64,000 bases of DNA from Methylobacter sp. (lineage in GTDB: Bacteria; Pseudomonadota; Gammaproteobacteria; Methylococcales; Methylomonadaceae): the NCBI GenBank assembly GCA_030679035.1, contig JAUXTH010000154.1, positions 1-64,000 on the forward strand, in the 5' to 3' direction. The notes under the pieces were generated by a model. The model searched no databases. It saw only the letters and a list, made by a program, of their open reading frames with translations, and had not been told where the DNA came from. Position numbers and translations under genes: made by a program. This document shows, one piece after another, positions 1 to 64,000 of the stretch (the first letter of the stretch is position 1; every line of letters begins with the position of its first letter).

Positions 1-223
1 CTTTTGCTTCGCCAAAAGAAAGTAACCAAAGAAAAGGCGACCCGGTTGCCGCTTATTTCCTGCGCTCCTCGCTTTTGTCGAGGGTCAGCAGAAGGGGCTC
101 CTGCCCCTCTGCTGACGTGCGGCATCCATGCCGCCCCCCCCTGGCGGGCTATTCTCGACAAAAGCTCCGGTGCTCGGCGCGGCAAACGGGAGAAGTACCG
201 TCCGTGCGTAACATCGGTTATTT
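1..223. repeat. Dispersed structured repeat A, copy 1
   Basis: About 220 bases nearly identical to 24732-24940. It holds a strong hairpin (GTCAGCAGA-GGGGC / GCCCC-CTGCTGAC) nested in a wider pairing of TTTGTCGAG with CTCGACAAAAG. Copy 1 has extra C-rich bases near 130 that copy 2 lacks. Short open frames cross it, but the pairing shows this is a non-coding repeat. It may continue left of the window. Confidence 0.8.
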
Positions 224-258
224 AATCATAATTATCAGCGTCATCTGCGTTCTATTTT
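222..258. repeat. Single arm of intergenic repeat family B
   Basis: The bases TCAGCGTCATCTGCGTTCTAT match the right arm of the inverted repeats at 4484, 36178 and 42068. Only one arm is present here. It supplies the stop codon of the minus-strand gene ending at 252. Confidence 0.6.
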
Positions 259-914
259 GGGCCGCTAATCTGCATTTCCCTGAGGATTTGTTTTATTTTG
301 CCCAGCATTTGCTGTTGCTGCTCTGGCGGCAGTTTGCCAAATTCCTGTTCAAATTCGCTCAAGCTATAGGCGGGCTCACCGACTGCGTTACCGGACAAGC
401 TAAGGCCGCAATCGCTAACGACATGTTTGATCGGTTCGGCGGCATTTTCTAACGGCATTGCGGCGGACAGAACTGTGCGTATCATGGTATTGACGCGAAT
501 AAAAACGGATTGTCCGGTCAAAAGGTCATCGGCGATGCGTTTGGCTTGTTCTTCGGTATAACCTCTGCGCTTGGTGTCCTTAAAGGTTTTCATTTGCAGT
601 TTGACCGGGGGATTTTTGTCGATTTGATATTCAAAATCAAAGTCGCTGCCTTGCGAGGCGATCAAGCTGTCGGCGTCGATGACTACTTGCAGGGCATTGT
701 CCTTGCAGACGACTTCCAGTCGGATGTTGTCATAACGACCGCGAGGCGGGAGCGGCGACAGCGCAAAGCTATAGGTTCGATTGGTTAAACGGTCGCTTTC
801 CTGGTGATAGCTCCAGGCGTTGTCGGCGGATACGGATAAGGGACATGAAATTAGCAGCGCCAGAATGAATCGTTGGGCGGCTTTGTTAAATGCTACAAGA
901 CGGTTATGTTTCAT
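252..914 (-). CDS. Secreted protein of unknown function
   Basis: A 220-residue protein. The start at 914 puts a classical Sec signal peptide first (hydrophobic stretch about residues 16-31, ending SVSA-DN); the longer open frame upstream would run through a repeat. The mature part has the pattern of a conserved Cys strand (LEVVCKDN, about residue 70) and a later conserved Cys (VVSDCG), loosely like VasI-type periplasmic proteins, and a charged Gln-rich helix (PPEQQQQ) near the end. The two cysteines could form a disulfide. Its TAG stop lies inside a repeat arm at 222-258. Function is not recognised. Confidence 0.7.
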   Translation of the reverse strand: MKHNRLVAFNKAAQRFILALLISCPLSVSADNAWSYHQESDRLTNRTYSFALSPLPPRGRYDNIRLEVVCKDNALQVVIDADSLIASQGSDFDFEYQIDKNPPVKLQMKTFKDTKRRGYTEEQAKRIADDLLTGQSVFIRVNTMIRTVLSAAMPLENAAEPIKHVVSDCGLSLSGNAVGEPAYSLSEFEQEFGKLPPEQQQQMLGKIKQILREMQISGPK

Positions 915-954
915 TTTGGTGTCCCCAGATCCAGGAGTTCGATCATTCCATCGA

Positions 955-1050
955 CTGCATGGACAGATATATGCTCCTGCAATATCTGCATTCACCACAT
1001 CCATGTGGATTATGCAGGAGGTAGAGCAATGCAGGGAGCAATTGCCGACA
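955..1050. repeat. Dispersed repeat E, copy 1
   Basis: This stretch matches the reverse complement of 20042-20160, sharing ACAGATAT, GCTCCTGCAATATCTGCATTCACCACATCC and GGATTATG, then GCAGGAGGTAGAGCAA. It lacks an internal segment of about 35 bases found in the other copy. It overlaps the last 13 codons of the rubredoxin gene, so that protein's tail is encoded by the repeat. Confidence 0.75.
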
Positions 1051-1210
1051 ACTTGAAAAAACTTTTCGGAGCGCCGCATATCGGGCAATCCCAGCTATCG
1101 GGAATATCCGCCCAGCGGGTTCCCGGTGCAATGCCGCTGTCAGGGTCGCCTTTGGCTTCATCATAAATATGCTCACATTCCTGACATTGGTATTTTTTAA
1201 AATACGACAT
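1010..1210 (-). CDS. Rubredoxin
   Basis: A 66-residue electron carrier of the cytoplasm binding one iron through four cysteines. Both knuckles are visible: CQEC at residues 9-12 and CPIC at 42-45, with the family residues Y-x-Y/YDEAKGDP and the GT-x-W-x-D-I-P-D-W loop. Typical rubredoxins end about residue 54; here about 12 further residues (from SAIAP) are read from a dispersed repeat at 955-1050. Probably its own transcript, 62 bases after rimK on the same strand. The redox partner is not in the window. Confidence 0.93.
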   Translation of the reverse strand: MSYFKKYQCQECEHIYDEAKGDPDSGIAPGTRWADIPDSWDCPICGAPKSFFKLSAIAPCIALPPA

Positions 1211-1272
1211 GGTTTGCCTTATTTAAAATAATTGAAAGGGTAGTTTACGCGTGTTTAAAGCTGGCCGCACAG

Positions 1273-2217
1273 TTAACCTTTGCCGCGAGTACGGGTTCTG
1301 GTGTTGTTGCCGGCAGGCGATTTATCTTTGGAAATTTCCAGCGACTCAAAACGTTTTTCAATAAATTGAATGATTAAATCGGCAATATCCTTGCCGCTGG
1401 CGGCCTCGATGCCTTGCAGGCCGGGAGATGAATTAACCTCCATAATGACCGGGCCGTGATTGGAGCGCAGCAGATCGACGCCGCAGACATTCAATCCCAT
1501 GATTTTTGCGGCTCGCACGGCGGTAGAGCGTTCTTCAGGCGTTAACCGTACCAAAGTCGCAGAACCGCCACGGTGCAGATTGGAACGGAATTCGCCCGGC
1601 GTTGCTTGGCGTTTCATTGCAGCAACGACTTTGCCGTCCACCACAAAGCAGCGAATGTCACTGCCGCCGGCTTCCTTGATAAACTCCTGCACCATGATGT
1701 TGGCTTTAAGGCCCATGAAAGCCTGAATAACGCTTTCTGCGGCATTATGAGTTTCCGCCAAGACCACGCCGATGCCTTGTGTGCCTTCCAGCAATTTAAT
1801 CACCAGCGGAGCGCCGCCAACCTGGGCGATTAGATCTTCAATATCGTCAGGGTTATTGGCAAAGCCGGTGACCGGCAAGCCGATGCCTTTCCTGGCCAGT
1901 AACTGGGTCGACCTTAATTTATCGCGCGACCGTGAGATGGCTACCGACTCGTTCAAAGGAAACACATTCATCATTTCAAACTGTCTTAATACCGCAGTCC
2001 CGTAGAAAGTGACTGAAGCGCCGATTCGGGGAATAACGGCATCGAATCCCGTTAAGTCTTCACCCCGATAATGAATGGATGGATTATGCGAGGTAATATT
2101 CATATAGCAACGCAATACATCCAAAACCCGTACCTTATGCCCCCTAGCTTCTGCGGCTTTGACCAATCGAGAGGTCGAATACAGTTTAGGGTTACGGGAC
2201 AAAATAGCAATTTTCAT
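1273..2217 (-). CDS. rimK: RimK-type ATP-dependent glutamate ligase
   Basis: A 314-residue ATP-grasp ligase that adds glutamate to the carboxy end of ribosomal protein S6 (or to glutathione-like acceptors in relatives). It starts [15 protein letters not shown], exactly like RimK; the open frame upstream adds 20 residues without family match, so 2217 is preferred. ATP-grasp signatures are seen: [15 protein letters not shown], the [15 protein letters not shown] strand, and the metal site [16 protein letters not shown]. coli RimK is about 300 residues, so length fits. Confidence 0.95.
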
Positions 2218-2396
2218 AAAGACGTAAAGTTCTCGATTTAATATATAAAGGTAAAGGTATATTTTGACACGAAACAAGGCATTATGCTGTACATAATGGG
2301 GGCTAGGCAGGGTGTGTGCTTTAAAAACACTTTAAAAACAGGAGGGTAAAAATCTGAGTTGTAGTTTAGAAGATAAGGATTTAACGGCCCATGCGC

Positions 2397-3059
2397 CTAA
2401 GCTGACGGCAAATGACTCCGGTCGTGAGTGGGTCTGTCTTTCAGACTACCGTGCAGGAACAAGTCAATAGCCTGCCGCACCCAAACATCGATTTCCGCTT
2501 CATCGGGCGTTGGTTCCAAACCGAGCTGTAGTTTTAGTATTCGTTCACTGCGCAATGCGCTCAAAAATTGTTCAGCGAGAAAATGCGTATCGATTTCGGC
2601 AAAATAGCCTGCTTGCTGCTGCCGGGCGAAAAACTGTGCGAGATGATCAAGCGTGCGCTGCGGCCCTTGTTCATAGAATTGCGTGGCGAGATCGGGAAAG
2701 CGAGGCGATTCGCCAATGAGTATGGCGCGTACGCGCACCACGTCGGGCCGCGTAATGCTGTACAGAAATTGCCTGGCAAAAGACGTTAGCGCTTCCTCTG
2801 GAGAAAGCTCCAGAACGTGTTCCTCCGACAGGCTGGTGACGAATTGGTCGCTGCAACGCCTTATAACAGCGCCGAATAATCCGGCCTTGCCGCCGAACTG
2901 ACTATAGATGGTTCGCATTGACACGCGCGCTTCCTTGGCGATGGTTTCCAGGCTGAGGTTTCCGTAGCCGTATTCAAGAAAAAGGCTGAAGGCGGTGTCC
3001 AGTAATCGATCTCGGCTTAGAAGTTCCTCTCCTTTACGAGGTCGCCCGCATTTAATCAT
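2397..3059 (-). CDS. TetR/AcrR-family transcriptional repressor
   Basis: A 220-residue regulator. The amino-terminal helix-turn-helix is clear (LDTAFSLFLEYGYGNLSLETIAKEARVSMRTIYSQFGGKAGLF, residues about 20-62 in two parts), followed by an all-helical ligand domain. It is divergent from, and 105 bases away from, an RND efflux operon, the usual arrangement for a local repressor of the pump. A loose ATCAT/ATGAT dyad in the shared gap may be its operator. The ligand cannot be told from sequence. Confidence 0.92.
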   Translation of the reverse strand: MIKCGRPRKGEELLSRDRLLDTAFSLFLEYGYGNLSLETIAKEARVSMRTIYSQFGGKAGLFGAVIRRCSDQFVTSLSEEHVLELSPEEALTSFARQFLYSITRPDVVRVRAILIGESPRFPDLATQFYEQGPQRTLDHLAQFFARQQQAGYFAEIDTHFLAEQFLSALRSERILKLQLGLEPTPDEAEIDVWVRQAIDLFLHGSLKDRPTHDRSHLPSA

Positions 3060-3095
3060 GGTGTAGTGCTCAGGAAATTAATTGACTCAAACTGC

Positions 3096-3117
3096 ATCAT
3101 ATCTTAAATTAAATGAT
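3096..3117. promoter_or_regulatory. Possible TetR operator between tetR and RND genes
   Basis: An imperfect dyad ATCAT-N12-ATGAT sits in the A+T-rich gap between the two divergent genes. Position is right for a shared operator; the symmetry is weak, so this is a suggestion only. Confidence 0.25.
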
Positions 3118-3164
3118 AATATGTCTTACCATTTTTTACTATTAAAGATTCAGGTGTAAAAACG

Positions 3165-4376
3165 ATGAAAAAAGAAACGTCTATATCGGTAGTCATCCAT
3201 CGTTTAAGCCCTCCAGATAGATCAACGCAGCGGACAGGAATGGGCCTGCTGGCTGCCGTCACCCTGATGGCGATGATCGGCTGCGGAAGTCATGACGATT
3301 CGGGTTCTAAGCAGGGGCCGTTGCCCAATGTCAAAATTGCCCAGCCGCTGTCGCAGGAAGTCACCGAGTGGGACGAATACACCGGGCGCATCGAGGCGGT
3401 CAACTCGGTAGACGTGCGCGCCCGGGTGAGCGGTTATCTGGAGAAAGTGAACTTCAAGGCAGGAGACAAGGTGCATAAAGGCGATCTGTTATTCCAGATC
3501 GATCCGAAACCCTTCACCGCCCAACTGAATTATGCCCAAGCCGAATTGGAGCGTGCCAAATCAAAGCACGAATTGGCAAAAAACGATCTGTCACGCGCCG
3601 AGCGGTTGTTTCACGCCAAGGCGATTTCCGAAGAGGAGCACGATGCCCGTAGCAAGGGGCTAAGGGAAGCCGTTGCCGCGGTCCAGTCTGCGGAAGCCAA
3701 CGTCTACACGGCACGTTTGAATCTGGAATATACCCAAGTGCGATCCCCGATAGACGGACGGATCGGTCGAGAATTAATCACTGCCGGCAATGTGGTCAAC
3801 GGTGGTGGAAGCGAGTCAACCTTGCTGACTTTCATCGTTTCCACCGACCCTGTCTATATTTACGTGGATGCGGACGAACGCTCGGTACTCAAATACCGGC
3901 GTCAGGCTCAAAAAGGAGGCCGTGGCAGTCTGGGTGATGAACAGACTCCGGTAGAGCTGGCCGTGGCTGATGAGGTTAATTTTCCTCACCAGGGCCATCT
4001 CGACTATATATCGCCGCGTGAAGATGCCGCCACCGGCACTTTAACGTTGCGGGGCGTGTTCGCCAACCCGGACGAATTGTTAAGTCCCGGTTTTTTTGCC
4101 CGTATGCGGGTTCGCCAAAGCGCGCCGTACCCCGCCATTCTGCTTCCTGATCGAGCCATCGGTACCGATCAGGCGCAGCGCTTCGTGTGGGTGGTGAATC
4201 AGGAAAACCAGGTGGAATATCGGAAGGTGGAGCTCGGCGCTCATATCGGTCAGTCCCGCGTGATTACTCAAGGCTTGAAGCCTGAAGAATGGGCGGTTAT
4301 CGAAGGCATACAGAAACTCAAGCCGGGTATCAAGGTGAATCCCGATCGCATCTCGCCCACCGGAAGTAAGCTATGA
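3165..4376 (+). CDS. RND efflux periplasmic adaptor (membrane fusion lipoprotein)
   Basis: A 403-residue adaptor of the AcrA/MexE type joining the inner-membrane pump to the outer-membrane channel. A lipobox (AMIGC, Cys at about residue 40) follows a long positively charged amino end. The barrel-sandwich halves are seen at VDVRARVSGYLEKVNFKAGDKVHKGD and TQVRSPIDGRIG, with a helical hairpin between (about residues 118-185). The start at 3165 has an AGGTG site 8 bases upstream; an inner ATG at 3240 is an alternative. First gene of the operon. Confidence 0.94.
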   Translation: MKKETSISVVIHRLSPPDRSTQRTGMGLLAAVTLMAMIGCGSHDDSGSKQGPLPNVKIAQPLSQEVTEWDEYTGRIEAVNSVDVRARVSGYLEKVNFKAGDKVHKGDLLFQIDPKPFTAQLNYAQAELERAKSKHELAKNDLSRAERLFHAKAISEEEHDARSKGLREAVAAVQSAEANVYTARLNLEYTQVRSPIDGRIGRELITAGNVVNGGGSESTLLTFIVSTDPVYIYVDADERSVLKYRRQAQKGGRGSLGDEQTPVELAVADEVNFPHQGHLDYISPREDAATGTLTLRGVFANPDELLSPGFFARMRVRQSAPYPAILLPDRAIGTDQAQRFVWVVNQENQVEYRKVELGAHIGQSRVITQGLKPEEWAVIEGIQKLKPGIKVNPDRISPTGSKL

Positions 4377-4634
4377 ATCCGGAAAGATTATTTCGTCCAC
4401 AAAAAGCACGAAAAGCGCGAAAATTTCCAAAGGAATACCAAGCCATAATCGTAAACATTCGGGCAACCCTGAATGAATGCCCAATAGAACGCAGATGACG
4501 CTGATGAATATGATGAATATGATGAACACTGATAATTCGAAAAAAATCTTACTTAATCATAATAATCAGCGTCATCTGCGTTCTATCAGTTATATGCGTT
4601 AATCGAATATTTACCCACTAATCCGTCATTTAAG
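4377..4634. repeat. Intergenic region with repeat B (4484-4586) and a small reiterated motif
   Basis: Inside the RND operon, 258 non-coding bases separate the adaptor and pump genes. An inverted repeat pairs AATAGAACGCAGATGACGCTGAT (4482-4504) with ATCAGCGTCATCTGCGTTCTAT (4565-4586); it belongs to a family with copies at 36178, 38364 and 42068. A second motif, CACAAAAAGCACGAAAAGCGCGAAA (from 4398), reappears reversed near 36385. The hairpin could stabilise or attenuate the message between the two genes. Confidence 0.75.
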
Positions 4635-7600
4635 ATGAACCGATTCACACACTTTTTCATCGACCGGCCGATTTTCGCATCGGTATTGTCCATCGTCATT
4701 ATCCTGGTCGGTGGACTCGCGCTGATTGGCCTACCTATTGCCCAATATCCGGAGATTGCGCCGCCCACCGTGGTAGTGAATGCAGTCTATCCAGGAGCCA
4801 ATGCCAAGGTGGTCGCAGAAACCGTGGCGACGCCTATCGAGCAGGAAGTGAATGGCGTCGAGGATATGCTGTACATGTCCTCTCAGTCCACCAATAGCGG
4901 CAACATGGCGCTCACCATCACGTTCAAGCCGGGCACCAATCTGGACAAGGCTCAGGTACTGGTGCAAAACCGGGTGGCCTTGGCCGAACCTAAGTTGCCT
5001 CAGGAAGTCAGTCGACAAGGTCTCAGCGTCAAGAAACGCAGTCCTGACTTGAGTCTGGTTGTTAACCTGATTTCCCCGGACAAGCGCTATGACAGTGTTT
5101 ATCTGAGCAATTACGCGCTGCTGCAAATCAAGGATACCCTGGCCCGACTGCCGGGTGTGGGCGAAATTCTGGTGTTCGGTGCCCGTGACTACAGCATGCG
5201 CCTGTGGTTGAATCCGGAGAAAATTGCCGCCCGCAATCTGACCGCCAGTGACGTGGTCAATGCTATCCGCGAGCAGAATGTTCAGGTCGCGGCAGGCGTG
5301 GTCGGTCAGCAGCCTACGAAAGAAAACACGGATTTTCAGTACACGGTCAGTACCTCAGGGCGGCTGATGGAGGCCGAGCAGTTCGCCGAAATCGTGATTA
5401 AACAGGGCAAAGACGGGCAGGTGACCCGTCTCAAGGACGTGGCTCGCATCGAGCTGGGCGCAAAGGATTACAATTCGGGATTGTTTCTGGACGGCGATCC
5501 TACCGTGGGTCTTGCGATCTTCCAATTACCCGGCTCCAACGCGCTGGAAACAAAAAAAGCGGTGGTGGACGCGATGGAGAAGCTCAAGCCCCGCTTCCCT
5601 GAAGGTCTGGATTATCTGCTGGTTTATGACACCGTAGTATTTGTGCAGCAATCCATCGACGCGGTGATCAAGACCCTGTTCGAGGCCATGTTGCTGGTAG
5701 TGCTCGTGGTGGTGATATTTTTGCAGAACTGGCGCGCCACCGTCATTCCTCTGCTTGCCGTACCGGTCTCTTTGATCGGTACCTTCGCCGTGATGTCGGC
5801 TATGGGCTTGTCGCTGAATACCTTGTCGTTGTTCGGCCTGGTGCTGGCTATCGGTATCGTCGTGGATGACGCCATCGTGGTGGTGGAAAACGTGGAACGC
5901 CATATCGCCTTGGGCTTATCGGCTCGGGATGCGACACGTAAGGCTATGGAAGAGGTAGTAGGCCCCATCATCGCTACGGCGCTGGTTCTGGTCGCCGTGT
6001 TCGTGCCTACCGCTTTCATCACCGGTGTTTCGGGTGCCTTTTACAAGCAGTTTGCGCTGACCATCGCGGTTTCCACAGTGATTTCGGCGTTCAACTCACT
6101 GACCTTAAGCCCGGCTTTGTGCGCGCTGCTGCTGGATCGGGCTCACGGCGACAAGGATTGGTTCACACGGCTGTTCGATCGTCTGTTCGGCTGGTTCTTC
6201 ACCGGCTTCAACCGGTTCTTCGACTCTTTCAGCGAAGGCTACGCACGATTGGTTGGCAGGCTGATTCGGATGACGGCTGTCGTGTTGGTGCTTTATGCAG
6301 GACTCAATGGCCTCAACTTGCTGGCCTTTGAAAAAGTGCCGACAGGCTTCATTCCCCAGCAGGATCAGGGCTACTTGATTTTGTATGCGCAGCTGCCCGA
6401 CGCGGCCTCGCTGGCTCGTACCCAGGAAATGGTTCAGCAGGCCACCGGTATCATCATGGAAACGAAAGGGGTCCAACATGTAAACGCCTACGCAGGCTTT
6501 TCGATCTTGAGCGGTGCCAGCCAGTCCAACGTTGCGACGATGTTTGCGCGATTGGATGGCTTTGAGCAGCGCGCAGGCCACCCTGAACTTCATGCCGATG
6601 AAGTCATCAAAAACCTCAAACAGCGGCTCAGCCAAGTCGAAGGCGCCCAAATCGCCGTATTTGCCCCGCCCCCGATCCGGGGCATGAGCTCGGTAGGTGG
6701 CTTCAAGCTGCAAATCCAGGATCGTTCCAATGCCGGAATTGACGCGCTGCAGGGCACTGTCAACGAGTTCATCGCCAAGGGCAATCAGCAACCGGGGATG
6801 GCCGGACTGTTTACGACCTTTCGTGCGGGAGTGCCGCAGCTTTTCCTGGACGTGGATCGTACCCGAGTCAAGTCTATGGATGTGCCGCTGAAAGAAGTAT
6901 TCGACACCTTGCAGATCTATTTGGGTTCACTTTATGTCAATGACTTCAACAGTTTTGGCCGGACTTATCAGGTAGTGGCGCAAGCCGACTCGGAGTTTCG
7001 GATGAAACCTTCGGATATAGCCGAGCTGAAGACGCGGAATCTTCAAGGCGGCATGGTGCCGCTCGGGTCGCTTATGTCGGTTAAGGAAATTACCGGACCC
7101 GACAAGATTACGCGCTACAACATGTATCCGGCGGCGGAAATTAACGGCAGCACCTTACCCGGAGTCAGTACCGGCGAAGCGATTACTGTGATGAATAAAC
7201 TCCTGGGTGCGGAACTGCCGCCGGGATTCGATTTTGAATGGACTGAGCTCAGCCTGCAACAAGTCTTGGCTGGTAACGTCGCGCTGCTGGTTTTTCCGTT
7301 AAGCGTGATCTTCGTGTTCTTGGCCTTGGCGGCCCAATATGAAAGCTGGTCGTTGCCGTTTGCCGTGATTTTGATCGTGCCCATGTGCATTCTGTCCTCC
7401 CTGGCAGGGGTGTGGTTGAGCGGTATGGATAACAATATCTTCACCCAGATCGGCTTTATCGTGCTGGTGGGATTGGCCAGCAAGAACGCGATTCTGATCG
7501 TGGAATTCGCCAAGCGGCGTCAAGAAGGCGGGCTAAACCGTTTCGATGCGGCGGTGGAAGCGGCACGAATCCGGTTGAGGCCCATTTTGATGACCTCATT

Positions 7601-7823
7601 CGCTTTCATCATGGGTGTGTTTCCGTTGGTGATAGCCCAAGGTGCGGGAGCAGAGTCCCGGCGTCTGTTAGGCACCGCCGTGTTCAGCGGTATGTTGGGC
7701 GTGACTTTGTTTGGTCTGTTGTTAACGCCGGTGTTCTATGTGATCGCACAGGCCTTGGCGCAACGCTGGGAATCTTCCCGGCATAAGTCTAAGGGATTGT
7801 TGCCTGATGAGCCCCGCTTATGA
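4635..7823 (+). CDS. RND multidrug efflux pump, inner-membrane permease (HAE-1 family)
   Basis: A 1062-residue proton-driven exporter of the AcrB/MexF family, full length. It starts MNRFTHFFIDRPIFA with the first membrane helix, has the family Q-YPEI-PP motif, the proton-relay pair of aspartates in TM4 (GIVVDDAIVVVENV) and the late TM signature (GLASKNAILIVEFAK). Two large periplasmic loops and twelve membrane helices fit the length. Substrates are unknown. It sits between the adaptor and channel genes. Confidence 0.96.
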   Translation: MNRFTHFFIDRPIFASVLSIVIILVGGLALIGLPIAQYPEIAPPTVVVNAVYPGANAKVVAETVATPIEQEVNGVEDMLYMSSQSTNSGNMALTITFKPGTNLDKAQVLVQNRVALAEPKLPQEVSRQGLSVKKRSPDLSLVVNLISPDKRYDSVYLSNYALLQIKDTLARLPGVGEILVFGARDYSMRLWLNPEKIAARNLTASDVVNAIREQNVQVAAGVVGQQPTKENTDFQYTVSTSGRLMEAEQFAEIVIKQGKDGQVTRLKDVARIELGAKDYNSGLFLDGDPTVGLAIFQLPGSNALETKKAVVDAMEKLKPRFPEGLDYLLVYDTVVFVQQSIDAVIKTLFEAMLLVVLVVVIFLQNWRATVIPLLAVPVSLIGTFAVMSAMGLSLNTLSLFGLVLAIGIVVDDAIVVVENVERHIALGLSARDATRKAMEEVVGPIIATALVLVAVFVPTAFITGVSGAFYKQFALTIAVSTVISAFNSLTLSPALCALLLDRAHGDKDWFTRLFDRLFGWFFTGFNRFFDSFSEGYARLVGRLIRMTAVVLVLYAGLNGLNLLAFEKVPTGFIPQQDQGYLILYAQLPDAASLARTQEMVQQATGIIMETKGVQHVNAYAGFSILSGASQSNVATMFARLDGFEQRAGHPELHADEVIKNLKQRLSQVEGAQIAVFAPPPIRGMSSVGGFKLQIQDRSNAGIDALQGTVNEFIAKGNQQPGMAGLFTTFRAGVPQLFLDVDRTRVKSMDVPLKEVFDTLQIYLGSLYVNDFNSFGRTYQVVAQADSEFRMKPSDIAELKTRNLQGGMVPLGSLMSVKEITGPDKITRYNMYPAAEINGSTLPGVSTGEAITVMNKLLGAELPPGFDFEWTELSLQQVLAGNVALLVFPLSVIFVFLALAAQYESWSLPFAVILIVPMCILSSLAGVWLSGMDNNIFTQIGFIVLVGLASKNAILIVEFAKRRQEGGLNRFDAAVEAARIRLRPILMTSFAFIMGVFPLVIAQGAGAESRRLLGTAVFSGMLGVTLFGLLLTPVFYVIAQALAQRWESSRHKSKGLLPDEPRL

Positions 7824-7837
7824 ACCAAGGAATAAAG

Positions 7838-9316
7838 ATGTACTCCGTAGAATTTCGCCCCGTCATGCAACTTGGGCTTATGCTTGAACGAAGCAGGGTT
7901 TCTGTTTTGGCCTTACTCTGCGCCGCTGGACTCAGTGCCTGCGCGGTAGGGCCTGATTATGAGACGCCAACCACCGATGCAGGACAGGCCTTCACCAATG
8001 CCAACAGCCAGGAATTTTCTGCGCAGGGTGTGGACGTAGCATGGTGGAAGCTGTTTGAAGATAAGGAGCTAAACCAGCTTGTCGATCAAACGGTGCAGCA
8101 TAACCGCAATCTCCAGGCCGCTCGCGCTAATCTTCGCGAGGCGCGGGCGCTGTATCTGGATGCAGGCTTGAATTTGTTGCCTACAGTGACCTCGCATGCC
8201 AATTACACAGAGCAGAAACGTAGCGCGGCCGCCTTAAACAACCTGTCTTACGCGCCGCGTGAGCTGAAAATTTATAGCACAGGCTTCGATGCTTTTTGGG
8301 AGCTCGACCTTTTTGGCCGCGTGCGCCGCAGCGTGGAGGCGAGCAGCGATGAAGTCGATGCGCAAGAAGCAAATCTTCGTGATCTTGGGGTTAGCCTGAT
8401 TGCGGAAGCGGCCAGAAATTATTTCGAATTGCGGGGTCTGCAAAACCAGTTGGCGACGGCGAAAAAGAACGCCGAAAACCAGAGCAAAACGCTGGAAATA
8501 ACCCAGGTCAGACTTGAAGGCGGGCGTGGTACCGAACTCGATACGTCGAGGGCAGTAGCCCAGCGCGATACCACCCTGGCTACCATTCCGCCTTTGGAGA
8601 ATGCCATTCATCAGGCTATTCATCGCCTTGGCGTTCTCACCGGGCAGCTTCCCGGCGCTTTGACTGAGAAACTGTCGCAGTCCGCGCCGATGCCCAAGAT
8701 TCCGAAGACTATCAACATCGGTCGGCCTGCCGAGCTGCTGCGCCGCCGCCCCGACATTCGCATTGCCGAGCGAGCTCTGGCAGCGGCTACCGCCCGTATC
8801 GGCGTAGCTACCGCCGATCTGTTTCCGAAGGTAACATTTGTCGGCACTATCTCGCTTGAGGCTAAAACTTTTACAGGATTGGGAGCGGCCAATTCGGATG
8901 CCTATTCGTTGGGGCCGAAGATCAGTTGGGCAGCTTTGGATTTGGGGCGCGTGTATGCCCGCATCAAAGCCGCCGATGCCCGTGCCGAGGCCAGTCTGGC
9001 GCAGTACGAGCAGACGGTGCTGAGCGCGTTGGAAGAAACCGAAAACGCGCTGGTCAATTACAACCGGGAGCGAAGCCGTCGAGAGCTGTTAACCTCGGCG
9101 GCCAAGGCCAGCGAAAGAGCTCATGAATTGGCGCATCTGCGTTTTGCTGAAGGGGTTAGCGATTTTCTGACGGTGCTGGATGCCGAATTGCGTCTGTTGC
9201 AAGACCAGGACCGTTTGGCCCAAAGCCAAACCGCAACAGCCACGGCGCTGGCGGCGCTTTACAAAGCGTTGGGCGGCGGCTGGGAAGCGAACATTGATTT
9301 AAACAAAACAGATTAA
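7838..9316 (+). CDS. RND outer-membrane efflux lipoprotein, NodT/OprM family
   Basis: A TolC-like channel, about 492 residues, completing the tripartite pump. Lipobox LSAC lies about 35 residues from this start, followed by the family's AVGPDYETP. The second half has the NodT signature RRRPDIRIAERAL. An AAGGA sits 7 bases before ATG 7838, so that start is preferred over ATG 7820, which would overlap the permease stop by 4 bases and lacks a good site. A small hairpin with a T run follows the stop. Confidence 0.94.
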   Translation: MYSVEFRPVMQLGLMLERSRVSVLALLCAAGLSACAVGPDYETPTTDAGQAFTNANSQEFSAQGVDVAWWKLFEDKELNQLVDQTVQHNRNLQAARANLREARALYLDAGLNLLPTVTSHANYTEQKRSAAALNNLSYAPRELKIYSTGFDAFWELDLFGRVRRSVEASSDEVDAQEANLRDLGVSLIAEAARNYFELRGLQNQLATAKKNAENQSKTLEITQVRLEGGRGTELDTSRAVAQRDTTLATIPPLENAIHQAIHRLGVLTGQLPGALTEKLSQSAPMPKIPKTINIGRPAELLRRRPDIRIAERALAAATARIGVATADLFPKVTFVGTISLEAKTFTGLGAANSDAYSLGPKISWAALDLGRVYARIKAADARAEASLAQYEQTVLSALEETENALVNYNRERSRRELLTSAAKASERAHELAHLRFAEGVSDFLTVLDAELRLLQDQDRLAQSQTATATALAALYKALGGGWEANIDLNKTD

Positions 9317-9331
9317 GCCGTCGGCTTTTTT
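9315..9331 (+). terminator. Possible terminator of the RND operon
   Basis: AAGCC-GTC-GGCTT followed by a T run begins at the stop codon of the channel gene. The stem is only five pairs. Confidence 0.4.
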
Positions 9332-9441
9332 CGAGAAAAAAATAAACCTTATGTCGCTTTAGTTGAAATAACTATCACTCACTCTTTCTTGTCATATAAT
9401 GTACAAAATCTTGCACGACTTGTGCGCTAAAGGAGGTTGTT

Positions 9442-9732
9442 ATGGGAATTTCTGCAAGCGACGTAGTGCCGTTCTCTCAAGCACGCGCCAATCTTTCTGA
9501 ACTGGCTGAACAAGTGAAAGCTGGTGCCGAGAAGATTATTACCAAGAATGGCGAAAGCTATGTCGCCCTGATTGACGCCGATCGCCTCGACTACTATCAC
9601 CAGCTGGAACGTGAACGCATTCATTTGCTGCTGATCGACGAAGCCGGCAAAGGGCTGGATGATATTTCAGCGGGTCGCGTGCAAGATGCCCGTGAAACCA
9701 TCCAGCGATTGAAAACCCGTCGTAGCGCTTAG
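9442..9732 (+). CDS. Phd/YefM-family antitoxin
   Basis: A 96-residue antitoxin. The Phd fold is recognised from DVVPFSQARANLSELAEQVKAGAEKIITKNGESYVALIDADRL (quoted in part: SQARANLSEL, KNGESYVALI), the DNA-binding amino half; the carboxy half (about 55-96) would wrap the toxin. A strong AAAGGAGG precedes the ATG. It is 21 bases before a RelE/ParE-like gene on the same strand, making a type II module that probably represses itself. Confidence 0.88.
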   Translation: MGISASDVVPFSQARANLSELAEQVKAGAEKIITKNGESYVALIDADRLDYYHQLERERIHLLLIDEAGKGLDDISAGRVQDARETIQRLKTRRSA

Positions 9733-9753
9733 CCCTGAAAGCGGGGATTTAGC

Positions 9754-10131
9754 GTGACAACGAAAACTATCGTAAACCTCACTGCCAACTTTGAGCGCAA
9801 CCTCGAAAGCATAGAGACATTCCTTGTAGAAGCCGAGGCACAGCGTGCCTACGATACGCTGTTGGATGATTTGCTTTTTACCGTTATTCCTAATCTTGAA
9901 CGATTCCCAGACATGGGCAGGTCATTCATGAACCGTCCGGCTAGGTCTATCGAAGTGATTAATGCCGTTACGGCGTTGCAGGCTAAGTTACGAAACGGAG
10001 AACTGCGTGAGTACCTGTTGGCTGAATATCTGATACTTTATGTGCGCTACGATGAGACCATCTACCTGCTATCGATCAAACACCATCGGCAGCTCTCGTT
10101 TGATTTTATCGGTCACTGGTCTGCAAACTGA
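9754..10131 (+). CDS. RelE/ParE-superfamily toxin
   Basis: A 125-residue protein starting with GTG. It shows the RelE/ParE layout: two amino-terminal helices, NLERFPDMGR, then a sheet ending LLAEYLILYVRYDETIYLLSIKHHRQLSFDF (quoted in part: YLILYVRYDE, IYLLSIKHHR). The SIKHHRQ strand corresponds to the usual R/H-rich active strand. The preceding Phd-like gene is its likely partner. Whether it cuts mRNA or acts on gyrase cannot be read from sequence. Confidence 0.78.
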   Translation: MTTKTIVNLTANFERNLESIETFLVEAEAQRAYDTLLDDLLFTVIPNLERFPDMGRSFMNRPARSIEVINAVTALQAKLRNGELREYLLAEYLILYVRYDETIYLLSIKHHRQLSFDFIGHWSAN

Positions 10132-10266
10132 CTACAGTTCACTGTGCACAACTGATAATAGTGGGTAAAAAAACACTGCTCACTGCCGGTGGATTTTCTC
10201 AAGGGATTGGGTTATAAGTTACCGTCTTTGCTATTTTCTGTTAGTGGCAATCTAAGGAGCCAAACT

Positions 10267-10527
10267 ATGAACATTTCACTGTCCCCGCATCTTGAGAAAC
10301 TGGTGCAAAGCAAAGTTGAAAGCGGCCTTTATAACTCGGCAAACGAAGTTATGCAGGATGCCTTGCGTCTTTTGGAAGAGCGTGATCAATTACGCGAACT
10401 GCGGCTTGAACAATTAAGGCGCGAAATTCAGCAAGGGATAGACAGCGGCACGGCAACCCCTTTGGATATGGAAGCGATCAAAGCGCGAGGCCGTAAACGG
10501 TTTGCTGCGCAGCAAGGGGAAGGATGA
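10267..10527 (+). CDS. ParD-family antitoxin (ribbon-helix-helix)
   Basis: An 86-residue antitoxin starting MNISLSPHLEKLVQSKVESG. The ribbon-helix-helix motif with YNSANEVMQDALRLLEER (residues about 24-41) is typical of ParD. The start at 10267 has CTAAGGAG 7 bases upstream; a longer open frame from 10189 lacks one. The stop is 8 bases before the ParE frame. Its toxin is frameshifted, so ParD may now be an orphan antitoxin. Confidence 0.9.
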   Translation: MNISLSPHLEKLVQSKVESGLYNSANEVMQDALRLLEERDQLRELRLEQLRREIQQGIDSGTATPLDMEAIKARGRKRFAAQQGEG

Positions 10528-10534
10528 AACCCTG

Positions 10535-10823
10535 ATGCCGCGCTTATTGAAGCGCCCTGAGGCTGAAAGCGATCTTGACGAAATCTGGTGGTATATAGCA
10601 CAGGACAGCCAACACAACGCGGACATGTTTCTTGACCGGATTCAGGAAAAATGTCTGTTATTGGCCGAGTTTCCGCAGATGGGAGCGAACCCGCAATGAA
10701 ATCTGGGAAGACTTGCGTAGTCAGCCGGTGGACAATTATCTGGTTTTTTATTTTCCGCTTAAAGATGGCATTGATGTTGTCCGAGTTCTGCATGGGTCGC
10801 GGGATATTGAAAGCCTGTTTTAG
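10535..10823 (+). pseudogene. parE toxin gene, frameshifted
   Basis: The first frame encodes PRLLKRPEAESDLDEIWWYIAQDS and ends at a stop (10697-10699) just after FPQMGANPQ. The +1 frame then continues NEIWEDLRSQPVDNYLVFYF and IDVVRVLHGSRDIESLF to 10823. Joined near 10680 (FPQMG-RTRNEIWEDLR) these make a full ParE of about 95 residues. One extra base within ATGGGAGCGAA explains the break. It is either a real loss of the toxin or a sequencing error. Confidence 0.85.
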
Positions 10824-10890
10824 TTGGCTGAGTACCTTGACTGCAAATTATGATGCACTTTTTACCGTTTCAGTAAAATCATGTCGACCA

Positions 10891-11060
10891 CTACGGGTCT
10901 GAAAATGAGTTTAGTAAACGACCGCCGTAACTTTCGACATCGCGCACGTTGCGCGTGACTAAAGTCAAATCCCACTTCAGCGCGGTAGCCGATAATAAGC
11001 ATCGATAACCGGCAAGAGGGATCGGGAGTCGCCAGCAACAGTACCTCTCAGAGTTACGGG
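10891..11060 (-). pseudogene. Carboxy-terminal remnant of a VapC-type PIN-domain toxin
   Basis: The minus strand encodes LLSATALKWDLTLVTRNVRDVE then LLNSFSDP, the classic end of FitB/VapC PIN nucleases. Just upstream, the neighbouring frame gives SLLPVIDA; a single missing base in GATGCTTATTATCG (about 10998) separates the two, since LPVIDALLSATALK is the family sequence. No amino-terminal DxSV part or VapB partner is visible. A decayed toxin. Confidence 0.7.
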
Positions 11061-11154
11061 AAAGTTCCCTATGGGTCGAACTCGGTTTTTCACGAGTGGC
11101 GCAGTTCGGACGAAAGAGTCGGTCGCCAATTTCCTGTGAACGGTTGATCATCAT

Positions 11155-11388
11155 TTAAAAGCAGCTATTCAGTGAAAGTCATTGATCGGTTCCCACGAAC
11201 CCTTAATCGATGCGGGCTCCATCATAAAAGCCGCCTTAATGCCCATAAATAAAGGATCTGTTAAATGTATTATTTATATACCCCAAAAAGTACCCCCGCA
11301 AACTCAATGTTGCCCTCTTTAATATACCTAAATATGATTAGTGATGAGCTAAGTGCTCACGTCAATCTTGTCTTTTTTACATCTACGA
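11155..11388. other. Non-coding gap in the toxin-antitoxin cluster
   Basis: No gene or clear structure is seen here. It may hold the lost 5' part of the VapC remnant, but no motif could be recognised. Confidence 0.4.
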
Positions 11389-11739
11389 TTACTTCGGGCA
11401 AGGCCATTCTTTCGTGAGTGCAGCTTTAACAAGTGACTCGGCACTTGAACTCCATAATTCTGGATGCTCATTTAGGTATTTAGACACAACATTTGCAGCT
11501 TGATCTGAAGTGATATTTTGTGGACAAAATAAACCCGACCCAATAGTTGCGTCAACAACACCCATTACATAATAAACATAAGCCCCGGCATCATAGAGCT
11601 CCGCATTGTCTATATCACCGCTTTTATAGGCGGTTGACTTGTCGTGAAGCTTCTGGCCATTTATAAAAGCATTGAAACCAGCGTTAGCTGAGATTGGCAT
11701 CAGCATTGTAGCGATTAGGATTAACTTTGACGCTTTCAT
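11389..11739 (-). CDS. Rap1a/Tai-like exported protein
   Basis: A 116-residue protein with a clean Sec signal peptide (residues 1-20, ISANA). The mature part matches the Rap1a/Tai immunity fold: AGAYVYYVMGVVDATIGSGLFCP, then ANVVSKYLNEHPEL and a final PC (WPCPK). The two cysteines would form the conserved disulfide. In Serratia, proteins of this family neutralise type VI amidase effectors in the periplasm; no such effector or secretion gene is visible here, so the immunity role is an inference. A GGAG-like site precedes the start. Confidence 0.75.
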   Translation of the reverse strand: MKASKLILIATMLMPISANAGFNAFINGQKLHDKSTAYKSGDIDNAELYDAGAYVYYVMGVVDATIGSGLFCPQNITSDQAANVVSKYLNEHPELWSSSAESLVKAALTKEWPCPK

Positions 11740-11925
11740 TTTTACACTCCATGGTTTTTTTTGTTACATCAGTCAAGTAGCCGGAATAAGACGGTTCGAG
11801 TAGCTGCGAGAACTGGCGTTTCCGGCAAACACCCCCAATTTCGTCGGTCGCCCTATGTCTACAAGTCCCGTAGAATGCGTTGTACGTATTTTTACATCCA
11901 ATGCGCGCACACTGGCATGGTTAAA

Positions 11926-12288
11926 TCAATCCAGCGGGATAACCAGTTGCCGGACTTGTTCATGCAGCTCTGGCAAATCGGTGTGGATGGTTTGCCAGAC
12001 AACTTCCATGTCTATTTTGAAATAGCCATGCGCTAAGGCGTTACGCATTTCGTAAGCGAAATTAAGGGGTACTTCGGGGTGCTGATAAGCAAATTCCGGG
12101 TGATGGCATTTAATATTGTTGGATGCTTCGCCGATAATTTCAAAATTACGAATAACGGCATCTTGTGTTTTTTCATCTTGCAAAAATGCAACCTCATCTA
12201 AATCCTCGATGTAGCGATGAATGCGCTCAATCGCTTCGACAATATGCCCGAGATATTCCGGCAATCGTAGAATGTCAGCTTTGCTCAT
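11926..12288 (-). CDS. hepT: HepT-family RNase toxin
   Basis: A 120-residue HEPN protein (DUF86). The RX4H active site with following tyrosine is present as RNALAHGY (about residues 82-89), and the amino half has the helical pattern FLQDEKTQDAVIRNFEIIGEAS. It overlaps the upstream nucleotidyltransferase gene by 4 bases, the standard MntA/HepT (type VII) arrangement, in which MntA silences HepT by adding nucleotides near the RX4H motif. Confidence 0.92.
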   Translation of the reverse strand: MSKADILRLPEYLGHIVEAIERIHRYIEDLDEVAFLQDEKTQDAVIRNFEIIGEASNNIKCHHPEFAYQHPEVPLNFAYEMRNALAHGYFKIDMEVVWQTIHTDLPELHEQVRQLVIPLD

Positions 12289-12575
12289 ACCGGTTTAGCC
12301 TCTTGTAACACCAGGTTTCTGAATTTATCGGGGAGCGCTCTCGGAGTCAAGACATCCACAGCTACCCCAAGCAATTCTTTTAGTTCATAGCGGATAGCAC
12401 CAATATCCATCAGCGTGGTTTCCGGTGTAGGATCGACCAGCAAGTCCAGGTCGCTGTCTTCGGTGTCATCGCCGTGCAGTACAGAACCGAATACCCGCAC
12501 GTTTTTAACCCGATGGCGCAAGGCAATTTCGCGGATCGCATCGCGGTGGGTTTGCAGGGCTATTGACGGGCGCAT
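12285..12575 (-). CDS. mntA: MntA-family nucleotidyltransferase antitoxin
   Basis: A 96-residue minimal nucleotidyltransferase. The GSx10DxD motif is intact (GSVLHGDDTEDSDLD, residues about 30-44), with a later aspartate in VAVDVLT. It is the first gene of the pair and ends in a 4-base overlap with hepT. By family it transfers AMP to HepT. Confidence 0.92.
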   Translation of the reverse strand: MRPSIALQTHRDAIREIALRHRVKNVRVFGSVLHGDDTEDSDLDLLVDPTPETTLMDIGAIRYELKELLGVAVDVLTPRALPDKFRNLVLQEAKPV

Positions 12576-12708
12576 TCAGGATTCTCCACGGAAGTTAAAA
12601 CGGCAGGAAATTCGTATTTGGCAGTTTACCATAGCTTACGCTTTCATTAAGATCTCAAGTTCATAGGATGAGCTTCGCGAGTCGGGAAGCTGGAGCTTCC
12701 CAGACTGC

Positions 12709-13110
12709 GTTCCCAAGCTGGAGCTCTCATCGTTATACACAAGTGTCAAAATGCCTTTTTTGCAACCTGGAGGGTTGCCAGCCATTAGCCGGGGGTTGAG
12801 CGTAGCGACACCCCCGGTCAATGCGAAAAAAGCCACGACCCTGGAAGGGTCGCAGTCACCGTTTTGTGCAGCTGAGGGTTTTATTATGAGGGTTTTATTC
12901 GCACATGGCAGCATTTGAATTATTATAAATAAATTCAGTGCCTTAATGATACAGCTGCGACCCTTTCAGGGTCGAAAAATTATTATTGCCGCTACACGGG
13001 GGTGTCGCTACGCTCAACCCCCGGCTAACAGCTTGAACCCCGCTGGGGTTCCAAATGCTTACACAACGACTTGTGTATAAAGATGAGAGCTGGAGCTTGG
13101 GAACGAGCGT
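12709..13110. repeat. Large imperfect inverted repeat with nested hairpins
   Basis: Two arms of about 155 bases (12709-12862 and 12953-13110) are inverted copies around a 90-base spacer. The outermost part pairs CGTTCCCAAGCT..AGCTCTCATC and TTATACACAAGT with its complement at 13068-13106. Inside, both arms carry GCCGGGGGTTGAGCGTAGCG-ACACCCCCG and the hairpin CGACCCT-GAA-AGGGTCGCAG, and each has a variant of a GGGTT hairpin. Just outside is the palindrome GGGAAGCTGGAGCTTCCC (about 12687-12704). No transposase is inside; MITE-like. Confidence 0.85.
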
Positions 13111-13114
13111 AATA

Positions 13115-14545
13115 TTATCCCTTACTTTTAAGCTTAAGCGCCGCGCCATGCAGGGCTTTGGCGAGGGTAGGGTGGGCGTGAATGGTTCTGACCAAGTCTT
13201 CGCTGCTGGCGGAAAATTCCATGGCCAGCACGGCTTCGGCAATCATTTCGGAGGCTTGCGGACCAATAATATGAACGCCGAGTATGACGTCGGTGTCAGC
13301 GTGAGCAATGATTTTAACCATGCCTTCTGTTTGGCCTACGGCTTGAGCTCGAGCCGTGCCGCTTATCGGATAAGTGCCTATTTTGATGGATTCGCCCATG
13401 GCTCTTAAGGCTTGCTCTGTCTGGCCTACCCATGCAATTTCAGGGTCGGTAAAAATAACGCTGGGCAATAGTTCATAGTTGACGGGGTTGTGGATGCCTG
13501 CAATCTGTTCGGCAACAAACAGGCCTTCTTCTATGCCTTTATGGGCAATCATCGGGCCGAGCAAGGTCAGGTCGCCTATGGCGTAAACGCCGGGTAGATT
13601 GGTGCGGCAGTTTTCATCGATGTGGACATAGCCGTTTTCATCGAGCAGTAAATCGGCTTCAGCGGCGGCCAGATTTTCGGTATTGGGTTTTCGGCCGGTT
13701 GCAACGATGAGTTTATCGACACGCAGGGCATGAGTACCGTCATTATCCTGATATTCGACGGTAACTTTTTTACTGCCCTTTTTGGCTGAAATAACCCGTG
13801 CACCTAAACGAAGTTCCAGGCCCTGGTCGGTGTAGATACGGTAAGCCTCACGTGCAATTTGTTGGTCGGTCAGGCTTAAAAATGATTCCTGCGCTTCCAG
13901 TAAGATGGTTTCCGCACCGAGTCTGTTCCATATGCTGGCTAATTCAAGGCCGATAACGCCCGCACCGATAATGGCTAAGCGCTTGGGCACCGCGTCAAGG
14001 TTTAAAGCCATCGTGGTATCGATAATAAATTCGTTATCAATCGGAGCGCAAGACAAGTCGATGGGGGAGGAACCGGAGGCCAGAATAATATGTTTAGCTT
14101 CGAGTATAGATGAAGCTGTTTTGTCGAGCGGCGTGATTTCCACCAACCGTTCATTGAGCAGCTTGGCCTTTGCCTGTATGTAGGTGATTTTGTGCTCGGC
14201 GAACGAGTCGGCAATTTGCCGACTGAGCGTGTTAACGATGCTGTTTTTGCGCTGCATCATCTGTGGAATATCCACAGAAACTGCTTCTGCCCGAATGCCG
14301 TGTTCTTCCAGATTGTGGTTCAGCAATTGATATATTTTTGCCGATTCCAGTAATGCGATGGACGCAACACAACCGGCGTTGAGGTAAGTGCCGCCCAGGC
14401 TGACTAGGCCTTTTTTGTCGCACCAGTTATCAATACAGGCGATTTTTAGACCGAGCTGGGCGCACCGGATCGCGCTGGAATAACCCGCAGGCCCCGCGCC
14501 GATCACGATCACATCAAACGACGACTGCATGTGTTTTTTTGGCAT
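13115..14545 (-). CDS. lpd: Dihydrolipoyl dehydrogenase-like flavoprotein with altered active site
   Basis: A 476-residue E3-family protein (start 14545, two bases after the sucB stop; ATG 14530 also possible). FAD-binding (GAGPAGYSSAIRCAQLG), NAD-binding (GAGVIGLELASIW), second FAD (GVYAIGDL) and dimer domains are all present. The redox centre, normally GGTCLNVGCIPSK, reads GGTYLNAGCVASI: the first cysteine is Tyr (about residue 54) and only Cys 59 remains. The catalytic HPTLxE reads HPTLAK, so Glu is Lys. Both changes are single-base (TGC to TAC, GAA to AAA). It should not perform normal dihydrolipoamide oxidation; another Lpd may serve the complex. Confidence 0.9.
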   Translation of the reverse strand: MPKKHMQSSFDVIVIGAGPAGYSSAIRCAQLGLKIACIDNWCDKKGLVSLGGTYLNAGCVASIALLESAKIYQLLNHNLEEHGIRAEAVSVDIPQMMQRKNSIVNTLSRQIADSFAEHKITYIQAKAKLLNERLVEITPLDKTASSILEAKHIILASGSSPIDLSCAPIDNEFIIDTTMALNLDAVPKRLAIIGAGVIGLELASIWNRLGAETILLEAQESFLSLTDQQIAREAYRIYTDQGLELRLGARVISAKKGSKKVTVEYQDNDGTHALRVDKLIVATGRKPNTENLAAAEADLLLDENGYVHIDENCRTNLPGVYAIGDLTLLGPMIAHKGIEEGLFVAEQIAGIHNPVNYELLPSVIFTDPEIAWVGQTEQALRAMGESIKIGTYPISGTARAQAVGQTEGMVKIIAHADTDVILGVHIIGPQASEMIAEAVLAMEFSASSEDLVRTIHAHPTLAKALHGAALKLKSKG

Positions 14546-14547
14546 AG

Positions 14548-15771
14548 TTATATGTTCAGCAACAGGTGAGCGGGCGCTTCCAGGCATTCTTTGATGGTGA
14601 CTAAAAACTGCACAGCCTCGCGGCCGTCAACCAGTCGATGATCGTACGATAACGCCAGGTACATGATCGGTCGGATAACAATCTGTCCGTTTTCAACGAC
14701 GGGCCGCTCCTTGATCGCATGCATGCCTAAGATTGCGCATTGCGGCGGATTGAGTATCGGCGTGGACAGCATCGAGCCGAATATGCCGCCGTTGGTAATG
14801 GTGAAGGTGCCGCCTTTTAAGTCATCGTAAGTCAAGGTGCCGTTTTTGGTTTTTGCGCCGAAATCGACGATGCTTTGTTCGATGCCGGCAAAATCAAGTT
14901 GATCCGCATCGCGCAATACCGGCACAATCAGGCCGCGCTCGGTGCTGACCGCAATGCCGATGTCGTAGTAGCCGTGATAGATAATGTCGTTATCGTCGAT
15001 GGAGGCGTTGATCGCCGGGAAGCGCTTTAAAGCCTCGATAGACGCTTTGACAAAGAACGACATGAAGCCCAGTTTGACATGATGTTTTTGTTCGAAGCGC
15101 TCTTTGTACTGGTTGCGAAGATCGATCACGTTCTGCATGTTGACCTCGTTAAACGTGGTCAGCATCGCCGCATTTTGTTGTGCCTGCAACAGGCGCTCGG
15201 CCACTTTGGCCCTTAGCCGGGTCATCGGCACACGCTGTTCCGGGCGTAGACTTGAACTGGGCATGGCGGTTACAGCGGATTCGGTTTCTTTAGGCATTGT
15301 CGCTTGGACTTTGGCTGCCGGGACTATGAGCTGAGCTTCCTGCAAGGTTTTTTTATGCAGATAATCCATCACGTCGGTTTTAGTCAGGCGGCCGTCTTTT
15401 CCCGAGCCTTTGATCACAGAAGGGTCCAGTGCATTTTCAGCGATTAACCGGCGTACTGAAGGGCTTAACGGTATGTCGGATTCTTCCTGCTCGGGTTCAG
15501 CGGTAGTCGCTGTTGTCGGACTTGCCTCCACGGCTTGGGGTTCCAGCAAGGCCAGTACTTCGCCGCCGACCACAATGGCGCCATCGTTTTTTAGGATTTT
15601 GCCGAGGATGCCGGATTCCGGCGCAGGAACTTCAAGCACCACTTTGTCCGTTTCAAGGTCGACGAGATTTTCGTTCTTGATAACGGTGTCGCCGGGCTGT
15701 TTATGCCAAGTGATCAGCGTTGCATCGGAAACGGATTCGGGTAGGTTCGGAACTAGGACTTCAATGCTCAT
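14548..15771 (-). CDS. sucB: Dihydrolipoyllysine-residue succinyltransferase (E2 of 2-oxoglutarate dehydrogenase)
   Basis: A 407-residue E2 core protein of the TCA cycle. One lipoyl domain has the lipoylated lysine in ETDKVVLEV (about residue 43). An E1/E3-binding domain follows ([15 protein letters not shown], about 112-147), then a flexible linker and the acyltransferase domain with catalytic [11 protein letters not shown] near residue 380. All catalytic positions look intact. It lies 2 bases after sucA and 2 before lpd, so the three are co-transcribed from right to left. Confidence 0.96.
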
Positions 15772-15773
15772 TG

Positions 15774-18599
15774 TTATTTTCCTGAAGGTTTGCCGTAAAG
15801 GGCCGATTGAACGACTGCTTTTTGTTGTTCGATATGGACGCGGAAATTGCCTACCGCAGGTGCTGCCGAGGCTTCGCGACCGGCATAAGTCACGTTGATT
15901 TTGGGGCTGAGATTGTCGCTAAAATGGTGTTTGGACTGATACCATGCGCCTTGATTCTGGGGTTCTTCCTGGCACCAGATGAACTCTTTGAGTAGCGGGT
16001 ATCTGCCGACTTCGGCTCTAAACAATTCATCGGGGAAAGGATAGAGTTGTTCTATGCGGGCAATAGCGACGTGTTTTAGCTCGTCCAGACGACGCGCTTC
16101 CAGCAGTTCGTAATAGACTTTGCCGGCACACATGATCAGACGGGTCACTTTTTTGGGATTGATGTCATCCTGCTCGCCGATGACGGGCAGGAACCGGCCG
16201 TCAGTTAAATCCTCCAGTGTGGAAATCGCAAGCTTATGCCGCAGCAAACTCTTGGGGCTCATGACGATCAACGGTTTCCGATATGGACGCAGCATCTGAC
16301 GGCGTAGCAAGTGGAATATTTGCGCAGGCGTAGTCGGGCTGCAAACCTGGATGTTATGTTCGGCGCACAGTTGCAGATAGCGCTCCAGCCGCGCGGAGGA
16401 GTGTTCCGGCCCCTGGCCTTCAAAACCGTGCGGCAGCAACAACACCAGATTGCATAGGCGGCCCCATTTGGTTTCGCCGGAACTGATAAATTGGTCGATA
16501 ACCACTTGTGCGCCATTGGCAAAATCGCCGAATTGCGCTTCCCAGACAACCAGAGTGTTCGGCATCGTCGTGCTGTAGCCGTATTCGAAACCTAATACGC
16601 CCGCTTCGGAAAGCAGGGAGTCGAAAACTTGCGCATTGCCCTGGTCTTTGTCCAGGTGCTTGATCGGCGTATAGGTTTTATTATGCAGTTGATTATGCAG
16701 AACGGCATGGCGATGCACAAAGGTGCCGCGACCGACATCCTGCCCGGTCAAACGTACATGGTATTTTTCCATCAGCAGTGTCGCATAGGCCATGTTTTCG
16801 GCAAAACCCCAGTCCAGAGGCATGGCTCCTGCCGCCATTTTACGGCGGTTTTCCATGACTTTGGCGACTCTGGGATGCATTTCAAAGCCGGTCGGCAATC
16901 GCTGCATCCTGTCGTTGCAAAAACGCAGGCGATCCATGGATACCGAAGTGTTGCAGGTCGACTTCCAGTCGCTGTCCAGGAATTCATTCCATTGGTTGGT
17001 GTAAGGGTAAGGGCCGTCGGTTAAGACAGGCCTGGAAACAACTTCACCGGCTTCGAGTAGTTTCTGGTAGTTTTGTTCCAGCTCGGTGGCTTGTTCATCG
17101 GTGATCAGGCCGGATTTAATCAGTTTTTCGGCGTAAAGCTTCCGCGTCGTCTTCAGTTTGCGGATTTTCTTGTACATCAAGGGTTGGGTGGCCGAAGGCT
17201 CGTCGGCTTCATTATGCCCAAGCCTGCGATAGCAAATAAGGTCGATCACCACATCCTTGTTAAACGTTATCCGGTAATCCAGCGCCAGTTTGGTGACAAA
17301 GATAACCGCGTCGGGATCATCGCCGTTGACATGAAAAACCGGGGCCTGGATCATGCTGGCCACATCGGTGCAATAAAGCGTGGAGCGTGCATCCTTCGGG
17401 TTGCTGGTGGTAAAACCGATTTGATTGTTGATGACGATGTGTACGGTTCCGCCGGTCGAAAAAGCGCGGGTTTGCGACATGTTCAGGGTTTCCATGATGA
17501 TGCCTTGGCCGGAAAAGGCTGCATCACCGTGGATTAATATCGGGATGACCGTGTTTTTGCCGTTTTTACCGGCCCTGTCCTGACGGGCCTTGACCGAGCC
17601 TTCAACCACCGGATTGATGATTTCCAGATGCGATGGGTTGAATGCCAAGGTCAAATGAACCGGGCCTCCGGGCGTGCTAATGTCGGATGAAAAGCCCATG
17701 TGATATTTTACATCGCCGCTGCTGACGCCCGGTGAGAGTGGCGAAGTGCCGGCAAATTCATTAAACAGGCTGGAAGGACTTTTACCCAGAATGTTGACCA
17801 GCACATTTAAGCGGCCACGATGCGCCATGCCGATCACAATTTCATTAACGCCTTTTGTCCCGAACCCTTGAATCAATTCATCCAAAATAGGGATCAGTGA
17901 TTCGCCGCCTTCCAGCGAAAAACGCTTTTGGCCGACAAATCGATTGTGTAAATGGCTTTCTATGCCTTCGGCGGCAGTCAGTAGCTTTAGCAGCCAGTGT
18001 TTTTTTTCAGGCTCCAGTTCCAAGTTGGTTTTAGAGCTTTCCAGGCGGTTTATTATCCAACGCCTGATTTGAGTATCGACGATGTGCATGTATTCGGAGC
18101 CGATGTTGCCACAGTAAATTTCTTGCAGATTGGCGATAATGTCGCGCAAAGGCAGCCGGTCAGTGCCATAAAGCGCGCCGGTGTCGAACAGGGTGTCCAT
18201 GTCAGGCTCGGAAAGGCCGTAATAAGCGGGATCCATATCGGCAGGGGGGGGCAAGGTTTTCCCCAGTGGATTATTATTGGCAATCTGATGTCCGCGAACC
18301 CGGTAATGATTAATCAGCCGGGCGACTGCTGATTGTTTTTTGACGCTTTCTTCGGTAAAACCTTGTAATTTTGCCAGTCTGCCTTGGGATTTAAGCGCAA
18401 GTTGCGCAAAGCGTTCTACGACAGCGCTGTGAGGCGTCTCAAAATCAGCGCCGTTGTGAATTTCACTGAATTTTTCTTGCCAACTGGGTTCAACCGAGTC
18501 AGGGTCTTCCAGGAATCGTTCATATAAGTTTTCAACAAAGCCGGCATTGCTGCCATAAAGGGAGGAAGAATCTTGAAAAAGTTTAAGCAGCTTACTCAT
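15774..18599 (-). CDS. sucA: 2-oxoglutarate dehydrogenase E1 component
   Basis: A 941-residue thiamine diphosphate enzyme that decarboxylates 2-oxoglutarate and passes the succinyl group to SucB. Seen are the amino-terminal E1o helix ([16 protein letters not shown]), the substrate region [11 protein letters not shown], the ThDP motif GDAAFSGQG with NNQIGFTTS, and the carboxy domain [20 protein letters not shown] (quoted within limits). Length matches E. coli SucA (933). First gene of the operon. Many gammaproteobacterial methanotrophs are described as having little flux through this step, which makes the damaged downstream lpd notable. Confidence 0.97.
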
Positions 18600-18756
18600 T
18601 ATGAATGTCCAATTTATTCTGCAAGGATTTTGTCTTTGTCTGAACTCTTAAGTAGTATATACCAAGATTTAGCGTGCTCTCTGACTAAAATGTGCGGTAC
18701 TTGGGTAGTAAAGGCACGCTAAATGTTTTCACCTAAACTAGGGTCGATGCGATTTT

Positions 18757-19509
18757 ATGACAGACAAAAGAAATATTGTAATTAAAGTTAGCTATCCGGT
18801 AGCAGGAAAAGCGACTGAGAACGCGGCGCCAAAGATGGTAACGGAATGGAATGTTAAAAGGATTTTGCTTGCTGCCGGAGTGTTGGTTTTAATGTTAGCG
18901 GCACTGATTTATGGTATTAGCAATGATACGGAAAAGTCCGATGTAGATAATGCTGCGCTGCTAGGTAATGCGATAGATAAATCGGCAACGCCGCTGGTTG
19001 AGGCAAAGGAAACTGAGACCCAAAACTTGGATATACCCAAACAGGTAGTTGCTGAAACCAACTCCTTAGTTAAGTCGAAAAATGAACCCAATAAGAAAAT
19101 CGTCAGTATTCCAGTTAAGGAGGTTATAAAAAAACAACCCAAAGAAAAAGTTATTAAAGAGAGTGGATATTCAAAGGCTAATCCAAATGTGCCGAGAGCA
19201 TTATTAACTTATGCAATTAATAATAAAGAGCCAGCAGGTGAAGTAGTGAAGAGCGTGGACGTTAGTCATAAAAAACCGGTATGGCTTTATTATTTTACTG
19301 AATTAAAGGCTATGAAAGGCAGCAGGGTTTATCATGAGTGGTCGAAAAATGGTGCGATTATTTCCAGGAAGGAGTTGATTATATCGGACGATACATGGCG
19401 CACATCGAGCCGCAAGTTATTGTCGGATTCTGATAAAGGTAACTGGACTGTAAGGCTGGTTGATAAAAACGGCCGGTTATTAAACGAGAAAAATTTTAAG
19501 GTTGAATAG
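18757..19509 (+). CDS. DUF2914 membrane-anchored protein
   Basis: A 250-residue protein divergent from sucA. One membrane helix lies at about residues 34-51 (LAAGVLVLMLAALIYGI), then a Lys/Glu-rich linker to about 145, and a carboxy-terminal DUF2914 domain (VWLYYFTELKAMKGSRVYHEW, split: YYFTELKAMKG and VYHEWSKNG; then GNWTVRLVDKNGRLL). The orientation places the domain in the periplasm. Function is unknown. Confidence 0.8.
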   Translation: MTDKRNIVIKVSYPVAGKATENAAPKMVTEWNVKRILLAAGVLVLMLAALIYGISNDTEKSDVDNAALLGNAIDKSATPLVEAKETETQNLDIPKQVVAETNSLVKSKNEPNKKIVSIPVKEVIKKQPKEKVIKESGYSKANPNVPRALLTYAINNKEPAGEVVKSVDVSHKKPVWLYYFTELKAMKGSRVYHEWSKNGAIISRKELIISDDTWRTSSRKLLSDSDKGNWTVRLVDKNGRLLNEKNFKVE

Positions 19510-19597
19510 CTATACCCCAGCCATCAAATAATTGAATATATTTATAATCGGATTAATGGTACAATTTATATATGTTTTTTTATTTAAGGATTAAAAA

Positions 19598-19912
19598 ATG
19601 ACCGAATATCAAAATCTTTCTGAACGTGAATTGCAAGCTGTTATTGAAAATGCAGAAAAAGCATTAAAAAATAAGCTGACTAATAAGCGTAAAGAAGTTA
19701 TCGCGCAGATTAAAGAATTGGCAGCGTCTATCGACGTTGTTGTGGAAATTCACGAGCCTGAAAAAAGGTCTGCTCGCAAGGGAGCAAAAGTTGCCATTAA
19801 ATACCGTCATCCCGATGACCATAACAAAACATGGACAGGCCGCGGGGTGGCGCCAAAATGGATGCAGGAATTGCTGAGCGCAGGCCGTCAGCGCTCTGAG
19901 TTCGAAGTATAA
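19598..19912 (+). CDS. H-NS-like nucleoid protein
   Basis: A 104-residue DNA-binding protein. A coiled-coil oligomerisation half (residues about 5-50, many Lys/Glu) is followed by the H-NS carboxy domain: KYRHPDDHNKTWTGRGVAPKW (split: KYRHPDDHNKTWTGRG, APKWMQELL). The WTGRG core corresponds to the TWTGQGR DNA-binding loop. AAGGA precedes the ATG. Proteins of this family silence A+T-rich genes such as those in the island at 54-60 kb; that link is an inference. Confidence 0.92.
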   Translation: MTEYQNLSERELQAVIENAEKALKNKLTNKRKEVIAQIKELAASIDVVVEIHEPEKRSARKGAKVAIKYRHPDDHNKTWTGRGVAPKWMQELLSAGRQRSEFEV

Positions 19913-19928
19913 AGTTTTTAACCTCACG

Positions 19929-19966
19929 CCGAGGGAGATGGAGCTTTAGCTCCGTTTCCCTCGTGC
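19929..19966. terminator. Hairpin after the H-NS-like gene
   Basis: GAGGGA-GAT-GGAGC-TTTA-GCTCC-GT-TTCCCTC forms a long hairpin about 17 bases beyond the stop. There is no strong T run, so it may be a message-stabilising or repeat hairpin rather than a terminator. Confidence 0.45.
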
Positions 19967-20041
19967 ATCAATTTAAAGAACAACATCCCCGCCTTGTGTC
20001 ACTCAACGTGATTTCTGAATCGTAAAGATTCCGCTCCTCGG

Positions 20042-20160
20042 CAACTGCTCCGCGTTGCTCTACCTCCTGCATCCATGCAAGTCGTGCTCACGCCCCTTAC
20101 CTACATAATCCACAGGGATGTGGTGAATGCAGATATTGCAGGAGCAAATATCTGTCCATA
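20042..20160. repeat. Dispersed repeat E, copy 2
   Basis: Reverse-complement copy of the element at 955-1050, with an extra internal segment GTAGGTAAGGGGCGTGAGCA (reversed here). Fragments of that segment also occur near 39302-39323 and 33066-33094. No protein is predicted. Confidence 0.75.
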
Positions 20161-20340
20161 TAGGCAAAGCAAGCTTTGCACTCCGGTATCAGTATTTTGG
20201 AGTCCAAAGCTTGCTTTGGTCGTTCAAGACCAGCTTCGTGACTCCGGCTACCCCAAGCCGAAACTGTTTTGCGAACACCCTTTAATACACCCTCTTAAAA
20301 ATACGGAAAATACCGGTTAGATTATGATATAGTTCTCTTA

Positions 20341-20362
20341 AATGAGAATGATTGTTGATAAC
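20341..20362 (+). promoter_or_regulatory. Putative Fur box upstream of feoABC
   Basis: TGAGAATGATTGTTGATAA resembles the 19-base Fur consensus GATAATGATAATCATTATC and lies about 50-70 bases before feoA. Iron repression of feo by Fur is known in many gammaproteobacteria; here it is inferred from this match. Confidence 0.55.
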
Positions 20363-20409
20363 TACTGTTTCGGATGGTTTTTAATGCACTTTATTTCGAT
20401 GCTTAATTT

Positions 20410-20643
20410 ATGGCGATAAGCTTAAAAAACCTGGCTGTGGGCGATTCGGGGAAGATCGTCGGCTTTGAGCAATCCGGCAAGGCTTACCGCAAACGCCTGC
20501 TGGCTATGGGCTTGACGCCGGGAACCGAGTTTAGCGTGACCCGTTTTGCGCCGATGGGAGATCCGGTGGAAATTAAATTGCGTGGATTTTCATTAACCCT
20601 GCGTAAGGATGAAGCGGCCATATTGTTGATAGAGAAACTCTGA
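20410..20643 (+). CDS. feoA: FeoA ferrous-iron transport accessory protein
   Basis: A 77-residue SH3-like cytoplasmic protein. It starts with the family pattern LKNLAVGDSGKIVGFEQSG, has RKRLLAMGLTPGTEFSVTR (in two parts) and ends with the DEAAILLIEKL strand. Its TGA overlaps the feoB ATG by one base (TGATG), implying coupled translation. It probably modulates the FeoB pore or GTPase. Confidence 0.95.
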   Translation: MAISLKNLAVGDSGKIVGFEQSGKAYRKRLLAMGLTPGTEFSVTRFAPMGDPVEIKLRGFSLTLRKDEAAILLIEKL

Positions 20644-22988
20644 TGAAAACTGATTTTACAGTTGGCGTTGTCGGCAACCCTAATTGCGGCAAGACGACGC
20701 TGTTTAATGCGCTGACCGGCGCTCGGCAGCATGTGGGCAACTGGCCCGGCGTTACGGTCGAGAAAAAGACCGGCGAATATACTTTCGATCATAAAATTAT
20801 CGAACTGGTCGATTTGCCCGGTACCTATTCATTGGAAGCCGCCGACGACCATGTCTCTTTGGATGAAAAAGTCGCCCGCGATTATGTCGCTTCCAAGCAG
20901 GCCGATTTGATCATTAACATTGTCGATGCCTCCAATCTGGAACGAAACCTGTATTTGACCTCGCAACTGATTGAGATGCGGGTGCCGATGATTTTAGCGC
21001 TCAATATGATGGATGCCGTTAAGCAACGCGGCATTAAGATAGACGTCGATTTCCTTGCGCAAACATTGGGCTGTCCGGTTATCCCGATTAGCGCCTCGAC
21101 CAAGGGCGGCATCGGCGCATTAATGGCGGCAATCAACAGCGCCGCCATCACCAAGCCGATACCTACAGCAAAAATCAGCTATGTCCCTGAGCTGGAGCAA
21201 GCCATCGATGACATTTCCCCGTTGTTGATTGAGACCGCCCGGCAACACCCTTGCGAACTGCGCTGGCTGGCCGTTCGCTTGCTGGAAGACGACACCCTGG
21301 CCAAACAGATCGCAGGGGCTGCCTTGTTGCCGACCGTCGCACAATTACAGCGTAGGGTGGAAGCGGAAACCGATGATGAAATAGACATCCTTGCCGCCGA
21401 CGCCCGTTACGGCTTCGTCAACGAATTGACCACCGGCGCGGTCTGCAAGCTAAATGAAGTGACTCGTCACACCACCGATAAAATCGACAACATCGTCTTG
21501 AATCGTTTTTTGGGCATTCCGGTTTTCCTGTTGGTCATGTATGCGATGTTCATGTTCACCATTAATATCGGCAGTGCTTTCGTTGATTTTTTCGATCAAG
21601 CTGTAGGCGCTTTATTGATCGACAGCCTAAGCTTGGCGCTCACTAATCTGAATTGGCCGCAATGGCTGATCGTATTAATCACCAATGGCGTAGGCGGCGG
21701 CATCCAGGTCGTCGCGACCTTTATCCCGATCGTCGGCTTCCTGTTCATGTTCCTGTCGGCGCTGGAAGATTCGGGCTATATGGCCAGGGCGGCGTTCGTG
21801 ATGGACAGGTTCATGCGCATGATCGGCTTGCCCGGTAAATCCTTCGTGCCGATGATCGTCGGTTTCGGCTGCAATGTGCCGGCGATTATGGCGACGCGGA
21901 CGCTGGAAAGCCAACGCGATAGGATTCTGACCAACCTGATGAATCCATTCATGTCCTGCGGAGCCAGATTGCCGGTTTACGCCTTGTTCGCCGCCGCATT
22001 TTTCCCTGTCGGCGGCCAGAATCTGGTGTTCGGCTTGTATTTGTTGGGTATCGCGGTCGCGGTGCTGACGGGCTTGATCATGCGCCATACTTTATTTAAA
22101 GGCGAATCGGCTCCCTTTATTATGGAATTGCCTGCCTACCACATGCCGACAGTGCGCGGCGTTTTTATCAGAACCTGGGACCGGCTCAAATCCTTTTTGT
22201 TCAACGCAGGCAAAGTCATCGTACCGATGGTGTTAGTGCTTAACTTCCTTAATGCACTGGGCATAGACGGTACATTCGGCCAGGAAAACAGCAACAAATC
22301 GGTCTTAAGCGAGATTGGCCGCAGCCTGACACCGGCGTTCAAACCGATGGGCATAGAAAAAGACAACTGGCCTGCGACGGTAGGCATTTTTACCGGCGTC
22401 TTAGCCAAAGAAGCGGTGGTCGGAACCTTGGATGCGTTATACAGCCAGATGGCTGCGACCGACACAAACGCCGAAAAAGCGACATTCAGTCTCGAACAGG
22501 CTTTAATCGACGCCTGCTTGACCGTGCCTAAAAACCTGCAAGATGTCGCAGACAATCTGTTAGACCCTCTGGGCCTTAATATCGGCACCGTCGATGACCT
22601 GGCGGCGGCGGCCAGCGAGCAGGAAGTCAACACCGGCACCTTCGCCGCGATGCAGCAAAGTTTCGACGGCAAAGCCGGGGCTTTCGCCTATTTGTTGTTT
22701 ATCCTGCTGTATGCGCCTTGCGTCGCGGCAACCGCTGCAATCTACCGGGAAACCAACATCAATTGGACTGTATTTGTGGTGTTCTGGACTACCGGCATTG
22801 CCTACATGACTGCAACTGTTTTTTATCAAGCGATGACCTACAGCCTGCATCCTGACTATTCATTGGTGTGGATAGCCGGATTAATCATTACCTTTTCGGC
22901 TGTATTGCTCGGTTTGTGGCTGCTCGGTAAAAATGCTGATGCAACAGACCTAAAACATCGCCGGGAGTCCTTAAGTGATACTGTCTGA
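20643..22988 (+). CDS. feoB: FeoB ferrous iron permease with GTPase domain
   Basis: A 781-residue inner-membrane Fe(II) transporter. The amino-terminal G domain has G1 GNPNCGKTT, G3 DLPGTYSL and G4 NMMD, followed by the helical regulatory region (to about residue 270) and two Gate repeats with the conserved GFGCNVPAI motif. Length matches E. coli FeoB (773). Middle gene of feoABC; its last 14 bases overlap feoC. Confidence 0.97.
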   Translation: MKTDFTVGVVGNPNCGKTTLFNALTGARQHVGNWPGVTVEKKTGEYTFDHKIIELVDLPGTYSLEAADDHVSLDEKVARDYVASKQADLIINIVDASNLERNLYLTSQLIEMRVPMILALNMMDAVKQRGIKIDVDFLAQTLGCPVIPISASTKGGIGALMAAINSAAITKPIPTAKISYVPELEQAIDDISPLLIETARQHPCELRWLAVRLLEDDTLAKQIAGAALLPTVAQLQRRVEAETDDEIDILAADARYGFVNELTTGAVCKLNEVTRHTTDKIDNIVLNRFLGIPVFLLVMYAMFMFTINIGSAFVDFFDQAVGALLIDSLSLALTNLNWPQWLIVLITNGVGGGIQVVATFIPIVGFLFMFLSALEDSGYMARAAFVMDRFMRMIGLPGKSFVPMIVGFGCNVPAIMATRTLESQRDRILTNLMNPFMSCGARLPVYALFAAAFFPVGGQNLVFGLYLLGIAVAVLTGLIMRHTLFKGESAPFIMELPAYHMPTVRGVFIRTWDRLKSFLFNAGKVIVPMVLVLNFLNALGIDGTFGQENSNKSVLSEIGRSLTPAFKPMGIEKDNWPATVGIFTGVLAKEAVVGTLDALYSQMAATDTNAEKATFSLEQALIDACLTVPKNLQDVADNLLDPLGLNIGTVDDLAAAASEQEVNTGTFAAMQQSFDGKAGAFAYLLFILLYAPCVAATAAIYRETNINWTVFVVFWTTGIAYMTATVFYQAMTYSLHPDYSLVWIAGLIITFSAVLLGLWLLGKNADATDLKHRRESLSDTV

Positions 22989-23199
22989 TTTGAGAGACTA
23001 TTTAAAGGAGCAGCGCCGGGTTGCGCTGGCGGATATAGTCACTCACTTCAACATGGATGCCGATGCCCTGCGAGGCATGCTGGACAAATGGATCAGCAAA
23101 GGCAAAGTGCGTAAACTGCCGTTGACGGCGTCTTGCGGCACCAGTTGCTGCCAGTGCGATACTGCTTTGACAGAGATTTATGAGTGGGTTGAGGAGTAA
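22975..23199 (+). CDS. feoC: FeoC-like winged-helix protein
   Basis: A 74-residue protein with a GTG start inside the end of feoB. A winged-helix region (LSDLRDYLKEQRRVALADIV, then LRGMLDKWISKGKVRKL) is followed by a cysteine group CGTSCCQC (residues 54-61) that could bind an iron-sulfur cluster, as reported for Klebsiella FeoC. It probably tunes FeoB stability or activity. Confidence 0.9.
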   Translation: MILSDLRDYLKEQRRVALADIVTHFNMDADALRGMLDKWISKGKVRKLPLTASCGTSCCQCDTALTEIYEWVEE

Positions 23200-23311
23200 G
23201 TTCTGCCAAAACGATGGGGAATGTTATATATTCTCTTAGCGGTTATCAAAATGCTGCACTACACCTGAATTAAGTCGCGCCTAGAAAGATCAAACTAACA
23301 GAGGAATCGTC

Positions 23312-23497
23312 ATGCACGAGCAAACACTCAAACAGGAAGCCTTGGAATCTCTCCAACGTCTGCCTGACAATGCCGACATTGATGAGATTATGTATCAGCT
23401 CTACGTCATCGACAAACTGCGTAAAAGTCGTGACGCCATCAAGCAAAACGAAGTGATCAGCCACGAAGATTTGAAACGCGAAATTGAACAGTGGTGA
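23312..23497 (+). CDS. Small antitoxin-like protein
   Basis: A 61-residue protein overlapping the next gene by 7 bases. The pattern LQRLPDNADIDEIMYQLYVIDKLRKS...ISHEDLKREIEQW occurs in short partners of ParE/RelE toxins. GAGGAA lies upstream of the ATG. The call rests mainly on the overlap with a recognisable toxin. Confidence 0.75.
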   Translation: MHEQTLKQEALESLQRLPDNADIDEIMYQLYVIDKLRKSRDAIKQNEVISHEDLKREIEQW

Positions 23498-23787
23498 TTA
23501 TCTGGTCAAAACCGGCGACTGAGGACCTGCGTCTGATTCACCAGTACATTGCCCATGATTCAAAACACTATGCTACCCGTGTGATTCAGGATATTACCAA
23601 CAAAGTAGAAAACCTGATGAGCCTGCCGCGTCTTGGCAGAGCGGTACCCGAGATCGGGGAGCAGAACGTCCGGGAAATTGTCATGTACTCTTACCGTATC
23701 ATGTATGAATTGATCGGCGACACCCTATACATTCACGGTATCTTCCACAAGAGAAGGCATTTCAAGCCGGAAGATTTGCAACGATAA
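23491..23787 (+). CDS. ParE/RelE-family toxin
   Basis: A 98-residue toxin beginning at one of two adjacent GTG codons (23491 or 23494). It has the ParE layout: IWSKPATEDLRLIHQYIA, LPRLGRAVPEIGEQNVREIV and the end YRIMYELIGDTLYIHGIFHKRR (in parts). It is co-translated with the small antitoxin before it. Confidence 0.88.
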   Translation: MVIIWSKPATEDLRLIHQYIAHDSKHYATRVIQDITNKVENLMSLPRLGRAVPEIGEQNVREIVMYSYRIMYELIGDTLYIHGIFHKRRHFKPEDLQR

Positions 23788-23926
23788 CGTATACCTAGCC
23801 TCTTCGTGCTCATGGATTGCGTGAAACAAGTAGAGCGCGTACCGCGCCCCATTTATGAAGAAAGGTAGGGAGGGTTGTCCACGGTTTTTGTTGAAATACC
23901 CAAAAACCGTAGTTTGTTCATTTTTT

Positions 23927-24520
23927 CTACGCAATTTCCTCTGTCTTTTGCGTCCTAACCCACAACGCGAAGGTCATCATGGCCCAGCCACGAACAGCGA
24001 TTTCGGCATTTAGGCACAGGGATATAAACCAGCCATCGCCGGTAGGCCATTCCAGCCAGATTAACAATCCCATGATGATCGATAGCAAACCGCCGAGCGA
24101 GGTTGACAGCGTATGGGGCAGGCGTAGCGCATAAACGAGGGTGATGCGCACGATGCCGCGCACGATTAAAAACGCCGCTATCATCATGCTTAGGCGGGCG
24201 GGTTCTGCCGTTACGCTGAGGATAATCAGTCCTCCGATAACTGCATCCAGCACCCCGACTTGCAGGTTTTGGAGGAAATCGCGTGTTTCCTTGGCAAGAG
24301 CGGCATCGAGACATTCCAGCAAGCCGAGCGATAAAATAACCATGCCGCTGACCGGCAGCCAGGAAAGATGCCGTGCGGTCAGAACCATGGCATCAGGATT
24401 GAGTGCGCTGGCCATTGCCAGGGTAGCGCCGGTCAGAACAATCAGTGCGCCTTGCATCAGCAAACGCCGCCAGTCCATTTCGAAACGTTCGTAAGAAAAC
24501 AGTTTTTCGAGTAAATTCAT
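23927..24520 (-). CDS. HdeD/DUF308-like membrane protein
   Basis: A 197-residue inner-membrane protein with about six hydrophobic segments in DUF308 spacing: ALIVLTGATLAMASAL, LPVSGMVILSLGLLECL, VGVLDAVIGGLIIL, LSMMIAAFLIVRGIVRI, LGGLLSIIMGLLIWLEWP and a last one ending WAMMTFALWVR. The GLLSIIMGLLIW repeat is typical of HdeD relatives, some of which aid acid survival; no specific role can be assigned. No operon partner. Confidence 0.72.
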   Translation of the reverse strand: MNLLEKLFSYERFEMDWRRLLMQGALIVLTGATLAMASALNPDAMVLTARHLSWLPVSGMVILSLGLLECLDAALAKETRDFLQNLQVGVLDAVIGGLIILSVTAEPARLSMMIAAFLIVRGIVRITLVYALRLPHTLSTSLGGLLSIIMGLLIWLEWPTGDGWFISLCLNAEIAVRGWAMMTFALWVRTQKTEEIA

Positions 24521-24731
24521 GCTGTTTTTTCCTTATCATATGGATTTAATAAAGCGTCGGAGGTGGATTTATTTATTTTCCGTATTTTTCTATGACGTGT
24601 CATTATCGTTTTTAAATATATTAATATCTGATGTTACGCAGTCAGTCGAATTTCGATCGCTTTAACATTAAAGTGTCGCTAGCGCGACAGTTGATTGAAG
24701 CGGGTTCTCGCACCCGAAGGCGAGTTACTTT

Positions 24732-24940
24732 CTTTTGCTTCGCCAAAAGAAAGTAACCAAAGAAAAGGCGACCCGGTTGCCGCTTGTTTCCTGCGCTCCT
24801 CGCTTTTATCGAGGGTCAGCAGAAGGGGCTCCTGCCCCACTGCTGACGCGCGGCATCCAGCGGGCTAGTCTCGATAAAAGCTCCGGTGCTCGGCGCGGAA
24901 AACGGGAGAAATACCATCCGTGCGTAACATCAGTTATTGA
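24732..24940. repeat. Dispersed structured repeat A, copy 2
   Basis: Nearly identical to 1-223 with a 10-12 base deletion near the centre. It keeps the nested GTCAGCAG/CTGCTGAC and TTTATCGAG/CTCGATAAAAG pairings; the loop-side changes (TTTGTC to TTTATC with GACAAA to GATAAA) are compensatory, which supports folding. It lies just beyond the 3' end of the Fap-like locus. Confidence 0.82.
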
Positions 24941-24957
24941 CTAATTTCATGCTACAA

Positions 24958-25446
24958 CTAATGAATATTAGGCTGGATAAAGTTGTTAAAAACCATGCCG
25001 CCATTATTTAAAGCCGAATTTTTTATGTTGCTAACAGCGATGTTAATAGCAGTAACGGTTCTAATAATTTGATTGTCAACGTTATTCTGGATGACAGTGC
25101 TCAACCCTGATCCCGCCAAGACAGGGGATTGATTCAGTGATCCGTTCTGGAGCAATGCAGCATTCTCAGGTAAGTGGAAAAATGAGGAGGAAACTACCGA
25201 GCCGTTCAAAGAAGTGATTCGCTCTAAACTAAAATCAATGATTATTCCGTTTGGAAATACAAATCCCCCCCTTAATTTATCTAGCTCATCGTCAGAGGCG
25301 CGCTCCCAATTGTTAAATTCGAGAACCTGATTGGCAGGGAGGGCATCCGCTAGTGCCTGGCAGGCGAAACTGGAACCGACCCAAACGGCTAGCCAGAGTA
25401 AAGGCTTGGTCAGGTTTCGATAGACATTGATCTTATATGGTTTCAT
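24958..25446 (-). CDS. Exported protein with GG-type motif and VIQN module (Fap-like locus)
   Basis: A 162-residue protein, last gene of the locus, 19 bases after a C39 protease gene. A signal peptide (about residues 13-33, ACQALA) precedes ASDDELDKLRGGF (about 50-62), a strong match to bacteriocin-type double-glycine leader ends. The carboxy part has GSGLSTVIQNNVDNQIIRT, the G-[IL]-[ST]-x-V-[IV]-Q-N module also seen in the genes at 26187 and 26698. Rich in Asn, Ser and Ile. GGAG lies 8 bases before the ATG. It is probably a substrate of the adjacent protease. Confidence 0.75.
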   Translation of the reverse strand: MKPYKINVYRNLTKPLLWLAVWVGSSFACQALADALPANQVLEFNNWERASDDELDKLRGGFVFPNGIIIDFSLERITSLNGSVVSSSFFHLPENAALLQNGSLNQSPVLAGSGLSTVIQNNVDNQIIRTVTAINIAVSNIKNSALNNGGMVFNNFIQPNIH

Positions 25447-25464
25447 GTTAAACGCTCCGCTTCA

Positions 25465-26157
25465 TTAAAAATCCCAGCGTCCGGGCTGCAACATATTAAA
25501 TTGACCTAAACTGGCTCGATCGACGGCGGAACCTAACGGTGCCTTGACCCGAAGCGCCCACTCTTGCTGATCTTGAAAATGCCTGGCTGCTAGATCCTGT
25601 TTGTCATGGATTAAAAATAAAATACGGTTTCCCCACATTTCTTCAAACTCATCCCGGGGTATTACCTTTATACCTACAGAGGGGTCTCCCAGCAGAACTT
25701 CCTGCTCGTTGAGTCCCTTAATAATAACGAAATGCAAATAACCGTTATTATTGATAATCGTGATCGCCGGTACGTTAGCTGTAATCAATTGATCCAAGTT
25801 GATCTTGAAACCATCGGAGCGATAGCCGTGTCTTTCCAGATAAAGTTTTATATCCAGTAACGAAAAGCCCAGCTGTTGAATCTTCTGTTGATCGCCATTT
25901 TGATACATATCAACAAATACACTTTGCTCGTCTACCGTATCGTCATAGTGATAGGTAAGCAGACTGGCCAACGTTGCCGAACCGCAACTGAAATCGTACT
26001 GTTGTTTGTATACAGTCTTGAACCGTCGCTCTAAAAAAGTGGTCACGGGAATATCATAGTTTCCTGCACCCGCAATGCCGGTGAAGTTCAGAGAACCTGC
26101 ATGGCTACAAAACGTGGGCAGCAGGAGAAGCATGCATTTAGCAAAAAATCGTATCAT
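25465..26157 (-). CDS. Exported C39-family cysteine peptidase (FapD-like), 2
   Basis: A 230-residue protease with its own signal peptide and no ABC-transporter part. The start 26157 has GGAGGT upstream. The papain-like triad fits C39: QQYDFSCGSAT (Cys about 58), YLHFVIIKG (His about 142) and LLGDPSVG (Asp about 158). This family cuts after double-glycine leaders; in Pseudomonas the exported form is FapD. It lies between two putative substrates. Its tail (about 190-230) extends beyond the protease fold. Confidence 0.9.
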   Translation of the reverse strand: MIRFFAKCMLLLLPTFCSHAGSLNFTGIAGAGNYDIPVTTFLERRFKTVYKQQYDFSCGSATLASLLTYHYDDTVDEQSVFVDMYQNGDQQKIQQLGFSLLDIKLYLERHGYRSDGFKINLDQLITANVPAITIINNNGYLHFVIIKGLNEQEVLLGDPSVGIKVIPRDEFEEMWGNRILFLIHDKQDLAARHFQDQQEWALRVKAPLGSAVDRASLGQFNMLQPGRWDF

Positions 26158-26186
26158 GTCGCACCTCCACCGAATAAAAATCTCCA

Positions 26187-26546
26187 TTAAGGTGCTATCG
26201 TTACACTCACGATAGTCGAATCCTGAATGATGACGTTATTGCCGCTGTTTTGAATAACGCTGGTAATGCCGCTAGCCTGGGCAAATGAGCCATGATCGAT
26301 AATGTTGTAACCATTGACGTTATTGATGGCTTGATTACCACTTAATGTGGCTCGCAGATTCATATTATTAAGAGTTGTCATATTTACGCCTTCACGCCCA
26401 CGCGCATTATCCAACTCTTCTAACGGCATTGCATTGGACTGTGAAAAAAGTAACTTATCCTGGTTTTGAACAGAATTAGCTTCTGCCTGACTTTGCATAA
26501 TAACTACAACGGGTATTAAAACGCAGTATTTGAAAATAATTCCCAT
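26187..26546 (-). CDS. Small exported protein with GG-like motif and VIQN module
   Basis: A 119-residue protein; ATG 26546 has AAGGAGG 6 bases upstream, so the longer frame is dropped. After a signal peptide (to about residue 23, SQAEA) comes MPLEELDNARGREG (about 39-52), like the LxxxELDxxRGG motif of the 162-residue neighbour but with an imperfect GG. The end has SGITSVIQNSGNNVIIQDS. It is probably a secreted fibre component or processed peptide of the locus. Confidence 0.72.
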   Translation of the reverse strand: MGIIFKYCVLIPVVVIMQSQAEANSVQNQDKLLFSQSNAMPLEELDNARGREGVNMTTLNNMNLRATLSGNQAINNVNGYNIIDHGSFAQASGITSVIQNSGNNVIIQDSTIVSVTIAP

Positions 26547-26697
26547 AACGTCCTCCTTACATATTGGATGATAGTCAGTTACTCTCATCTGAGTGATAAG
26601 TCGTATGCTTTGTAATACTTGCAACCCTTGATTGGTTGGGGTGTTGTTTTAAATGCGTACGCTTTCAAAATAAGATGAGGGTAATTAACTTTATTAG

Positions 26698-27462
26698 TTA
26701 ATCAACCTTAATAGCAGCCGAACCTTGGGTAACATTTACAGCACCATCAACTAATACTGATTGTTGCACTAAACCACCACCAGAGTTTTGAACGGTTTGG
26801 GTGATGCCGGCGTTGCCAATAATCGAGTGATTGATATTATTGCCAAGTGATATAGAAGCAAGCTCCGTAGCATTAGTTGGTAAAATAGAAGGGTTGCCAG
26901 TGACAGCACCATCCAGAACTTGATTGTTGGCTTTGTAAGTACTGGTGATATTCCCACCTCTAGATGCTATAGAACCGTTTCCACTAGCAGTTAAGATGCT
27001 GTTATCCGAGCTGTTGCTGTTGTCTGTAGTTGCATTGCCGCCACCAGTAGCCGCAGCAGATCCGGTTCCGTTTGAATATGCCGTGCTCCTATTGGAATGG
27101 TCGCTGTTGTCTGTAGTTGCATTACCACCACCAGTAGCAGCAGCTGATCCGGTTCCATTGGAATTCGCCAGACTGTTGTCGGTAGTTGAAACTGCAGTAC
27201 TGCCATTATTGGCAGCCGCGGAACCTTGAGCAAATGTCTCAGACTCGCTACTGTTAGAGTGATAGGATAAAGCGGTGCCACTACCGTTTACCGCCGCATC
27301 GGCTGCGGTGGCACTAGGGTTAACAACAACAATAGCAGTAGCAATAGCGGTTGCATCACTGCCGCTAATAGCAGAAGTAGTCGGATCTGCCCATGCATTA
27401 GACGCTGAACCCAGGGCTATCAGGACACTTGCAGTTAATATTTTTTTATTAAATGGTTTCAT
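26698..27462 (-). CDS. Asn/Ser/Gly/Ala-rich exported protein with internal repeat (fibre candidate)
   Basis: A 254-residue low-complexity protein with a signal peptide (cut about ANA-WADP). A 20-residue unit beginning SNGTGSAAATGG occurs twice, at residues about 101-120 and 129-149. The sequence is nearly free of Cys and aromatic residues. The carboxy part has NAGITQTVQNSGGGLVQQS, the same module as in the proteins at 24958 and 26187. No GG leader motif is seen. Size, composition and place beside a FapF-like pore suggest the main amyloid-type subunit, comparable to FapB/FapC, but repeat sequences differ from those. Confidence 0.75.
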   Translation of the reverse strand: MKPFNKKILTASVLIALGSASNAWADPTTSAISGSDATAIATAIVVVNPSATAADAAVNGSGTALSYHSNSSESETFAQGSAAANNGSTAVSTTDNSLANSNGTGSAAATGGGNATTDNSDHSNRSTAYSNGTGSAAATGGGNATTDNSNSSDNSILTASGNGSIASRGGNITSTYKANNQVLDGAVTGNPSILPTNATELASISLGNNINHSIIGNAGITQTVQNSGGGLVQQSVLVDGAVNVTQGSAAIKVD

Positions 27463-27558
27463 TGTTATTGCTCCATAAATATATTCAAAATGGCATCAGA
27501 TTTTGTTCGATAAAAAAATATCTGATGGTTTAGGACAACCTCGTGTCATGTACCCATC

Positions 27559-27587
27559 TAAAGGGCGACCTATCGGTCGTCCTTTAG
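27559..27587. terminator. Hairpin between the FapF-like gene and the repeat protein gene
   Basis: TAAAGGGCGACC-TATC-GGTCGTCCTTTA forms an 11-12 pair stem just after the stop of the FapF-like gene on the minus strand. No clear T run follows, so partial termination or mRNA protection is possible. Confidence 0.5.
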
Positions 27588-27590
27588 GTT

Positions 27591-28829
27591 CTACGATTTG
27601 TTTGCAGAGGGGATGTCGAATCTGAACGGAATAGTGATGTTCAGAAAATAAGCCGGTGACGAATCGGTCAGTCCAATGCCGCCTAAAGTAGAGAAAAACA
27701 GACGGTGGCCAATGGTCGATGCGGCTCCCACAGTAAAAAAACTTGAAACAGTGTCACTGCCCTGAACATTAATATTATTGATCTTGGTCTCTTGGGCATA
27801 GGTTTGCTGCAGCCCAATGCTTAAAGATGTTTGTGGGCTTGCGGCTAAGGTTGCGCCAACCGACAGGCTCAGTTGATCGCCAGGTTCAAAGCCATTTTTC
27901 TTTAAGGTTTTGTGGTAGTCGACTCTTCCGGTAAAGGCTAAAGGATCCTGCCGTTTTAGCGCGGTCATTGATGCGGTAAAGCCATTAAACCCGCCGCCCA
28001 TTGCAACGTTATTGTTGCTAGTACTGCCAGTTGGAGCATTCCAGGTCAGCCTGGCTATAAGATCAGGAAGCCAACCGCTTTCATGCATTAAGGTTTTGGC
28101 CAATCCAATATTGATATCACCGATAGAATTACCGGTATTACTGGTTTCTTGAGAATTAGTACCCGCGGGGATAACCGCGGAGTGATTGATAAACTGATAA
28201 GGGATTCGAAATTCGGCTTGGGATTCAAAAGGCAGCCCAACCAACAAATTTGCACCCACATTGAACTCATTTGTACGAATACTCGCGTTCGTTACTTGTA
28301 TATTGTCGTTATTAGCAAAAAGGAGCGGCTGTTTTGTCTCGCGCCTTGAATAAGTTGCAAAAGGTTGGATTTCGGCTTGTCCAAACGGTAACAGCAAGGC
28401 ACCTGTCTGAACTAAGGTACGCTCTAATGCGCGCTGAGCTGCGTCCTCATCCACTTCAAAACTGCCGGCTGCCGCTTTACCTTGTTGAGTAGTTGCTGTA
28501 TTTTTCTGAACGGGCGGCTGATTTAAAGGTTGAGAGGCAGCGATTTTTTCAGACGGACCGGTTTGTGCTCTAGTAACGGCGGTATTGGCCTGTGCGTTGC
28601 TTTCCAATTGCTGTACCCGATGTTGTAGATCACCAATTAACTTGTCACGCTCATCAAGCTTTTGTATAAGCCGGTTAGCTAACGTTGTATCCGGTACATT
28701 GCCTGGTCCCTGGACTGAGGCGCAACTTGATATAATCATCCCAGTGCCAACCATCAATACAAACCTGGATGATGTTCTCCAGGGCACAGCAGTGGATCTC
28801 AAGATATTTACTTTATTAGGTATTGTCAT
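27591..28829 (-). CDS. FapF-like outer-membrane secretion pore (lipoprotein)
   Basis: A 412-residue protein. A lipobox (ISSC, Cys about 36) is followed by a coiled coil (about 48-76, LDERDKLIGDLQHRVQQLES), a Gln/Thr-rich linker and a beta-rich barrel from about residue 128, opening AQRALERTLVQTGALLLPFG, with many alternating strands and a terminal aromatic-type strand FLNITIPFRFDI. This is the FapF layout: periplasmic coiled coil, plug, then barrel. The lipobox is unusual for FapF. It starts 7 bases after the C39 gene, so they are co-transcribed. Confidence 0.82.
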   Translation of the reverse strand: MTIPNKVNILRSTAVPWRTSSRFVLMVGTGMIISSCASVQGPGNVPDTTLANRLIQKLDERDKLIGDLQHRVQQLESNAQANTAVTRAQTGPSEKIAASQPLNQPPVQKNTATTQQGKAAAGSFEVDEDAAQRALERTLVQTGALLLPFGQAEIQPFATYSRRETKQPLLFANNDNIQVTNASIRTNEFNVGANLLVGLPFESQAEFRIPYQFINHSAVIPAGTNSQETSNTGNSIGDINIGLAKTLMHESGWLPDLIARLTWNAPTGSTSNNNVAMGGGFNGFTASMTALKRQDPLAFTGRVDYHKTLKKNGFEPGDQLSLSVGATLAASPQTSLSIGLQQTYAQETKINNINVQGSDTVSSFFTVGAASTIGHRLFFSTLGGIGLTDSSPAYFLNITIPFRFDIPSANKS

Positions 28830-28836
28830 AATTCAC

Positions 28837-29445
28837 CTATCGGGTCATAACAAATTCACTAGCGTTTGGCGCTAGGTGATTAAGCGGCTCAACACCATCA
28901 AGCCGGGAGATTACAAAACCGACCTTGCCTATTTGCGGAAAGTCGATTCTTATGTCTTCAAACGGTTCAACCAGCATGGTTCTATTGCCCCAAGCTGGGT
29001 CTGCCAACAGCACACGATTACCCAGCATTCCGCGAAAGATAACAAAGTGGTTGTAGCCAAAAATGTTTACAGGGACGATGATAGGGGCCTTTTTTATAAG
29101 GTCATCAAAGGTTAACTTGCCATAACCAAGCCCCTTATAACCGCGAGCATCCACATAGCGTTTAAGATCTAACAGAGAAAACCCCTGTCTAATCGTTACC
29201 AACCCCGGAAACTTAATGTATTCAGGCCGGTTCATCAGCGCATTTGCCACCTCTTTTTCCGTTACAAAGTCGTCATGCTGATAATTCAACAATGTGGTCA
29301 AAGCCGCCGCCCCGCAGCTTAAGTCCCATTGTTGCACCACAACATTTTCTCGGCGCATTTCAAAAAGCGACTTGACGGAACGTTCTTCCGCGAAACTCGA
29401 AAAACTTGTGATCAGACATATAAAAACACAGCCTCTTTTAACCAT
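28837..29445 (-). CDS. Exported C39-family cysteine peptidase (FapD-like), 1
   Basis: A 202-residue protease. The open frame extends to 29637, but start 29445 places a signal peptide (VFICLITSFSSFA) first; no strong ribosome site is visible, so the start is less sure. The triad is seen in VQQWDLSCGAAAL (Cys about 44), GYNHFVIFRG (His about 133) and LLADPAWGN (Asp about 149). It is clearly diverged from the second C39 enzyme at 25465. It begins the operon that continues with the FapF-like pore. Confidence 0.88.
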   Translation of the reverse strand: MVKRGCVFICLITSFSSFAEERSVKSLFEMRRENVVVQQWDLSCGAAALTTLLNYQHDDFVTEKEVANALMNRPEYIKFPGLVTIRQGFSLLDLKRYVDARGYKGLGYGKLTFDDLIKKAPIIVPVNIFGYNHFVIFRGMLGNRVLLADPAWGNRTMLVEPFEDIRIDFPQIGKVGFVISRLDGVEPLNHLAPNASEFVMTR

Positions 29446-29700
29446 TTCAACATTTGAACAAAGGGTGATAATAAGTTTTTTAATGGTTTTTTTTATATCA
29501 GCAGCAACGTTTATTTTTTCTGCATTAATACATAATATTAAATAAAAAAACCTTTCCGATAACACCCCCGTTAATGTAACTATGAAAGCATAGATAAGCA
29601 GTCGATAACTATATTCGTTATAATCAGTTAAAATCATTATTATCTCCGCTTTAATTATTTATTTCGGATTCTTAATGAGTTAAGAATTATTGTTTCCCAA

Positions 29701-29770
29701 CGTTTTCTTTTGCCATAAACGTCTTTCATTGCAAAAGAAAACGCTCTGCACTATTATCTAGCGCAGAGCG
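29701..29770 (-). terminator. Tandem hairpins ending the small-protein block
   Basis: On the minus strand, CGCTCTGC-N13-GCAGAGCG is followed directly by TTTTCTTTT, a good intrinsic terminator for the gene ending at 29849. The T stretch is itself the first arm of a second hairpin (GTTTTCTTTTGC pairing with GCAAAAGAAAAC). This separates the small-protein genes from the protease-pore operon. Confidence 0.75.
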
Positions 29771-29848
29771 TAACTTAACAGTCGTGCTCTACTAGCGGGA
29801 TTTGTCTCTTACTCTTAGCCGAAAGGGGCATTTCCTGCTTTTTCTTCT

Positions 29849-30193
29849 TTAGAATAGCGTTGCAGCTGAAGAAGCGATACTATCCGCTCTTGCTCCATTA
29901 GTAATTGCGCCCGGAGTATAGCTAGAAGCTGCTACTGCCGCACTAGCTCCAGCTGAACCAACAAATCCAGCTCCTGGAGTGACAACGACTGCTCCAGTTG
30001 AAGCAGTCAGGCCGAGTAGGTTGGAAATAGCTGCGGCACCGGCATCAGCTATAGCGGCACCTTGAGGAATGAATACTCCTCCAGCGTTGACACCATCCAT
30101 TTGAGTTGTTGATAGAGACATGGGCTCTGCACTTACGCCGCCGGCAATTACCAACAATGAAACACCCGCTAACATACAAGTAATTTTTTTCAT
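29849..30193 (-). CDS. Small exported Ala/Gly/Val-rich protein with GG leader motif
   Basis: A 114-residue protein. Signal peptide residues 1-22 (GGVSA-EP), then at once SLSTTQMDGVNAGG, which fits the L-S-x-x-Q/E-M/L-x-x-V-x-G-G leader. The rest is Ala/Gly/Ser/Val-rich with no Cys. GGAG precedes the start. Product after GG cleavage would be about 75 residues. A likely substrate of the C39 peptidases; amyloid-like peptide or bacteriocin-like peptide are both possible. Confidence 0.75.
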   Translation of the reverse strand: MKKITCMLAGVSLLVIAGGVSAEPMSLSTTQMDGVNAGGVFIPQGAAIADAGAAAISNLLGLTASTGAVVVTPGAGFVGSAGASAAVAASSYTPGAITNGARADSIASSAATLF

Positions 30194-30245
30194 TTTATAT
30201 TCTCCAAATTGTTAAATATCGTTTTTCATGGTCAAGAAACGCTTT

Positions 30246-30530
30246 TTATAGAGCAACGCCTTCAGCATGAGATAAAGATACAGCCACATCTTGAGTGATC
30301 TGCCCACCCTGAGTTGGGAGGACATGAAGCACCGTGACTGTTGTCAACGTTTGGGTTAAGGTTGCAGCCCCCAATAAACCGATTGCAGTAGCTGATGCTC
30401 CAGCTATCGCTAGACCGCCTGCGCTTACATTGTCCATCTGTGTTTCAGTCAGTGCTACTGGTTCATTAGCAAACGCAGAACCCATGCCAACAACTAGTAC
30501 ACCTGCAACTATTGATTTTATTAGTTTCAT
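30246..30530 (-). CDS. Small exported protein with GG leader motif
   Basis: A 94-residue protein built like its neighbour: signal peptide (GSAFA-NE), then ALTETQMDNVSAGGLAIAG with an exact double-glycine end at about residue 39, then a hydrophobic Ala/Thr/Leu/Val-rich tail. AGAGG lies before the ATG. The near identity of the xTxTQMDxVxAGG block in two adjacent genes with different tails is typical of a common leader carrying variable cargo. Confidence 0.75.
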   Translation of the reverse strand: MKLIKSIVAGVLVVGMGSAFANEPVALTETQMDNVSAGGLAIAGASATAIGLLGAATLTQTLTTVTVLHVLPTQGGQITQDVAVSLSHAEGVAL

Positions 30531-30547
30531 TGTAAATACCTCTTAAG

Positions 30548-30586
30548 TATTATTAAAAAAGCCCTTAAACTTTATAAAGTTTAAGG
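30548..30586 (-). terminator. Terminator between small-protein genes
   Basis: The perfect palindrome CCTTAAACTTTATAAAGTTTAAGG (30563-30586), read on the minus strand, is followed by GCTTTTTTAATAA. It would end the transcript of the 147-residue gene upstream, implying that the 94-residue gene has its own promoter or is read by partial read-through. Confidence 0.7.
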
Positions 30587-30688
30587 AATTACTTAGCATG
30601 CTCCCCCTAAACACAGCAGAGAGACATTCTAAATTCTTTAAGCCGTATAGACGGGTAACTAGCCTACCGGCGATTAAAAAATAGCGAG

Positions 30689-31132
30689 TTAAAGCGGATT
30701 GGTAGTAGGTGCGCTGACTGAAACAATCGCACTTCCGCTCATATTAACTAGTTGACCGGATGAGTGAACACTCAGTTGCCCCGCCTGAACATTTGGGCCT
30801 GTTAGATCCGTTGTGGGCGTTACCGACGTACCCGTCGACGCCCCATTCCCCGCAGCTCCTGCCTGAGCCAGGCCTCCAACAATAGTCGCCCCACCGGTAA
30901 GTCCCGGATTGCCGTTGCCAGTTAACGCCGCTGTGGCTGTAGTACTGGTTTTTGTGAGTGCCAATACAGGCGAATAACCAAAAGCAGTCGCAATAACGCC
31001 AGCAGTTAACCCCGCAGTAACCTGATCCATTTCATTGAGTGAAAGCAACACGGTACCCGATGGAGACGGCTCCGCCATAGCAACCGACAAGGTCATACAG
31101 GCGGGTATTAAATAAGCAATTTTCTTGATCAT
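30689..31132 (-). CDS. Exported protein with AG-type leader motif
   Basis: A 147-residue protein; ATG 31132 has AAGGAG 7 bases upstream, so the longer frame is dropped. Signal peptide (SVAMA-EP), then LLSLNEMDQVTAGLTAG: the same leader as the two genes downstream but AG in place of GG. The remainder is Gly/Thr/Ala/Ser-rich with GAAGNGASTGTS. First gene of the Fap-like block. Product and role unknown. Confidence 0.7.
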   Translation of the reverse strand: MIKKIAYLIPACMTLSVAMAEPSPSGTVLLSLNEMDQVTAGLTAGVIATAFGYSPVLALTKTSTTATAALTGNGNPGLTGGATIVGGLAQAGAAGNGASTGTSVTPTTDLTGPNVQAGQLSVHSSGQLVNMSGSAIVSVSAPTTNPL

Positions 31133-31831
31133 GAGTCTTACTCCTTGAATATCGTAAATAAGAAATATCTTGTTATACTTTTTTGCAGCTAACTTCATAA
31201 AGAGCGTCCGATAATTCAAACTAACCCATGTTGATAGTGGTTAATAATGTAGTTGCCCCTGCCATCAAATATTCGGATAAGGTTAAATTAACCATGAATC
31301 TCGGCATCTCTCTGAGCTAACGGTTATCTCGGATGTAAGTATCCTTAAATGAATCTTAAATTTCCATAGGTGGCATATCAATAAATCATTAAAAATCATC
31401 TAGATAGGTGTAATTGCTTAGGTGGTAAAGCGTATTTTTAGTATGAAATAATCTCTGACAAGCTCGCTATTAATGGCGGTTCGCTCTCCTTGCGGGTTGA
31501 CATCCATGAAGACCTGCTTGTTGGCAATGCCAAGGCTGCTTTGGTCTCGAATTTGAGTTATGCAGGAAGAGGTGCATATGTCTTTGCTGTGGATTGTGGT
31601 GAGGAAAGTAATCGCAGCAGGAAATGGATCATAAGGGGGTAAACAGTCTTACTATTTGAGTCGGTGGCGGAAGAAGGAATAGTTATCTAACTCCAGTACG
31701 TTCAAAATTTGCCTTGCGAGTTGCTCTTAAAATAAGGCTTGTCGTTTGTTTTGAAGTCAATTCAGGCGATAATGCTTGTTGCCTATTAGACACGTGAGCT
31801 CTCAGGCGCACTCAACTACGGAATAAGTGTT
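31133..31831. other. Long non-coding gap
   Basis: About 700 bases between the divergent Fap-like locus and the corrinoid adenosyltransferase gene. It must hold the promoters of both. No RNA gene, cobalamin riboswitch box or convincing open frame was recognised; short stretches near 31560-31610 faintly resemble repeat E. Confidence 0.5.
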
Positions 31832-32368
31832 ATGAAATCCAGAGATAGACGACGAGGGCTGGTTTTGGTCAATACCGGATCGGGCAAGGGGAAGTCTTCC
31901 AGCGCTTTGGGTATGGTTTTTCGTGCCGCAGGTTGGGATATGAAAGTCTGCGTCATCCAATATATTAAGGGGAAATGGCAAACCGGCGAACAAAAAGCCG
32001 CCGAACGTTTCGAAAATATTGAATGGCATGTCTTGGGCGACGGTTTTACCTGGGATACTAAAAACCCTGAGCAGGATATTAAAACCAGCCGGGAAATTTG
32101 GGAATTCAGTAAGGCCAAGATTCTATCGGGGCAATTCGATGTGGTGTTGTTGGATGAGATCAATTACTGTTGCGGCTATAATTGGATTTCCGGTCAGGAA
32201 ATAGCCGACTTCATTCGCGATGAAAAACCGACGTGGCTGCATTTGATCTTGACCGGACGCAATGCTGCGCCCGAAGTCATCGACATTGCCGATACCGTAA
32301 CCGAAATGGTTAAGGTGAAACACGCTTATGAACAGGGCATCAAGGCTGAGCAGGGGATTGAATTTTAA
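31832..32368 (+). CDS. cobO: Cob(I)yrinic acid a,c-diamide adenosyltransferase
   Basis: A 178-residue CobO/BtuR-type enzyme that transfers the adenosyl group of ATP to Co(I) corrinoids, making adenosylcobalamin. The P-loop is NTGSGKGKSSSALGM (residues about 14-28), and the VVLLDEINYC strand and GRNAAPEVIDIAD are family marks. Length is close to E. coli BtuR (196), slightly short at the amino end. No other cobalamin genes are nearby. Confidence 0.93.
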   Translation: MKSRDRRRGLVLVNTGSGKGKSSSALGMVFRAAGWDMKVCVIQYIKGKWQTGEQKAAERFENIEWHVLGDGFTWDTKNPEQDIKTSREIWEFSKAKILSGQFDVVLLDEINYCCGYNWISGQEIADFIRDEKPTWLHLILTGRNAAPEVIDIADTVTEMVKVKHAYEQGIKAEQGIEF

Positions 32369-32553
32369 AAAGTTGTTACAAAATATTACGTTTAGTCGGC
32401 TGTTTATAGGTATTATCGATTTGGTGCAGGGACAGGATTTTAAACAGGTACGGCGTAAGTTGTTGAGGATAGGTGTTCTTTAGAGAATTTTAAGGTAAAT
32501 ACGCCGGTCAACCTGTAAAATGATCGATGATTGTCACAACGAGGAGAAGAAAT

Positions 32554-32925
32554 ATGTCAGAAGTACAAAAAATTATGATGGCAGTTGCCGCACTTTTTAT
32601 AATGGGCTTTGTTTTGGTAGGCTTAAGTAAAGAAGATCAGACTGCTGAACAAATGGAAGCCGCAGCAAAGATTAGAGCTATCGTTGCATTGCAAATGATG
32701 GCAAATGAAAAATGTCCGCCGAAAATTAAGGAGGCAACAGGAGAGCAGGTTTATACCACGTCTGAAACCGAGAGTGATAAGGAGACTTATCTTACCTTGA
32801 AGTGGGTGGGTGAAAATGCTGATAAGGGCGGATTCAAACATGCATCGTGCACATTGCACACGTCTCTGGGTGGAATCTCGGAGTTAATTATTGATGATAA
32901 GGTCATCATAAAGAAAAAAATCTAG
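32554..32925 (+). CDS. Hypothetical single-span protein
   Basis: A 123-residue protein; start 32554 has GAGGAG 7 bases before. A membrane helix covers about residues 7-23 (MMAVAALFIMGFVLVGL), then a charged periplasmic part with two cysteines (NEKCPPK, HASCTLH) that may form a disulfide. No family is recognised. Confidence 0.6.
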   Translation: MSEVQKIMMAVAALFIMGFVLVGLSKEDQTAEQMEAAAKIRAIVALQMMANEKCPPKIKEATGEQVYTTSETESDKETYLTLKWVGENADKGGFKHASCTLHTSLGGISELIIDDKVIIKKKI

Positions 32926-33120
32926 GTTACATGGCATTCCGGATCGATCATGCGTTGTTGCAAGGATTCCCCGGGATCATCTGTTTTGCAGGTCGTTGGA
33001 TTGATTCATTAGGCGATATTGTGCCGCGTTTAGTCAGTCCTATAAAACACAGACGCACAGGCTAACACCCCTTAATCTACATTGATGTAGGTAAGGTTAA
33101 ACAACAAAAAAGAAAATTTT

Positions 33121-33459
33121 ATGACAAAAACAATGATTAAGGGAGTTTTAAAAACATGGAAAGAGGATCGTGGGTTTGGCTTCATAAGTCCTGAAGATGG
33201 CGGAAAAGATATTTTTATCCATATTTCTGCGCTCAAGGGAACGAGTCGTCGCCCCGTGACCGGCGATGTCATTTATTACCAGAGCGCAAAAGATAATCGA
33301 GGCAAGTACAAAGCGGTTAATGCCTATATTGAAGGCGTGGAAATTCTGGAAGACAAAGCGGTGAACTTTTTTAGCACCAAGAAAGGCACCCTTGTGCTGA
33401 TAATCCTGGCCTTGGTGGCTATTGCCGCTGCGGTTGTTGCGCTTAACCTGACGCCTTAA
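33121..33459 (+). CDS. Cold-shock-domain protein with a carboxy-terminal membrane helix
   Basis: A 112-residue protein. Residues 5-70 are a cold-shock domain: GVLKTWKEDRGFGFISPE with RNP1-like GFGFI and RNP2-like DIFIHIS. A linker leads to one membrane helix (about 90-109, LVLIILALVAIAAAVVALNL). Related longer proteins join a cold-shock domain to DUF1294; here only one helix remains. It would tether RNA binding to the membrane. Strong terminator follows. Confidence 0.85.
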   Translation: MTKTMIKGVLKTWKEDRGFGFISPEDGGKDIFIHISALKGTSRRPVTGDVIYYQSAKDNRGKYKAVNAYIEGVEILEDKAVNFFSTKKGTLVLIILALVAIAAAVVALNLTP

Positions 33460-33480
33460 TCGTAGCGAAACTCTTTTTAC

Positions 33481-33516
33481 AAGCCGATGCAGCAAAAGCA
33501 TCGGCTTGTTTATAAA
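33481..33516 (+). terminator. Rho-independent-type terminator
   Basis: AAGCCGATGC-AGCAAAA-GCATCGGCTT is a perfect 10-pair stem about 20 bases after the cold-shock gene, followed by GTTTATAA. Confidence 0.8.
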
Positions 33517-33549
33517 CGATTGGTTACATAGTATTACGGTGTTGCGGCA

Positions 33550-34211
33550 ATGCATTTATATTTTCTTCTTATTGGCGCCGCCATGCTGAGCCTTATTTAT
33601 TTTGCAATCAGGGCTAATAAAGCCAGACAACTTAAATATATCGAGCAATATCACTTTCATAAAGGCATCCGTCATAAATTAGCACAGAAGCATCCGCAGT
33701 TAACCGAGCAGCAGCTTGATATGGTCTTTCAGGGTTTGAGAGACTATTTTCGTATTTGTCATCGGGCGAGAAACCGCATGGTGTCGATGCCATCTCAAGT
33801 CATTGATGATGCCTGGCATGAGTTTATCCTTTCCACCCGTATTTATGAAAAATTCTGTGCCAAGGCGTTGGGGCGTTTTTTGCATCACACGCCCGCCGAG
33901 GCGATGCCTACGCCGACTCTGGCGAAAGATGGCATTAAACGATCATGGCGCTTGGCTTGCGCACTGGACAGATTGATCCTAAAAAGCCGGTTCGATTGCC
34001 GCTTATTTTTGCAATGGATGGCTTGCTAAATATAGCTAATGGCTTTAGCTATCAGTTAGACTGTAAAAAAAATTCATCGGGTGGTTATTGCGCCAGTCAT
34101 ATCGGATGTTCTTCGGGTTGCGCTGGTTCTCTCGATAGTTCAAGTGATTCGGCAGGTTGCTCTGGCGATTCGTCAGGCTGTAGCAGTGGTTGCGGCGGTG
34201 GCGGCGATTGA
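33550..34211 (+). pseudogene. Cys/Gly-rich-tailed protein gene, frameshifted
   Basis: Frame 1 (33550-34029) encodes a membrane helix, a helical region with IDDAWHEFILSTRIYEKFC, and TPAEAMPTP...GIKRSWRLACALD. From about 33965 the other frame continues DPKKPVRLPLIFAMDGLLNIANGF, LDCKKNSSGGYCASHIGCSSGC and a Ser/Gly/Cys-rich end (GCSSGCGGGGD) to 34211. These parts read naturally as one protein of about 219 residues, broken by one missing base near ctggacagattgat. Gene decay or sequencing error. Function unknown; the WHEF motif is shared by glycine-rich-domain proteins. Confidence 0.72.
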
Positions 34212-34255
34212 TGGATGTTAATCAACATCGACAACTATTGCATTGAGGGATGGTA

Positions 34256-35311
34256 ATGACGGATTCACAAAAATGGCTGTTTTTCGCTTTTATTGCAGGT
34301 TCGGCTTGGCTGGTTTACCTGTTGGCGCCGGTGTTGATGCCGTTTGCATTTGCCGCGATGTTGGCTTACCTCGGCGACCCGCTAACCGATAAGCTGGAAA
34401 CCTATCGATTATCCAGAACCAAGGCTGTGCTGGTGGTTTTTTCCGTGATGACGCTGGTGTTTGTGTTGATTTTGCTGCTGTTCGTTCCTCTTTTGGAGTA
34501 TCAGGTTGAGCATTTTGTAAGCAACTTGCCCGCCTATGTTACATGGTTGAATGAAACCGTCATCCCTTGGGCGCAACGGCGATTTCATCTGGGCATCAGG
34601 CCGGTTAACCTTAATCAGATCATTGGCCTGATTAAAGGTCACTGGGAGCAGGCGGGCGGCATTGCTGCGACGTTAATGAGTTCGGTCTCGCATTCCGGCG
34701 GGGTGATAGCCGAATGGCTGATGAATCTACTGTTAATCCCCGTGGTCACTTTCTATTTACTGCGCGATTGGGATGACTTGGTTGTCAGGGTTCATGACTT
34801 ATTGCCCCGACGTGTAGCGCCTACCGCTACCAAACTCGCCCGTGAAGTCGATACGGTATTGGCGGCCTTTGTCCGGGGCCAGCTCTATGTGATGCTGGCC
34901 TTGGGCTGTGTTTACAGCATTGGGTTATGGATGGTCGGCCTCGATTTGGCTTTGTTGATAGGCATGTTGGCCGGTCTGGTCAGTTTCGTGCCTTATCTGG
35001 GGGCTATCGTCGGCATCGTCATGGCCTGTGTAGCGGCCTTGGTGCAATTCCATGAGCTAATACAACTGGTTCCGGTTGCCATCGTTTTTGTCATTGGGCA
35101 ATCGCTGGAAGGCATGGTGTTAACGCCGATGCTGGTAGGCGATAAAATCGGCTTGCATCCGGTTGCGGTGATGTTTGCGGTCTTGGCGGGCGGACAGTTA
35201 TTCGGTTTTCTGGGCATTCTGTTAGCATTGCCCGTGGCTTCGGTTATTATGGTGTTGTTGCGGCATGTGCATGATTTATACCGATACAGCGATTTTTACG
35301 GTCGGCAATGA
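34256..35311 (+). CDS. AI-2E/PerM-family membrane transporter
   Basis: A 351-residue inner-membrane protein with about eight hydrophobic segments and the family signature VPYLGAIVGIVMA with the later P-x-x-LGDKIGLHP-like VGDKIGLHPVAVMFAVLAGG (split). Start 34256 is preferred because GAGGGA lies 5 bases upstream; ATG 34250 would overlap it. Substrate cannot be told; the family includes YdgG/TqsA and PerM. The stop overlaps the next gene by 4 bases. Confidence 0.9.
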   Translation: MTDSQKWLFFAFIAGSAWLVYLLAPVLMPFAFAAMLAYLGDPLTDKLETYRLSRTKAVLVVFSVMTLVFVLILLLFVPLLEYQVEHFVSNLPAYVTWLNETVIPWAQRRFHLGIRPVNLNQIIGLIKGHWEQAGGIAATLMSSVSHSGGVIAEWLMNLLLIPVVTFYLLRDWDDLVVRVHDLLPRRVAPTATKLAREVDTVLAAFVRGQLYVMLALGCVYSIGLWMVGLDLALLIGMLAGLVSFVPYLGAIVGIVMACVAALVQFHELIQLVPVAIVFVIGQSLEGMVLTPMLVGDKIGLHPVAVMFAVLAGGQLFGFLGILLALPVASVIMVLLRHVHDLYRYSDFYGRQ

Positions 35312-36138
35312 GACTCAGATTTATAGTTTTTACGCTTTGCTTAGCGCACTTGCTGAGTGATGCGTGCTTGGCCAGCGATCAAAAGCGGGAAGCCGAATTT
35401 GCCGACGGCATCAACAAGACCTTGGCTATGGGCAAGGCGGTCTGGCTGGAGTCCGAAGGAAAAAAATTTCTCGGTCTTTATACCCAAACAGAAAAAGCCG
35501 CCGGCAAGGGCGCTGTTATTATTCTTCACGATATGGGCGGGCATCCCAATCAGCAGCAACTGATTTACGGATTAAGAGTCTTTCTACCTGAACATAACTG
35601 GACAACGCTTGCACTGCAAATGCCGCTACGGGAAACCGGCGCTGGACAGGAAGACTATTATACGTTGTTTCCAGAGGCGGCGGCGCGGCTTCAGGCCGGA
35701 ATTAGCTATGCAAAGAGCAACGGCGCGGAAAATATTGTTGTGGTCGGTTATGGCTTGGGCGGGCTGATGGGGGCTTATGCCTTGAGTGAGCATGCTCAGG
35801 ATATTAAGGCGCTGGTGACGATCAGTTTGCCGGTACCGAAAAGCGAGAACAAAGCGGCCCAAACGCTGGAGTTTATCAACAAGATCAAGATGCCGATGCT
35901 GGATATTTATGGCGCAGTAGACGTAGCGGATGTTACGGATAGCGCCAGGGAACGGCGCTTGGCGGGCAAAGAAAATGCGGCCTACCGACAGATTAAAATT
36001 AATGATGAAGGCCATGCTTACCTGCATGATGAAGGGCTGCTGGTTAAGCGGATATACAGCTGGCTGGGGGTGACCGTGGGAGCGGCTCCTGTTACTGTTT
36101 CATCCCCGGAAGCGGCGCCTGCGCCGGCTGCCCAATGA
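35308..36138 (+). CDS. DUF3530-type alpha/beta-hydrolase-like exported protein
   Basis: A 276-residue protein with a signal peptide (residues 1-22, SDACLA). The hydrolase-like fold shows VIILHDMGGHPN and the strand-turn VVVGYGLGGLMGAYAL, where the usual nucleophile serine of GxSxG is Gly-Leu instead, as in other DUF3530 proteins; a late His is in DEGHAYLHDE. An Ala/Pro-rich tail ends the protein. Co-translated with the PerM-like gene (ATGA overlap). Catalytic activity is doubtful. Confidence 0.82.
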   Translation: MRLRFIVFTLCLAHLLSDACLASDQKREAEFADGINKTLAMGKAVWLESEGKKFLGLYTQTEKAAGKGAVIILHDMGGHPNQQQLIYGLRVFLPEHNWTTLALQMPLRETGAGQEDYYTLFPEAAARLQAGISYAKSNGAENIVVVGYGLGGLMGAYALSEHAQDIKALVTISLPVPKSENKAAQTLEFINKIKMPMLDIYGAVDVADVTDSARERRLAGKENAAYRQIKINDEGHAYLHDEGLLVKRIYSWLGVTVGAAPVTVSSPEAAPAPAAQ

Positions 36139-36177
36139 CACCGGAAAAGTTACGATTTCTGTAACTATTCAGCGATT

Positions 36178-36412
36178 AATAGAACGCGGATGCCAAAAGT
36201 AGGCGCTTTAGGCGACGCAGATGGGACGGATTTACGCGGATTTTTAAATCTTTAATTCATAGGGGGGCTAGTTCAAATATGAGCTAATAGCCACTAAAAA
36301 ATCCTATTAAATCATAAGCAATCCGCGTCATCAGTGTTCTATTCTATTTTGCTGAGTAGTTACCGATTTCTTTAGTTTTTTTCGTGACTTTCGTGCTTTT
36401 CGTGGACTAACT
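36178..36412. repeat. Repeat family B copy plus reiterated CGTGAAAAGCAC motif
   Basis: TAGAACGCGGATG at 36179 pairs with ATCCGCGTCATCAGTGTTCTAT ending 36343; a longer interior than the other copies includes an extra ACGCAGATGGGACGGATT. Beyond it TTTTTTCGTGACTTTCGTGCTTTTCGTGG (36374-36405) is an inverted relative of bases 4390-4426. The gap of 399 bases must also hold the lepA promoter. Confidence 0.7.
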
Positions 36413-36537
36413 GTGGTTTTTGATTGATGGTGAAAGTAGGCCTTGAATAGGTCTAAATCTGTTACAATGCCCAGCTAACACAGCAGTACAATGTCCGGCA
36501 CTACGCATTAACACTATCATAACAAGTTGAAAACCAA

Positions 36538-38337
36538 GTGGATTTAAAACATATAAGAAATTTTTCCATTATCGCGCATATCGATCATGGTAAATCGACG
36601 CTGGCGGATCGTTTTATTCAGATTTGCGGCGGCTTGAGCGCCAGGGAAATGTCCGCGCAAGTGCTCGACTCGATGGATATTGAGAAAGAGCGCGGCATCA
36701 CCATTAAAGCGCAGAGCGTCACGCTGGATTTTAAAGCGAAAGACGGCGAGACCTATCAGCTTAATTTCATCGATACCCCGGGGCACGTGGATTTTTCTTA
36801 TGAGGTTTCCAGATCTTTAGCGGCCTGCGAAGGTGCGCTGCTGGTTGTCGATGCGGCGCAGGGTGTTGAGGCGCAAAGCGTCGCCAACTGTTATACGGCG
36901 ATAGAGCAGGGACTGGAAGTAGTTCCTGTTTTGAATAAAATTGATTTGCCTTCTGCCGAGCCTGAGCGGGTACAGGCTGAGATCGAAGAGGTGATTGGCA
37001 TACCGGCTGACGAGGCGCTGATGATCAGTGCTAAAACAGGACTGGGCGTGCAGGATGTGCTGGAGCAGTTGGTGCTTAAAGTTCCGCCGCCGCAAGGTAA
37101 TACAGACGGGCCATTGCAGGCGCTGATTATCGATTCCTGGTTTGACAGTTATCTGGGCGTGGTGTCGCTGGTCAGGATTATGCACGGCAGCATCCGCAGA
37201 AAGCAAAAGATCACCATCATGTCTACCGGCAAGTCGTTCATCGCTGAGAAGGTTGGGGTTTTTACCCCCAAACGGCTGGAAAAGGACATTTTAAACACCG
37301 GCGAAGTCGGCTATGTTGTTGCCGGTATTAAAGATATTTTCGGCGCGCCGGTCGGCGATACCATCACCTGGACCGATAACCCGGCTGCCGAACAGCTCAC
37401 CGGTTTTCAACGGGTTCAACCGCGCGTTTTTGCCGGCTTGTATCCGGTCAGTTCCGATCATTATGAGGATTTACGCGAGGCGCTCAACAAGTTAAACCTC
37501 AATGATGCTTCCCTGCACTTTGAGCCGGAAACGTCCCAGGCTTTGGGTTTTGGTTTCCGTTGCGGTTTTCTCGGCATGTTGCACATGGAGATTGTGCAGG
37601 AGCGATTGGAAAGGGAATACGATGTCGATCTGATCACCACGGCGCCTACCGTTATCTATGAAGTCATCACCCAGAACGATCAGGTGTTGATGATCGATAA
37701 TCCGGCCAAGCTGCCGGATATGGGTACAGTCAAAGAAATCAGGGAGCCCATTATTCGGGCCAATATCCTGGTGCCGCAGGCTTATCTGGGCGGCGTGATC
37801 ACGTTGTGTATAGAAAAGCGCGGCGTGCAGAAAGACATGCAGTATGTCGGCAGGCAAGTATCTCTGCATTATGAAATGCCGCTCAGCGAAGTGGTGCTGG
37901 ATTTCTTCGATCGCTTAAAATCGGTGAGCCGTGGCTTTGCATCGTTTGACTACGAGTTTTTGCGTTTCCAGCCGGCCGAGCTGGTTAAGTTGGACGTGTT
38001 GATTAACGCCGAAAAAGTCGATGCCTTGTCGATCATCGTGCATAAGGATTTGAGCCATAATCGGGGTCGTGATCTGGTTGAAAAGATGAAAGACCTGATT
38101 CCGCGGCAAATGTACGAAGTTGCGATCCAGGCGGCCATCGGCTCCAAGGTTATCGCCCGCTCCACCGTTAAAGCGATGCGGAAAAACGTGATTGCCAAAT
38201 GTTACGGCGGCGATATCAGCCGTAAGAAAAAATTGCTGGAAAAACAAAAAGCCGGTAAAAAGCGCATGAAGCAGGTCGGCAATATTGAGATTCCTCAAGA
38301 GGCGTTTTTGGCTGTTTTACAGCTTAATAAGGAATAA
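36538..38337 (+). CDS. lepA: Elongation factor 4 (LepA)
   Basis: A 599-residue translational GTPase, full length. It starts with GTG. G1 AHIDHGKST, switch [10 protein letters not shown]3 DTPGHVDF and G4 NKIDLP are intact. The LepA-specific carboxy domain ends with [17 protein letters not shown] and [17 protein letters not shown] (split). It acts on stalled or mis-set ribosomes in the cytoplasm. It heads the conserved lepA-lepB-rnc-era-recO-pdxJ group. Confidence 0.98.
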
Positions 38338-38363
38338 CCGTAAGGTACTCAGCAGTTAAAAAT

Positions 38364-38470
38364 ATAGAACACGGATGACACGGATGATACGGATTTAGAC
38401 GGATTGAAACGGATTTTATAACGTTTTTATCCGTGTATATCAGCCAAATCCGTGTCATCCGTGTTCTATT
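38364..38470. repeat. Repeat family B, lepA-lepB gap
   Basis: ATAGAACACGGATGACACGGAT pairs with ATCCGTGTCATCCGTGTTCTAT (ending 38470), making a long hairpin whose loop itself holds ACGGATT units. It fills most of the gap between lepA and lepB. The internal frame from 38433 that would extend lepB is repeat sequence. Confidence 0.82.
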
Positions 38471-38504
38471 ATATCTTTTACCTTTTTACTTGAAATATAC
38501 GAAC

Positions 38505-39281
38505 ATGGACTACGATTTTTCCTTTTTTCTTGCTGTCGGCTCGTTGGTTACCGGGGTAGTCTGGGGCGGTTATTTGCTGGTGCTCAAAGCTAGGGGAGAG
38601 GTTTTCGATGAAGAAAAAGAACCCATACTGGTAGAGTATGCGCGTTCTTTTTTTCCGGTGGTATTGATCGTGTTAGTGCTGCGCTCCTTCATAGCCGAGC
38701 CTTTTCGCATACCTTCAGCATCAATGATGCCGACTTTACTGATAGGCGATTTTATTCTGGTTAATAAATTCGCCTACGGAATACGCTTGCCGGTTATCAA
38801 TAAAAAGATCATTGAACGGAATGAACCCAAGCGCGGCGACATAGTCGTTTTTCGTTATCCTAAAGACCCTACTGTCGATTATATCAAACGGGTGATTGGC
38901 TTGCCGGGCGACCGGGTCGCTTATTACGATAAAAAACTGCATATCAATGGCGAACCCATCAATCAAGTGTCTTTGGGGCGCTATCAGGGCGTCGGTCAAG
39001 GCGAGGATATGACCGGGAATGAACATTTGTTGGAAGATTTGACTGGTGTTGAGCACAGCATTTTGATCAGGAATGGTTCGATTTCAGCCGAAGGCGTTTA
39101 TGTGGTGCCGCAAGGCAGTTATTTTGTGATGGGCGATAACCGCGATAACAGCAATGATAGCCGTTATTGGGGTACGGTTCCTGAAGAAAACCTGGTTGGA
39201 CAGGCCTTTTTTATCTGGATGAGCTGGGACTGGCAGCATAAAGGTATAAGTCTTGAGCGTATTGGCACGGTGTTGAAATAA
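38505..39281 (+). CDS. lepB: Signal peptidase I
   Basis: A 258-residue membrane protease that removes Sec and Tat signal peptides. ATG 38505 (MDYDFSFFLAVG) is preferred over an upstream frame through the repeat. Two membrane segments (about 5-24 and 45-62) precede the catalytic Ser in IPSASMMPTL (about residue 72) and Lys in DYIKRVIGLPGD; box E is MGDNRDNSNDSR. It may process the many exported proteins of this window. Confidence 0.97.
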   Translation: MDYDFSFFLAVGSLVTGVVWGGYLLVLKARGEVFDEEKEPILVEYARSFFPVVLIVLVLRSFIAEPFRIPSASMMPTLLIGDFILVNKFAYGIRLPVINKKIIERNEPKRGDIVVFRYPKDPTVDYIKRVIGLPGDRVAYYDKKLHINGEPINQVSLGRYQGVGQGEDMTGNEHLLEDLTGVEHSILIRNGSISAEGVYVVPQGSYFVMGDNRDNSNDSRYWGTVPEENLVGQAFFIWMSWDWQHKGISLERIGTVLK

Positions 39282-39371
39282 ACTGCACTATACTTACATG
39301 GATGTAAGTAAGGGGCGTGAGCAGGAGCGGAAGCTTTACTTAAATTTTTATAATAAAAATTTGGAGAAAAA

Positions 39372-39749
39372 ATGAACTTATCGTCTAAACGGCAGCAAGG
39401 TTTAACCCTGATTTCGATTGTTTTTATTCTGGGGCTGATCGGATTTTTTGTCTTATTGACACTTAAGATAATTCCGATTTATTCGGATCACGGCAAGGTG
39501 ACGAGCGCTCTGGCGGCGTTAAAAGAAGATCCTAATCTTGCTGGGTTTAGTGAAACTGAAATCAGAACCAGCTTAAGCAAACGCTTTAATATCAATTATG
39601 TCTATGATGTTAAAAATGAAGATATTACAGTCGTTAAGCATGGCAATTATGTGAAAGTGGACATTGAGTATGAGACCGTCGTGAAATTGGTCGGCAACCT
39701 GAGTTTATTGGCCGAGTTTCATGACACTATCGAGGCTGGTCAGGAGTGA
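39372..39749 (+). CDS. DUF4845 membrane protein
   Basis: A 125-residue protein with one membrane helix (about residues 10-32, QGLTLISIVFILGLIGFFVLL part) resembling a pilin-type amino end, then a DUF4845 domain (IIPIYSDHGKVTSALAAL, VDIEYETVVKLVGNLSLLAEF in parts). It is regularly found between lepB and rnc in gammaproteobacteria. Overlaps the rnc start by 4 bases. Confidence 0.88.
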   Translation: MNLSSKRQQGLTLISIVFILGLIGFFVLLTLKIIPIYSDHGKVTSALAALKEDPNLAGFSETEIRTSLSKRFNINYVYDVKNEDITVVKHGNYVKVDIEYETVVKLVGNLSLLAEFHDTIEAGQE

Positions 39750-40429
39750 TAAAAAAGCCTGAAGTGTTGTGCAAAAAGCTGGGTCTAGTCTTTAATAATC
39801 CTCAGCTTTTTACCGCGGCTTTAACGCATCGAAGCGCAAGTTCGAACAATAATGAACGGTTGGAGTTTTTGGGAGATTCAATTTTGGGTTTTGTTATTGC
39901 CCATAAGTTATATGAGTTATTCCCCAGTGCCAGCGAAGGCGTTCTAAGCCGGTTAAGAGCGAGTCTGGTCAATCAGAGCTCGCTGGCAGAGCTGGCCAGG
40001 AAGCATCAGTTGGGCGATTATTTGCTGCTGGGTTCGGGGGAGTTGAAAAGCGGCGGCTTTCGTCGTGACTCCATTCTGTCTGATGCACTGGAAGCCATTA
40101 TCGGTGCGTTGTACAGCGATCAGGGCATGGATGTTTGTCAGCAATGGATCTTGCAGCTATTTGCGGAAAATCTGAAAAGTCTGTCGCTGGAAAATTGGCA
40201 GAAAGATCCCAAGACTCAATTGCAGGAGTTAATGCAGTCAAGAAAAATGGAGCTGCCGGATTATACCTTGATGACCATGTCCGGGCTTGCTCATGAGCAG
40301 ACTTTCAAGGTGAAGTGCACAACGCCGTTAACAGCCGAGTCTTGTGTCGGCACCGGTAATTCCAGAAAAAAGGCCGAGCAGTCGGCGGCAGAGCTTATGC
40401 TCGAATTATTAAATAAGGATACTAAATGA
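39746..40429 (+). CDS. rnc: Ribonuclease III
   Basis: A 227-residue double-strand RNase for rRNA and mRNA processing. GTG start within GGAGTGATAA. The signature NERLEFLGDSILG (about residues 36-48) and the acidic DALEAIIGALY are intact; the carboxy dsRNA-binding domain runs from about 155 (DPKTQLQELMQ) to GNSRKKAEQSAAELML. Translationally coupled to DUF4845 and era. Confidence 0.97.
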   Translation: MIKKPEVLCKKLGLVFNNPQLFTAALTHRSASSNNNERLEFLGDSILGFVIAHKLYELFPSASEGVLSRLRASLVNQSSLAELARKHQLGDYLLLGSGELKSGGFRRDSILSDALEAIIGALYSDQGMDVCQQWILQLFAENLKSLSLENWQKDPKTQLQELMQSRKMELPDYTLMTMSGLAHEQTFKVKCTTPLTAESCVGTGNSRKKAEQSAAELMLELLNKDTK

Positions 40430-41307
40430 ATTGTGGTTTCGTTGCCCTGATTGGGCGGCCCAACGTCGGTAAATCAACATTGATGAATCATTTGTTGAAG
40501 CAGAAAATCAGCATCACCTCACGCAAGCCGCAAACAACCCGGCACCGAATCCTCGGCATTAACACCACTGACGCAGGCCAAGCCATTTATATGGATACGC
40601 CGGGCATGCATAACAGTGAAAAGCGGGCGTTGAACCGTTATTTAAATCGAACCGCTGATACGACTTTGCTGGGCGTCGATGTGATCGTCTGGCTGATCGA
40701 CGGTTTGTCCTGGCATGAATATGACGAGGCGATCTTCAAAAAGCTGGAGCAGGCAGGGTTGCCGGTTATTCTCGCGGTTAACAAGGTTGATAAGGTCGCG
40801 GACAAGGAAGCCATTTTGACGTTCTTTAACGAAGCCCAGCATCGATTTCCGTTCAAGCATTTGGTGCCCATTTCCGCGTTAAAACGTACCAATCTCGACC
40901 AGCTGGAAAGCTTGATCATGGGGCTGTTGCCGGAACGGGATTTGATCTATCCCGAGGATCAGGTGACCGATCGATCCGAGCGCTTTTTAGCCGCTGAGAT
41001 TGTCAGGGAAAAGCTGACCCGGCGCTTAGGCGATGAACTGCCTTATGAACTGGCGGTGGAGATTGAACGCTACGAAGAAAAATCCTACATCACCAAAATA
41101 TACGCGATTATCTGGGTGGAGCGATTGACCCAAAAAAACATCGTGATCGGCAAGGACGGCGAGATGTTGAAAAAAGTCGGCACCGATGCTCGGGTGGATA
41201 TAGAAAAACTGATCGGACAGAAGGTTTATTTGCAGCTTTGGGTTAAAGTCAAAAAAGGTTGGTCGGATAGTGAGCGAGCCTTGCAAAGCCTGGGCTTTAA
41301 TGACTGA
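40426..41307 (+). CDS. era: GTPase Era
   Basis: A 293-residue ribosome-assembly GTPase. G1 GRPNVGKST, G3 DTPGMH, G4 NKVDKV and the KH domain with GKDGEMLKKVGTDAR (about 240-255) are all present. Overlaps rnc by 4 bases (ATGA) and recO by 8. Confidence 0.98.
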   Translation: MNCGFVALIGRPNVGKSTLMNHLLKQKISITSRKPQTTRHRILGINTTDAGQAIYMDTPGMHNSEKRALNRYLNRTADTTLLGVDVIVWLIDGLSWHEYDEAIFKKLEQAGLPVILAVNKVDKVADKEAILTFFNEAQHRFPFKHLVPISALKRTNLDQLESLIMGLLPERDLIYPEDQVTDRSERFLAAEIVREKLTRRLGDELPYELAVEIERYEEKSYITKIYAIIWVERLTQKNIVIGKDGEMLKKVGTDARVDIEKLIGQKVYLQLWVKVKKGWSDSERALQSLGFND

Positions 41308-42070
41308 AACTGCAGTTTATTTGCAGCCTGCCTTTATCTTGCAGCAGCGCAAATACCGGGAAACTAGTCTGATTATTGATGCGTTAACCCGGGACTTCGG
41401 CCGGATTTCCCTGTTGGCCAAAGGTGTAAGAAAAGCCAAATCCAAAACAGCAGGGATCCTGCAACCCTTTATTCCGTTAACCATTTCCTATGTCGGCAAG
41501 GCCGAGTTAAAAACCCTGGTCGATGTCGAACGCCGCGTCTGTTCCCGACAGGCTTGCGGCATACACACCATCCCTGGAGATATAATTCAGCCGTTTAATG
41601 AGATCAAGGGGCTTGCCCTGTATTGCGGTTTTTATATCAACGAGCTGGTTGCTTGTTTTTTGCACAAATACGATCCTCACCCAGAAGTGTTCGGCTATTA
41701 CGGCGAATGTTTATCTTCTCTGTCGGATGACTCCGGCATGGAAGCGGCATTGCGGCTGTTTGAGCTTAATCTGCTGGAGTGTGCGGGTTATGGTTTGCAG
41801 CTGGAATATGATGACCATGAAAAACCCATTGACTCATTAAAAAGATATGACTTTAATGTAGGGCAAGGGCCTGTTGCAGTCGTGGACGGACAGGTTTCAG
41901 GCAAGACTTTGCAGGCGCTTAGTTCCAGGGAATTAACCGATCCGCAAGTTTTAAGCGAAGCAAAGCTGCTGATGAGGACGGTCATTGATGTTTATTTGCA
42001 GGGCAGGCAACTTAAAAGCCGGGCGGTTATTAGTAAAGTCTTCGCAACCGCTCAACGGTTAGAAAAATAG
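41300..42070 (+). CDS. recO: DNA repair protein RecO
   Basis: A 256-residue recombination mediator that loads RecA with RecR. Start ATG 41300 gives the OB-fold opening VYLQPAFILQQRKYRETSLI; the middle has GLALYCGFYINELV. The TAG stop is the first part of a repeat B arm (TAGAACGCAGATGACG), so the repeat sets the end of the protein. Confidence 0.93.
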   Translation: MTETAVYLQPAFILQQRKYRETSLIIDALTRDFGRISLLAKGVRKAKSKTAGILQPFIPLTISYVGKAELKTLVDVERRVCSRQACGIHTIPGDIIQPFNEIKGLALYCGFYINELVACFLHKYDPHPEVFGYYGECLSSLSDDSGMEAALRLFELNLLECAGYGLQLEYDDHEKPIDSLKRYDFNVGQGPVAVVDGQVSGKTLQALSSRELTDPQVLSEAKLLMRTVIDVYLQGRQLKSRAVISKVFATAQRLEK

Positions 42071-42180
42071 AACGCAGATGACGCGGATTAGGCTGATAAT
42101 CGCGGATAAACATATATACAATGATGTCTCTAAAAAAATCCGTGTAAATCTGCTTAATCCGCGTCATCAGCGTTCCATTA
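42068..42180. repeat. Repeat family B, recO-pdxJ gap
   Basis: TAGAACGCAGATGACGCGGATTA pairs with TAATCCGCGTCATCAGCGTTCC. The left arm begins at the recO stop codon and the right arm ends 21 bases before pdxJ, so the gap is almost all repeat. Confidence 0.85.
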
Positions 42181-42201
42181 TAAAATCATAAACACACTAA
42201 A

Positions 42202-42951
42202 ATGAATAAAACACAGATCCTATTAGGCGTGAACATCGATCACGTCGCCACCTTGAGGCAGGCCAGAGGCACGCTTTACCCTGAACCGGTTCAGGCCGCA
42301 TTGGTTGCTGAGCAGGCCGGCGCCGACGGCATTACCGCGCATTTGCGGGAAGACCGGCGGCATATCCAGGACAGGGATATTTATCTATTAAAAGACATGC
42401 TGCATACCCGGCTGAATTTGGAAATGGCGGTGACCGATGAAATGGTCGGTATCGCAATGAAAGTACAGCCCTATGCCTGCTGCCTGGTGCCGGAAAAACG
42501 GGAGGAATTGACTACCGAAGGGGGGCTAGATGTCGCGGGTAACTTACATCGCCTACAATGGGCTTGTGACCAATTGGCGTCCGCAGGTGTTGAAGTGTCG
42601 CTGTTTATCGATCCTGATGAAATGCAGATTGATGCAGCGGTAAAAGCCGGGGCACCGGTAGTCGAATTGCACACCGGGTGTTACGCCGATGCGAGCAATA
42701 GGTTACAGCAGGCTGAAGAGCTGGCGCGTATCAGGAAGGCTGCTGTTTACGCACACAGCGCCGGATTGCAAGTTAACGCAGGGCATGGTTTGAATTTTTA
42801 CAATGTTGACGCCATCTGTGCGATACCGGAAATAGTCGAGCTTAATATCGGCCATTCGATTATTGCGCAGGCTGTATTTTCAGGGTTGGCTCAGGCGGTC
42901 AGGGATTTGAAGCGGATCATGCGCGAGGCAAGATTGGCGCAGGGTGGTTAA
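42202..42951 (+). CDS. pdxJ: Pyridoxine 5'-phosphate synthase
   Basis: A 249-residue TIM-barrel enzyme making pyridoxine phosphate from 1-deoxyxylulose 5-phosphate and aminoacetone phosphate. [17 protein letters not shown] at the start, [15 protein letters not shown] and [11 protein letters not shown] near the end are family signatures. Last gene of the conserved block. Confidence 0.97.
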
Positions 42952-42970
42952 TTTATGAACTTAGAAAATG

Positions 42971-43102
42971 CAGTTGAGCCACGGATAAACACGGATTGTC
43001 ACAGATGAACAATGGGGGGCATCAATTCTTTGGATGTTCTCCGGGCGAGTCTTTAGTCTCACATAATATCAGCGTTTATTCGTGAAAATCTGTGGCTAAC
43101 TG
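42971..43102. repeat. Divergent member of the repeat B group
   Basis: CAGTTGAGCCACGGATAAACACGGATT pairs loosely with ATTCGTGAAAATCTGTGGCTAACTG. The units ACGGAT recur as in family B but the ends differ. It lies between the convergent pdxJ and sigma-54 activator genes. Confidence 0.6.
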
Positions 43103-43158
43103 AAATTTATAGGATGCAAGGATGGCTTCCAAAACGGTTTTTTGGAGGCTATTTGTCT

Positions 43159-44118
43159 TTACATTGCAAAACCGTGTTTCTGCATCCTGTAAAGCAAGGT
43201 ATCGCGGGAGATGCCCAGCAGTTTTGCAGATTTGCTGCGATTGCCTTTGGTGCGGTTCAGGGCTTGATGTATTAAATCGGCCTCTAAGGTATCCAGCTTT
43301 AGGCCGATTTCAGGCAGGGTGAAGTCCGTTGCAGCAGGCGCAGTGCTGATGGTTCTGGTTGTAAATTCAGACGGAAGGTTTTCCGGCTCGATGACTCTAC
43401 CCGCTAACAAAATGCTGAGTCTTTCGCATAAGTTGCGTAATTCACGAATATTGCCCGGCCATGGGTAGGCTTTCAGCGCTTTTAAAGCGGGCTTGCTGAA
43501 TTTGGGTGCAGTCAGGCTGTGCGCATCCTCGAATAAAACCAGAAAATGCTTGATCAGCGACTCAATATCTTCAGTGCGCTGTGCCAGCGGTGGTAATTCT
43601 AAAGGCACCACATTCAAACGGAAGTACAAGTCCGACCGGAACTCGCCGTTTTTGATTTGTTTGTCGAGGTCGGCGTTGGTTGCGGAAATAACGCGGACAT
43701 CGACCTTATAAGGTTTGATTTCGCCAACCGCAAGACATTCACCGGACTCAAGAAAGCGCAATAATTTTGCCTGTATCGACAGCGGCAAGGAATTGATTTC
43801 ATCAAGAAACAGGGTGCCGCCATCGGCTGCCTGAAACAAGCCTTGCTTGTCGGAACTCGCCCCTGTGAACGAGCCTTTTTTATGACCGAACAATTCCGAT
43901 TCGATCAGGCTTTCAGGTAATGCCGCGCAATTTAAGGTGATAAAGGCCTTGTCGGCGCGAGCGCTGGTTTGTTGAATGGCTGATGCGAGTACTTCCTTGC
44001 CGGTGCCGGTTTCGCCCTTGAGCAACACAGTAACGTCGGTAGCTGCGACAATTTTGGCGCTACGGATTAAGGAATCCAGTGCGGGAGATTGACCGATGAT
44101 CGCGTTAAAATGATCCAT
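43159..44118 (-). CDS. Sigma-54-dependent transcriptional activator lacking a receiver domain
   Basis: A 319-residue AAA+ activator. Walker A GETGTGKE, the FTGA loop (GSFTGAS), Walker B GGTLFLDEIN and the R-fingers region FRSDLYFRLNVV are intact. The end is a Fis-type helix-turn-helix (GNRSKSAKLLGISRDTLLYRMQ). No amino-terminal sensor is present, so control must come from expression level or a partner protein. It lies 9 bases after the SafE-like gene and is probably co-transcribed. Confidence 0.92.
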   Translation of the reverse strand: MDHFNAIIGQSPALDSLIRSAKIVAATDVTVLLKGETGTGKEVLASAIQQTSARADKAFITLNCAALPESLIESELFGHKKGSFTGASSDKQGLFQAADGGTLFLDEINSLPLSIQAKLLRFLESGECLAVGEIKPYKVDVRVISATNADLDKQIKNGEFRSDLYFRLNVVPLELPPLAQRTEDIESLIKHFLVLFEDAHSLTAPKFSKPALKALKAYPWPGNIRELRNLCERLSILLAGRVIEPENLPSEFTTRTISTAPAATDFTLPEIGLKLDTLEADLIHQALNRTKGNRSKSAKLLGISRDTLLYRMQKHGFAM

Positions 44119-44127
44119 AGATGCCTC

Positions 44128-44856
44128 TTAATGTGATGCCATGTGAGTTGTAATTGCCATGGGATTAAGCCAGGGCATAGCGGCCAGTAGAGCCAGCACA
44201 ATCATGAACAGGCCGATAGCCTGTTTGAAATGCTGCATTCTGGACAACCTTGTTAATATGCCGGTCATTATACCGACTCCCATGACCGCAGGTAAAGTTC
44301 CCAGTCCGAAAAACAGCATAGTCAGTGCGCTTTGCTTGATGTCACCTGCGGTTGCGGCGAGCGCCAAGGCCGAATAGACTAAGCCGCACGGCAGCCATCC
44401 CCACACCATGCCGAAAAGATAAGCTTGGCTGCAATTTTTGACCGGGATCAGTTTACGGCCGAAAGGCTCGATCATCTTCCAGAAACGCAGGCCTATTTTC
44501 TCGATATAGGCAAAGCGGGGGAACCATCCGGCTATATAAAGTCCCGCTCCGGTCATGATCGCAGCAGAAAGCAATTGCAGCAGTCTGTGTCCGCTGATTT
44601 CACCCATCGGCATGGTGATCAATGCTTCAATAATGCCCGCTAATGCCCCGGCTATCGTGTAACTGGTAATGCGGCCGATGTTGTAATTAAATACAAAGGG
44701 AAATAGCCTGCTTTTTTGGTTCCGTATTTCCGGGCTGAGGCTTAAGGTTAAGGTTCCGATAATGGAGCCGCACATGCCGATGCAGTGCATGCTGCTGAAC
44801 AGACCCATCGTAAAAGCGACCAGGTATGAGGTGGTAAAGGCGAGATCAAATTCCAT
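44128..44856 (-). CDS. SafE/TauE-like (UreH-type) membrane protein
   Basis: A 242-residue inner-membrane protein with about six helices. SSMHCIGMCGSI near the start and WGWLPCGLVYSAL in the middle are the paired CxGMCG and LPCG motifs of the DsbD-like/UreH family, often tied to metal or cytochrome oxidase assembly. The cysteine pairs may bind copper or carry electrons. Transcribed with the sigma-54 activator. Confidence 0.82.
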   Translation of the reverse strand: MEFDLAFTTSYLVAFTMGLFSSMHCIGMCGSIIGTLTLSLSPEIRNQKSRLFPFVFNYNIGRITSYTIAGALAGIIEALITMPMGEISGHRLLQLLSAAIMTGAGLYIAGWFPRFAYIEKIGLRFWKMIEPFGRKLIPVKNCSQAYLFGMVWGWLPCGLVYSALALAATAGDIKQSALTMLFFGLGTLPAVMGVGIMTGILTRLSRMQHFKQAIGLFMIVLALLAAMPWLNPMAITTHMASH

Positions 44857-44943
44857 AGTCGCAGGGCATGATTAAAAAAGGCGCAAGGCAAAAGGCGTAA
44901 AGGCGTAAAGAGGGCCGGTTAGGTCACTCTTTCTGATTCGAAT

Positions 44944-45669
44944 CTATTGAAACTGCGCAAGAATCTGTCCCTGAATCTTCTCGGCCATGGCTTTGCGGTT
45001 TTCAGCATCGCGGATAGGCCTGCCGACGACGATATAATCAGCGCCATTCTGGAAAGCCATTTCCACGCTGACCACGCGTTTTTGATCGTCTTCTTCGCGA
45101 TTATCGACAGGCCTGATGCCGGGTGTGATGACCAGCAGCTTATGATCCAACTCCTCTCTCAGCATCGCGACTTCAAGCCCGGATGAGACAATGCCGTCGC
45201 AGCCGATTTGCAGGGCGCGTTTGGCGCGGGATAAAACCAACTCGCGGACGTCGCAGGCGAAGCCCAAGTCGTCAAGGTCGCCGCGATCCAGGCTGGTTAA
45301 CGCCGTTACGGCCAACACCTTAAGGTCGCCTTTTTCCTTGGCGGCGGCTTCCATAATCGCATCGTTGCCGTGTATGGTGGCAAGGTCCACACCCTTGCTG
45401 CTCAAGGCTTTAATGGCCCGGCCCACGGTGGCGGGAACATCAAAAAACTTCAGATCGACAAAGATTTTTTTATTTTGCTGCTTTAGCCATTCAATAAAAC
45501 CGAAATAATCGCCCGCCATGAACAGTTCCATGCCGACTTTGTAAAAGATCACCGAGTCGCCGAGTTCTTCGACCAAAGCCTGCGCTTCGGGAATGCTGGG
45601 GACATCCAGCGCCATGATTAATCGTTCGCGGACGGGGATGGATTTGGTTGAGATAAATGATTGGGGCAT
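44944..45669 (-). CDS. pyrF: Orotidine 5'-phosphate decarboxylase
   Basis: A 241-residue pyrimidine enzyme converting OMP to UMP. The catalytic DLKFFDVPATV (K and D network), GVDLATIHG, and VITPGIRP and DYIVVGRPI strands are seen. ATG 45669 is preferred over a GTG at 45678; neither has a strong ribosome site. Confidence 0.96.
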   Translation of the reverse strand: MPQSFISTKSIPVRERLIMALDVPSIPEAQALVEELGDSVIFYKVGMELFMAGDYFGFIEWLKQQNKKIFVDLKFFDVPATVGRAIKALSSKGVDLATIHGNDAIMEAAAKEKGDLKVLAVTALTSLDRGDLDDLGFACDVRELVLSRAKRALQIGCDGIVSSGLEVAMLREELDHKLLVITPGIRPVDNREEDDQKRVVSVEMAFQNGADYIVVGRPIRDAENRKAMAEKIQGQILAQFQ

Positions 45670-45751
45670 AGTAGACACAAAGTAAAAAATAAAAATTCTG
45701 TAGGATGGGCTGAGGCGCGAAGCCCGTCGTTGTTCGCGTGAGGGCTACGGC

Positions 45752-46135
45752 TTATTCAGTCACCAAGCCTTGTTCATGCCAAGCCTGTATTCCGCCGTTC
45801 ATTAAGTAAACCTTGGAAAATCCCGCCGACTTTAATATCAGCTGGGCTTGTGCGGAACGTAGGCCAGCTTGGCATTGGGTGATAACCAGGCGGTTTTTAT
45901 AAGGTTCAAGTTCCGATAGCCGTTCATTCAATTGGGATAGCGGAATATGAATGGCGCCGTGAATACGGTGTTCATTCCAGTCGTCATTTTCACGCACATC
46001 GACAATAACAGCTTTGTCTTTGACGCGCATTGTTGCAGCTTCTTTAGGCGAGATAACATCAGATTCCGCAACGGCAAAAGGGCTGGCCATTAATAAAAAA
46101 ACACCGAGTTGGCAATACTTTGAAAACAGACGCAT
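45752..46135 (-). CDS. Exported rhodanese-like protein
   Basis: A 127-residue protein with a signal peptide (residues 1-23, PFAVA). One rhodanese domain follows: VIVDVRENDDWNEHRIHGAIHIP (in parts) and the active loop CQAGLRS with its cysteine (about residue 88). A periplasmic sulfur or redox role is likely; substrate unknown. Confidence 0.9.
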   Translation of the reverse strand: MRLFSKYCQLGVFLLMASPFAVAESDVISPKEAATMRVKDKAVIVDVRENDDWNEHRIHGAIHIPLSQLNERLSELEPYKNRLVITQCQAGLRSAQAQLILKSAGFSKVYLMNGGIQAWHEQGLVTE

Positions 46136-46229
46136 TCAAACGCTCCCAAATAATAAGTCGACATATATTACCGGAACTTGTTTTAACGGTGAATGTTAAA
46201 ATTCACTATTGTCACAATAATCCCCGATT

Positions 46230-47168
46230 ATGAACTCAACATTGATACAAATGACCTTGATAATGGCGTGCGGCGCAGGATGGCGATTTGCCAAGCCGGC
46301 GGGCTTATCAGCCGAGCAAACGCGGCGGGTGCTGACCACGGTGGTCTATTACTTACTGCTCCCTGCCATGGTTCTTGATGTGTTATGGACTGCTGATATC
46401 GGTTTGCATTCGTTTCAGTATACCTTGCTGGGCGTGGGCAGTATTGTTTTTGCGATGCTCTGCCTGTGGATGGTTGGCGTACTGTTCAAATTTGAACACC
46501 GGCGCTTGGGCGCGATGATACTGGCGGCGGGATTTCCAAATGTGACTTATCTGGGCTTGCCGGTTTTAGAACAAACCTTTGGCAGTTGGGCCAGGTCGGT
46601 GGTCATACAGATGGACTTGTTTGCAGTCACGCCGTTATTGTTTACCGTTGGTGTGATGGTTGCGCGGCGCTACGGCGAGGAGACCGCAGAAAAGCCAAGA
46701 TCGTTATGGCTGTTTTTTAACGCGCCGCCATTCTGGGCGGCGGCTGTTGCGGTTATCCTGAATATTAACGGTTTCGTCGCCCCGGCTTGGCTTTTGGGCG
46801 TACTACAAAAACTGTCGGCCGGCGTTGTGCCGTTGATGTTGTTTTCGTTGGGATTAGCCTTAAGCTGGAAAGCGGTAACCGTCCGTAATATCCCGTATGT
46901 CATCCCCGTTATGGTTATTAAGATGGCGTTAATGCCGTTGTTTGCGATGGTTCTGGTCGGGTATTTGCCTATAACCGGCGAATATCGGGCGGCGGCAGTG
47001 CTTGACCTGTCCATGCCGAGCATGTTGCTGGGCATTGTTTTTTGCGACCGTTACCGGCTGGACAGCTCGCTGTATGCAATGGCGGTAACGGTAACGACGG
47101 CAATCAGCCTGGTTGCGCTGCCGTTTTGGCATAGTGTGTTGATGAACGGCGGGCGTTGGTTTTTGTAG
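46230..47168 (+). CDS. AEC-family transporter (auxin-efflux-carrier type)
   Basis: A 312-residue membrane protein with about ten hydrophobic segments. The family pattern AGFPNVTYLGLPVL in the first half and LDLSMPSMLLGIVF in the second half are seen. Bacterial relatives export small organic acids; the substrate here is unknown. No operon partner. Confidence 0.85.
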   Translation: MNSTLIQMTLIMACGAGWRFAKPAGLSAEQTRRVLTTVVYYLLLPAMVLDVLWTADIGLHSFQYTLLGVGSIVFAMLCLWMVGVLFKFEHRRLGAMILAAGFPNVTYLGLPVLEQTFGSWARSVVIQMDLFAVTPLLFTVGVMVARRYGEETAEKPRSLWLFFNAPPFWAAAVAVILNINGFVAPAWLLGVLQKLSAGVVPLMLFSLGLALSWKAVTVRNIPYVIPVMVIKMALMPLFAMVLVGYLPITGEYRAAAVLDLSMPSMLLGIVFCDRYRLDSSLYAMAVTVTTAISLVALPFWHSVLMNGGRWFL

Positions 47169-47246
47169 TTTCGTAGGTTGAGTCAGCGATAGTGTAAGCA
47201 AGTACTTCGCAGCAAATGTCCAGGACTCGCTCCTAAAGCTAATGTC

Positions 47247-48470
47247 TCAAGCCACAGCAAGCCGGTAATAGAGTTCGGCATTCTCGGTCAATTTGGCAAC
47301 CACTTTTGCATCGAGATGGCCGGTTTCAACGCGCGACTGTAAATCGTTCAGAATATACTCAAGGCTCATGGTGCGGCGATAAGGCCTTTGTTGCGCCAAA
47401 GCCTGGAAAATATCGGCAACGGCAATGATGCGACATTCCAGATCGAGTTTTTTGGTGCCGTTTTTAAAAGGATAACCATCGCCGATCAGTGTTTCATGGT
47501 GGAATCCGGCCCATACAGGTATCTTTGATCCTTCAAACACGCGTTGCAGTATGCGGAAGGTATCGTAACTATGACGGTGCATCGTAGCTCGTTCCTCCGG
47601 CGTCAGGCTGCCGGGTTTGTCGATGATGTCTTCCGATACCCGCAACTTGCCGATGTCGTGCAACAGTCCGGCGATTTCAACCTGCTCCAGTTCGTAACCT
47701 TTAATGCCGAAATCCATAGCCAATTGCCGGGCGATATGCGCTACCCGTTGCGAGTGTTCGTCGGTGTACGGGGATTTGGCGTCCACCACCCGCGAAAACA
47801 GCCGCGCCAGCTCTTTGAGGGCCGGAATATCGAGCAGGGTCGCTGGAATATGGCTGCCGATGCTGCGTAAATCTTCATCCAGGTATTCGGGTTCCATTGC
47901 CAGCCAAAAAGCCTCGACATCGGCGATTTCGGCAAAGGCGTCCACCAGCTCCGGCGCAAACAATATGCCGGACAGCGATTTGATTTGCGCGATAATCGCC
48001 GGATACTCGGTCAAAATCTGTCCGGTGTTCAGGAAAGGCGATTGAAGCATATCGATGCGATCCGACAGATACAGCAGATTGGCGCGCAAGCGAATGTGAT
48101 GATCGACCGGGAGCTCCAGCAGTGTTTCCCAGCGGGTGTGGTGGTAGCGAATCTCGGCGGACAAATGGGCCAGCGGCTGACAGGCCGACAAATAAGCGGC
48201 ACCGCGGATGCAATGATCTTCTGCACCGTCCCATTCCAGTGTTTCTATGAGCTGGTGGTGCTCATGGATTCTGGAAACCCCGCAATCATGCAGCATGCCG
48301 GAATAAAGGATGGACAGGCATTCAACTTCCGGCCAATTAAGTTGCAGGGCAATAGCCCTGGCCATGACCGCCACCCGTTTGCCGTGCCTGACTTCGTCAA
48401 CTCCCACTAAATCCAGTGCGCAAGTTAATGCGGTAATGGCGTTGTGCATATCGATAGGGTGCAGTTTCAT
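47247..48470 (-). CDS. HD-GYP domain protein, likely c-di-GMP phosphodiesterase
   Basis: A 407-residue cytoplasmic protein with two HD-type halves. The first has MLHDCGVSRIHEH (about 70-82). The second is HD-GYP: YTDEHSQRVAHIA, LLHDIGKLRVSEDIIDKPGSLT, TMHRHSYDTFRIL and FHHETLIGDGYPF. The last motif is GDGYPF rather than DGSGYP, a variation of the canonical loop. Metal ligands look intact. No sensory domain is seen. Confidence 0.88.
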   Translation of the reverse strand: MKLHPIDMHNAITALTCALDLVGVDEVRHGKRVAVMARAIALQLNWPEVECLSILYSGMLHDCGVSRIHEHHQLIETLEWDGAEDHCIRGAAYLSACQPLAHLSAEIRYHHTRWETLLELPVDHHIRLRANLLYLSDRIDMLQSPFLNTGQILTEYPAIIAQIKSLSGILFAPELVDAFAEIADVEAFWLAMEPEYLDEDLRSIGSHIPATLLDIPALKELARLFSRVVDAKSPYTDEHSQRVAHIARQLAMDFGIKGYELEQVEIAGLLHDIGKLRVSEDIIDKPGSLTPEERATMHRHSYDTFRILQRVFEGSKIPVWAGFHHETLIGDGYPFKNGTKKLDLECRIIAVADIFQALAQQRPYRRTMSLEYILNDLQSRVETGHLDAKVVAKLTENAELYYRLAVA

Positions 48471-48733
48471 GGCGTTTCAGGCTCCGCTGGGTGATGAATC
48501 GGTTCCTCGATTTTGACAGGCGAGCGGTTAATTGTCTTTAAAAACTTGCATGGTGAAGTGATGTTTTGCTGTTTGTACTGGCTCCGAGTCAGGGCAACCC
48601 GTATAGCCTTTTTTCACGCTATAATCTTGCGAACTCAACGAACATGCCTTGCCGAAACTGGATAATCTGCGGGTATCAATAAGTCGGCAGCTTCTCGTAA
48701 GCAGACTATAACTTAATAACTTTGGTTTTTACC

Positions 48734-49954
48734 ATGAACCCAACCCTAGAAATATTCTCCCAAGGCGAAGAAGTCGTTACCGGGCAAATCGTCGATACCA
48801 ATGCGGCCTGGTTGTCGGAGCAGGCTGTCACGATGGGCTTTACCGTAACCCGGCATACCGCTGTGGGCGACAAACTCGATGATCTGATAGCCCTGCTACG
48901 GGAGATTTCAGCCCGCGCAGATTGTTGCATTTGCACAGGGGGACTTGGGCCTACCAGCGATGATTTGACCGCCGAGGCTGTCGCCAAAGCGTTCGGCCTG
49001 TCGCTGGAATTTGACGAGGTTGCCTTTGAGCAGATTCAGCGCTTTTTTGCGCACAGGAATCGGGCGATGCCCGAATCGAACCGCAAGCAGGCGATGTTTC
49101 CAAAGGGCGCCGAGCGCATCGACAATGACTGGGGCACTGCGCCGGGCTTTTCCCTGCAAGCCGGGCGCTGCTGGTTTGCCTTTGTTCCGGGCGTACCTAT
49201 GGAAATGCGCCATTTGTTTTTGGAATTCATCCAACCAACGCTGGCAAGCCGGTTTTTATTGCGGCCCGACAGGTTAATCACGATCAGAACGTTTGGCCTA
49301 GGCGAGTCGGCCATACAACAGCGCATCGGCGCGATTGAAATCCCGGTCCAGGTGCAGCTGGGTTTTCGTGCAGGCCCGGATGATGTGCAAACCAAGTTGC
49401 TGTTTCCGCAGGATTATCCTGAGGCCGCCTTGACTGCGTTGGTCGATAAAGTTGCAGCAGAGCTGGGCGATCATGTTTTTGCAATTGGTGGCTTGGGGCA
49501 GGCCAGCGGCGATTTGGTGTTTACCGTCGATCAGCTGATGACAGCAGGGAAACATACGCTGGCTGTCGTGGAAACAGCCAGCCAGGGCTTGCTCGCGGCC
49601 AAGTGCATAGGCGCAGACGGGCTGCTGGAAACCCGTTATGAGCAATCCCTGGTAAGGCTGGGGCAAAAGCTCGGGATCGCCGTCAATACCGATGATTTAC
49701 CGGCAACCGCACAGGCCATTGCCAGCAAAATACATAAGACCGGGAATGCAGATTTTGTGCTGGTTCAGCTCTATTCCGGGGACAAGAAAACATTTCACGA
49801 TAAAGACCAGGCCATTATTCTATATAATACGCTGCTGACTAAAGATGGATTTTTTCAAACCACCGGATCAGTGGCAGGCCCTATCGAACGCAAACAAAAT
49901 CAGGCGGCGTTACTGGCACTGGATTTATTGCGACGCAATTTACAACATAAAGAA
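48734..49954 (+). CDS. CinA-like protein with degenerate carboxy domain
   Basis: About 408 residues (stop at the end of the open frame, near 49960). ATG 48734 gives NPTLEIFSQGEEVVTGQIVDTNAAWL; a TTG 12 bases earlier is less likely. Residues 1-170 are the MoaB/MogA-like domain with ICTGGLGPTSDDLTAEAVAK (split) and PGVPMEM. The second domain should hold ESCTGG for nicotinamide mononucleotide deamidase, but reads ETASQG, and later motifs are missing, so that activity is probably lost. Confidence 0.82.
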
Positions 49955-49962
49955 CTTTAAAA

Positions 49963-51873
49963 ATGCCCTTATTACGATTGACCAACGTTTCCATCGCTTT
50001 TGGAACTCATGCTTTATTGAAAAATGCCGACTTCCAGTTGGATGCCGGGGAACGGGTAGGCTTGTTAGGCCGCAACGGCGAGGGCAAATCAACCTTGATG
50101 AAGATCATCGCCGGTAGTATCCAGGCCGATCATGGCGACATCTGGCGGCAGCCGGGATTAAGGCTGGCATGGCTGGAGCAAACGCCCGATTTGCCGGATG
50201 ATGCGACCATCTACGACGCCGTTGCCGGTGGATTGGGCGAGCTGGGCGAGTGGATCACCCGTTATCACGCGCTGTCGTTAACGATGGATTACGATGATGA
50301 CAAGGCCCTGAATGAACTGGGCGATTTGCAGCACAAGCTGGAAGCTCATAACGGCTGGCATTTTCAGCAACGGGTTGAAACCACCTTAAGCAAACTGGAT
50401 TTGCCCGGCGACTTAAAGATTAACGGCTTGTCCGGCGGTTGGAAGCGGCGTGTAGCCTTGGCAAGAGCCTTGGTTATAGATCCTGAAGTATTATTACTTG
50501 ATGAGCCGACCAATCATTTAGATTTTGAAAGCATTACCTGGCTGGAAGAGCAGATGCTGAATTTTCAGGGCGCAGTGTTATTCGTGACCCATGACCGGTC
50601 GTTTCTGCAAAAACTGGCAACCCGGATTATTGATCTGGATCGCGGTAATCTGGTGTCCTGGCAGGGCAGTTATGACGATTATCTGGCCCGCAAAGCCGCC
50701 GCGCTGGAGGACGAAGCCAACCAAAATGCCGAGTTCGACAAGAAGCTGGCCGATGAGGAAGTCTGGATCAGACAGGGCGTAAAAGCTAGGCGTACACGTA
50801 ATGAAGGCCGGGTCAGGGCGCTGGAAAAATTGCGTAACGAACGCGCCCAGCGCCGCAACACCCAAGGTACCAGCAAAATATCCCTGGACAGGGGCGATGC
50901 TTCCGGTAAAAAAGTCATCGAAGTTAACGATATTTGCTTTGGTTACGGCGACAGGCAGATTATCAATCATTTTTCCACGCTGATTCAGCGCGGCGACAAA
51001 ATCGGCCTGATCGGCGCGAACGGCGCAGGCAAATCGACCTTGTTGAAATTGCTGTTGAAGCAGTTGGAACCCAACAGCGGCACGGTAGAGCAGGGCACTA
51101 AGCTTGAAATCGCCTACTTCGACCAGTTGCGCGACCAGCTCGACCCGGAAATGACCGTCGCCGATACCGTTGCCGACGGCAATGACTTTGTCGAAATCGC
51201 CGGTAACCAACGGCATGTGATGTCGTATCTGGGGGATTTTCTGTTTGCCCCGGCCAGAGCGCGTTCGCCGGTCAAAAGCTTGTCGGGCGGCGAGAAAAAC
51301 CGCTTGCTGCTGGCACGGCTGTTTACCAAACCTTCCAACCTGATCGTCATGGACGAACCGACCAACGATCTGGATTTGGAAACTCTGGAGCTGCTGGAAG
51401 AAAAGCTGGTCGACTTTGACGGCACCTTGCTGCTGGTGAGTCATGACCGGGCTTTTCTGGACAACGTAGTGACCAGCGTCTTTGTGCTGGACGGCTCCGG
51501 CGAAGTCGATGAGTTTGTCGGCGGCTACAGCGATTGGATGAGCCATGCCAAGCAGGCTAAACAGGCTGAAACGGCCAAGGTAATCAAGCAGGAAAAACCG
51601 GCGGCGAAGCCCGCCGCTGTGTCCACTGGGGTGAAAAAAAAGCTAAGCTTTAAAGAGCAACAGGAGCTGAATAAACTGCCGGAGCTGATCGGTGAGCTTG
51701 AAGCCAGACAAGCGGAATTAAACCGGCAAGTCAGTGCGCCCGAGTTCTATAAACAGGATCAAACCGTCGTGACCAAAACCCTGGATGAGTTGAAACAAAT
51801 CGATGAAAGACTGGAGCAAGTTTACAGTCGATGGGATGAGCTGGAAGCGCTGACCGAGGCAAATAGCGGTTAG
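49963..51873 (+). CDS. uup: ABC-F ATPase Uup
   Basis: A 636-residue duplicated ATPase without membrane parts. Two nucleotide sites: Walker A GRNGEGKST and GANGAGKST, signatures LSGGWKRR and LSGGEKNR, Walker B LLLDEPTNHLD and IVMDEPTNDLD. The linker with KARRTRNEGRVRAL and a carboxy coiled coil (about 560-630) are Uup marks. Family members act on ribosomes and on DNA-branch stability. It starts 2 bases after the CinA-like gene ends. Confidence 0.95.
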   Translation: MPLLRLTNVSIAFGTHALLKNADFQLDAGERVGLLGRNGEGKSTLMKIIAGSIQADHGDIWRQPGLRLAWLEQTPDLPDDATIYDAVAGGLGELGEWITRYHALSLTMDYDDDKALNELGDLQHKLEAHNGWHFQQRVETTLSKLDLPGDLKINGLSGGWKRRVALARALVIDPEVLLLDEPTNHLDFESITWLEEQMLNFQGAVLFVTHDRSFLQKLATRIIDLDRGNLVSWQGSYDDYLARKAAALEDEANQNAEFDKKLADEEVWIRQGVKARRTRNEGRVRALEKLRNERAQRRNTQGTSKISLDRGDASGKKVIEVNDICFGYGDRQIINHFSTLIQRGDKIGLIGANGAGKSTLLKLLLKQLEPNSGTVEQGTKLEIAYFDQLRDQLDPEMTVADTVADGNDFVEIAGNQRHVMSYLGDFLFAPARARSPVKSLSGGEKNRLLLARLFTKPSNLIVMDEPTNDLDLETLELLEEKLVDFDGTLLLVSHDRAFLDNVVTSVFVLDGSGEVDEFVGGYSDWMSHAKQAKQAETAKVIKQEKPAAKPAAVSTGVKKKLSFKEQQELNKLPELIGELEARQAELNRQVSAPEFYKQDQTVVTKTLDELKQIDERLEQVYSRWDELEALTEANSG

Positions 51874-51943
51874 GTCATTGCGCTAAAACGCAATATCGAT
51901 TATCCTACCCGGCTTCCCGTGATCTACGGAAAGCGAAACAATA

Positions 51944-52031
51944 GGAGAGATGGCCGAGCGGTCGAAGGCGCACGCCTGGAAAGTGTGTATACGGCAACGT
52001 ATCGAGGGTTCGAATCCCTCTCCCTCCGCCA
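51944..52031 (+). tRNA. tRNA-Ser (GGA)
   Basis: An 88-base serine tRNA including encoded CCA. Anticodon loop CTGGAAA gives GGA; a long variable arm (TGTATACGGCAACGTATC region) and T arm GAGGG-TTCGAAT-CCCTC are seen. The acceptor stem GGAGAGA / TCCCTCC has one A-C mismatch at position 5. Confidence 0.95.
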
Positions 52032-52065
52032 AACAACGATTTACTGAGGTTCAGTAAAGTACAAA

Positions 52066-52100
52066 AACCCGCAAGTCATATGACTTAGCGGGTTTTTTAT
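52066..52100 (+). terminator. Terminator of tRNA-Ser
   Basis: ACCCGC-AAGTCATATGACTT-AGCGGGT followed by TTTTTATT. Almost the same terminator follows tRNA-Leu (53911) and its duplicate (59867). Confidence 0.9.
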
Positions 52101-52323
52101 TGTCCACTGGTAAAAGTAAGCAAGTAATCCCGCAAGACAATTGCCGATTCACTGAGCAGCATTGAGCGCGTGGGGGTATATTTGAAAAACAAAAATCCTT
52201 ATGCCTCAGTTATAAAGGCTTGCAGGTAAATGTTCTATTGTCTCTCTCATTTTATTGAGCGCATCAATATCACAGCTCCAGTACAGGATTCTTCAAGTCG
52301 GACAAGGTTCATCAATACGCTTT

Positions 52324-52587
52324 AGGGCAATCGCGCTTAAATAAAGCGATATGGTGCAGATTTCTGCTTAGTGATTTTAAGTTCTGTTTTAAAAATCAGG
52401 GAAAAACATAAACGGAGCCGCGACTTCAGTCGCGCACGAGTCATAACGCCAGTTGTGAAGGAAATATAACTACTGGCGCGACTAAAGTCGCGGCTCCAAT
52501 AACCTGAAAGTTAAAATAACCACATTTATACGCAATTGATCAGCCAGTGATTATAAAATCCAAGCTTAATTTAAGCGCGATTGCCCT
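52324..52587. repeat. Nested inverted repeat, MITE-like
   Basis: A perfect 19-base outer pair (AGGGCAATCGCGCTTAAAT at 52324-52342 with its complement at 52569-52587) encloses an inner pair of 21 bases (GGAGCCGCGACTTCAGTCGCG at 52414-52434, partner 52477-52497, one mismatch), and within it CGCCAGT/ACTGGCG. No coding frame is inside. It fills the gap between tRNA-Ser and queA. Confidence 0.8.
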
Positions 52588-52681
52588 GTAAGTAGCATTG
52601 ATCTTTCGCAAATCAACGCTTTCACAGCGCAAAATAAAATAATGTTGCGTTAATCAAAACTCATCATTTTTCATAAAACCA

Positions 52682-53701
52682 CTAACTCAAAAACATCGCA
52701 TCCCCATAGCTGAAGAACCGGTAAGATTCATCAATCGCATGGCTATAGGCGTTGATAATGTGCTCGTAACCGGCAAACGCCGAAACCAGCATCAGCAAGG
52801 TAGACTCGGGCAGGTGGAAGTTGGTCAACATCGCATCGACTGATTTGAATTGATAGCCGGGAGTAACAAACAAGTCGGTATCGCCAAAACCAGCTTCCAG
52901 TCGGCCGCTTTTAGATGCCGATTCCAGCGCCCTGACCGCCGTCGTGCCTATCGCGATAACCCGCCCTCCCCTTGCCCTGGCTTGTTGAACCGCCGCCACC
53001 GTCTCCGGCAGCACGGCAAAATATTCCTTGTGCATTAAGTGTTCGGATAAGTCTTCCACTCTAACCGGCTGAAAGGTGCCGCTGCCGACATGCAAGGTCA
53101 CAAAAACGGTTTGCACGCCTTTGGCTTTAAGCTTTTCCATCATGGCTTGATCAAAATGCAGGCCTGCGGTGGGCGCTGCAACGGCTCCCGCCTCTCTGGC
53201 AAAAACCGTCTGATAGCGGGTCAGATCAGATTGATCATCTTCACGGGTAATATAAGGCGGCAATGGCATATGGCCGATTTGCTCCAGTATATAAAGCAAA
53301 CTATGTTCGCCTTTAAATTCCAGCTGAAACAGGTCGTCCGCCCGGCCCAATACTTCGCAGCAATAGCCATGATCCAATTCAATCAAGGTACCGGGCTTCG
53401 ACGATTTGCTCGATCTGACATGCGCGATAGCGCGGTGGTCATCCAGAATGCGCTCGATAAGAATCTCGACCTTGCCGCCGCTGTGTTTTGTGCCGAACAG
53501 CCTGGCCGGTATCACTTTGGTGTCATTAAAAATCAGCAGATCACGCTCATCAATTAACTCGATAAAATCGGTAAATTGCCGGTCGGTTATCCGTCCGGTA
53601 TTTCGATCCATGCATAACAGGCGACTTGCGTCGCGCTCTGCCAAGGGTTTTTGCGCAATTAGCGCTTCGGGTAACAGGTAGTTAAAATCGCTTTTTTTCA
53701 T
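52682..53701 (-). CDS. queA: S-adenosylmethionine:tRNA ribosyltransferase-isomerase
   Basis: A 339-residue enzyme of queuosine synthesis that moves the ribosyl part of SAM onto preQ1 in tRNA. It opens [40 protein letters not shown] and [16 protein letters not shown] are signatures. Full length. No tgt next to it; the gene is flanked by tRNA-Ser and tRNA-Leu. Confidence 0.97.
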
Positions 53702-53790
53702 AGCGGGCGATGTTATCAGGTTAGGCTTTCAAATACACCTTAAAAAAAATTGGCGTTATTGCTGAACTTTGCCTATAATGCACGTTCTTT

Positions 53791-53877
53791 GCCGGGGTGG
53801 CGGAACTGGTAGACGCGCCGGATTCAAAATCCGGTTGGGGTGACTCAGTGCCGGTTCGATTCCGGCCCTCGGTACCA
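53791..53877 (+). tRNA. tRNA-Leu (CAA)
   Basis: An 87-base leucine tRNA with encoded CCA. Anticodon arm CCGGA-TTCAAAA-TCCGG gives CAA; the acceptor GCCGGGG pairs with CCTCGGT; a long variable arm is present. Its 3' end from 53855 is repeated at 59811, marking it as the integration site of the island. Confidence 0.97.
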
Positions 53878-53959
53878 AATACAGGTTCAGAGCCGTGCAA
53901 AGAACTACAAAAACCCGCAAGCTGTCTGGCTTCGCGGGTTTTTTATTGTCCAACGAAAT
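53855..53959. repeat. Direct repeat / attachment site, left copy
   Basis: Begins TTCGATTCCGG in the T arm of tRNA-Leu and runs through GGTTCAGAGCCGTGCAAAGAACTA and the terminator to CAACGAAAT. Probable att site keeping the tRNA intact. Confidence 0.75.
53911..53946 (+). terminator. Terminator of tRNA-Leu
   Basis: AAACCCGC-AAGCTGTCTGGCTT-CGCGGGTTTTTTATT; stem of at least eight pairs and a T run. Confidence 0.9.
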
Positions 53960-54312
53960 GCAACCGAATACAGCGATATTCACCTAAAAGTATGTCCTTT
54001 GCTATAGAGTGCAAAGATCACGCACCCTATACCTCGTATAATTCACATTATGCAAAATGTCACTTATTTTGCTTGTCCGCGACTTTATCAGAACTCACTT
54101 CCGGCTGTGCCTACTGTTCAAACAGTAGTGCTACGCGCTGTTTTGGGAAGGGAGCAAACGCGCCAACTTCTAAAGATATTTGTTATTTAGTCGAATATCT
54201 CTAACTGTTAGGTGATTGTACTTAGTTGTTGCTACAATCCGAATTAAGCGGCGGTAAGGCTTTAAGCTGAGTTGCTATGGATTTTTCATTTTAACAACAA
54301 TTACATAAAATC
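53960..54312. other. Left end of the island, no gene seen
   Basis: About 350 bases without a convincing gene. From 54244 the bases TTAAGCGGCGGTAAG...AAGCTGAGTTG closely match the region before the gene at 56611, suggesting a shared promoter or leader. Confidence 0.5.
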
Positions 54313-54957
54313 ATGAAAAAGAACAAGGGATGTATTGGCCGTATAAATAAATTTATGGCATTAGTGGTATGCGTAGCTCTGCTTTACGGGTGCTCAATTA
54401 ATCATGCTGCACAGGCACCAACCCCTTTGGATTACAAACAAGTAAAGCTTGGGGCGTCGCGTACAGAAACAATAGCGTTGCTTGGCTTCCCTAAGCTTAC
54501 AGATCAAAAAGATAACAAGAAGGTTGATTTATTTGATTTATTTGATGGCTACCACTCTGCAACTAAAGCACGAATTATTCTATATGTTGCGGGTGATCTA
54601 TTGACAATAGGCCTATCTGAAATAATCTTTTGGCCTATAGAGTCAGGTATTTTTGATGGGCAAAAGTGTCGCGGCTCAGTTGCTTATGATGTTAATGACC
54701 TAGTTACGGGTTACGAGTTTTTGGATGTCCATGGCAAGCATTTGTGGTTTTCACCTCCCACCGCCTCAAGTAAGGAAGGGGTGCCACTTGAGGCATGTAC
54801 AGGCTCAAGGCCAAGTGATATTAGGAAGACATCAGGCTACGAAAATATGACAGACGATGAAATACGTATTCATGGTAAAGATCATGGATTCATTGTTTGC
54901 CCTGAATCAAGCCCTAGGAGTCTGTCGGATTTAGCAGATCAAAAAGTGTTAAAATAG
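54313..54957 (+). CDS. Lipoprotein with BamE/SmpA-like motif
   Basis: A 214-residue outer- or inner-membrane lipoprotein; lipobox LLYGC with Cys at about residue 27. VKLGASRTETIALLGFPKL (about 44-62) resembles the G-x-T-x-x-x-x-x-x-LG-P strand-helix of BamE-like proteins. A hydrophobic stretch (LYVAGDLLTIGLSEIIFWPI) follows. The end lies directly before the transposase gene, so it may have been shortened by that insertion. Role unknown. Confidence 0.65.
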   Translation: MKKNKGCIGRINKFMALVVCVALLYGCSINHAAQAPTPLDYKQVKLGASRTETIALLGFPKLTDQKDNKKVDLFDLFDGYHSATKARIILYVAGDLLTIGLSEIIFWPIESGIFDGQKCRGSVAYDVNDLVTGYEFLDVHGKHLWFSPPTASSKEGVPLEACTGSRPSDIRKTSGYENMTDDEIRIHGKDHGFIVCPESSPRSLSDLADQKVLK

Positions 54958-54987
54958 CCCCACCGAAACACTGAATCAAAAACAAAA

Positions 54988-56346
54988 ATGGCTACCCAAT
55001 TCATCCTGATAGATCGCGATACCCCTTACATTCTACCTCCGTGTGTTCAGGACTATTTGCCCGAAGAGCACATGGCCCGTTTTGTTGTGGAGATTGTTGA
55101 TCAACTGGATTTAGGAACGCTATCAGCCGTCTATGCGGGCAAAGGAAAACGTCCCTATCATCCGGCGATGCTGTTAGCGTTGTTATTCTACGGCTACGCG
55201 ACCGGCGTGTTTTCCAGTCGCAAGTTGGAGAAAGCCACTCATGATTCGATGGCCTTCAAATACATCTGCGCCAACGAAAACCCAGATCACGACACCATCA
55301 ACAGCTTCCGCAAACGCTTTGGCAAAGAGATTGAAGGCTTGTTTGTCGAGATATTGGTGCTTGCCGAAGCCTTGGGGCTGCTTAAGCTGGGCACAGTGAG
55401 CCTGGACGGCACCAAAATCAAAGCCAATGCCAGCAAACACAAAGCCTTGAGTTGGGATTACGCCAATCAACTGGAAGCCCAGTTCAAACAGGAAGTCGAC
55501 GCCCTGATGAAGCTGGCGGAAGCCGCCGATAACACGCCTCTTCCCGAAGACATGGATGTGCCCAAGGAGCTCAAGCGCCGCCAAGACCGATTAGTGGTGA
55601 TTGCCAAAGCCAAACAGGAAATCCAGGCCCGCGCGAAAGTGCGTTACGCGCAAGAAAAAGCCGAGTATGACGAAAAGCTGGCCAAGCGTGAAAAACACCT
55701 GAGTGAAACCGACAAGAAAATGGGCGGCAAAGTCCCCCAAGCGCCTACCGATGCGCCTCAGGGCAAAGATCAAGTCAGCTTGACCGATGAAGAGTCCCGC
55801 ATCATACCGACCCCTAATGGTTTTGAGCAAGCCTATAACGCCCAAGCCAGCGTTGATATTGCCAGCCACCTGATCGTTGCTCATCACATCACCCAACACA
55901 CCAACGACAAACAAGAAATCGAACCCACCTTAACCAAACTGGGAGAGCTCCCGAAATGCCTGGGAACTGTTGGCAACCTGTTGGCCGACACCGGTTACTT
56001 CAGTCAGGCAAATGTAAAAGCGTGCGCTGACGCAAAGATAAACCCGTACATCGCCCCAAAGCGGCAAAGCCATAACCAAACCCTTGAAGCCCGGTTTCAG
56101 CATCAGCCGGAAATAGACGAGCCCCCCTTGTCGCCGGTTGAGGCCATGACCCATCGCTTAACAACCAAAGCGGGCAAAGCGCTTTACGGCAAGCGAAAAT
56201 CAACCGTTGAAACCGTGTTTGGCATCATTAAACACGTTCAGGGGTTCAGGCAATTCCATGTTCGAGGCCTGGAATCCGTCCAAAGTGAATGGAATTTAGT
56301 CTGTATAGGCTGGAATTTGAAAAGAATGCATGTATTGAGAGGGTAA
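54988..56346 (+). CDS. IS1182-family transposase
   Basis: A 452-residue DDE transposase, apparently intact. Catalytic residues fit D140 (SLDGTKIKAN), D334 (LADTGYFS) and E408 (STVETVFGIIK). A long Lys/Glu coiled region (about 160-250) separates the first two. Terminal inverted repeats were not found by eye, so the element ends are not given. Higher G+C than the genes around it, so it arrived separately in the island. Confidence 0.92.
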   Translation: MATQFILIDRDTPYILPPCVQDYLPEEHMARFVVEIVDQLDLGTLSAVYAGKGKRPYHPAMLLALLFYGYATGVFSSRKLEKATHDSMAFKYICANENPDHDTINSFRKRFGKEIEGLFVEILVLAEALGLLKLGTVSLDGTKIKANASKHKALSWDYANQLEAQFKQEVDALMKLAEAADNTPLPEDMDVPKELKRRQDRLVVIAKAKQEIQARAKVRYAQEKAEYDEKLAKREKHLSETDKKMGGKVPQAPTDAPQGKDQVSLTDEESRIIPTPNGFEQAYNAQASVDIASHLIVAHHITQHTNDKQEIEPTLTKLGELPKCLGTVGNLLADTGYFSQANVKACADAKINPYIAPKRQSHNQTLEARFQHQPEIDEPPLSPVEAMTHRLTTKAGKALYGKRKSTVETVFGIIKHVQGFRQFHVRGLESVQSEWNLVCIGWNLKRMHVLRG

Positions 56347-56610
56347 TAGAGGGAAAAAGAGCTTTGAGCAGGTCATAAAACAGAACCATGGGCATTAAAA
56401 ATCCCAACAAACCACTTTTTTAAATTTTAAACGCGATTAGATGCGCGGGTAAGTGCTGTTAATCCGACGGACTCCTAGGCTTTAAAAACCTATGCCGCAT
56501 TGATAATTGCATTCTTGTATTAATTTATTTTCTTAGTAGCAAAACTAAGCAGCGGTAAGTTGCTAAACTGAGTTGATGAAAGGCTTTTCTTAATAAGAAC
56601 TATTAATGTC
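56347..56610. other. Gap between transposase and next island gene
   Basis: No gene. It likely contains the right end of the insertion sequence. Bases 56545-56575 (CTAAGCAGCGGTAAG...AACTGAGTTG) repeat the leader before 54313. Confidence 0.5.
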
Positions 56611-57546
56611 ATGAACAATTATAAACAAATTATTTTTATGAGCTTGCTTGTTTTATTCGTGATGACCCAGAAAAGCATAGCAGCAACACTTGTTCAATGC
56701 GGAGAGAGCAGTACCCACACTGGCGGTGAATTTAATGTAATTGGTACCAACAATAATTTTCCTTCTCTACGAAATGGGCCTGGAAATAAATCTGAAAAAA
56801 TCATCAATGAAACGGCAACAAGTATGAGTACAGTAACCCAATATATGGGGCTTGATGATTCTGTAACTATCAATGAGGAGTGTACAAATAATGGTTGGTC
56901 ATTGGTACGAGTTATAAAACCCGCTTATCTTAAAGATTCGTACCATGGATGGGTTGAATCAAAGTACATTGATAAAGGACAGTCGACTGAAAATACTGAT
57001 AAATACAGTGGAAAAATTCCTTCTTACGTCTTAGACCCTTATACTAAAAAAGAATACCCAAAAACAGTACAAAAATATAAATCCAGATTAAAAGAAATCG
57101 AGTTATTGCGAAAAAAAGCAGCAATAATGGTGATCGATAGTGGAAAATGTGATCAAGTTATAGCGTCAGAAGTTGACACAGATAGTCCATTAAAAGATCT
57201 ACGCTTTTATGTTGATTGTGAAGGATATACAAGATTTTATCTTACCGAAAGTGAAATAGTGAAAGATTCAACTGTAAAGACTCAAAAAGAAAAGGCTTGG
57301 TCTATAGAGAATGCACTTGCTTCATGCAAACAAGCTATAAAAGATAGGGCTCTAATTCCTTCCGAAGCAGAAATTCACGACATCATGGGAACAACTTTTT
57401 CAGAATCACCAGTAACACATAACGTTGTTTTAGAAATGAAATTTGAGGCAAAAAATGCATTTGGTGTAAACATTCCTTATGCAGCTATTTGTCACTTTGA
57501 GCCAGGAAGGGTGGGTACAATTGACATAACCAATAGATCTAACTAG
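56611..57546 (+). CDS. Exported SH3-like domain protein of the island
   Basis: A 311-residue protein with a signal peptide (to about residue 24, KSIAA). Residues about 45-125 look like a bacterial SH3 domain (FPSLRNGPGNKSEKI, NNGWSLVRV, HGWVESKYI). The carboxy part (about 225-310) shows CKQAIKDRALIPSEAEIH...AKNAFGVNIPYAAICHFE, a pattern shared with the next gene. A cell-wall or interaction role is possible. A+T-rich codon use. Confidence 0.68.
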   Translation: MNNYKQIIFMSLLVLFVMTQKSIAATLVQCGESSTHTGGEFNVIGTNNNFPSLRNGPGNKSEKIINETATSMSTVTQYMGLDDSVTINEECTNNGWSLVRVIKPAYLKDSYHGWVESKYIDKGQSTENTDKYSGKIPSYVLDPYTKKEYPKTVQKYKSRLKEIELLRKKAAIMVIDSGKCDQVIASEVDTDSPLKDLRFYVDCEGYTRFYLTESEIVKDSTVKTQKEKAWSIENALASCKQAIKDRALIPSEAEIHDIMGTTFSESPVTHNVVLEMKFEAKNAFGVNIPYAAICHFEPGRVGTIDITNRSN

Positions 57547-57582
57547 CTTATGGGTAGTTAGATCACTGAATATAGGATATAA

Positions 57583-58128
57583 ATGCAAACTAAAAATATT
57601 GTAATAATTGCCAGTCTGACCGTTGTTAGTCTGATGTTTGGTTTGTTCTGGGTTATAGCTCCCGCACTTATGAAAGATAAGGTTGTTGGGTTAGTTACTT
57701 TTGCAAGTGCAGACCGTCAGTGTTTTAACTACTACAAAAATAAAGAAGACTACTTTAAAGATCCTGACTCTGCATATATAGAAAGTCGTCGTATATTAAC
57801 CAAAAAAGATAATTTAGAAGAATTAAAAGCTCTTCAAGAAATTATTGAGATTGATAAGGTCCTTAAAATTAAGGAATATGATTCTGTCGTACAGATAAAG
57901 GTGAGAGCACGTAACAGTATGGGGGGCTATACTTCTGATGATATTTATTGCCCTCTTGTGGATAAAAAGTTCAATAGAATTGATTTATTGAGATATGACG
58001 TACTTTATTCAATAAAAAAATCTACTGAGGAAGTCGAACTAATAAAAGAGAAATGCACTACAGTAATTGGGTTTTCTGACACCCATAAAGAAAGTTGCCT
58101 ACGAGTTAATCCTGATGGATCTCATTAG
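57583..58128 (+). CDS. Single-span island protein related to the preceding gene's tail
   Basis: A 181-residue protein with one membrane helix (about 6-28). The rest follows the same pattern as the end of the 56611 product: CFNYYKNKEDYFKDPDSAYIES, then VVQIKVRARNSMGGYTSDDIYC and NRIDLL. Two or three cysteines may pair. It begins 36 bases after that gene, so the two are probably co-transcribed. Function unknown. Confidence 0.65.
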   Translation: MQTKNIVIIASLTVVSLMFGLFWVIAPALMKDKVVGLVTFASADRQCFNYYKNKEDYFKDPDSAYIESRRILTKKDNLEELKALQEIIEIDKVLKIKEYDSVVQIKVRARNSMGGYTSDDIYCPLVDKKFNRIDLLRYDVLYSIKKSTEEVELIKEKCTTVIGFSDTHKESCLRVNPDGSH

Positions 58129-58489
58129 CCGCAATAAGCCTTTAAGAGATAGCCAGGACTAGATAGAATAGTCTGTAAGTGTTCTTTAAATGCTATTTGT
58201 AAATGTACTTCAGTTAAAAATTAAATTAATGCGTAAATATAAAGCATAATTAATTTAAATACATAAGAATTTTTGCCATTAAGTTATTTTAACATAGCTT
58301 ATGTAAATACTAATATTAGGTAAGAAATAGGCGCGCCACCTAAATTGTTCTGTCGAATAAATTTATTATCATCATCTGCTAGTTGTGTTTACTTGTGTTC
58401 CACTTCGTAAACTCAAATAAAAACATCTAATATATAAATATTAAGCGAACTGATAAAAGATAAGAATACGAAGAAAGGGAAAAGTAAAA
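58129..58489. other. A+T-rich gap in the island
   Basis: About 360 bases, strongly A+T-rich, with no gene or clear repeat. It should carry the promoter of the next gene. Confidence 0.5.
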
Positions 58490-59137
58490 ATGGATTCACT
58501 TGTTCAAATATTCAATAGTTTCACAGAATCGCCTATCGGTCAAATAATCATATCTACTATAAGTTCAGGCGGGATAGTTAGCCTATGGTTTAAAAATCGA
58601 TCAGACAAAGAAATAGAAAGGATAAAAAAACAACTCGAAATTTATTACTTTAACGAGACTCTAGGAAGAATTAGAGCAGACGATCAGCAAGCAACAGCAA
58701 TAAAAAAAATATGGGATACATTTTCCGACTGGACTATTGAGTTACAAAATTTTGTTATACACGGACAATTAATGTCAGGTTCAGATGAATATACCCAAAA
58801 AATTGGACAAGAAAAATTCAATGAATCCTTGAACGTAATTGGGTTGAAACTGAAATCAATGGAAAATGAACTGAATAAATTTGCAGTTCAAATTGATGAA
58901 GAAACTTACAGCAAAACATTGGAAACTTATATCCAAATATCTTCATTTTTCTCGGAATATGTCGAAAGAATTCAAAAGGTTTCTCAACAAGCAATATTAA
59001 CTAACCCTGAAAAATACCAAGAAAATAAAAGCAGAATTTCAAACGAAATTAAAAAAATTGAACTCGTCAAAATCCAAGCAATCTTAAACCCGTTAGTTCA
59101 GTTAATGCGTGTAAAATTGAGAATAATTGATCTCTAA
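58490..59137 (+). CDS. Hypothetical membrane-anchored helical protein
   Basis: A 215-residue protein. One amino-terminal hydrophobic stretch (PIGQIIISTISSGGIVSLWF, about 16-35) is followed by a long charged, mostly helical part with coiled-coil character (about 40-210). GAAAGGGAAAAG lies before the ATG. Such small anchored helical proteins often sit in islands; no family is recognised. Confidence 0.6.
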   Translation: MDSLVQIFNSFTESPIGQIIISTISSGGIVSLWFKNRSDKEIERIKKQLEIYYFNETLGRIRADDQQATAIKKIWDTFSDWTIELQNFVIHGQLMSGSDEYTQKIGQEKFNESLNVIGLKLKSMENELNKFAVQIDEETYSKTLETYIQISSFFSEYVERIQKVSQQAILTNPEKYQENKSRISNEIKKIELVKIQAILNPLVQLMRVKLRIIDL

Positions 59138-59810
59138 AAATCACTACCACCAAAACGAAAATGTATTAGCTTTTGGGGCAAAAGCTGAAAAAACCATCAA
59201 TGAAGAAGACCCCACATAATGCGTGCTATGCAAAAAAGCCCCGGTGTTTTTCATTTTACACTGTTTTTTTCTACATAAGGCAAGTGTATGAAATAAGGGC
59301 GGACGACTTAAAAGATGATTTTTAGAGTGCTTCTATCCTGAAATTACTATTTAGTTAAAAACTTGTTAAAAATCATTAGCTAAAAAAATTTGGTGTGTTT
59401 TTGAACAAAGCCTCATAGTTATACACAAGCGGATCAACTAGCTAGACGTACCTTTCTACCCTACACAGTAGCTAAACCAGACTAAACAGCTAACTTTAAA
59501 CACAGGCTAAATTTAACTGTCTTGGCAAGTTAGCTTATTTTGTAGATGGTTGGGTCGATTAATTTAATCTTGTGGCTTTAGCGGCAACACGGATAGAAGT
59601 TTTTAGAATTGAAAAAAATGTTTAGAGTTTTACAGAGTTGTGACGTAAAAATTAAGGCGGGAGTGATACCGGCTTTTTATGTCTAAAATTCCGGCAAGTG
59701 TTGCGGATATTTTTATTTTTTAGGGTGCAGGAATCAAATTTATGTCCTTTTTTATATCCTTTTGATGATTCATGGCTTTATGCTATTTACTATCAATTAG
59801 TTATGACTGA
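59138..59810. other. Right end of the island, no gene seen
   Basis: About 670 A+T-rich bases without a supported gene. It may contain a lost integrase, but no motif of a tyrosine recombinase was seen in any frame. Confidence 0.5.
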
Positions 59811-59914
59811 TTCGATTCCGGCCATCGTACCAAACATAGGTTCAGAGCCGTGCAAAGAACTATAAAAACCCGCAAGTCATAAGACTTCGCGGGTTTTTTA
59901 TTGTCCAACGAAAT
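59811..59914. repeat. Direct repeat / attachment site, right copy
   Basis: Copy of 53855-53959 with TTCGATTCCGGCC-TCG-TACCAAA, the GGTTCAGAGCCGTGCAAAGAA stretch and the terminator. One G of the acceptor stem is missing, and the 5' two-thirds of the tRNA is absent, so it is not a working tRNA. Confidence 0.78.
59867..59903 (+). terminator. Terminator carried on the duplicated site
   Basis: ACCCGC-AAGTCATAAGACTT-CGCGGGTTTTTTATT, a sister of the tRNA-Leu and tRNA-Ser terminators. Confidence 0.85.
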
Positions 59915-60038
59915 ACAGTAACCTTTACAGTAACTTTCGCCCCGTACAAACAGTTACTGCATGAAAGTACCAACTGAAGGCTGCCCTGCTTAAGCGTAAT
60001 ACTACATGAGCTGTCTTCAATACTTAACTGACATTGCC

Positions 60039-60470
60039 CTACTGCGGATCGCCCCCTTTCACTTGGCAGCCGGATTGAACAGCCAAGGTAAATGCGCAAG
60101 GCGCGTGACCGGTTACCTGGCGATCAAGGCGGGCGGAACAACCGGCGTCTTCCATGATCGCCTGTTTGCCGTCTTTACTGCACAACAACAGCACTGCGTA
60201 CGGATTCTGATACTGTGCTTTCAGCACATAAGGCTGGAATTCCGGGGCCAGCAGACTGGGGTCGTGACGGGTGGCCAATTTCAAAATGTTTTCATTCGTG
60301 TCGAACGGCATCTCAGGTAGACTTTCGAAATACGTATCTACCGCCGAACTCAGATTCATCATTTTGGTAGACAAAATACCCCTCTCTTTGGCATCGGTAG
60401 TAGCCGCAATAGAGGCACAGGCGCCTAACAGCAAGGCGGCAATTAGACTAATTAATATGCGGTGTTTCAT
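60039..60470 (-). CDS. Small lipoprotein, unknown function
   Basis: A 143-residue lipoprotein (lipobox LLLGAC, Cys about 18). The mature part contains four cysteines in its last 60 residues (LLLCSKDG, DAGCSA, APCAF, SGCQVK), perhaps two disulfides. It starts 4 bases after the phospholipase-like gene ends, so it is the last gene of that operon. No family recognised. Confidence 0.75.
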   Translation of the reverse strand: MKHRILISLIAALLLGACASIAATTDAKERGILSTKMMNLSSAVDTYFESLPEMPFDTNENILKLATRHDPSLLAPEFQPYVLKAQYQNPYAVLLLCSKDGKQAIMEDAGCSARLDRQVTGHAPCAFTLAVQSGCQVKGGDPQ

Positions 60471-60474
60471 GGTA

Positions 60475-61401
60475 TTAGCTCCAGTAAATCATGTGGCTGT
60501 TTTCGTCGATGCCGGTATCCAAACTCCAGCTTGCCAGGGTATCCAGTGGAGACTCCTGGTTTTGCAGCGACAACGCCAGCCAACCCCATAATTCCACTAT
60601 ATTGTTTAACGCTTTCTGTAATAGCTCCTCAAAATTCATGGTGAGGCCGCCGGGAACATCCAGGTGCCGGATATATTCGACTTCAGGAACAATCGGATAA
60701 ACCAGACCATGATGGGCGGCCACATGACGAGCAAAAGGGAACAACTTATTACCACTTTGGGCTAGCTTCATCATGCTGCGCATCGCGCCGTGCCAGTCAT
60801 GCACTTTGGGCGGCTTAAGTTGCGGTTCAAAGCTGGAATAAACATCGGTCAGCATATCCTGCCATAGCTGGGCTACATCCCTATCCATGAGGCCTCGATT
60901 GGTCACATCTGAGGTATCGTCCACGTTGATCGATATTTGCCGGTTAAACTCCAGCGCCCCCATATTGAGCGTACTGTGGGCGTATACGTCCTGGGACATC
61001 TCACAGCGCCGGTGTTTGGTTTTATTTTCCTCGTAAGGCCCCACCTTCAGGTTGACTACCGGATGTATGGTGCCGTCGGTGGCGACATGGGCGGCAAAAC
61101 CGAACAGCCAAGCCATGCACTTTTGGCGCACGTCGGTATCCGCTATGTCGCGTATCTTGGCGACCCCGTTGCGCAATAATGCCACCGCGTGCCCTTTGTG
61201 CATGGCATCGGCCCAAGCGCTGGAATTGCTGTCCAATACGTCGAGATAGGGGTAATCGGGGGCTACCGCCCCGACGATGCAAAACTTTTTCCAATTGCCC
61301 AACGCCTGCCTGGCATCTTTATGCAACAAGCCTTCACGACGGTTGCGGACTTCCTCAATGGCTTTCTGTGCCAGGGTAATGTGGGTATATCCACCGGACA
61401 T
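60475..61401 (-). CDS. Zinc-dependent phospholipase C-like protein
   Basis: A 308-residue protein with the PF00882-type layout: GGYTHITLAQKA, CIVGAVAPDYPYL, MHKGHAVALL, LFGFAAHVATDGTIHPVVN and EMSQDVYAHS supply the His/Asp metal ligands. No signal peptide is seen, unlike secreted phospholipases, so a cytoplasmic lipid or nucleic-acid hydrolase is possible. Between a cytochrome P450 gene and a lipoprotein gene in one operon. Confidence 0.82.
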   Translation of the reverse strand: MSGGYTHITLAQKAIEEVRNRREGLLHKDARQALGNWKKFCIVGAVAPDYPYLDVLDSNSSAWADAMHKGHAVALLRNGVAKIRDIADTDVRQKCMAWLFGFAAHVATDGTIHPVVNLKVGPYEENKTKHRRCEMSQDVYAHSTLNMGALEFNRQISINVDDTSDVTNRGLMDRDVAQLWQDMLTDVYSSFEPQLKPPKVHDWHGAMRSMMKLAQSGNKLFPFARHVAAHHGLVYPIVPEVEYIRHLDVPGGLTMNFEELLQKALNNIVELWGWLALSLQNQESPLDTLASWSLDTGIDENSHMIYWS

Positions 61402-61497
61402 AATGCTTTCTCCTTAATGGGTGATAATCAGTTTGTTGATTAAATGTTTCTCACTCGGCGCTACTTGCAAACCTAAACGTGCCAAGCTGCTTTCCGG

Positions 61498-62832
61498 CTA
61501 ACTTCCCCAGGAAAGATCGTATTGTTCGGGGAATGGGCCGGATTTGTAATCAATACTGCCATGCGCCTTAATACCAGACCTTAGCAATACTTGACGAACC
61601 ATTTCCGGGATTAATACCATGCCGACATATTTACCAAGGCAATCATGGCTACCGAAACCAAAATGGAAATAGTGATACCAATTGCGTTCAGCAATAAATT
61701 CATCCGGCAATTCAAATGCCGTGGGATCGAACATCGCGGACTGGGTCAGCGGAAGGATTATGGTTCCCGCGCTAATGGTGGTTGCATGCGCAGTACCCTT
61801 GGCAACAGTATATTCGCCGGCTGCCTTACGGAACAGGTAGGGAGCAATTGGCACAAACCGCAACGCTTCCCAGACCATGCCATCGAATGCTTTCGGATCA
61901 TCCATTTTCGCCGCATCGACTGCCTTGGCGAGCAATTCCGGGCGCTCCAGAAAAAACTGAATAGTCTGTGCAACGGCTTGCGAGGTAGTTTCAATAGCTC
62001 CGATCAACAGGCCGCCTGCATTTACACCCAAGCGTTTGATGTCAAAATCCACGGCATGCGGAAAAGAGGTGCGCAGCATCCGGGCGACGATGTCGTCGGT
62101 CAGTTTTTTGTCGGCTTGGCCTGATTGCTGCCCCAGCAGTTTTTTCAGCAGAGATAAAGGCGTAAGCAAGACGCTTAGAGCCTGCTCTGCCTTAGTTATC
62201 GGCAAACGTCGTAAAATCAAACCTGCGATGTACTTACCCAGTTTTCCCGAGACTTCTTTTTGATGGTTAGTGACGCTCTGGGATAGCTCCTCGGAAAGAA
62301 GATCGAAGGGTTGGTTGTGGAACGTGTTGTATTGGTTCCAATAAGACCATTCAATTAAATCTTTGCGGTCTACGCCGGTCAGGCCGAAATAATCCTGCAC
62401 CAAAGTCGCCGGAACCATTCGACAGTAATCGTTTACCACTTCTATCCGTCCATTGGCTTGGTCGAGCAGCCCTTTGCCGATATTGGCGACCATCGCCCTA
62501 ACCTGCGGCAAATCATCGCGATTGAGCAAACCCATCATGATGGATTTTTCACGGCTATGCAGGGCATCGTCGTCATGGGCCATCAGGTAATCGGCCATCT
62601 TCGCCACATAAAGCTCAACGGTGAATACCTTGGGCATATTCAGCACATCGGTAACATCGTCGAACAATGCCAACAGTGTGCATTCCGGCGTGACGAGTAT
62701 GGGGCGCTTTTCACGCAATTCCTTGAAAAACGGCAGCGGTTCGCTGTACATCCAGCCCCTAACCAACGGATATTTATCCGCATCGGCCGCCGCATCGTAT
62801 TGCTCCAAATAATTGGTCGTTTTGTTAGTCAT
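61498..62832 (-). CDS. Cytochrome P450
   Basis: A 444-residue haem-thiolate monooxygenase. The haem loop is FGFGSHDCLGKYV (Cys about 398), the ExxR helix is WEALRFVP, and the I helix reads GLLIGAIETTSQAVAQT, with the acid-Thr pair as ETT. No membrane anchor, so a soluble bacterial P450. Electron partner not seen in the window, although a rubredoxin lies far away. Substrate unknown. Confidence 0.93.
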   Translation of the reverse strand: MTNKTTNYLEQYDAAADADKYPLVRGWMYSEPLPFFKELREKRPILVTPECTLLALFDDVTDVLNMPKVFTVELYVAKMADYLMAHDDDALHSREKSIMMGLLNRDDLPQVRAMVANIGKGLLDQANGRIEVVNDYCRMVPATLVQDYFGLTGVDRKDLIEWSYWNQYNTFHNQPFDLLSEELSQSVTNHQKEVSGKLGKYIAGLILRRLPITKAEQALSVLLTPLSLLKKLLGQQSGQADKKLTDDIVARMLRTSFPHAVDFDIKRLGVNAGGLLIGAIETTSQAVAQTIQFFLERPELLAKAVDAAKMDDPKAFDGMVWEALRFVPIAPYLFRKAAGEYTVAKGTAHATTISAGTIILPLTQSAMFDPTAFELPDEFIAERNWYHYFHFGFGSHDCLGKYVGMVLIPEMVRQVLLRSGIKAHGSIDYKSGPFPEQYDLSWGS

Positions 62833-62936
62833 TGTTGTTTCCTTTTAAATCCTTCATTTCGGTAGCCACTCGCAATGAGGTGAAAAATAACGGGACGGGG
62901 CTGATGCTCCATCCCGCTACTCAACGGTTGCAGAAA

Positions 62937-64000
62937 TTACAGATTCTTTAGATATTCGAGCAGGGCTTTCTTCTCTGCATCGCTAAAGGTGGTGCCGTAA
63001 TCATGGCCGCAACGGCTGTTGCCGGAGTTTCTTTCATCCCCTTTGCAGCCGGTTGTTTTCAGCGTAAAGTCAAACTTGGTTTGCACAGCCGCCAATCCGA
63101 CTTTATCCGGGTCATATGCCGGGCCGACTTTAAATTCTGGCGACCGCTGTTCAGCTGGTGTCAATAACTCGGCCAAAGACTGCACCGATCCGTTATGCAG
63201 GTAAGGCGCTGTCGCCCAAATTCCCTGAAGGACGCGAGACTCGTATTTAAAGGGGTTTGCAGTGTCAGGCACAGGCTTATCGAGGGTTTTCTTGATGTCG
63301 TCCTCAAAATTGGCTAAATCGGGAAGATCGACAAGATCTTCGATATTGTCGATTTCCTTTTTAAACATCGCTTTCAGCCGTTCCAGCTTGCTCTGCGCTT
63401 TTTGCTCTTCTGAGGTAAGCTCGACTGGAAGGTAATGCTGAAGAATGGCCCCGCCGACTACGGTACCTAAAACCGAAAAGGCCGAATCAACCGCTTTAAG
63501 CGGCGGCTTATTGGGAAAAATCGTCGCGCCTTCAAGCACCCCGGTTTTGACTTGGGAGCCCAGCAGATTCACTTCTCTGGAGTCTGTGCCGACATCGACC
63601 ATCGGCGTAGCCCAGGTTTTGTGGAAAAAGGAACGCATTTTGCCCTCTTTGATGCCATGGCAATCGGCGCAGCTTTCGTTGTCTTCGTTAGGGTCTTTCT
63701 TGTTGAACACCTTCTCGCCTTCGGCGGCAAGCACTTTGTTCAGCTTCCAGGGCCATTTCGGCGGGCCGATCTTTTTGATTAAACTTTCCTGCTTATTTAA
63801 ACCATGGAAGTTGGCAGAATTGTTCTCCACATAGTTGATTTTAAGCAAGCGCGAGTCGTCCTTTTTGGGATGGAATTCGGCAAACACGCCGAAAACTTCG
63901 CCCAGGTTCCGGGAAAGGCCTAATACGCGGTTGCCGTTGGGGGCAAAGCCTGGCCATTGTGTTGTATCTTGAATCGGCGCATTCCAGACAAACGGATAAC
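62937..64000 (-). CDS. RoxA-like cytochrome c, 5' end outside the window
   Basis: At least 354 residues; the frame stays open to the window end, and upstream of a possible inner GTG it reads YPFVWNAPIQDTTQWPGFAP, NGNRVLGLSRNLGEVFGVF, so the true start is outside. One haem site CADCH is seen; the family usually has two and the other may be outside. GIWATAPYLHNGSVQSLAEL and KALLEYLKNL are typical of the di-haem cytochrome c peroxidase/RoxA group. Likely periplasmic; exact reaction unknown. First gene of the operon with P450. Confidence 0.8.
   Translation of the reverse strand, partial: YPFVWNAPIQDTTQWPGFAPNGNRVLGLSRNLGEVFGVFAEFHPKKDDSRLLKINYVENNSANFHGLNKQESLIKKIGPPKWPWKLNKVLAAEGEKVFNKKDPNEDNESCADCHGIKEGKMRSFFHKTWATPMVDVGTDSREVNLLGSQVKTGVLEGATIFPNKPPLKAVDSAFSVLGTVVGGAILQHYLPVELTSEEQKAQSKLERLKAMFKKEIDNIEDLVDLPDLANFEDDIKKTLDKPVPDTANPFKYESRVLQGIWATAPYLHNGSVQSLAELLTPAEQRSPEFKVGPAYDPDKVGLAAVQTKFDFTLKTTGCKGDERNSGNSRCGHDYGTTFSDAEKKALLEYLKNL

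Follow-up and report, generated by a model that had tools for sequence, protein, structure and literature searches.

The stretch from position 24,958 to 31,132 of a contig (JAUXTH010000154.1) of Methylobacter sp., a methane-oxidizing bacterium, carries two exported C39 peptidases beside a single FapF-like pore, which raises the question of whether these genes form one Fap-like pathway with an extra protease or two systems side by side. In the window (the whole stretch of DNA that was analyzed, 64,000 nucleotides long), this region was found to contain nine genes, all on the minus strand and at the same coordinates as in the initial annotation. Our comparisons make it likely that two Fap-type systems, referred to as modules A and B, are juxtaposed here, rather than one pathway with an additional protease.

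Organization of the Locus

Read from its sequence, module A (27591–31132) is a self-contained unit of three small proteins, a C39 peptidase and a FapF-type pore:

30689–31132, minus strand: cargo 1 (147 aa), ORF from the ATG at 31132, with the leader LSLNEMDQVTAG behind its signal peptide and the cut predicted to follow residue 41
30246–30530, minus strand: cargo 2 (94 aa), with the leader LTETQMDNVSAG behind its signal peptide and the cut predicted to follow residue 38; DNA pattern match in its own genome
29849–30193, minus strand: cargo 3 (114 aa), with the leader LSTTQMDGVNAG behind its signal peptide and the cut predicted to follow residue 38; DNA pattern match in its own genome
29741–29771, minus strand: terminator-like hairpin of 13 pairs followed by a T-rich run, separating the cargo genes from the protease and pore genes
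28837–29637, minus strand: exported C39 peptidase without an ABC domain; Pfam Peptidase_C39 44 bits, NCBIfam FilB 104.9 bits and FapD 78.6 bits
27591–28829, minus strand: FapF-type pore with lipobox, coiled coil (47–86), linker, plug helix (128–141) and a predicted beta-barrel of 12 main strands

Module B (24958–27462) is, judged by its gene content, most of a divergent Fap operon, with a repeat protein, a leader-bearing subunit, a FapD-like C39 peptidase and a FapE-like protein:

26698–27462, minus strand: low-complexity repeat protein in the FapC position; signal peptide, no leader motif, no NQQ
26187–26546, minus strand: small subunit of 119 aa, in which a signal peptide precedes the leader MPLEELDNARGR (last residue 51); SGITSVIQNSGNNVIIQ near the C-terminus
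25465–26157, minus strand: FapD-like C39 peptidase, NCBIfam FapD 126.2 bits; start at 26157 by analogy with relatives
24958–25446, minus strand: FapE-like protein; leader ASDDELDKLRGG ending at residue 61; NCBIfam FapE 18.3 bits over residues 28–72
24628–24957, no strand assigned: dispersed repeat directly downstream of module B

Signal peptides were called with a crude hydrophobicity rule (threshold 1.9) and were found in eight of the nine genes; the FapE-like protein scored 1.86 and by eye resembles a signal peptide-bearing protein. The small exported substrates described in the initial annotation were recovered on the same strand. Each of the five small proteins also bears, behind the signal stretch, a leader of the double-glycine type, which that annotation had not mentioned. 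All three module A cargos carry a signal peptide followed by the canonical form LxxxQ/E-MDxVxAG. The same register was found in two module B proteins, which are looser at -12 and -1, and in FapE homologues.

The predicted mature cargos of module A are rich in Ala, Ser, Thr, Gly and Val, lack Cys and have net charges of 0, -2 and -1. Seven homologues of cargo 1 were found in related loci (40–54% identity). A cargo structure model was beta-rich at low confidence (mean pLDDT 64), and a Foldseek search of it against PDB gave no matches at E ≤ 0.001; likewise, a Pfam scan of eight further cargo- and subunit-type proteins gave none above the cut-off. Terminator-like hairpins are a weak class because 11 sites were observed against 7.4 expected in shuffled sequences; the stem at 29741–29771 was the longest of them.

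In module B, the position and order of the repeat protein are conserved in the loci of eight relatives, and it gave no matches in Pfam or NCBIfam. The NQQ motif was found in none of the nine window proteins. Homologues of the small subunit adjoin FapD-like genes.

C39 Peptidases and FapF-Type Pores

Peptidase_C39 was the sole Pfam match above the cut-off in each of the two peptidases, with no fused ABC transporter, as had been claimed at the outset. The catalytic Gln, Cys, His and Asp are kept in both (Q102, C108, H197 and D213 in the 28837 protein), and their relatives in PDB include 6mpz and 4ry2. In profile searches, both matched FapD below its cut-off of 330 bits (126.2 bits for module B and 78.6 bits for module A), while the best score of the module A enzyme was that with FilB (104.9 bits, cut-off 475). 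If translation of the module A enzyme began at the alternative start at 29445, the product would be a 202-aa form that has a signal-like stretch of its own; the crude rule accepts the long and the short form alike. The two enzymes showed 31% identity and fell into different clades of the tree. The module B enzyme grouped with C39 peptidases of FapE loci (support 87, with a long-branch warning on their join); a broader starred set (32 rows) contains this enzyme and those of the FapE loci as well.

The 27591 protein had been called a FapF-like pore with a lipobox, and both assignments stood. The lipobox is ISSC with Cys 36, NCBIfam FapF scored 57.8 bits (cut-off 700), the best PDB match by sequence was FapF 5o65 (E 1.2e-07), and the structure model (mean pLDDT 83) had FapF 5o67 as its best Foldseek match (E 1.3e-18); the unrelated porin family that the initial annotation had named as grounds for refutation was not borne out. 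The FilC profile gave no match at E ≤ 1. A lipobox as a general feature of the pore family was rejected: the regular expression found it in 13 of 59 homologous pores, and inspection by eye gave six convincing cases, all in Methylococcaceae (L041–L046), and a few possible ones, L053 among them.

A second FapF-like gene of the genome lies on contig C131 (143.3 bits, NCBIfam FapF cut-off 700, by sequence only) and matches FilC at 62 bits. The end of this contig is identical to 140 bases of the repeat downstream of module B, and module B probably uses the C131 pore.

Occurrence of the Modules in Relatives

The gene order of module A recurs, standing alone, in four genomes (G005, G010, G020 and G029). 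A 3.75-kb segment carrying module A (27540–31288) is missing at the corresponding site of G008, G009, G012 and G019, as shown by alignments to L028, L029, L032 and L177. Among 23 genomes of the genus, the module A C39 gene was present in four, the module B C39 gene in nine and both in two; in G010, the other genome with both, they lie on different contigs with long flanks. The adjacency of homologues in other genomes, whose absence would have refuted the initial annotation, was seen within each module rather than across modules A and B.

Linkage of Leader, Peptidase and Pore

In a survey of 69 loci that contain a related C39 peptidase, near-copies among them, a leader-bearing exported small cargo stood beside the C39 gene in 50 loci, compared to 0 of 73 elsewhere. 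Among small ORFs with a signal, the leader was present in 97 of 251 within 4 kb of the C39 gene and in 3 of 56 farther away. The strict leader was not found in 19 of the 69 loci by the automated scan; some of these have variants by eye, and others, such as L047 and L096, have none. In a set of 79 distinct leaders, from which nine loci near the window were excluded, L was found at -12 in 78 and Q or E at -8 in 66, neither being required by the search. A FapF-type pore was present in 59 of the 69 loci, directly downstream in 47.

When loci were sampled by way of the pore instead, 11 of 17 had a generic leader, which was carried by 14 of 41 nearby ORFs, 0 of 28 distant ones and 2 of 75 controls; one of the 14 matches (L164, 9505–9750) looks spurious. 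The leader was also found by regular expression in 14 of 16 FapE homologues. The FapE profile gave no match over its cut-off in 369 genomes of the class, and a plasmid search for FapE gave one weak Acidithiobacillus match.

This linkage, and a leader register common to FapE homologues and a pair of module B proteins, suggest that FapD-family enzymes are periplasmic leader peptidases; FapE is a likely substrate of FapD in canonical Fap systems. The available parts of two studies (PMC5557850; PMC6173800) leave the substrate of FapD undetermined, naming FapE and FapF as candidates, and describe the Fap proteins as lacking a canonical C39 site; the available text of a 2025 review (PMC12822426) has FapD thought to process FapE and FapF. 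PMC5557850, in the part available, also reports no peptides from about the first 70 residues of FapE. From the leader, the position of the cut can be predicted to the residue in FapE-type proteins as well as in about a hundred cargo ORFs, a figure that includes near-copies. For FapE, suspected in print without a known site, this would be a testable answer, and the leader offers a route to finding exported matrix or signalling proteins.

Proposed Mechanism and Alternative Explanations

We think it probable that two FapF/C39 systems lie side by side, in which the C39 peptidase trims Sec-exported double-glycine precursors before their passage through a pore. The small precursors would carry a Sec signal peptide and, behind it, the double-glycine-type leader, and Sec and signal peptidase I would bring them into the periplasm, where the exported C39 peptidase would recognize the leader by hydrophobic residues at -12, -7 and -4 and a small residue at -2, and cut after it (AG in module A; in module B, RGG or RGR). 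Once released, the protein, probably unfolded and rich in Ala, Ser, Thr and Gly, would leave through the FapF-type trimeric barrel and assemble at or outside the surface. Module A would process its three cargos, and module B the FapE-like protein and the small subunit of a divergent Fap fibre, which may be amyloid. The FapC-like protein has no leader, and therefore not all cargo would be processed. The genes, their leaders and linkage, the C39 clades and the architecture of the pore are read from sequence, whereas cleavage, the succession of steps, passage through the pore and assembly at the surface are inferred from them.

A joint pathway, in which both proteases and all substrates share the 27591 pore as proposed in the initial annotation, agrees with the adjacency of the genes on one strand in the window. 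However, other genomes have the modules separately (in G010 on two different contigs), four relatives lack the module A segment at this site, the C39 clades differ and a second FapF-like gene is present on C131, which makes one pore with two proteases very unlikely. An unrelated uptake channel of the COG4313/phenol porin kind, placed beside the protease by chance, would fit the Pfam match of the pore to Phenol_MetA_deg (28.3 bits) and the COG4313 channel 4rl8, which ranks after FapF by fold; but FapF scored best by both sequence and fold and the C39-pore linkage was found in 59 of 69 loci, so that a plain phenol porin was rejected and this explanation appears highly improbable.

Leaders of class II bacteriocins and microcins have their register at -12, -7, -4, -2 and -1. 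Since the module A leader is in this register, module A might export bacteriocin- or autolysis-type peptides (Nap- or microcin-like) in place of matrix or fibre proteins. The Neisseria Nap island, as described in the available part of PMC11798529, likewise couples GG peptides, a C39 peptidase and a FapF homologue. The near-neutral charges and lack of Cys of the predicted mature cargos, compared to cationic Naps, their Ala/Ser/Thr/Gly/Val-rich composition and the beta-rich, low-confidence model argue against such peptides, which we consider unlikely; around module A, moreover, no immunity gene was noticed. It is more doubtful still that the leader is a recognition tag only, with the C39 protein acting as a chaperone or cutting FapF and the cargo left uncut at the leader. 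In the available text of PMC5557850, FapF is put forward as something that FapD may cut, and some C39-like domains are said to be without catalytic activity, but a need for the FapD Cys in FapC secretion is reported there too; moreover, the catalytic residues are conserved in both window enzymes and the small -2/-1 pair is kept in the leaders.

Comparison With Known Systems

Peptidase-containing ATP-binding transporters (PCATs) of class II bacteriocins and microcins share the C39 domain with the window enzymes, and the module A leader has the hydrophobic -12/-7/-4 and small -2/-1 residues of their register. In contrast to PCATs, the window enzymes are not fused to an ABC transporter and would act after Sec export, in the periplasm.

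In a literature search whose coverage excluded bioRxiv preprints and most subscription papers, the nearest printed account of Sec-exported double-glycine cargo with FapF-type pores was that of the Neisseria nap island (NapABC, NapP and NapF; PMC11798529). As in module A, a C39 peptidase, a FapF homologue and GG-leader small proteins form one small unit. According to the available part of this source, the island is thought to be horizontally acquired, and the Naps are cationic and promote lysis, with the holin-like NapH suggested for inner-membrane transport. Module A cargos differ in their near-zero charge and their signal peptides, none being mentioned there for Naps. A further literature search on haemocin genes gave no paper on haemocin, judged by titles and the opening of the abstracts. 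Resemblance to the putative pilus of Acinetobacter (filABCDEF) lies in the module A C39 peptidase, which scores best against FilB, and in FilC, which is FapF-related and matched by the C131 pore; the FilB score stays below its cut-off and the window pore does not match FilC.

Compared to Pseudomonas Fap (FapA–F), the FapC-like protein of module B has other repeats, a FapA was not noticed, the nine proteins lack NQQ Asn/Gln-rich amyloid repeats, and module A has several short double-glycine-leader cargos instead of FapB-, FapC- or FapE-like genes; the NCBIfam equivalog cut-offs for FapD, FapE and FapF were all missed (126.2/330, 18.3/250 and 57.8/700 bits). Shared with it are the pore with coiled coil, linker, plug helix and 12-stranded barrel in module A, an exported and catalytically complete C39 peptidase and a FapE-like protein in module B, and the gene order C-B-D-E-F in relatives of module B. 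We lean toward a general Sec-then-double-glycine route. In it, FapD/FilB/NapP-type C39 enzymes would act in the periplasm as leader peptidases, and their cut would admit Sec-exported, low-complexity surface proteins from many unrelated families to FapF-type pores; such a route would extend to many proteobacteria and to at least one acidobacterial lineage (L100 and L101). If this is true, Pseudomonas Fap would be one specialized case of a general export route, with FapE as its key substrate, and module A an unnamed cargo-rich branch.

Two Modules and Their Genes

The minus strand of the window was found to hold nine genes between 24958 and 31132, and a signal peptide was called by a crude rule in all of them except the FapE-like gene, which fell narrowly below. 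Judged by the arrangement in relatives, this stretch, annotated initially as one locus, is composed of two modules:

27591–31132, minus strand: module A, with cargos 1–3 (small exported leader-bearing proteins), a C39 peptidase (28837) and a FapF-type pore (27591)
24958–27462, minus strand: module B, with a repeat protein (26698), a small subunit (26187), a FapD-like C39 (25465) and a FapE-like protein (24958)

Peptidase_C39 was the sole Pfam match above cut-off for the 25465 and 28837 proteins. The top-ranked NCBIfam profiles were FapD for the former (126.2 bits) and FilB for the latter (104.9 bits), while the 27591 protein matched FapF (57.8 bits) and the 24958 protein matched FapE weakly (18.3 bits, residues 28–72); none of these four matches reached the NCBIfam cut-off. 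The window further contains the iron-transport genes FeoB and FeoC (20643–23199), a ParE-type toxin gene (23312–23787; Pfam, 54.7 bits) with a small gene directly upstream, lacking a Pfam match, that perhaps encodes an antitoxin, and a region (56000–60000) with a G+C content of 0.33–0.37 compared to about 0.5.

Module A was present without adjoining module B genes in four genomes (G005, G010, G020, and G029), and the same-genus genomes G005, G010, and G020 carried a fourth leader-bearing cargo 3′ of the pore. A FapF gene followed module B within about 650 bases in G006, G008, G010, G011, G012, G019, G021, and G025. Alignment to the window showed that 27540–31288, including all of module A, was missing from G008, G009, G012, and G019, in which the flanks adjoin, give or take about 30 bases. 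The two enzymes fell into separate clades when 92 C39 domains were placed in a tree by a quick method. That of module B joined the FapE-locus C39s (support 87, the join being flagged for long branches), and that of module A lay within a clade of 60 rows, 50 of which are module A or stand beside a strict-leader cargo. Among 23 genomes of the genus, with the enzymes told apart by bit score, that of module A was found in four, that of module B in nine and both in two.

Possible Location of the Module B Pore

A second FapF-like gene (143 bits) was detected in the same genome on another contig (C131:4563–5852), with a gene judged SodB-like by eye beside it, an arrangement shared with G012. Over its final 140 bases, C131 shows full identity to window 24628–24767, which lies within a repeat just 3′ of the FapE-like gene. 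Two features are relevant here:

1–222 and 24628–24957: dispersed repeat, two copies 89% identical, also at the C131 end
54988–56346: transposase-like ORF, named by eye

Since C131 ends within the repeat, the module B pore may either lie next to the rest of the module on the actual chromosome or have been separated from it at the repeat, and the assembly is compatible with both. In G009, the FapE-side and FapF-side contigs both break off between the two genes, and their ends match window 54914–55059 and 56332–56478, which flank the transposase-like ORF; this fits an IS-like element that may split the FapE-like/FapF operon in that genome.

Leaders in Cargos beside Module A-type C39 Enzymes

In the module A cargos, the signal peptide is followed by L-S/T-x-x-Q/E-M-D-x-V-x-A-G. 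This places L, M, V, A, and G at −12, −7, −4, −2, and −1, respectively, which is the double-glycine leader register of the bacteriocin literature. Within the own genome, only cargos 2 and 3 matched the leader DNA pattern, cargo 1 (30689–31132) departing from it at the first base.

Searching with six aligned C39s, five of them of module A type and the sixth from G028, yielded 69 loci, which are not independent: L042, L043, L044, L046, and L104 appear to repeat contigs already compared, L100 and L101 are identical in C39, and L062, L067, and L108 are near-copies. A FapF-type ORF was present in 59; it shared the strand of the C39 in 51 and came immediately after it in 47. Of the ten loci lacking this ORF, L068, L071, L086, L097, and L105 stop at or near the C39, and L064, L077, L084, L094, and L099 showed no such ORF despite room.

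Of 251 small ORFs with a signal call that lie no more than 4 kb from the C39, 97 contained the strict motif [ML]Dx[VILT][TSNAQ][AG][GA], compared to 3 of 56 farther off and 55 of 2,747 ORFs of 60–300 aa without signal call. Twelve control regions held 73 signal-bearing ORFs, none of them with the motif. At least one strict-motif ORF was present in 50 of the 69 loci, and 88 of 100 cargo ORFs lay on the same strand as the C39. Among 79 distinct leaders (loci L041–L047, L071, and L105 removed; among the loci retained, L053 and L058, both Methylothermaceae, may be rather near relatives), L at −12 was kept in 78, Q/E at −8 in 66 and P at −15 in 57, although the motif left these positions free. Of the 19 loci missing the strict motif, L065, L075, L080, L100, and L107 contain such leaders by eye, missed through distance, start choice or a letter, and L098, L104, and L106 contain looser forms; no leader was seen by eye in the rest, excluding from the reading L102 and L103, whose C39s are near-copies of that of L104.

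For a second sample, loci were selected by their pore. FapF matches with E ≤ 1e-20 were found in 35 of 369 genomes (37 matches), and 20 regions were taken, leaving aside the window's genome and 16 sites whose genomes had already given a FapE match; overlap with the 69-locus scan is possible. A C39 was present in 17 regions. There, 14 of the 41 signal-bearing ORFs lying no more than 2.5 kb away carried a generic leader (one looks spurious), compared to none of the 28 lying more than 3.5 kb away and 2 of 75 controls (p about 2e-4 and 6e-6, respectively, by Fisher test with ORFs treated as independent). These leaders occurred in 11 of the 17 loci, and reading by eye added RGGF-type ORFs at L161 and L163.

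Pore Structure and Cargo Composition

The AlphaFold model of the 27591 pore (41-row alignment, mean pLDDT 83) predicted a coiled-coil-like helix (47–86), a low-confidence linker, a helix (128–141) within the conserved block FEVDExAAxRALERTLxQxGALLLP, and 12 main strands. Its top PDB matches were FapF (5o67/5o65/5o68), followed by the COG4313 channel 4rl8. Other FapF-type pores carry extra N-terminal Pfam domains, LysM (L090), SPOR (L104), and AMIN (L024), hinting at peptidoglycan anchoring.

The predicted mature cargos (100 ORFs including near-copies) consist of 54% Ala+Ser+Thr+Gly+Val with a median of 82 residues, and 72 lack Cys. The fold model of cargo 1 was weak and beta-rich, with a short helix (32–38) within the leader. 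Some short, leader-bearing Oxalobacteraceae cargos (L055, L057, L063, and L082) contain SPVxxxQI...SGN stretches that are curlin-like by eye. A CC motif, mostly ACCG, was present in 11 of 100 cargo ORFs, several from Nitrosomonadaceae and others (L048, L049, L052, L062, L067, L084, L088, and L108). The fourth Methylobacter cargo has this motif too (L031, L038, and L039). One Pseudoteredinibacter cargo (L106:5134–5523) combines a signal peptide and the leader LTSEEMKSTEGA with a hydrophobic tail that contains glycine and is microcin-like by eye.

FapE-type Leaders and Comparison with Known Systems

The class-wide draw gave 16 FapE homologues in 15 of 369 genomes. In 14, [LM]-x-x-[MLI]-R-G-[RK] was followed by Y or F; the exceptions were L113, with Gln at −4 by eye, and L123, whose listed ORF begins too far upstream for the 110-residue search range. 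The leader ended at residue 44–91 in these 14 and at or before residue 70 in 11. The two module B subunits bear ELDKLRGG and ELDNARGR, and a FapE-like protein in G024 bears EMAEMRGRF and adjoins a gene with NQQ-type repeats. We infer that FapD would cleave at the end of the FapE leader.

In PMC5557850, the target of FapD is described as unclear and Fap proteins as having no canonical C39 sequences, and FapE is the sole subunit with no peptides from the N-terminal ~70 residues. FapD is also termed a putative protease (PMC11787515), its action on FapE has been suspected (PMC5557850, PMC6173800, and PMC12822426), and FapD–FapF co-localisation is published for other phyla (PMC6173800). Our search of the open-access literature found no published account of a FapE leader, nor of a precursor combining a Sec signal with a double-glycine leader in association with this machinery. 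In Neisseria, the published nap island unites GG peptides, a C39 and a FapF homologue (PMC11798529). With that island and the suspected FapD–FapE relation in print, and the Sec-plus-leader precursor not found there, the leader is a strong, testable lead on FapD.
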